IMG/VR virus record: IMGVR_UViG_3300028418_000038
Coordinates: 1 to 20,124 of that record
Reading direction: 5' to 3' (one strand)
Length of the DNA: 20,124 bases
Source of the DNA: a virus
Each line of letters begins with the position of its first letter. Positions within the stretch are counted from its first letter, which is position 1. The notes beneath the pieces are model-generated. The model was not told where the DNA came from, did not search any database, and saw nothing but the letters and a program-made list of their open reading frames with translations. A program made the translations under genes and the position numbers. Of the stretch, positions 1 to 20,124 are shown piece by piece.

Positions 1-93
1 ATATTCTTCTCTATCTCTTTTCCACCAATCTGTATTATTTACATAATGATTAGTAATATATACTATTTTTTGTAATGCTTCTTTATCATTCAT
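1..93 (-). CDS. Hypothetical small protein, N-terminal part (runs off the left edge)
   Basis: An open frame starts with ATG at 93-91 and stays open to base 1, giving 31 residues that begin MNDKEALQKI and end in a charged WWKREREEY stretch. It begins one base after the stop of the gene at 95-316, so it is probably the next member of the same leftward transcript. I do not recognise the family. The C-terminal part lies outside the window, so neither length nor function can be judged. Confidence 0.55.
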   Translation of the reverse strand, partial: MNDKEALQKIVYITNHYVNNTDWWKRDREEY

Positions 94-94
94 A

Positions 95-316
95 TTATTT
101 TAAATCTTCATGAGTTTTTGGAGAGAATAGTTCACTTCTCATATACTTTACTATCTTTACAGTCATTTCATCGAATAAATCAAAGTAAGCATCGTTAGTT
201 TCTGTGAAGTCATTATGTTCTTCAAGTTCATACTCTAGCTCGTTAGCTAGTTTTTCGTATAGTGAGTCAACTACTCTCCAAGTAATTTTAAGTTTTTCTT
301 CGTTAGTTAGTTTCAT
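95..316 (-). CDS. Hypothetical acidic small protein (73 aa)
   Basis: This frame encodes 73 residues and is rich in Glu and Asp (EYELEEHNDFTE region, residues 28-39), with predicted helices at both ends. There is no signal peptide, membrane segment or known motif. It lies three bases downstream of the lipoprotein gene (320-502) and is followed one base later by the next gene, which indicates co-transcription, probably from the element at 526-557. Small acidic proteins of this kind are common among phage early genes that act on host proteins, but that role is only inferred from size and position. Confidence 0.6.
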   Translation of the reverse strand: MKLTNEEKLKITWRVVDSLYEKLANELEYELEEHNDFTETNDAYFDLFDEMTVKIVKYMRSELFSPKTHEDLK

Positions 317-319
317 ATT

Positions 320-502
320 TTAGTGATAAGCTGGACAAGCATTGTAATTATGTACGTGACTTACAAGTTTACCGTTAAATTTCTTTTTAACACCTGTTTT
401 ATGAGCTGTTTGCATAGTTGAACATGATGTAGCTAAGGCTAGAATAACTATCATTACAATTCCTGTTAATGATGTTATAGCTGTTTTTTCTGATTTATTC
501 AT
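320..502 (-). CDS. Small lipoprotein with lipobox signal peptide (60 aa)
   Basis: Residues 1-10 are polar and charged (MNKSEKTAIT), residues 11-24 form a hydrophobic core, and a lipobox-like ATSC ends at Cys27. This is the layout of a signal peptide cleaved by signal peptidase II, so the mature product would be a lipid-anchored peptide of about 34 residues, with Lys-rich and His-containing segments (FNGKLVSHVH). A phage lipoprotein at the envelope could act in superinfection exclusion or membrane modification, but nothing in the sequence proves this. It is the first gene after the promoter-like element at 526-557, with a 23-base A-rich leader and no Shine-Dalgarno sequence. Confidence 0.7.
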   Translation of the reverse strand: MNKSEKTAITSLTGIVMIVILALATSCSTMQTAHKTGVKKKFNGKLVSHVHNYNACPAYH

Positions 503-525
503 ATTTATTTTATTTTATTTGATTA

Positions 526-557
526 TATTATCTATTAGTATTCGTATTTTGTTTGTA
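526..557 (-). promoter_or_regulatory. Copy 1 of the 32-base left-arm promoter-like element
   Basis: On the minus strand this reads TACAAAC, AAA, ATACGA, eight bases, then AGATAATA. The same blocks with the same spacing occur at 1060-1091, 1901-1932 and 2117-2148. It starts directly after the stop of the 558-809 gene and ends 23 bases before the ATG of the lipoprotein gene. AGATAATA sits where a -10 box would be and TACAAAC where a -35 box would be. Confidence 0.65.
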
Positions 558-809
558 TTATTTACACTGCTTGTTGTAGAAGTCAAGTATAAAACCATGA
601 GTTTCGTCTAGTGTTTCAAAGTAAAACTCTGCATATTCACTATTAATTTTATTATTTTCTATATCTTGTATAATCCACTCTTTCATGTCTTCTATATTAT
701 TCATAGCATAAACTAGTTGAGTTGAGGAATATACTTCAGTTCCATCTTTTTCTACAGGAGAAGTTAGTAAAGAACTAGCTACTCCAAGAGTCATTATTAT
801 TTTATTCAT
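558..809 (-). CDS. Hypothetical protein, possible N-terminal membrane or export segment (83 aa)
   Basis: This product has 83 residues. The first 17 (MNKIIMTLGVASSLLTS) are short, hydrophobic and preceded by one Lys, so they could be a weak signal peptide or anchor. The rest is acidic and helical with many Glu, Asp, Tyr and Phe residues and ends in NKQCK. The family is not recognised. Its ATG overlaps the stop of the upstream gene by one base (TAATG), so translation is probably coupled to it. Transcription most likely starts at the element at 1060-1091. Confidence 0.6.
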   Translation of the reverse strand: MNKIIMTLGVASSLLTSPVEKDGTEVYSSTQLVYAMNNIEDMKEWIIQDIENNKINSEYAEFYFETLDETHGFILDFYNKQCK

Positions 810-1054
810 TAGTTATTTAATTTAGTTATTAATTCGTGTATTTCATCATAGTTGAAAGTAGAATACACTTTGTCTACTTCTTGTTGTACATAATTGTACG
901 TAAGCTGTTTTGTTTCTACACCATACAGAGATACAATAAGTGAACGAGGTGAGTAACCATAAGGACTACGGTGTTTGTTAAAGATCTGTAACTTGCCACC
1001 TTCATTATTAGGATATAGTATTATTGTTAAGTTTTCTGTTTGTATATATTTCAT
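809..1054 (-). CDS. Hypothetical protein (81 aa)
   Basis: This frame encodes 81 residues with alternating short hydrophobic stretches (LTIILYPN, LIVSLYGV), suggesting a small beta-rich fold followed by a C-terminal helix (DEIHELITKLNN). There is no signal peptide or known motif. The ATG lies only five bases beyond the AGATAATA box of the element at 1060-1091. If that box is a -10 element, the transcript would start at or next to the start codon and be nearly leaderless. It is followed by the 558-809 gene with a one-base overlap. Confidence 0.6.
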   Translation of the reverse strand: MKYIQTENLTIILYPNNEGGKLQIFNKHRSPYGYSPRSLIVSLYGVETKQLTYNYVQQEVDKVYSTFNYDEIHELITKLNN

Positions 1055-1059
1055 ATTGT

Positions 1060-1091
1060 TATTATCTATTTAGTATCGTATTCAGTTTGTA
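1060..1091 (-). promoter_or_regulatory. Copy 2 of the 32-base left-arm promoter-like element
   Basis: The minus strand reads TACAAAC, TGA, ATACGA, eight bases, AGATAATA, sharing all fixed blocks with the other three copies. It lies between the stop of the 1094-1213 gene and the ATG at 1054, with only five bases between the AGATAATA box and that ATG. Confidence 0.65.
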
Positions 1092-1093
1092 AT

Positions 1094-1213
1094 TTATTTC
1101 AACCACTTATTATTATTCACCATTTCATCATGACACCATTGTTTCTCGTTATCACCAAGTTGATAGTATTCCATATCAAATTCTTCAAGAGCTATTTTTT
1201 CTATAGTTGTCAT
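1094..1213 (-). CDS. Hypothetical micro-protein (39 aa)
   Basis: An ATG at 1213-1211 opens a 39-codon frame ending TAA at 1096-1094. The product is acidic, with Trp and Tyr residues (FDMEYYQLGDNEKQW near residues 13-27). The ATG overlaps the upstream stop as ATGA (1210-1213), a coupling signal seen throughout this window and the main reason to accept so short a gene. The copy-2 promoter element follows immediately after its stop. No family is recognised. Confidence 0.55.
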   Translation of the reverse strand: MTTIEKIALEEFDMEYYQLGDNEKQWCHDEMVNNNKWLK

Positions 1214-1410
1214 ATTACTTGATTTAGTAGTTCATACACATCGTCTTGTTGAGATTTACTTAGTGTCATGAAAACACCATTAGCTTCTCCAGGATAATTA
1301 AGAACGTGATTTATACATTGTTGAGTGAGTTCAGCTTGATTTACTGTTTTGTTCATTTCGTCAAAAGCTTTTGACCAAGACCAGTTTGAAGGATTATTTA
1401 TATTATACAT
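1210..1410 (-). CDS. Hypothetical protein (66 aa)
   Basis: The product has 66 residues, starting MYNINNPSNWSWSKAFDEMN, helical and mildly acidic, with no signal peptide or membrane span. No family is recognised. It starts 11 bases after the end of the membrane peptide gene at 1422-1505 and overlaps the next gene by four bases (ATGA), so it belongs to the same leftward transcript, which probably starts at the element at 1901-1932. Confidence 0.6.
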   Translation of the reverse strand: MYNINNPSNWSWSKAFDEMNKTVNQAELTQQCINHVLNYPGEANGVFMTLSKSQQDDVYELLNQVI

Positions 1411-1421
1411 AGTTATTATTT

Positions 1422-1505
1422 TTAAGAGTACATTACGTAGTCACATATTGTTATTAGTATTGTACAGATTAGTATTGCGAAGAATAGTTTTTGTTCTTTA
1501 TTCAT
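1422..1505 (-). CDS. Single-span membrane micro-peptide (27 aa)
   Basis: An ATG at 1505-1503 opens a 27-codon frame ending TAA at 1424-1422. After a charged MNKEQK start, residues 7-24 are almost entirely hydrophobic (LFFAILICTILITIC), which is one transmembrane helix. It sits in the gap between recognised genes and has an A/T-rich leader (AAATAAATAATATG). Such peptides are common in phage early regions but can also arise by chance in A/T-rich DNA. The composition and in-register position support it only moderately. Confidence 0.45.
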   Translation of the reverse strand: MNKEQKLFFAILICTILITICDYVMYS

Positions 1506-1510
1506 ATTAT

Positions 1511-1576
1511 TTATTTTAGTAACCGAGTGAGAAATCGAATCTCACTTCCAACCATTTCGGCTATGTGCTGAGTCAT
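1511..1576 (-). CDS. Possible 21-codon peptide or structured RNA
   Basis: On the minus strand an ATG at 1576-1574 opens 21 codons (starting MTQHIAEMVG, ending RFLTRLLK) and stops at 1513-1511, six bases before the next ATG. The same bases can fold: a 7-bp outer stem joins 1520-1526 to 1557-1563, and a 6-bp stem (1527-1532 with 1540-1545) closes a 7-base loop reading TTCGATT on the minus strand, as in a tRNA T-loop. A micro-gene, an RNA element, or neither are all possible. I cannot decide between them from one sequence. Confidence 0.3.
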   Translation of the reverse strand: MTQHIAEMVGSEIRFLTRLLK

Positions 1577-1632
1577 ATGTTCGTTATATTTATACTCTCT
1601 AAAGTATGACTATCAACTAAGAGTTTAGTTTA

Positions 1633-1869
1633 TTATTTTACTGTTGATAATTCTCTACAGAATTTTGGAACAGTATTACTATTTGTGTAAGATTTGTACT
1701 GTTGGAAACATGGCATTTCTTCAAACTTTTGTTGAAATGTTGAGTAAATTTCATCATGATCATAAGTAAATGTTTGATCTTTTGAGTTAGTGAATGTAAT
1801 TACTGTATTACTTCCGAGTAAAGATTTTCTTATTACAAATCTTTTTGTTGTTAAGTTATTAGTTTTCAT
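1633..1869 (-). CDS. Hypothetical protein (78 aa)
   Basis: This frame encodes 78 residues with a basic N-terminus (MKTNNLTTKRFVIRK) followed by alternating beta-like segments (NTVITFTNS, QTFTYDHDEIY) and two Cys residues near the C-terminus. No known motif is visible. It is the first substantial gene behind the element at 1901-1932, with 31 bases of A/T-rich leader. It is probably the first cistron of a transcript running left through 1422-1505 and 1094-1410. Confidence 0.6.
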   Translation of the reverse strand: MKTNNLTTKRFVIRKSLLGSNTVITFTNSKDQTFTYDHDEIYSTFQQKFEEMPCFQQYKSYTNSNTVPKFCRELSTVK

Positions 1870-1900
1870 ATAGTTTATATTTATTTAGTTTAGTTATTAT

Positions 1901-1932
1901 TATTATCTTTTACTTGTCGTATTTAGTTTGTA
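1901..1932 (-). promoter_or_regulatory. Copy 3 of the 32-base left-arm promoter-like element
   Basis: The minus strand reads TACAAAC, TAA, ATACGA, eight bases, AGATAATA. All blocks and the eight-base spacer match the other copies. It ends 31 bases before the ATG of the 78-residue gene. Confidence 0.65.
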
Positions 1933-1996
1933 AAAGTGTATGTTAGTTTATTAGTTTATTTTAGTTGTTAAGTGTATCGCGCACTATCTTAATATC

Positions 1997-2089
1997 TTAC
2001 ATTATACTTATTAAGAATAGTAATTCATAAGTGATAAATGTTAAAGGTAAGATTACTTCGAGTGATGTTAGTTTATTTATTATAGTCAT
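1997..2089 (-). CDS. Single-span membrane micro-peptide (30 aa)
   Basis: An ATG at 2089-2087 opens 30 codons and stops at 1999-1997. Residues 11-29 (VILPLTFITYELLFLISI) form one probable transmembrane helix. It stands alone between two promoter-like elements, 27 bases downstream of copy 4, which gives it its own start signal and supports its being a real gene. It is similar in type, not in sequence, to the peptide at 1422-1505. No function is known. Confidence 0.5.
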   Translation of the reverse strand: MTIINKLTSLEVILPLTFITYELLFLISIM

Positions 2090-2116
2090 ATGTTATTTAT
2101 TTATTAGTTACATATA

Positions 2117-2148
2117 TATTATCTAAACAATGTCGTATATAGTTTGTA
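2117..2148 (-). promoter_or_regulatory. Copy 4 of the 32-base left-arm promoter-like element
   Basis: The minus strand reads TACAAAC, TAT, ATACGA, eight bases, AGATAATA. It is the rightmost copy, 27 bases upstream of the 30-residue peptide gene, and marks the leftward side of the divergent region. Confidence 0.65.
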
Positions 2149-2175
2149 GTAGTGAAAGCTAAAACAATCTAAACT

Positions 2176-2252
2176 CGTACGGAAATTCGATGACGCAATA
2201 TCGTATCGTAAATTCGCATATATGCAAAATATAATTATGAAAACGTACGGAA
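2176..2252. repeat. Direct repeat CGTACGGAA and palindrome in the divergent region
   Basis: CGTACGGAA occurs at 2176-2184 and again at 2244-2252, and each copy is followed within a few bases by CGCAAT. Between them are TATCGTATCGTA and the perfect ten-base palindrome GCATATATGC (2216-2225). This stretch, between leftward and rightward genes, is richer in CpG than its surroundings. It could be an operator, an origin of replication or a regulator binding site. Apart from a possible 22-codon frame at 2237-2305, I see no gene from 2149 to 2469. Confidence 0.45.
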
Positions 2253-2305
2253 CCCCGCAATTTAAAAATGCAAAAGGTTTTAAAAACAAAATATTATTGT
2301 GGTAG
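2237..2305 (+). CDS. Doubtful 22-codon peptide
   Basis: An ATG at 2237 opens 22 codons of a basic peptide (starting MKTYGTPQFK, ending NKILLW) and stops at 2303-2305. It would be the first rightward gene, but it overlaps the second CGTACGGAA repeat and has no coupling to a neighbour. A chance frame is at least as likely. Confidence 0.2.
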   Translation: MKTYGTPQFKNAKGFKNKILLW

Positions 2306-2338
2306 GGCAGCACATAACTTATATATATCTAAAACAGT

Positions 2339-2383
2339 GTGACATTAGCCTGTTAGAGCTACCTAATAAGGGGCATTTGTCAC
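2339..2383. other. 45-base imperfect hairpin in the divergent intergenic region
   Basis: GTGACA (2339-2344) pairs with TGTCAC (2378-2383). Inside this, GCC can pair with GGC, and TTAG (2353-2356) pairs with CTAA (2363-2366) around a six-base loop. No T-run follows on either strand, so it is not a typical Rho-independent terminator. It may be a leader structure, an operator, or an insulator between the two divergent transcripts. Confidence 0.4.
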
Positions 2384-2394
2384 CCTTGCTTTAA

Positions 2395-2431
2395 GTAAAT
2401 CTATTTATTTACGTGTAATAAAGTATAATTA
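2395..2431 (+). promoter_or_regulatory. Candidate rightward promoter with inverted repeat and TATAAT box
   Basis: GTAAAT (2395-2400) and ATTTAC (2407-2412) form an inverted repeat, followed by TATAATTA at 2424-2431. The first tail gene starts at 2470 after an A-rich leader. The same layout (short inverted repeat, then a TATAA-type box) occurs in the gaps before 5144 and 9030. No clear -35 box is visible. Confidence 0.35.
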
Positions 2432-2469
2432 GGTGAAAAACCAAAGAAATTAACAAAAAAATCAAGTAT

Positions 2470-2802
2470 ATGCCGATAATAACGTCTTATCCTTTTAAAA
2501 ATGCTCCATTAGATTCAGGTGATGAGATAATAATATCCGACTCTCAGAGTAATGATCCAAGGTTTAAGACTAAAACAACTAATTTAAAAGCAATAGGTAG
2601 TTTTTCTAGTGATTCTTTTGATTTTACTCAAGGTGTGCCTTCTGCTACATGGGTTATTGAACATGATTTAGATAAGTTTCCTTCAGTAACAGTGGTAAAT
2701 GAGTCAAAAGAGGTAATGATAGGTAATATACAATACATAGACAAAGATAATATAACAATAACGTTCAGTGCACCATTTTCAGGGTATGCATACTTAAACT
2801 AA
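2470..2802 (+). CDS. Small tail fibre or tail-associated protein (110 aa)
   Basis: Residues 1-25 match, without gaps, the start of the large fibre encoded at 6015 (SYP at 6-8, K10, P13, D18 and IISDS at 21-25 in both), which suggests a common N-terminal anchor module. The C-terminal half (about 57-110, starting SATWVIEHDL and ending FSGYAYLN) looks like a small beta domain of the kind I know from phage fibre tips. It may be a short fibre or an adaptor that uses the same docking site as the long fibre. It is the first gene of the rightward block, separated from the next gene by four bases. Confidence 0.6.
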   Translation: MPIITSYPFKNAPLDSGDEIIISDSQSNDPRFKTKTTNLKAIGSFSSDSFDFTQGVPSATWVIEHDLDKFPSVTVVNESKEVMIGNIQYIDKDNITITFSAPFSGYAYLN

Positions 2803-2806
2803 TACA

Positions 2807-4336
2807 ATGGCGATAAATTTTTTAGACAATATTCAGTTAAACCAGAATCAATTACTGGGAGCTAGATTAGAAAACGTAACATCGGATCCTTCTACTGGAA
2901 CTGCTAATGCTGGTGATATAATATTTAACAGCACATCCAATAAATTAAAATACTTTAATGGGACTGGTTGGATAAGTCTACCAGATGGCACAGGCATCGG
3001 TGGTAGTGGTACGGTTGGATCAATACCTGTATTTAACGGTACAACTGAGATTACAGATTCTCAACTAGAAACTACTGGTAGTGGTAGTACACAAAATTTC
3101 ATTTTTAATACTGGTGGATTTGTAGCACTAAAAGGAGAGCTTAGAGTTGATCAAGGAGGTATTTACGATTCAAATAATAGTATAGGAACTTCTGGCCAAT
3201 TACTTTCTTCTACTGGAACACAAATTGCTTGGATTAACGCTCCGGTTAGTTATACTAAGTGGATAGCAAATGGAGCAGCATCTTCAACTCAAGATGTTAA
3301 TGATGGAGACGCTTACGAACTAGATGAATCTACTGTAAGACCAGGTATATTTGCAGAACTTGTTACAAAATCAGGTACAACAGTAACACAACCTCTTGGG
3401 TTGTTTACAAAGAATATGTCATTGAGTAATCCAGCTGATTATACTACTGATGTATTATTATGGGGCCAAAATATTAATTCTACTGCTTTTAAAGTAAATA
3501 AAACGCACATCGATGATATACCAGTCAATGCATGGGGTCAAGCGACGGCTGCTGTTGACATGGGTGATTTTGGTATAATAAAAGTTCTAGACCCAGTGAA
3601 TGCTCAAGACGCTGCTACTAAAAACTATGTAGATAATGCTATTGTAGGAGGATTTAATGTAAAAGGTGGTTTCAATGCTAACACTGGTGTAACAGCAGTG
3701 GCTGGTACAAACTTATATACTAACACAGCTGTAGCAGTTGGTGATTATTACGTAGTAACTGTTGCAGGTAATTTCTTTGGTAACGCTGCTACTCCTTTAA
3801 CACCTGGTGATTCAGTATTAGCTCAAACAGCTGCTGCTTCAGGAAGTGCAAGTGAAAGTAACTTTGCAGTAATACAGTCTGACACTGATGTAGCTACTCT
3901 AACACAAATTGGTATTGGTAATGTTAATGTAAATGGGCCTGGTAATTTAGATGGCTTGAAAGCAAGTTATTCTTCAGGTACAGCTACAGTAGGGGTTGAC
4001 ATAGCAAATAATGCTTCAACTTTCAATGCTATAGGTGAAATGTTATTCTTAGTGTATGACGGTGGTGATACACAGACTAACTTGTCTTTACCTATAGAGT
4101 CTCTAGCAACTTATGTCGGCACAGCAAATACTTTTGCAGGAAACAATGGTAGCTCTGGTACCTCACACACGTTTACTCACAACTTAGGAACTTCTGATGT
4201 TATTGTTCAATTGTACGACACTAGTACAAAAGAAAATGTATACGCTAATGTAGATAGGACTAGTATTAATACAGTTGTTGTAACAACAGCAAGTAGCATT
4301 GCTGCAGGAGCTATAAGAGCTTTAATAACAAAATAA
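2807..4336 (+). CDS. Tail fibre / receptor-binding protein (509 aa)
   Basis: This Gly-, Thr-, Ser- and Asn-rich protein has phage fibre features. The N-terminus MAINFLD resembles MAVNFLD of the next gene. A segment GDIIFNSTSNKLKYFNGTGW (37-56) follows, then GIGGSGTVG (63-71), which also occurs at 47-55 of the 6015 product. The typical fibre repeat QDAATKNYVD lies at about 267-276. The C-terminal domain from about residue 453 (HTFTHNLGTSDVIVQLYD) resembles small beta-sandwich tip domains of marine phage fibres. It probably contributes to host recognition. The mosaic sharing with neighbouring fibres points to exchange of modules within the phage. Confidence 0.75.
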   Translation: MAINFLDNIQLNQNQLLGARLENVTSDPSTGTANAGDIIFNSTSNKLKYFNGTGWISLPDGTGIGGSGTVGSIPVFNGTTEITDSQLETTGSGSTQNFIFNTGGFVALKGELRVDQGGIYDSNNSIGTSGQLLSSTGTQIAWINAPVSYTKWIANGAASSTQDVNDGDAYELDESTVRPGIFAELVTKSGTTVTQPLGLFTKNMSLSNPADYTTDVLLWGQNINSTAFKVNKTHIDDIPVNAWGQATAAVDMGDFGIIKVLDPVNAQDAATKNYVDNAIVGGFNVKGGFNANTGVTAVAGTNLYTNTAVAVGDYYVVTVAGNFFGNAATPLTPGDSVLAQTAAASGSASESNFAVIQSDTDVATLTQIGIGNVNVNGPGNLDGLKASYSSGTATVGVDIANNASTFNAIGEMLFLVYDGGDTQTNLSLPIESLATYVGTANTFAGNNGSSGTSHTFTHNLGTSDVIVQLYDTSTKENVYANVDRTSINTVVVTTASSIAAGAIRALITK

Positions 4337-4366
4337 CAATAATAAAATAAAATAAAATTAAATTAA

Positions 4367-5059
4367 ATGGCCGTAAATTTTTTAGATGGAATAACTATTG
4401 GTGGTGAACTTACTACAACTGGCGGTACTAATAATATAACAACTACCAATGGTTCGAGCAGTTTGTACTTGCTTAACCTAGCAAGAACTACTACATCTTT
4501 AACTACTGCAGGCAATGTAGGTATTGGAACCACTGCTCCTGCTGAAAAACTAGAAGTTGCTGGAAAAATTAAAATAACTGGTACTGCAAATTTTATAGAT
4601 ACTACTAGAAATGCTTCATCACAAGCTAACTATATTAGATTCTATGACTCCTCTACTTCGTCAGTTGAAGCTTATCTAGGCTTTACTAGTAACAATAGAG
4701 ACTTTAAGGTTAATAGTGCTAACGGAAGCGGGACAATAACTTTGCAGGCTGGTGGTAATACAGCTGTAAGAATATCAGACACTGGAAATGTAGGTATCGG
4801 AACTACTAGTCCTACAAAAAAACTAGATGTAGATGGATCTGCAAGATTTAGAAATGACACACAGGTAGATAAAGCATTTACAGCTGATACCTATATATGT
4901 AGCGCTAATGGCCCTTTCGGCCCTAATCCAGGTATAAACGCAAATGTAGTTATAGCAACTAAATTTAACCAAATTACTTTGACATTTGCTTCTGGTCTTT
5001 TAATAGGCTATGTATGTGATGGTGAGGAATGTCCTGAACAACCACCAAACCCAGAATAA
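4367..5059 (+). CDS. Tail fibre / adhesin with GIGTT repeats and Cys-containing C-terminus (230 aa)
   Basis: The protein begins MAVNFLD, like the preceding fibre. It has two copies of a motif G-N-V-G-I-G-T-T-x-P-x-x-K-L-x-V (around residues 50 and 141) flanking a 90-residue module (60-149) that is duplicated in the 6015 product. The C-terminal 60 residues differ from all neighbours, contain Cys residues (YICSANG, YVCDGEECPEQ) and end in a Pro-rich tail, so this end may be the variable, surface-exposed part. It starts after a 30-base leader of repeated AAATAAAAT-like sequence and has no Shine-Dalgarno sequence. A role as a short accessory fibre is inferred. Confidence 0.65.
   Translation: MAVNFLDGITIGGELTTTGGTNNITTTNGSSSLYLLNLARTTTSLTTAGNVGIGTTAPAEKLEVAGKIKITGTANFIDTTRNASSQANYIRFYDSSTSSVEAYLGFTSNNRDFKVNSANGSGTITLQAGGNTAVRISDTGNVGIGTTSPTKKLDVDGSARFRNDTQVDKAFTADTYICSANGPFGPNPGINANVVIATKFNQITLTFASGLLIGYVCDGEECPEQPPNPE
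4544..4813 (+). repeat. 90-residue fibre module, copy A
   Basis: This encodes residues 60-149 of the 4367 product. It aligns without gaps to copy B (6462-6731), with 53 of 90 residues identical in my hand alignment, and more distantly to copy C (7209-7484). Shared anchors include EKLEVAGKIK, QANYI, GFTSNN and the closing GIGTT. Confidence 0.7.
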
Positions 5060-5089
5060 ATAAATTTTAAAGATAAAAGTAAAAAACAC

Positions 5090-5114
5090 TCACAATGTGT
5101 GAATACTATAAATA
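5090..5114 (+). promoter_or_regulatory. Candidate rightward promoter: short inverted repeat plus TATAAATA
   Basis: TCACA and TGTGA form a 5-bp inverted repeat at 5090-5102, followed four bases later by TATAAATA (5107-5114). The latter is identical to the T4 late-promoter consensus, although A/T-rich DNA gives such boxes by chance. It lies in an 84-base gap before the first of the basic GAS-motif genes at 5144. Confidence 0.35.
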
Positions 5115-5143
5115 AGTGCACAAACTAATTAAAATAAAAAATC

Positions 5144-5596
5144 ATGATGAAAAAAGATAATGACGGCGCTTCCAGAAAGTTTGAAAAGAAAACTGCAGGA
5201 GGTAAAAGAAGAGCTCTTAAAAGAGCTAAAAAAAGAAAATACGGCGGGGGTGAATCTGGAAAAGCCAAAGAGGCTGCTCAAATATCTAGAGAGTTTAATG
5301 AAGGGCAACTTGATATGATGGGTGCTAGTAAGAAAAAACATAAAGGCGTTAAAGATGCTGACACTAAGTATATGCCAGTTATAGACAGAGAAAAAGATGC
5401 AATGAAAAAAGGTGCATCAATGTCTAAAAAATACGGTAGTTCTATGAGTGGGCAATCTTATGATGCTAAAGAAGCCTATAACAAAAACCTATCTGCTTCT
5501 GCTAGATTACATTATCTAGAAAACAACAGAGCTGATAAAAAAGCTAAAGGAAAAGGACACAGAAGTCCTATAATGAAGCATATGAGAGGGGTTTAA
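5144..5596 (+). CDS. Very basic low-complexity protein with GAS motifs (150 aa)
   Basis: This Lys- and Arg-rich product of 150 residues has no recognised domain. It carries the motif GAS three times, at residues 8-10 (within DNDGASRK), 60-62 (MMGASKKK) and 90-93 (KKGASMSKK), and ends RSPIMKHMRGV. The same motif recurs in six other proteins encoded further right. A strongly basic protein among structural genes could bind DNA in the head, act as scaffold, or be an internal virion protein. I cannot tell which. The start chosen is the first ATG of an ATGATG pair; using the second would remove one residue. It lies one base upstream of the next gene. Confidence 0.6.
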   Translation: MMKKDNDGASRKFEKKTAGGKRRALKRAKKRKYGGGESGKAKEAAQISREFNEGQLDMMGASKKKHKGVKDADTKYMPVIDREKDAMKKGASMSKKYGSSMSGQSYDAKEAYNKNLSASARLHYLENNRADKKAKGKGHRSPIMKHMRGV

Positions 5597-5597
5597 T

Positions 5598-6011
5598 ATG
5601 AGCTTAAAAACTAACAGGTACGGAGCTAGCCAAAGAAATGGGTTTACTCCTGGTGGAAAGACAAATAGATCAATGACTAATTTAGGTACTAAGACTATTA
5701 ATAAAGCAGCTAACTCTAACAAGAAGCCACAACACACTGATTCAGGACAAAATTATAGAGATGCAAACAATAGTAAGGTTTCAGGACTTCAAGTTGATGA
5801 AGGTAGAACATCTCCTGTTGTAAGAAAATCTCCTGAAAGACCTCACGTTGTAGCTAAGCCTGGTGCTCTTAAAAATCAAGGCGGAATAACTGAAAAGCTT
5901 TATTTAGATGGTAAGTCTAAAACCCCTGCCCCTAAGACTAAGAGCAAGGGAAATTACCGAGCTAAATCAGAATTGATAAATGTCCAGTTAAATCCGGTTT
6001 TAAATAAATAA
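5598..6011 (+). CDS. Hypothetical basic Asn/Lys-rich protein with N-terminal GAS motif (137 aa)
   Basis: This 137-residue protein is basic and appears largely disordered (many Asn, Ser, Lys, Pro and Gly). GAS occurs at residues 9-11, close to the N-terminus (MSLKTNRYGASQRN), as in three other genes here. A segment around residues 70-95 is rich in Val, Pro and Arg (RTSPVVRKSPERPHVV). No family is recognised. It lies one base after the previous gene and three bases before the large fibre gene, so all three are likely one transcript and the product is likely structural. Confidence 0.55.
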   Translation: MSLKTNRYGASQRNGFTPGGKTNRSMTNLGTKTINKAANSNKKPQHTDSGQNYRDANNSKVSGLQVDEGRTSPVVRKSPERPHVVAKPGALKNQGGITEKLYLDGKSKTPAPKTKSKGNYRAKSELINVQLNPVLNK

Positions 6012-6014
6012 ATT

Positions 6015-8960
6015 ATGGCTGTACTATACTCTTACCCTATAAAATCAACACCCGCGAATAGAAATGATTTAGTTATAATATCAGATTCAAGAGATGGTAA
6101 CAAAACTAAGCAAATAGCTGTAGCTAATCTACCAGGTAGTGCTAGTTTTACTGGTATTGGTGGGAGTGGTACAGTTGGTTATATTCCAAAGTTTAGTACA
6201 AGTACTGAAGTAGTAGATAGCACAATATATGAACAAGGTTCTAATATAGGTATTGGAACTACTAGTCCTGGTTTTAAGTTAGATGTAGCGGGTAATGCTA
6301 GGGCAAGTTATTTTGCTTTAAGATCAAACGAATCTTTACCAGCAGAAGCGTCATTTATCTATAGACCAGAAACAGGCGTTATTGGCTTTGGCACAGCATC
6401 AACAGAAAGGATGCGTATTACTTCTGGAGGTTTAGTAGGTATTGGGACAGTTACTCCTAGTGAAAAATTAGAAGTTGCTGGTAAAATAAAAGTAACTGGC
6501 ACTAATGATTTCATAACAACTGTTAGAAACTCAGCAGGACAGGCTAACTATATTAAATTCTACAACACCGCTACTTCGGCAAATGAAGCTTATATAGGTT
6601 TTACTAGTAATAATAAAGATTTAAAGTTTCAAAACCTAGACACAATTGGTACAATTTCTTTACGTACTGGTAGCGCCGTAGCTTTGAGAGTAACAGAGGC
6701 TGGTAGAGTAGGTATTGGAACTACTGTCCCTACTGATAAGTTAACCGTAGCTGGTAATATAAAAACAACAGCAGGATTTATTAGCACTGTAAGTTCTGGT
6801 TATTCTACCTTGGAACTAGGTGGACCTACTGGTGCTTATATAGATTTAAAAAGCCCATCTACAGATGATTATGATTTAAGAATTATAAGCGGTGGCTCAG
6901 GTGGATCGTTTTGGACTGGTGGGTTTGGACACTTGATGACTTTAAGTGATACAGGTAACGTGGGAATTAGCGTTACTAGCCCTGCGGCTAAGTTAGATAT
7001 AACAGATACAGTTAACCAAACTTCAATACGTGTTACAAATAATGAATACAATAATTATTTAATACAAAAAAGACGTACTGATGATACCCAAAAGCTAGGT
7101 ATTAAAGAATTTGGAAGCAATGGTGGATTAGCTTTAGTTACCGGAGGTACTGAAAGATTAAACGTGAATAATTTAGGCAATGTAGGTATCGGAACTACTG
7201 ATCCACAAACACTCTTACATGTTCAAAACGGTAAAATAAGAGTTAATGGAGGTGGAGCAAATCAAATACAGTTGCACAGAAATCCATCAACACAGTCTAA
7301 TTATATTGAGTATTATGATACAGCAACCACTTCACAAGAAGCTTTTGTTGGTTACACTAGTAATAATAAAGATTTTAAAATTTACAATAGCGGGGCTTCT
7401 GGTACTATTTCTTTTTTAACTAGTAGTGGTACAGCTATGAATATAACTAACTCACGTAAAATAGGTATTGGCACAGCTATTCCAGACTCTATACTAACGG
7501 TAAAAGCAGATACTGCTAATGTTGGTATACCTGTTATAAAAGCTTCTGTTAATGGATTTGCTAACGGTTACACTCTTATAGGAGATAATTATACTACAGG
7601 TGGAAGTCAATTTAATCTTGGAGTTTCTTATAGCGGGTCAAATGGTGTTCTTTCAAGAGGTGTAAAAGTTAGTAGCACAGCTGCTGATGTTTTTTTATCA
7701 TCTCAAGATCAATATTCCCTGTATTCTCAAGCTTTTGTATTGCAGAATGATGGTTCTTTTAGATTTCTTAATACCTCAACAAGTGCTAATACCCCTGTTG
7801 ATACAGCTGTTAGCTTAAGTGAAAGAATGCGTATAACTAGAGATGGTAAAGTAGGTGTTGGAACTACTGCTCCAACCGCTAGATTACATATTCAAGATAC
7901 GTCAGGGTCCACTTCTGAATTTAAAATGTCAGCAGCAAGTAACGTTGCAAATTATGCTTACTTGAAAATGACAGATAACACTGTTAACACTGCTAAACTA
8001 ACGCTTGGTACTACTTATGGGTATAGTACAGATAAGGATGCAATAACCATGGTTAATGGTAATGTAGGTATTGGAACTACTAATCCTTCTGCATCCGGTC
8101 TTGAGGTAGCTAATGGTTCTAGCATTTCTGGTGGACAAACACAAATATATATTACTGGTAGTACAAACGGTAGATCAGTATTAGGTTTAGGAGATGGTGC
8201 TAATAAGCTTGTTCAGCATATTATGACAGACCACACTCAAAACATGATGAGTTTTCATACTCAAGCTTCTACAGTTGCTAATAATGAGAGAATGCGTATA
8301 ACTAGTAGTGGTAATGTTGGTATTGGAACCACTAGTCCAACTAATAAACTTACTGTAGGTACTATTGGTAGTGAAACTAGCATAGCATGTGCTTCTACTG
8401 GTTTTGATAGTCTTAAATTAGGAAGTTTAACATTTCCAATTGCCGCTGGATGGTATAGAGTGGCGCAATGGACAGTTGCAGGCGCTAGAGGCGGTGCTCG
8501 TGTAGACGTGTGCCTGACAGGAGGTGCCTTCGCACCAGTTACATACTCTATTGATTATTTTAAATCTTACACTCAAACAGGAACAGAGCACACTTTAAAA
8601 CTAGAACAATATGGTGGGGGAGCTTTTATAAATAAAGCTAGAATTGCGTTTGATGGTGCTAGTACTTTTGTTGAAGTTTATAAAATAGATACTACAACGC
8701 AAGGCACGATGCAGACTCAAATTCACTTTAACAGACTTATTGGTGAAAGTGGAGGTTCTCTTCCTTTACTTGGAACTGCGGCTTCAGGTAGTGGTTCAAC
8801 ACTTTTAAAAGAAGTATCTTTTATTCCAAAAGGAACTTCTGTAGAAACTCTAAGAGTAGAAGGTGGGAATTTAAATTTAAAAAACTTACCTACTTCTGCT
8901 ACTGGTTTATCAGCTGGAGATATTTGGAACAACTCAGGCGTTTTAAATATAATTTCATAA
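6015..8960 (+). CDS. Large tail fibre / tailspike with nine GIGTT-type repeats (981 aa)
   Basis: This is the longest gene in the window. Residues 1-25 share an anchor module with the 2470 product, and GIGGSGTVG at 47-55 is shared with the 2807 fibre. Nine motifs of the form G-x-V-G-I-G-T-T-x-P follow, starting near residues 79, 142, 233, 317, 391, 484, 614, 685 and 769. Three are preceded by ERMRIT. Two copies of a 90-residue module also found in the 4367 gene lie at 150-239 and 399-490. The C-terminal region (about 780-981) is different, with a jelly-roll-like segment (FPIAAGWYRVAQW) and an end reading GDIWNNSGVLNIIS; it is the probable receptor-binding part. Such GIGTT proteins are known from phage and bacterial adhesins and are presumably trimeric beta fibres. 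Confidence 0.8.
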   Translation: MAVLYSYPIKSTPANRNDLVIISDSRDGNKTKQIAVANLPGSASFTGIGGSGTVGYIPKFSTSTEVVDSTIYEQGSNIGIGTTSPGFKLDVAGNARASYFALRSNESLPAEASFIYRPETGVIGFGTASTERMRITSGGLVGIGTVTPSEKLEVAGKIKVTGTNDFITTVRNSAGQANYIKFYNTATSANEAYIGFTSNNKDLKFQNLDTIGTISLRTGSAVALRVTEAGRVGIGTTVPTDKLTVAGNIKTTAGFISTVSSGYSTLELGGPTGAYIDLKSPSTDDYDLRIISGGSGGSFWTGGFGHLMTLSDTGNVGISVTSPAAKLDITDTVNQTSIRVTNNEYNNYLIQKRRTDDTQKLGIKEFGSNGGLALVTGGTERLNVNNLGNVGIGTTDPQTLLHVQNGKIRVNGGGANQIQLHRNPSTQSNYIEYYDTATTSQEAFVGYTSNNKDFKIYNSGASGTISFLTSSGTAMNITNSRKIGIGTAIPDSILTVKADTANVGIPVIKASVNGFANGYTLIGDNYTTGGSQFNLGVSYSGSNGVLSRGVKVSSTAADVFLSSQDQYSLYSQAFVLQNDGSFRFLNTSTSANTPVDTAVSLSERMRITRDGKVGVGTTAPTARLHIQDTSGSTSEFKMSAASNVANYAYLKMTDNTVNTAKLTLGTTYGYSTDKDAITMVNGNVGIGTTNPSASGLEVANGSSISGGQTQIYITGSTNGRSVLGLGDGANKLVQHIMTDHTQNMMSFHTQASTVANNERMRITSSGNVGIGTTSPTNKLTVGTIGSETSIACASTGFDSLKLGSLTFPIAAGWYRVAQWTVAGARGGARVDVCLTGGAFAPVTYSIDYFKSYTQTGTEHTLKLEQYGGGAFINKARIAFDGASTFVEVYKIDTTTQGTMQTQIHFNRLIGESGGSLPLLGTAASGSGSTLLKEVSFIPKGTSVETLRVEGGNLNLKNLPTSATGLSAGDIWNNSGVLNIIS
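6462..6731 (+). repeat. 90-residue fibre module, copy B
   Basis: This encodes residues 150-239 of the large fibre. It is the closest relative of copy A in the 4367 gene, with the same length and no gaps. Confidence 0.7.
7209..7484 (+). repeat. 92-residue fibre module, copy C
   Basis: This encodes residues 399-490 of the large fibre. It keeps the pattern (SNYIEYYD, EAFVGYTSNNKDFK, closing GIGTAIP) but is clearly more diverged from A and B than they are from each other. Confidence 0.6.
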
Positions 8961-8977
8961 AAAAATTAAATAACCGA

Positions 8978-9001
8978 ACTATCGAGTGATAGTATATAAT
9001 A
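8978..9001 (+). promoter_or_regulatory. Inverted repeat overlapping a TATAAT box upstream of 9030
   Basis: ACTATC (8978-8983) and GATAGT (8988-8993) form a perfect 6-bp stem with a four-base loop, directly followed by TATAATA (8995-9001). There is no T-run, so a terminator is unlikely. An operator overlapping a promoter for the 9030 and chaperonin genes is plausible. Confidence 0.4.
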
Positions 9002-9029
9002 ACCAACGTTTAACTTAAAACCAAATACA

Positions 9030-9320
9030 ATGACGTTTTTATATACCCGCACTAACACGTGGTCTAGTGCACCACAACCAACAGAAGATACCATTAAGTA
9101 CTGGAAACATATTTCACAGAAGAAAAACTGGAGAATAGTTCAACTATCTAATGGATTTTTACAAACCGAATATAAATCTATCGACTCAGATGACTGGATC
9201 GATGTTACCAGAAGAGAAACAATAGCTGGAGCAGAACAAGCAATAGATGCTTCTATTGAACATTATTCTAAAAAGCTAGAGTTTAACCAAGGGCCTAAAG
9301 TAGTTAAAACCTTTAAGTAA
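9030..9320 (+). CDS. Conserved-looking hypothetical phage protein (96 aa)
   Basis: The 96-residue product has a compact core (KKNWRIVQLSNGFLQTEYKS, 31-50) followed by DDWIDVTRRETIAGAEQAID and a Lys-rich end (GPKVVKTFK). The alternation of beta-like and helical parts suggests a small folded domain. I recall similar proteins from Bacteroidota phages but know no function for them. It is the first gene after the inverted repeat/TATAAT element and lies 32 bases before groEL, so it probably shares the chaperonin transcript. Confidence 0.6.
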   Translation: MTFLYTRTNTWSSAPQPTEDTIKYWKHISQKKNWRIVQLSNGFLQTEYKSIDSDDWIDVTRRETIAGAEQAIDASIEHYSKKLEFNQGPKVVKTFK

Positions 9321-9352
9321 TATTCAAAACAAATCAAATTAAATCAAATTAA

Positions 9353-10900
9353 ATGCAAGAAATAAAGTTAGTTAAAAATCTGGCTTTTGGCGATACAGCT
9401 AGAAGTCAGATATTAACTGGCGTTGAAAAACTTACTAATGCAGTAGGGTCAACGTTAGGTGCAAGTGGTAAGTGTGTTATATTAGAAGACGCTAATGGCA
9501 TGCCACAAATAACAAAAGATGGAGTAACAGTAGCTAATTCAATCACGTTGCAAGATTCTATAGAAAACATTGGAGCAACACTTATTAAACAAGCAGCTCA
9601 ACGAACAGTGTCAGATGCTGGTGATGGAACAACTACAGCAACTGTTTTAGCAAAAGCAATATTAGATCAAGCACAAGCTCACAATCTACTAGAAGACAGT
9701 AGAATAATGAAAGAAGGTATTGATAGTGCTGTTAAAAAGGTATTAAACTATTTAAATAAAAATAGTAAGAAAGTAACAGGTAGAAAAATAGACCAAGTTG
9801 CTACTATATCAGCTAATAATGATATAGAACTAGGTAAAGTTATAGGAGAAGCTTTTAAGTTAGTAGACGAAACAGGAGTTGTTATGATGGAAACAAATGA
9901 ACAACCTGAGACTGTAGTAGAGTTAATAGAGGGTGTTCAATATGATCAAGCATTAAAGAACAACCATTTTATTACTAATAAAGAAAAAGGTACAGCTGAA
10001 CTAGATAATCCATTAGTTCTTATAGTTGAATCAGTTATACCTAATGTTAGAAAAATACAGTCAGTCCTTGAACATGTTATTAAAAATGGTAAGAGCTTAC
10101 TTATCATTGCTGATGTTGACCCACAAGTGGTTTCCGCGCTGGCCATGAATAAATCTAAAGGCAATATAAAAGTTAACATCATAGATGCACCAGTATACGG
10201 AATCAGCAAAAAAGATGTATTATCAGATCTATGTGCTGTGACTGGTGCTACACTTATTAATGAAGACTTAGGAGATGATATGGATATTATACAACCTGAA
10301 CATTTAGGATCATGTATTAAATCTATAACAAACCACGAAGATACAATATTAAAAGTTGATTTAACAGAAAATAAAGAAGTTAAAGAAACTATTGCTTTAT
10401 TAGATAAGAATATAAAAGAAACTAAAAACCCTAATATTATAGTTAGACTAGAAAGAAGACTAGCTAAACTAAAAGCTAAAGTAGCTACGGTTAAAGTTGG
10501 GGCAAACTCAGAAATAGAATTAAAAGAGAAGAGAGATAGAGTAGAAGATGCTATTTGTGCTACAAAAGCTGCGATTAAGGAAGGTATAGTACCAGGCGGT
10601 GGTATAGCTTTATTAAATGCTGCACAACATTTAGAACCTAAGTCAATGGGCGAAGAAGTACTTTATTGTGCTATCAAAGAGCCTTTTAAATTGATACTAA
10701 AAAATGCTGGTGTAGAAAATTATGAAACTCCAGAAGTAAAAGGTTTAGGATTAAATGTGGTTACAGGAAAAACGGTTGATATGGTAAAAGCCGGAATTAT
10801 AGATCCTTTACTAGTTACTAAGAGTGCATTACTTAACGCAGCTTCAGTAGCTACTACTATATTATCAACTGATTGTGTAATTAATAACATAAGAGCATGA
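9353..10900 (+). CDS. groEL: Phage-encoded chaperonin GroEL (515 aa)
   Basis: This is a type I chaperonin, an ATP-driven folding chamber in the cytoplasm. The equatorial domain shows the ATP site: KDGV with D56, GDGTTTATVLA with D91, and RVEDA with D399 (equivalent to the catalytic Asp398 of E. coli). The apical domain (about 185-370) includes IPNVRKIQSVLEHVIKNGKSLLIIAD. It has 515 residues against about 548 in E. coli; the Gly-Gly-Met tail is absent and the protein ends in NNIRA. LGPKGR of host GroELs is LGASGK here. The apical stretch that in E. coli reads DRGYLSPYF is DQALKNNHF, so several known substrate-binding residues differ. It probably folds a phage protein such as the capsid or a fibre. 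It overlaps groES by four bases (ATGA), with groEL first, the reverse of bacteria. Confidence 0.95.
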   Translation: MQEIKLVKNLAFGDTARSQILTGVEKLTNAVGSTLGASGKCVILEDANGMPQITKDGVTVANSITLQDSIENIGATLIKQAAQRTVSDAGDGTTTATVLAKAILDQAQAHNLLEDSRIMKEGIDSAVKKVLNYLNKNSKKVTGRKIDQVATISANNDIELGKVIGEAFKLVDETGVVMMETNEQPETVVELIEGVQYDQALKNNHFITNKEKGTAELDNPLVLIVESVIPNVRKIQSVLEHVIKNGKSLLIIADVDPQVVSALAMNKSKGNIKVNIIDAPVYGISKKDVLSDLCAVTGATLINEDLGDDMDIIQPEHLGSCIKSITNHEDTILKVDLTENKEVKETIALLDKNIKETKNPNIIVRLERRLAKLKAKVATVKVGANSEIELKEKRDRVEDAICATKAAIKEGIVPGGGIALLNAAQHLEPKSMGEEVLYCAIKEPFKLILKNAGVENYETPEVKGLGLNVVTGKTVDMVKAGIIDPLLVTKSALLNAASVATTILSTDCVINNIRA

Positions 10901-11157
10901 AAGCAGTAGGTAAGTTTATAGTAATTGAACCAATCAAAGAAGTTGATGTTCAAACAAAAGGTGGATTAATTCTAGCTGAAAAGCAAAGAGAAGATGTTAG
11001 GTATAGAAGAGCTAAGGTTATAGAACCTGGCTCTGAAGTATCTGTATTAAAAAAAGGTGATGAAATTTATTATGATAAATCATCTGGATTTAATATTGAA
11101 ATAAACAAAGAAGAGTATAAAGTTATTAAAGAGTTTGATGTAGTTATTATACTATGA
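10897..11157 (+). CDS. groES: Phage co-chaperonin GroES (86 aa)
   Basis: The 86-residue product has the GroES layout: FIVIEP at 7-12, a mobile loop TKGGLILAEK (20-29) in which LIL takes the place of the IVL that docks on GroEL, then KKGDEIYYD (52-60) and a closing strand EYKVIKEFDVVI. It is shorter than E. coli GroES (97 residues), mainly because the roof hairpin is reduced, as in T4-type co-chaperonins that enlarge the folding chamber. That consequence is inferred. Its ATG overlaps the groEL stop and its stop overlaps the next start (ATGA both times), so the three genes are translationally coupled. Confidence 0.85.
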   Translation: MKAVGKFIVIEPIKEVDVQTKGGLILAEKQREDVRYRRAKVIEPGSEVSVLKKGDEIYYDKSSGFNIEINKEEYKVIKEFDVVIIL

Positions 11158-11588
11158 GAAAGTTAACTTCTAGTGATTTAAAAGAACTAGGTTTGCTTAA
11201 ACATTATAGAATAATTAGAAAATGGGCTTGTAAAATTAATGACTTGACAGATGCAGATTTAGAACTATTGATATATCTTGATGCTATAGATATGTTTACT
11301 AAAGATGATTTTATAAAAGGTACGTACTCATTCAGCTGGGACAATAGGCGCTGGAACAGATTATTGAAACAAGGGTGGATTATAGTGTGGAGAAAAAGAA
11401 ACCACACAACTCAAAAATATCACATATATAAAGTTTCCTTTAAGTGCAAACAGCTGATAAGTCGCATGTACCGTATTATGCTAGGCGAAGAAGATATGCC
11501 TACAACTAAATTAGAAAAAAGTAATAGATATAGTTATAAAGTAATTACTAAATCAATAAATTACGTTAACAAAGACAAAACAAGATAA
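11154..11588 (+). CDS. Winged-helix-like protein, possible DNA-binding (144 aa)
   Basis: This is a basic 144-residue protein with the order helix (NDLTDADLELLIYLDAID), recognition-helix-like stretch (FSWDNRRWNRLLKQGWI), a beta wing (VWRKRNHTTQKYHIYKV), then a long helix (FKCKQLISRMYRIMLGEEDMP). That resembles a MarR-type winged helix. I recall close relatives in flavobacterial phages without an assigned function. Coupled by ATGA to groES, it might regulate this transcript or serve as a structural or packaging factor; DNA binding is an inference from the fold pattern only. Confidence 0.5.
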   Translation: MRKLTSSDLKELGLLKHYRIIRKWACKINDLTDADLELLIYLDAIDMFTKDDFIKGTYSFSWDNRRWNRLLKQGWIIVWRKRNHTTQKYHIYKVSFKCKQLISRMYRIMLGEEDMPTTKLEKSNRYSYKVITKSINYVNKDKTR

Positions 11589-11589
11589 T

Positions 11590-12693
11590 ATGCCTTATAA
11601 ACAACCAAAAAACACTCCTTTACATAATGACGGCGCATCTGCTGTAGGCGCGGTATTAGGAATAGGTAAACTAGCTCTTATGGGGGTTAAAGCACTTAAA
11701 GTTGCTAAAGCAGCTAAAGTAGCAGCAACAGCGGCAAAGGCAGCTAAAGCAGGTAAGGCAGCAGCTACAGCAGCAAAGGCAGCTAAAGCAGCTAAAGCAG
11801 GTAAAGCAGCTATGACAGCGGGTAAATTCGCTAAAGGAACCAAAGCAGCAAGTACTACAGCGAAAGCTACTAAAACAGCTGCAACAACAGCTAAGGCAAC
11901 TACAAAAGGTGCTGTTAAGCTAACTCAAAATACAATGCCTCAGATTCAGAAACTTGGTCAAGCTGGTCAAAAAAGTGTTGCTAAAGCTCAAAAATTAGCA
12001 AAATTCTCTTCTAAACATCAGAAGCTAGGTAAAGCTATAGAAAAAACTAAATCACTTGCTGGAAAAACTAAAGGAAGAGCAGAGGCAGTACAAGGAAAAA
12101 TAGATAAAGGCTTTGATAAGGCAGCTGAAATTACAGGTCAAGACGCGGGTGATTTAAAAGCTAAAGCTGGTGAAATAGGTATGAATAAAGTTAACGAAGT
12201 AGAAGCAGCAATAAAATCAAAAAATGATAGTTCTCTTTCAGCTGAAGACTTTAATAAACCACTAGGCTTAACACAGAGTGAAACAGAACCTCTAGATCCA
12301 AGATACGAAGCAAAAGACCAACCAAGTTCTTATAGTAATCCTTCTGGAGCCTCAATGAAAAGCAATATGCCTAAAGGCTATAAATCTAGTTCTGCTAGCA
12401 ATTTTAAAACTCCAAAAACTGATTATCAAAGATTTTTTCAAAACTTAGCTAACAACAGTGTAAATGCCAATATAGGTGGTGTTAAAGTTAATGTAGGTCA
12501 TTTAGGTTTAATAGCTGGTCATTTAGTTGGCAAAGGCGTTGATGCTGTTAAAACAAAGAAAAGATTAAACGGTATTAAAAAACAAAATAAAATTAAAAAC
12601 GAATCAGCGGCTAGAGCTGAACAGGAGAAAAAGAATAAAAGCATCATGCAACAATTGGATGATGAAAACAAAATGGAAAATTTAAAAGGATAA
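11590..12693 (+). CDS. Lys/Ala-rich protein with histone H1-like repeats and GAS motifs (367 aa)
   Basis: Near the N-terminus lies DGAS (14-17). Residues 35-110 consist almost only of Ala, Lys, Gly and Thr in AAKAAKAGK-type repeats, as in histone H1 tails and Hc1-like DNA-condensing proteins, then a Gln/Lys-rich helical stretch. GASMK occurs at 253-257. The C-terminal part (about 280-367) contains a more ordered segment, DYQRFFQNLANNSVNANIGG, and a Lys-rich end. It could be a DNA-condensing or internal virion protein. The repeat also resembles an amphipathic helix, so a membrane-active ejection protein is another option. It lies one base after the preceding gene. Confidence 0.6.
   Translation: MPYKQPKNTPLHNDGASAVGAVLGIGKLALMGVKALKVAKAAKVAATAAKAAKAGKAAATAAKAAKAAKAGKAAMTAGKFAKGTKAASTTAKATKTAATTAKATTKGAVKLTQNTMPQIQKLGQAGQKSVAKAQKLAKFSSKHQKLGKAIEKTKSLAGKTKGRAEAVQGKIDKGFDKAAEITGQDAGDLKAKAGEIGMNKVNEVEAAIKSKNDSSLSAEDFNKPLGLTQSETEPLDPRYEAKDQPSSYSNPSGASMKSNMPKGYKSSSASNFKTPKTDYQRFFQNLANNSVNANIGGVKVNVGHLGLIAGHLVGKGVDAVKTKKRLNGIKKQNKIKNESAARAEQEKKNKSIMQQLDDENKMENLKG
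11728..11811 (+). repeat. Tandem repeat encoding TAAKAAKAGKAA-type units
   Basis: Two adjacent units (11728-11766 and 11767-11811) encode residues 47-59 and 60-74, both starting TAAKAAKA and ending GKAA. The second has one extra AAK. The third-position differences (gcggca against gcagca) show the duplication is not recent. Confidence 0.6.
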
Positions 12694-12696
12694 ATT

Positions 12697-12849
12697 ATGC
12701 AAAAACCAGCAGGAAAAGTATTAAACACCGGTAAGCCCGTTGTTGGTACAAGAGTAATGAGATCAAACAACTCTACGATAATGCCTACTCTTAGGAAAAT
12801 AGATAACGTGCCTTACAAAGGTAACGCTGTTCTTAACGCTCAGAAATGA
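12697..12849 (+). CDS. Hypothetical small basic protein (50 aa)
   Basis: An ATG at 12697, three bases after the previous stop and in the local TAA-ATT-ATG pattern, opens 50 codons. The product is basic and has no predicted membrane span; it carries VVGTRVMRSNNSTIMPTLRK near residues 15-34 and ends NAVLNAQK. No family is recognised. It overlaps the next gene by four bases (ATGA), which supports its being translated. Confidence 0.5.
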   Translation: MQKPAGKVLNTGKPVVGTRVMRSNNSTIMPTLRKIDNVPYKGNAVLNAQK

Positions 12850-13010
12850 TAGCAGGTGAAGATTTGAAGCTGTATTTGTTAAATGCGTCTTCATTTACTC
12901 TAGCTAGCTTAAACTGGATAGAACCGGCATTAGAAATACTTTTGTTATCTTTAACAATTGGTTATACCGTGCATAAGTGGTATTTAATAAATAAAAAAAA
13001 TAAATTATGA
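12846..13010 (+). CDS. Small single-span membrane protein, possible holin-like (54 aa)
   Basis: The 54-residue product has an N-terminal amphipathic part (MIAGEDLKLYLLNASSFTL), a hydrophobic span at about 28-45 (ALEILLLSLTIGYTVHKW) and a short basic C-terminus (INKKNKL). It is linked to both neighbours by ATGA overlaps (12846 and 13007). A holin accessory, pinholin or ejection-related membrane peptide would fit. A two-span holin is present at 17348, so this gene need not be the holin. I recall similar short proteins from flavobacterial phages. Confidence 0.55.
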   Translation: MIAGEDLKLYLLNASSFTLASLNWIEPALEILLLSLTIGYTVHKWYLINKKNKL

Positions 13011-13522
13011 AAAAAGAAAACGGCGCTAGTTTTAATTTTTTTAACGATGTTAAAGATAGGATGAGTCAATCTATAGAAAACACTCAAAACCAAGCTTTAA
13101 CTGATGTGTTTGGGCAAGACGCGGCTAATCTAATGATTGAGAAACGTGGGGTTAATAATCAGTTTAATAAATTTAACACTGCTGCAAAAGAAAACACAAA
13201 TCCTTTTGGTAACTTAGCAGCTATTGAAGCTGATAATAAACAGAAGGAAATGAATAAACTTACTGGTCAAATTAATCAAAGTGTTGCAATAAATAATGCA
13301 CAAAACACAGCTACAGACTTAACTAATAATGTCATGGATCAAGCTAATCGAGCTAATCCTTTTAAACCTAACGATGACAATGATCCATATTCAACTCAAG
13401 GCGCTCCAATGAGTAACGGAACTGGATCTGGTAGACCAAATTTTGATGAAGGAGCAACAATGAGTATTAAAAAAGTAAACGAAGGAGCTCCAATGAGCAA
13501 CGTTCTATTTAAAAACAAATAA
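13007..13522 (+). CDS. Asn/Gln-rich protein with four GA(S/P/T) motifs (171 aa)
   Basis: This 171-residue protein is helical and polar (Asn-, Gln-, Ala- and Lys-rich) and lacks a recognised domain. GAS sits at 6-8, immediately after MKKEN, and three further copies with Met crowd the C-terminus: GAPM at 132-135, GATM at 149-152 and GAPM at 160-163, shortly before the end at NVLFKNK. The paired N- and C-terminal placement is what one would expect if both ends were trimmed or used as a tag, but this is inference. It overlaps the small membrane protein gene by four bases. Confidence 0.55.
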   Translation: MKKENGASFNFFNDVKDRMSQSIENTQNQALTDVFGQDAANLMIEKRGVNNQFNKFNTAAKENTNPFGNLAAIEADNKQKEMNKLTGQINQSVAINNAQNTATDLTNNVMDQANRANPFKPNDDNDPYSTQGAPMSNGTGSGRPNFDEGATMSIKKVNEGAPMSNVLFKNK

Positions 13523-13524
13523 TT

Positions 13525-13869
13525 ATGGCAACAACTTATAAATGGTCAATTAACCAAATGAATGCGCATGTTCAAGCTGAAGGTAAAGACAATGTTATAT
13601 ACACAGTACATTGGATTTATACTGGATCAGAAGAATCTGCAGGAAAAACTTACACAGCAAATAACATAGGTAGTGAAGGTTTTACTTATGTAAAAGGTGA
13701 TCTTTTTGTACCTTATGAAAATACTGAGGCTTTTGAAAATGTAGTTATAGGATGGCTAGAAAATGCTTTAGATGTAGACGCTATGAAATCTGATATAGAT
13801 GCACAAATACAAAAACAAATTACACCAGTAAACGAAGATTTATATTTTACTTGGCAAAATCCTGTTTAA
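13525..13869 (+). CDS. Small beta-rich phage protein (114 aa)
   Basis: The 114-residue acidic product begins MATTYKWSINQMNAHVQAEG and alternates beta-like stretches (NVIYTVHWIYTGS, GFTYVKGDLFVPY) before a helix (ENVVIGWLENALDVDAM) and a tail reading INQ-like QKQITP. I recall such proteins, starting MATTY-W and carrying a VHW motif, next to phage tail and lysis genes; no biochemical function is known to me. It lies two bases after the previous gene and two before the amidase, so it belongs to the same late transcript. Confidence 0.6.
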   Translation: MATTYKWSINQMNAHVQAEGKDNVIYTVHWIYTGSEESAGKTYTANNIGSEGFTYVKGDLFVPYENTEAFENVVIGWLENALDVDAMKSDIDAQIQKQITPVNEDLYFTWQNPV

Positions 13870-13871
13870 AA

Positions 13872-14285
13872 ATGAGAAGTGTAAAAGAAATTATAATACA
13901 CTGCTCTGCTACTAGAGAAGGTCAAGAGATACCAGTTGAAACAATAAAAAAGTGGCATACTGAAGGTAGAGGCTGGACAGATATTGGCTATCATTTTTAT
14001 ATAGAACTAGATGGTACTATCAAAAAAGGTAGAGATATAGATAAAACAGGAGCTCATTGCAAAGGGCACAATCGTAATTCAATAGGAATTTGCTATTGCG
14101 GAGGCGTAGAAGCTGATGGAAAAACACCAAAAGATACAAGAACAGAGGTTCAAAAAGAAAGTCTGTTACATGTGCTTAAAACATTAAAAGCAATGTACCC
14201 AGACGCTATTATTTATTCACATAATGAGTTTGCTAATAAAGCATGCCCATCATTTGACGCGACGAAAGAATATGAAAATATCTGA
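13872..14285 (+). CDS. N-acetylmuramoyl-L-alanine amidase, endolysin (Amidase_2/PGRP fold, 137 aa)
   Basis: This enzyme cleaves the amide bond between N-acetylmuramic acid and L-alanine in peptidoglycan at lysis. All residues of the T7 lysozyme-type active site are visible: zinc ligands H10 (in IIIHCSA), H117 (YSHNEF) and C125, plus the catalytic Tyr40 (DIGYHFYI) and K123 (NKACPSFD). AHCKGHNRNSIGICYCGG (61-78) is also typical. The length of 137 residues matches a single-domain endolysin. There is no signal peptide, so release depends on a holin such as 17348. I chose the ATG at 13872, three bases past the previous stop, over an upstream TTG-type start. It overlaps the next gene by 14 bases. 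Confidence 0.93.
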   Translation: MRSVKEIIIHCSATREGQEIPVETIKKWHTEGRGWTDIGYHFYIELDGTIKKGRDIDKTGAHCKGHNRNSIGICYCGGVEADGKTPKDTRTEVQKESLLHVLKTLKAMYPDAIIYSHNEFANKACPSFDATKEYENI

Positions 14286-14667
14286 AAACACTGAGTTTAA
14301 AATTGATATAAAAACTGTAATCGGGATAATAATGCTAACAACAACCTTAGTTGGTATGTATTATACTTTACAAGACGATATAGAAGCAGCTAAAAGTCTA
14401 CCACCTATAGAAATAGGTAGACTAGAGTATGATCTAAAAGAAAAATGGAATCATGAAAATATTGAAGATATATTAGAGAGAGTTAACATGTTAGAACAAG
14501 TTGACGATGTTATATTTGAAGAAATAGATGTGTTATCTAGTTTAGTTAAAGACGGTACAGAAAGTGATGGTAAATTACAAGAGCTTCAAAAGAGATTAGA
14601 GGACTTACAGAGAAGAAAACCAACTGTAATAGTTAAAGAAGTTCAAACAAGTAAAAAACGTAGATAA
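14272..14667 (+). CDS. Membrane-anchored coiled-coil protein, possible spanin-like (131 aa)
   Basis: After a polar MKISENTEFKIDIK start, residues 15-32 form one membrane span (TVIGIIMLTTTLVGMYYT). The remainder is acidic and strongly helical with heptad-like Leu/Ile spacing (about 60-115), then a basic end (TSKKRR). One membrane span plus a periplasmic coiled coil next to an amidase is the layout of an inner-membrane spanin. No outer-membrane partner with a lipobox is seen nearby, so this is a suggestion. The ATG at 14272 gives a normal N-terminus; an in-frame ATG at 14224 would put a poorly hydrophobic extension before it. Confidence 0.6.
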   Translation: MKISENTEFKIDIKTVIGIIMLTTTLVGMYYTLQDDIEAAKSLPPIEIGRLEYDLKEKWNHENIEDILERVNMLEQVDDVIFEEIDVLSSLVKDGTESDGKLQELQKRLEDLQRRKPTVIVKEVQTSKKRR

Positions 14668-14825
14668 TGGGAAAAATTAGTCCAGCTTGTAAAGCTGCAG
14701 CAAAAAAGAAATTTAAAGTATGGCCAAGTGCTTATGCTTCTGGCTGGGGTGTGAGATGTACTAAAGCTGGTGGACCAGGTAACTATGGTGGCGGATCTAA
14801 AAAAAGAAACCGTGGGAAAAGTTAA
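14667..14825 (+). CDS. Small basic phage protein with WPSAYAS motif (52 aa)
   Basis: The ATG overlaps the preceding TAA by one base. The 52-residue product contains FKVWPSAYASGWGVRCTKAG (about residues 16-35) and ends in a Gly- and Lys-rich tail. The WPSAYAS block is one I know from many uncultured marine phage proteins, where it occurs alone or joined to other basic domains; its function is unknown. The last 41 bases overlap the start of the next gene in another frame, so the two may once have been, or may still be, made as one protein. Confidence 0.6.
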   Translation: MGKISPACKAAAKKKFKVWPSAYASGWGVRCTKAGGPGNYGGGSKKRNRGKS

Positions 14826-15468
14826 AGGAGGCGGAACTAGTAAAGTATGCCTACCTGCTTCTAAGGTAAGATCAATGAGTCAAGCTGAAAGAGATAAAGT
14901 TGTCAATGCTAAAAGATCTGCTGCTTCTAGAGGCAAATATAAGAGATCAAGTTCTTCTAATGTAAAAGGAGCTCGTAAAAAAGGAGCTACACTAAGAGAC
15001 TGGTTTGAAAAAGAAAACTGGATTAATGTGGCTACAGGTGGACCTTGCGGTGGTAGTTCTAAAAAAACAAAAAGAAAAGATGGTGCTTCTATGAAATCAA
15101 CTCCTTGCTGGGATGGTTTTATTAAAAAAGGCATGAAGAAAAAAGGTAATAGGATGGTTAACAACTGCGTAAAAGTAGGTGGTCCTAGTGCAGCTGATCC
15201 TAAAAGAACAATAGGCAAAGGCAAGAATTTCAACAAAGCTAATCCTACAGGTACAGGAGGCAAAGCTGGTGGTGGTATGACACAAAAAGGTGTTAATGAA
15301 TACAAACGTAATAACCCAGGTAGTAAATTAAAAACAGCTGTTACAAAAGATCCATCAAAGCTAAAGCCAGGTAGTAAAGATGCTAAGCGTAGAAAATCAT
15401 TTTGTGCTAGATCAAAGAGCTGGAAAGGCGAAAGAGGATTAGCAGCTAGAAGAAGGTGGAACTGTTAA
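14785..15468 (+). CDS. Basic Cys-containing phage protein resembling DUF6321, with GASMK motif (227 aa)
   Basis: Two conserved-looking parts are visible. Residues 21-85 (VCLPASKVRSMSQAERDKVV, then KKGATLRDWFEKENW) form a basic, probably zinc- or DNA-associated N-terminal part with Cys. Residues 160-227 (GGGMTQKGVNEYKR, NPGSKLKTAVT, RRKSFCARSKSWKGERG, ending RRRWNC) match a family I know from marine phages as DUF6321-like. GASMK lies at 100-104 between them. The highly basic charge suggests contact with DNA in the virion or during packaging; function is unknown. I prefer the ATG at 14785, since a GTG at 14770 or the later ATG near 14875 would add residues or cut off the conserved LPASKVRSMS block. 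Confidence 0.65.
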   Translation: MVADLKKETVGKVKGGGTSKVCLPASKVRSMSQAERDKVVNAKRSAASRGKYKRSSSSNVKGARKKGATLRDWFEKENWINVATGGPCGGSSKKTKRKDGASMKSTPCWDGFIKKGMKKKGNRMVNNCVKVGGPSAADPKRTIGKGKNFNKANPTGTGGKAGGGMTQKGVNEYKRNNPGSKLKTAVTKDPSKLKPGSKDAKRRKSFCARSKSWKGERGLAARRRWNC

Positions 15469-15478
15469 ATAAAATATT

Positions 15479-15631
15479 ATGAAATCAAGAGGTTTAGGCG
15501 ATAGCATAGAAAAGTTTACAAAGGCAACGGGTATAAAAAGAGTTGCAGATATGATACCAGGTGGTTGCGGTTGCGATGATCGTAAGCAATGGTTTAATAA
15601 AAATTTTCCATATAACATGAATAAAAAATAA
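15479..15631 (+). CDS. Small Cys-containing phage protein, GLGDSIEKFTKATGIK type (50 aa)
   Basis: The 50-residue product starts MKSRGLGDSIEKFTKATGIK and ends with CGCDDRKQWFNKNFPY. I recall this combination (GLGD-IEK-TKATGIK, then a CGCD-R motif and a terminal FPY) from many Bacteroidota and marine phages, always as a tiny stand-alone gene. The three close Cys residues could bind a metal. Nothing is known about its role. It lies ten bases after the previous gene and three before the next. Confidence 0.65.
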   Translation: MKSRGLGDSIEKFTKATGIKRVADMIPGGCGCDDRKQWFNKNFPYNMNKK

Positions 15632-15634
15632 GAT

Positions 15635-16225
15635 ATGCCAGATAAAATAAAAGACTATTATAAAAAAGCAAATAAAAGCTACGACAAAGCAAATGCCAAA
15701 AGACAAAAACTTATAGCCAAAAGAAAAGAAGGAAAAATAAGTGAGGAAAAGGCTGAAAAAAAAATATCTAAAGCTTTTGCTAAGCATGAAAAAAGGATGG
15801 GTGCTTCTGCTAAATTTCCAGAAATAAAAAAAGAAAACCAAGGTAAATTTACTGCTTGGGTAGAAAAGAATATGGGCGGTATGGACACTTGTAAAGCTGC
15901 TAGCAAGATAATGAGATCTCGTACTAAAAAGTATTCTCCATCTGTGGTTAAAATGGCTAACTATGCTAATAACTTTGGTTGTAAAACTAAGAAAAATGAT
16001 GGAGCTTCAGTTCCATTAAAAGGAAAACAAAAGAATTTACCAGAAGCGTTACAAAAGAAAATACTAGCTTCTGACGGTGCTTCGCTTAGATCTAAAAGAG
16101 CAGATAAATTAGTTTCTCAAGGTAGACTTCACAAAAAGATGAGTCCAGAACAAAAAAAAGAAGCTATAAAAAATAAAAGCGCAAGATTTGAAGGACCAGG
16201 CGCTTCTATGAAAAAGAAAAAATAA
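15635..16225 (+). CDS. Very basic protein with four GAS motifs and a Cys-containing central domain (196 aa)
   Basis: The N-terminus (1-55) is a Lys- and Ala-rich helix. GAS follows at 56-58. A folded central part (70-117: GKFTAWVEKNMGGMDTC, KMANYANNFGC) resembles a small domain I have seen in marine phage proteins. Further GAS copies occur at 123-125 and 148-150, and GASMK at 189-193 ends the protein as GASMKKKK. The motifs flank the one ordered domain like borders, which fits processing sites or attachment tags better than random composition. No function is known. Confidence 0.6.
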   Translation: MPDKIKDYYKKANKSYDKANAKRQKLIAKRKEGKISEEKAEKKISKAFAKHEKRMGASAKFPEIKKENQGKFTAWVEKNMGGMDTCKAASKIMRSRTKKYSPSVVKMANYANNFGCKTKKNDGASVPLKGKQKNLPEALQKKILASDGASLRSKRADKLVSQGRLHKKMSPEQKKEAIKNKSARFEGPGASMKKKK

Positions 16226-16226
16226 T

Positions 16227-16442
16227 ATGAGAAATAGAGGTAATAAAGGTAAATGTGGAAAAGCTTGGAAAGCTTGGGAAGCAGGCTATGCTAAGAAACC
16301 AGGTGGTAAAGAAGAAGCAGCTAGAGAAAGAAGAGAGTTTTATTGTGACAATGGCACTATAAAATTAAGACCTTCTACAGATGCTGACGTTCCTTTAACT
16401 GACAAGCAAATAAAAGAAGATAAAAAGAATAAAAACAAATAA
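16227..16442 (+). CDS. Hypothetical small basic protein (71 aa)
   Basis: The 71-residue product is rich in Lys and Gly and has a Trp-containing helix (CGKAWKAWEAGYAKKPGGK, 10-28) and two Cys residues (10 and 40). The C-terminal part is Lys-rich (KEDKKNKNK). No family is recognised. It lacks the GAS motif but sits between two genes that have it, one base after the first, and its stop overlaps the next start by one base (TAATG). Confidence 0.5.
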   Translation: MRNRGNKGKCGKAWKAWEAGYAKKPGGKEEAARERREFYCDNGTIKLRPSTDADVPLTDKQIKEDKKNKNK

Positions 16443-17347
16443 TGGGTTTTAAACTAAAAGGATCACCATACGATGAGTCTAACATGAACATAGCTGTTTA
16501 TAAAAAAGATTTAACAGACGGATCTATAGGTAAATCAAACCATACTGGTATAATAGTGCAAAGTGGTATTAGTCCAGAAGAAGAGCAAAATGTAATAGCT
16601 CATGAGAAAGTTCATCAAAAGCAACAAGCTAATGGTGACTTAGATTATGACCAACAAAACTTTTACTGGAAAGGTAAAACTTATCCTAGAGAAAATCTAA
16701 ACGAACATAATGAAAATTTACCTTGGGAGAAAGAAGCTTACAAGGCTAGTGAAAAATCAAGGAAAAAACAAACAGAAATGGGATCAACAAAATTCAAATT
16801 AAAAGGATATAGAGGCAATAATAAACCTTTTAAACATATGACCGAAAGAGGTTTGATAGGCGCATCTGTTGATGGCGCATCAGCCCCTGGAGAGGGTGAC
16901 AAAGAAAAAGTAACTAAAACTACTAAAACAGATGTCAATCCTGAAACAGGTATGAAGCGTTTTACTACTACAACTACTAAACAAAGTGGTTCACCTGGTT
17001 CAAAAGGCACCGTTAGCTATGAGGATGCTTATAAAAAAGCAGACAAAAGCAAATATCCTACATTAGAAGGATTTACTAAAGCTGCTAAATCATATAAAAA
17101 GAAAGATGTTAAAGTTGAAGAACAAATACCAACTAGAAAGGCTAAAATAACTACATCTTCAGAGCCAAAGCTTAGGACTGAGATAACACCTGTTAAGAAA
17201 AAAACAGAAGTAGTTGAAAAAAAGAAAAAAGAGAAAAACACAACATACAAGCCTAAGAAAAGAAAAACCACAAAATATAAGCAAAAAAATAGAAAGCCTC
17301 AATTTTCTACAAAGTTTTCAACTTCATGTACTAAAAATTCTTGTTAA
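16442..17347 (+). CDS. Zinc metallopeptidase-like domain fused to a basic tail, with GAS motifs (301 aa)
   Basis: Residues 1-9 are MGFKLKGSP, a start I recall from other marine phage proteins. VIAHEKVHQKQQ at 51-62 contains HEKVH (54-58), the HExxH zinc motif. LPWEKEAY at 93-100 would supply a third acidic ligand, an arrangement seen in gluzincin-like peptidases. After this domain come GAS at 140-142 and 145-147, then a long Lys- and Thr-rich, probably disordered tail (150-301) ending in a Ser/Cys-containing SCTKNSC. If active, it could process virion proteins or digest a host protein or cell-wall peptide. Peptidase activity is inferred from the motif. Confidence 0.65.
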   Translation: MGFKLKGSPYDESNMNIAVYKKDLTDGSIGKSNHTGIIVQSGISPEEEQNVIAHEKVHQKQQANGDLDYDQQNFYWKGKTYPRENLNEHNENLPWEKEAYKASEKSRKKQTEMGSTKFKLKGYRGNNKPFKHMTERGLIGASVDGASAPGEGDKEKVTKTTKTDVNPETGMKRFTTTTTKQSGSPGSKGTVSYEDAYKKADKSKYPTLEGFTKAAKSYKKKDVKVEEQIPTRKAKITTSSEPKLRTEITPVKKKTEVVEKKKKEKNTTYKPKKRKTTKYKQKNRKPQFSTKFSTSCTKNSC

Positions 17348-17794
17348 ATGAAAAAATCATTTAATGAAACTAAAATAGGTGCCTTTCTATCAAGCAAGGC
17401 GCCTAAGGTATTACAAGCTCTTGGAGATGTACTACCTAATCAAGGAACACTTGGCGTGGTAAAAAATCTTATATCAAGTGATAATAAGATTAAGGCAATA
17501 GATAAAGAGCAGGCTATGAAGCTTATAGAGCAAGATATAGCTGAAATGAAAGAAGTATCTAGTAGGTGGAGAGCAGACATGAAAAGCGATTCATGGTTAT
17601 CTAAAAACACTAGACCTTTAGCTTTGGTATTCCTAACAGCGTCAGCTGTATTTATGATGGCTGTAGATTCTTTTCATTTACAATTCGATGTTGACGAAGC
17701 GTGGATAAACTTATTAAAAACATTACTGGTAACAGTTTATGTAGCATACTTCGGAAGTCGTGGTGCTGAAAAAATAACAAAAATAAATAAATAA
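17348..17794 (+). CDS. Holin, GTA_holin_3TM-like (148 aa)
   Basis: The 148-residue protein has an N-terminal amphipathic part and a helical segment with alternating charge (52-80), then SWLSKNTRPL leading into a first membrane span (about 89-108, LALVFLTASAVFMMAVD), a short loop, and a second span (117-136) followed by FGSRGAEKI. The W-x-x-x-x-RP entry to the first span and the closing R-x-x-E-K are typical of the holin family known as GTA_holin_3TM. The protein would form holes in the inner membrane and let the amidase at 13872 reach the wall. It follows the preceding gene with no spacer and is two bases from the next. Confidence 0.8.
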   Translation: MKKSFNETKIGAFLSSKAPKVLQALGDVLPNQGTLGVVKNLISSDNKIKAIDKEQAMKLIEQDIAEMKEVSSRWRADMKSDSWLSKNTRPLALVFLTASAVFMMAVDSFHLQFDVDEAWINLLKTLLVTVYVAYFGSRGAEKITKINK

Positions 17795-17796
17795 AA

Positions 17797-18102
17797 ATGG
17801 CAGAATACAATTCATGGGAACCAACATTAGATGGTTTAGAAGGAAATATGATGGCTCAACCAAGAGTTTTTGGTCATGATGCTAAAGGTTTAACGGCTGG
17901 AACAGGAGCAATAGCTAATACAGGAAAAAGAGGAGCAGTTATATATAACGGCAAAAACGAAGCACAAGATATTACAATAGTAACTGAAGCTGGAACTCAA
18001 GTTGTATTTAAAAATGTACAACCAGGTACAGTTGTAGGTGATAAAACGCCTATGTTAGCTACTAAGTTAATCGTAGGGGTTGACTGTGTAGCAATATATT
18101 AA
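17797..18102 (+). CDS. Small Gly/Val-rich protein, possible virion decoration (101 aa)
   Basis: The first 45 residues are irregular (Gly-, Asn- and Met-rich). The rest (about 46-101) alternates short beta strands (GAVIYNGKN, DITIVTEAGTQVVFKNVQPG, KLIVGVDCVAIY) and looks like a small beta sandwich. Small proteins of this pattern occur in phage structural operons as decoration or stabilisation proteins; no homologue is recognised with certainty. It has a 30-base A-rich gap after it, and is the last gene before the terminase-proximal group. Confidence 0.55.
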   Translation: MAEYNSWEPTLDGLEGNMMAQPRVFGHDAKGLTAGTGAIANTGKRGAVIYNGKNEAQDITIVTEAGTQVVFKNVQPGTVVGDKTPMLATKLIVGVDCVAIY

Positions 18103-18132
18103 AACAAAAAACAAACAATCAAATCAAATAAA

Positions 18133-18384
18133 ATGAGTAAAATAAAAAAAGAACAATTAGAAACAATTGTAAAATACCAAGATGAAGCTAATAGAATATC
18201 TCACGAAATAGGAGCATATGAGTTTCAAAAATATAAAATGCTTTCTAGTTTAGACAAAGTAAATAACGATATAATAGAATATAAAAAAGTTCTTGAAGCT
18301 GAATATGGTTCAGTTAATATCAATTTAGAAGATGGTAGTTACGTTGAGATAGACAAAAAAGATGTCGAAGATAAGGAAGATTAG
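18133..18384 (+). CDS. Small coiled-coil phage protein (83 aa)
   Basis: The 83-residue product is a single long helix with heptad spacing (about 6-55), then a short beta end (GSVNINLEDGSYVEID) and an acidic tail. I recall this combination, helix followed by EYG-VNINLEDGSY, from several phages of Bacteroidota near the terminase genes, without an assigned role. Its leader (CAAATCAAATAAAATG) resembles that of groEL, so it may begin a new translation block. It overlaps the next gene by 23 bases. Confidence 0.6.
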   Translation: MSKIKKEQLETIVKYQDEANRISHEIGAYEFQKYKMLSSLDKVNNDIIEYKKVLEAEYGSVNINLEDGSYVEIDKKDVEDKED

Positions 18385-18586
18385 TATAGGTTCTGATTAT
18401 AAAAATGATGCTATGCATTATTCTACTGGTCAAGAGGTTTATGGAGGTCACGTTATTAGTGATATAATATTTGAAAACAAAGATAGTTCTTATAATATTT
18501 TTATAATTAAAAATGAAGAAGTATTACCTTGGAAAAAATTTAACTCCAATATGGCCGTATCAGTAGAGTATGATCTTAAGTACTAA
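18362..18586 (+). CDS. Conserved-looking hypothetical phage protein (74 aa)
   Basis: The 74-residue product starts MSKIRKISIGSDYKNDAMHY, followed by alternating beta segments (GGHVISDIIF, YNIFIIKNEEVLPWKKF). IGSDYK-AMHY is a block I recall from small phage proteins in terminase-proximal clusters; function is unknown. It starts inside the preceding gene and its stop overlaps the next ATG by one base (TAATG), so translation is coupled on both sides. Confidence 0.6.
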   Translation: MSKIRKISIGSDYKNDAMHYSTGQEVYGGHVISDIIFENKDSSYNIFIIKNEEVLPWKKFNSNMAVSVEYDLKY

Positions 18587-19179
18587 TGAATAGTATATAC
18601 CATTTTATCATTAAACCACTAGATAAAACATATGAAAACGTTAAGTTGGTTGATGGTAAAGAATTAGTAATTAATTCAAATATAGAAAATCATATTTTTG
18701 TAAGTAAAAAAGCAGTTGTAGTTTCGACTCCAGCTGCTTATAAAACAAAAATAAAACCTGGTGATGAAGTATATATTCATCATAATATCTTACGTAGATA
18801 TTACAATATGAAAGGTGTAGAAAAAAATAGTAGTACATACTTTAGAGACAACTTATATTTCTGTTCTCCAGAACAAATATATATGTATAATTTAAAACCT
18901 CACTTAAGCTATTGTTTTATTAAGCCTTTAAAAAATAAAAATATTTTAGAGAATAGAAAAGAGCAGCCTAATGTTGGTATAGTGAAATATACTAATAAGT
19001 CCTTAGAAGCTGCAGGAGTAACACCTGGGACACTTATTACGTTTACACCAAACTCTGAATTTGAGTTTATTATAAATGGTGAACGACTTTATTGTATGAA
19101 ATCAAATGATATAGCTTTAACTCATGAATATCAAGGAGACGAAAAAGAAAATAATCCAAGCTGGGCAAAAAGCAGTTGA
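18586..19179 (+). CDS. Putative double GroES-like (Cpn10-fold) protein (197 aa)
   Basis: The protein appears to be two GroES-like units in tandem. Unit 1 (about 5-101) has FIIKPL at 7-12, IKPGDEVYIHHNILRRYY at 56-73 and a final strand YFCSPEQIYMY. Unit 2 (about 108-180) has CFIKPLKNK at 110-118, VGIVKY at 130-135, VTPGTLITF at 145-153 and SEFEFIINGERLYCM. In unit 2 these line up with FIVIEPIK, KKGDEIYYD and SGFNIEINKEEYKVI of the phage GroES at 10897. A co-chaperonin-like subunit working with the phage or host GroEL is possible, but the fold may also have been adopted for a virion or DNA role. Its last 56 bases overlap the next gene. Confidence 0.5.
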   Translation: MNSIYHFIIKPLDKTYENVKLVDGKELVINSNIENHIFVSKKAVVVSTPAAYKTKIKPGDEVYIHHNILRRYYNMKGVEKNSSTYFRDNLYFCSPEQIYMYNLKPHLSYCFIKPLKNKNILENRKEQPNVGIVKYTNKSLEAAGVTPGTLITFTPNSEFEFIINGERLYCMKSNDIALTHEYQGDEKENNPSWAKSS

Positions 19180-19399
19180 GGAACTTATTAAAGTAGCAAA
19201 AGAAAAGATTGTTGACTCAGACGACGACGTAAGCGCTGACAGATTAAAAAATGCTGCTGCAACAAAGAAGTTAGCTATATTTGATGCTTTTGAAATATTA
19301 ACCAGAATACAAGTAGAAGAAGATATTTTAAATGAAAAGCCTAAAGAAGTTAAAGAACAAAAAACTTTTAAAGGTTTTGCAGAAGGGAGAAGCAAATGA
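19124..19399 (+). CDS. terS: Probable terminase small subunit (91 aa)
   Basis: This 91-residue, helical, charged protein (KIIQAGQKAVEELIKVAKEK, then DRLKNAAATKKLAIFDAFEI) lies directly upstream of the terminase large subunit and overlaps it by four bases (ATGA), the classic position of the subunit that recognises viral DNA for packaging. It is shorter than most, and a DNA-binding helix-turn-helix is not obvious. I recall similar short proteins before terL in flavobacterial phages. It overlaps the preceding gene by 56 bases in another frame. Confidence 0.6.
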   Translation: MNIKETKKKIIQAGQKAVEELIKVAKEKIVDSDDDVSADRLKNAAATKKLAIFDAFEILTRIQVEEDILNEKPKEVKEQKTFKGFAEGRSK

Positions 19400-20124
19400 G
19401 TTACGAGCAAACTCTTTGGAAAGAGGTTAAAGATTTAATTAACCCTAAAATATTAAAGAAACAAAATCGTTTCAAAAAATGGGAGTATGGTTATAACTCT
19501 GATTATGATTTTATAGTAATAAGTAAAACTGGACAAATTGGACAAATCATTGAAATACAGAATCTCAGGATTGCTTTACCAGCAACAAATGAACCGTTTA
19601 AACGAAGCGAAGAAAAAGCGGAGCAAAGATGGGAAAAAGCAGATTACCCAAAAGAACTAAGTAGAATTAAATCAAGGTTTGACTGGGAAGATTATGACAC
19701 TGAATTTAAAGAAAAGTGGTACGATTACATAGATGAAGAATTTAAAAGAAGAGATCAAGGGTTTTGGTTTTATAATAAAGGTTTACCTACTTATATTACT
19801 GGTACTCATTACATGTACTTACAATGGTCAAAGATCGACGTTGGAGCACCAGATTACAGAGAAGCAAATAGATTATTCTTTATATTTTGGGAAGCATGTA
19901 AGGCAGATACGAGATGTTACGGGATGTGCTACCTTAAAAACAGAAGGTCTGGATTTTCATTTATGTCCTCGGCTGAACTTGTTAACCAAGCAACAATATC
20001 TAGTGACGCCAGATTTGGTATACTCTCTAAATCTGGATCAGATGCTAAAAAAATGTTTACAGATAAAGTCGTGCCAATATCCGTTAACTATCCGTTTTTC
20101 TTCAAGCCGATCCAAGACGGTATG
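19396..20124 (+). CDS. terL: Terminase large subunit, N-terminal part (243 aa, runs off the right edge)
   Basis: The protein is the ATP-driven motor and nuclease that packages DNA into the prohead. The first 243 residues are present. Residues 121-160 (QGFWFYNKGLPTYITGTHYMYLQW) and the block from 176 on (YGMCYLKNRRSGFSFMSSAE, then RFGILSKSGSDAKKMFTDKVVP) are typical of terminases from marine Bacteroidota phages that I recall. The Walker A-like segment KNRRSGFS (181-188) lacks the usual GK(T/S) ending, a deviation shared by this terminase branch in my recollection. Walker B and the nuclease domain lie outside the window. Confidence 0.85.
   Translation, partial: MSYEQTLWKEVKDLINPKILKKQNRFKKWEYGYNSDYDFIVISKTGQIGQIIEIQNLRIALPATNEPFKRSEEKAEQRWEKADYPKELSRIKSRFDWEDYDTEFKEKWYDYIDEEFKRRDQGFWFYNKGLPTYITGTHYMYLQWSKIDVGAPDYREANRLFFIFWEACKADTRCYGMCYLKNRRSGFSFMSSAELVNQATISSDARFGILSKSGSDAKKMFTDKVVPISVNYPFFFKPIQDGM

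Follow-up and report, generated by a model that had tools for sequence, protein, structure and literature searches.

The 32-bp element repeated on the minus strand of this viral DNA is, with high probability, a promoter of small early genes in marine Bacteroidota phages, and its predicted reader is a phage-encoded sigma factor acting on the host core RNA polymerase. The motif, its spacing, its single orientation, its intergenic position, a start-site signature and its co-occurrence with the sigma gene are all taken directly from the sequences. The window (the whole stretch of DNA analyzed) is an IMG/VR fragment of 20,124 bp with 33% GC. It contains four exact copies of the element on the minus strand, at 526–557, 1060–1091, 1901–1932 and 2117–2148, as listed in a first-pass annotation. 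No further match was found when up to three mismatches were allowed, a threshold at which 0.02 matches would be expected by chance.

Each copy precedes a minus-strand gene, and the distances to the ATG (23, 5, 31 and 27 nt for the copies at 526, 1060, 1901 and 2117, respectively) span the 5 to 31 nt originally described. The first copy on the early strand, TACAAACTATATACGACATTGTTTAGATAATA at 2117–2148, has a predicted start at G2111 and a 22-nt leader in front of a 30-aa open reading frame (1997–2089, minus strand) that is a weak gene call. The second, TACAAACTAAATACGACAAGTAAAAGATAATA at 1901–1932, is identical to the full group consensus; its predicted start is A1895, and a 26-nt leader would precede a 78-aa early gene (1633–1869, minus strand) that matches no Pfam family. 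Members of this gene's family occur in each of the five full-length genomes that carry the motif, at 44–65% identity to the member in genome G030. For the third copy, TACAAACTGAATACGATACTAAATAGATAATA at 1060–1091, the predicted start is A1054, the A of the ATG of an 81-aa early gene (809–1054, minus strand), which would be expressed from a leaderless message. An 83-aa gene (558–809, minus strand) overlaps the end of this gene and is probably carried on the same transcript. The fourth copy, TACAAACAAAATACGAATACTAATAGATAATA at 526–557, has a predicted start at A520 and an 18-nt leader before a 60-aa early gene (320–502, minus strand); a 73-aa gene downstream (95–316, minus strand) probably belongs to its transcript. 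At window positions 2108–2113, and at many other sites with long leaders, the sequence ATGTAA often spans the predicted start, and +1 then falls on the G of what looks like a start codon followed directly by a stop.

The divergent structural half of the window (2470–20,124, plus strand) encodes GroEL, GroES, an amidase, a holin and the beginning of the terminase large subunit (start at 19,396), and is free of the element. The intergenic region between the two halves (2150–2470) contains repeats of CGTACGGAA as well as the inverted repeat GTGACA...TGTCAC; the predicted fold of 2300–2400 does not exceed that of shuffled sequences. Scans of the window for tRNAs and Rfam families returned zero matches, matches to a generic Escherichia coli promoter were no commoner than in shuffles, and a search for a host-type TAnnTTTG promoter serving the early cluster yielded nothing consistent. 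Among annotated relatives, the nearest to the window is an uncultured Manatee Spring podovirus, with 61% over the terminase stretch; the relatives in culture infect Flavobacterium, Cellulophaga, Tenacibaculum and Maribacter. Phages of the Pachyviridae, Pervagoviridae and Elemovirus (phi18:3, phi38:1 and elemoA) are related to the motif-bearing phages in terminase, portal and further structural proteins and share the divergent early and late halves, but differ in that both the motif (at up to three mismatches) and such a sigma factor are absent from them.

Other viral contigs contain at least 119 stretches with the exact pattern, and 161 exact copies were counted in the loci examined, a few of which are the window's own. 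A relaxed pattern yielded 489 non-redundant sites from IMG/VR contigs, which define the consensus as TACAAAcTAAATACGA, eight free bases, a weakly conserved a, and GATAATA. The three bases described at first as variable proved to be a conserved TAA (T 81%, A 87%, A 97% in the 489 sites). Within AGATAATA, the first A is the least conserved base (A 68%, G 17%), and GATAATA is nearly invariant. All 41 motif-bearing records carry between 2 and 20 copies, always on one strand only, while a reversed-pattern control gave none. The spacing is as rigid as the window's four copies had suggested, with GATAATA at the identical distance behind 404 of 412 upstream halves and at any other distance behind none. 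The sites also avoid genes: 21 of 448 (5%) fall within open reading frames of at least 60 aa, as against 352 of 400 random windows (88%). In the five full-length genomes, the sites cluster in about 4–8 kb of the small-gene region and are missing from the structural half save for rare poor matches, in agreement with contigs that were selected by their terminase and consist mostly of the structural half.

Downstream of the element, the sequences carry the signature of a transcription start. At position 38, six bases past the motif and 7 nt beyond the final T of GATAAT, a purine is found in 371 of the 375 sites that lack an ATG there; G accounts for 46%, compared with at most 13% at neighboring positions, and position 37, immediately before the predicted start, is almost never G. 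Seven nucleotides is the usual distance between the −10 block and the start of transcription in bacteria. Independently of this, the distances to the next ATG show one sharp spike: in 106 of 448 sites (24%), the ATG begins precisely at position 38, whereas other distances up to 50 nt are mostly represented by 3–16 sites each. Sites of this kind, about a quarter of the promoters, are predicted to yield leaderless mRNAs. Because a purine start at a fixed distance is combined with rigid spacing and the ATG spike, we interpret the element as a sigma-type promoter. Like such promoters, it consists of two blocks at fixed spacing, lies upstream of genes in a single orientation, and has a −10-type block with a purine start 6–8 nt downstream. 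Its predicted layout is TACAAACTAAATACGA at −37 to −22, GATAATA at −12 to −6 and the start at +1.

A comparison of the five full-length motif-bearing genomes with four motif-less relatives provides a candidate for the reader: a protein of the sigma-70 family, about 250 aa long, is present in all five of the former and in none of the latter (the G030 ortholog is at 19,006–19,764 of locus L136, minus strand). The Pfam profile for region 2 (Sigma70_r2) scores above its cut-off in three of the five orthologs and more weakly in the other two, and that for region 4 (Sigma70_r4) reaches an E value of 3.6e-7 in one ortholog and is weaker or absent in the others. The protein matches PHROG 351, 'RNA polymerase sigma factor', across both regions (E 1e-21), and sigma chains in the PDB, including sigma-A (E 5e-9). 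A Foldseek search with a structural model listed 50 matches, all of them sigma chains of transcription complexes (E values from 3e-6, probability 1.00). Their TM scores of about 0.3 and rmsd above 20 arise because domain placement differs, this placement being uncertain in the model itself (pTM 0.48). Among the matches listed from a collection of 50,697 phage records, sigma factors are remote, with 22–27% identity, and none is a close relative. Binding of this protein to core RNA polymerase and its direction of initiation are predicted. One other observation from the same comparison concerns a 3,216-aa protein of G030 (27,541–37,191; locus L135, 7541–17,188, plus strand), homologs of which are likewise found in all five motif-bearing and none of the four motif-less genomes; it gave no convincing Pfam or PHROG match.

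The association of sigma gene and motif extends well beyond the full-length genomes. As expected for the regulon of an alternative sigma factor, the sigma gene accompanies the promoters within one genome in 36 of the 41 motif-bearing records, compared with its presence in 0 of the 4 relatives that lack the motif; of the remaining motif-bearing records, four of 52–58 kb, possibly incomplete, have no detected sigma gene and one has a broken copy. A reverse search starting from the sigma factor found at least 403 viral-contig stretches that encode it. The motif accompanies it in 67 of the best 80 of these loci, with 325 sites on the strand of the sigma gene, 5 on the opposite strand and 0 for the reversed-pattern control. 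The other 13 have zero sites at up to four mismatches. Two of them (L196 and L219) carry a variant upstream block with unchanged spacing and GATAATA, and most of the others are cut near the sigma gene; L168 extends about 10 kb upstream and still has no site. The terminase-selected records, which are mostly fragments of the structural half and serve as a consistency check rather than a strong test, agree: all three with the sigma gene have the motif (one as a single site with three mismatches), and 27 of the 29 without it lack the motif, the two exceptions having sites near contig ends. In G017, one site lies directly upstream of the sigma gene, an arrangement that would permit self-amplification.

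The 20-kb window itself ends before the expected sigma locus and does not include the gene. Its relative G041, which is 93% identical in the terminase stretch and 90% identical in DNA over a shared 1.27 kb, has both the sigma gene and a site, and G012, which matches the early region of the window at about 81% identity over about 770 nt, has the sigma gene and ten sites. Because these close relatives encode it, we infer that the window's genome carries this sigma factor as well. Of the options raised in the first-pass annotation, which include protein recognition and promoter function, a phage-specific sigma factor is the best supported, by gene co-occurrence and by the start-site signature, which that annotation had not mentioned.

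From these data we infer that the sigma factor reads the element, that it uses the host core polymerase, and that the genes are transcribed early or in the middle of infection. With its regions 2 and 4, the phage protein would very probably replace or supplement the host sigma on the host core RNA polymerase. Region 4 would probably read the upstream block TACAAACTAAATACGA at −37 to −22 and region 2 the −10 block GATAATA at −12 to −6, with transcription predicted to begin on the purine 7 nt after GATAAT and, at about one promoter in four, on the A of the ATG. In E. coli sigma70, base −12 is read by residues Gln437 and Thr440. The equivalent positions of the phage protein, in an alignment to PDB sigma factors, are an invariant Gly and an invariant Arg, and 99% of the sites have G as base −12; an arginine reading guanine would account for G in place of the usual T. 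The evidence for the upstream block is less specific. In a column-by-column analysis of covariation between sigma and motif, several region 4 residues rank high, with relatedness uncorrected. A partial Mantel test linked the upstream block to region 4 and to no other part (partial r 0.34), but the spacer, which served as the negative control, correlated with region 4 as well (0.28). It is thus only suggestive that divergence of the upstream block follows region 4.

At 16 bp, the upstream block is longer than what sigma region 4 usually reads, and the adjacent HTH protein may share in its recognition or control the sigma factor. A protein with a weak C-terminal helix-turn-helix (HTH) match is encoded directly upstream of the sigma gene in 77 of the 80 loci, often with a 10-nt overlap. 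In T4, the activator MotA reads the upstream block of middle promoters. By analogy, the host sigma might use the −10 block while a phage DNA-binding protein reads the 16-bp block, and such an activator would fit an upstream block that is long and differs between genomes while GATAATA stays constant (natural variants include cACGaAGCAAACACGT in L219 and TCGAAA.aTAATAC.A in L214). We nevertheless judge activator dependence of this kind unlikely. The −10 block differs from the TAnnTTTG of the host, and a dedicated sigma factor with regions 2 and 4 exists. Moreover, three loci without a detectable neighboring HTH gene (L204, L214 and L224) keep the AATAC of the upstream block and are altered in its distal bases, so that the HTH protein is probably not the sole reader. 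In a weak test, motif distance also failed to track HTH distance for the upstream block.

Conserved sites before early genes would look alike if they were operators for a phage repressor or activator and not themselves promoters. Such operators, which we consider very improbable, would leave unexplained the purine at a fixed distance, the avoidance of G before it and the ATG placed on that same base in 24% of sites; in addition, the previous stop codon often directly adjoins the site, leaving no space for a separate intergenic promoter. We assign a similarly slight chance to a promoter for a phage RNA polymerase, be it T7-like, N4-like or a crAss-like virion enzyme. The string ATACGA-N8-AG is similar to the T7 promoter core TAATACGACTCACTATAG, and giant virion proteins are encoded in the genomes, but this option, also raised in the first-pass annotation, gained no support from searches that were weak tests: PF00940 was found in 0 of 40 contigs with a search whose control was silent, a scan revealed no convincing DFDxD catalytic motif, and those giant proteins that were compared with Pfam and PHROGs matched no polymerase family. 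The start signature, furthermore, is at position 38 and not at the G of GATAATA. An RNA-level element in the 5′ leader, acting as a translation or processing signal, would suit the constant orientation just upstream of start codons, but it is hardly credible given that the predicted transcript begins past the element and leaderless cases leave it outside the mRNA.

Near-perfect copies of the promoter are also present in flavobacterial genomes: in L314 and L317 (one Bacteroidetes MAG), in L318 and L319 (two Flavobacteriaceae MAGs) and in L316. The contigs that bear them are 15 kb to 1.4 Mb long; the copies lie outside long open reading frames, number 1–3 per genome, and in several cases precede small secreted proteins. 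In L318, a ParB/methylase-like gene is about 6 kb away from the site and a tyrosine-integrase-like gene at least 1.5 kb away. L317 encodes a 348-aa chromosomal protein (1750–2796, minus strand) whose C-terminal part matches the phage family of window gene 1633–1869 (38% identity to the G002 homolog, E 1e-12) and which has no Pfam match. A phage-like sigma factor was not found in the flavobacterial genomes that bear promoter copies, which counts against the main interpretation. An additional host sigma was considered and rejected: the four genomes with chromosomal sites that were searched show one long sigma (a frame of 287–308 aa) and shorter, mostly ECF-sized ones, and none matches that of the phages. 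One could imagine that these copies wire host or satellite genes to the phage sigma so that expression begins only once that factor is present, as an infection alarm or within a parasitic element, together with a two-protein reader composed of sigma and HTH protein; we regard this combination as speculative and rather unlikely. Two further loci, L312 and L320, are labelled as Ilumatobacteraceae and Rhodobacteraceae MAGs and are short contigs that resemble phage DNA binned with unrelated MAGs; L312 encodes both the sigma and the HTH gene.

The sigma factor proposed as reader has precedents in other phages. T4 gp55 and SPO1 gp28 and gp34 are phage-encoded alternative sigma factors, and like them the protein described here would redirect the host core polymerase to promoters found only in the phage. 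It differs from them in belonging to phages of Bacteroidota and in serving small early rather than late genes. T4 gp55 lacks a normal region 4, whereas this factor has regions 2 and 4, and its putative promoters, unlike those of the T4 and SPO1 factors, have a 16-bp upstream block and are predicted to be leaderless in a quarter of cases. T4 middle promoters (MotA/AsiA) similarly combine a conserved block in the −30 region with a −10 element, but without a dedicated phage sigma or a 16-bp upstream block, and no member of the MotA/AsiA families was identified here. As in sigma-A promoters of Bacteroidota and Flavobacterium, there is a −10-type block with the start about 7 nt downstream. The flavobacterial sigma-A consensus, however, is TAnnTTTG at −12 to −5, and the mismatch to it noted at the outset holds across the group, with the nearly invariant GATAATA in its place (PMC9723704). 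The predicted leaderless share of about 24% of sites likewise compares with 5.5% of mRNAs in F. psychrophilum (PMC9723704). Phage AR9 also pairs a phage-specific set of promoters with transcription machinery supplied by the phage; its early promoters, AAATATATATTAT-(6N)-G, are used by a virion RNA polymerase and give leaders of 26–491 nt (PMC5312081), in contrast to the sigma factor proposed here and to predicted leaders that are short or missing.

No description of the motif or of this sigma factor was found in the searchable open-access PMC literature. Phage sigma factors as such are already known; what appears to be undescribed there is the pairing, along with the promoter's 16-bp upstream block, the tendency toward leaderless messages and the host phylum. 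The analysis offers a promoter code, and a likely reader of it, for a large marine group of Bacteroidota phages, seemingly one without a cultured member, and makes the early genes and start sites of these phages predictable from sequence. An orthogonal pair of sigma factor and promoter is a possible expression tool for Bacteroidota, and the natural variants of the upstream block constitute a ready test of co-evolution between sigma factor and promoter. The high predicted share of leaderless messages, finally, bears on how translation operates in a phylum that lacks Shine-Dalgarno signals.
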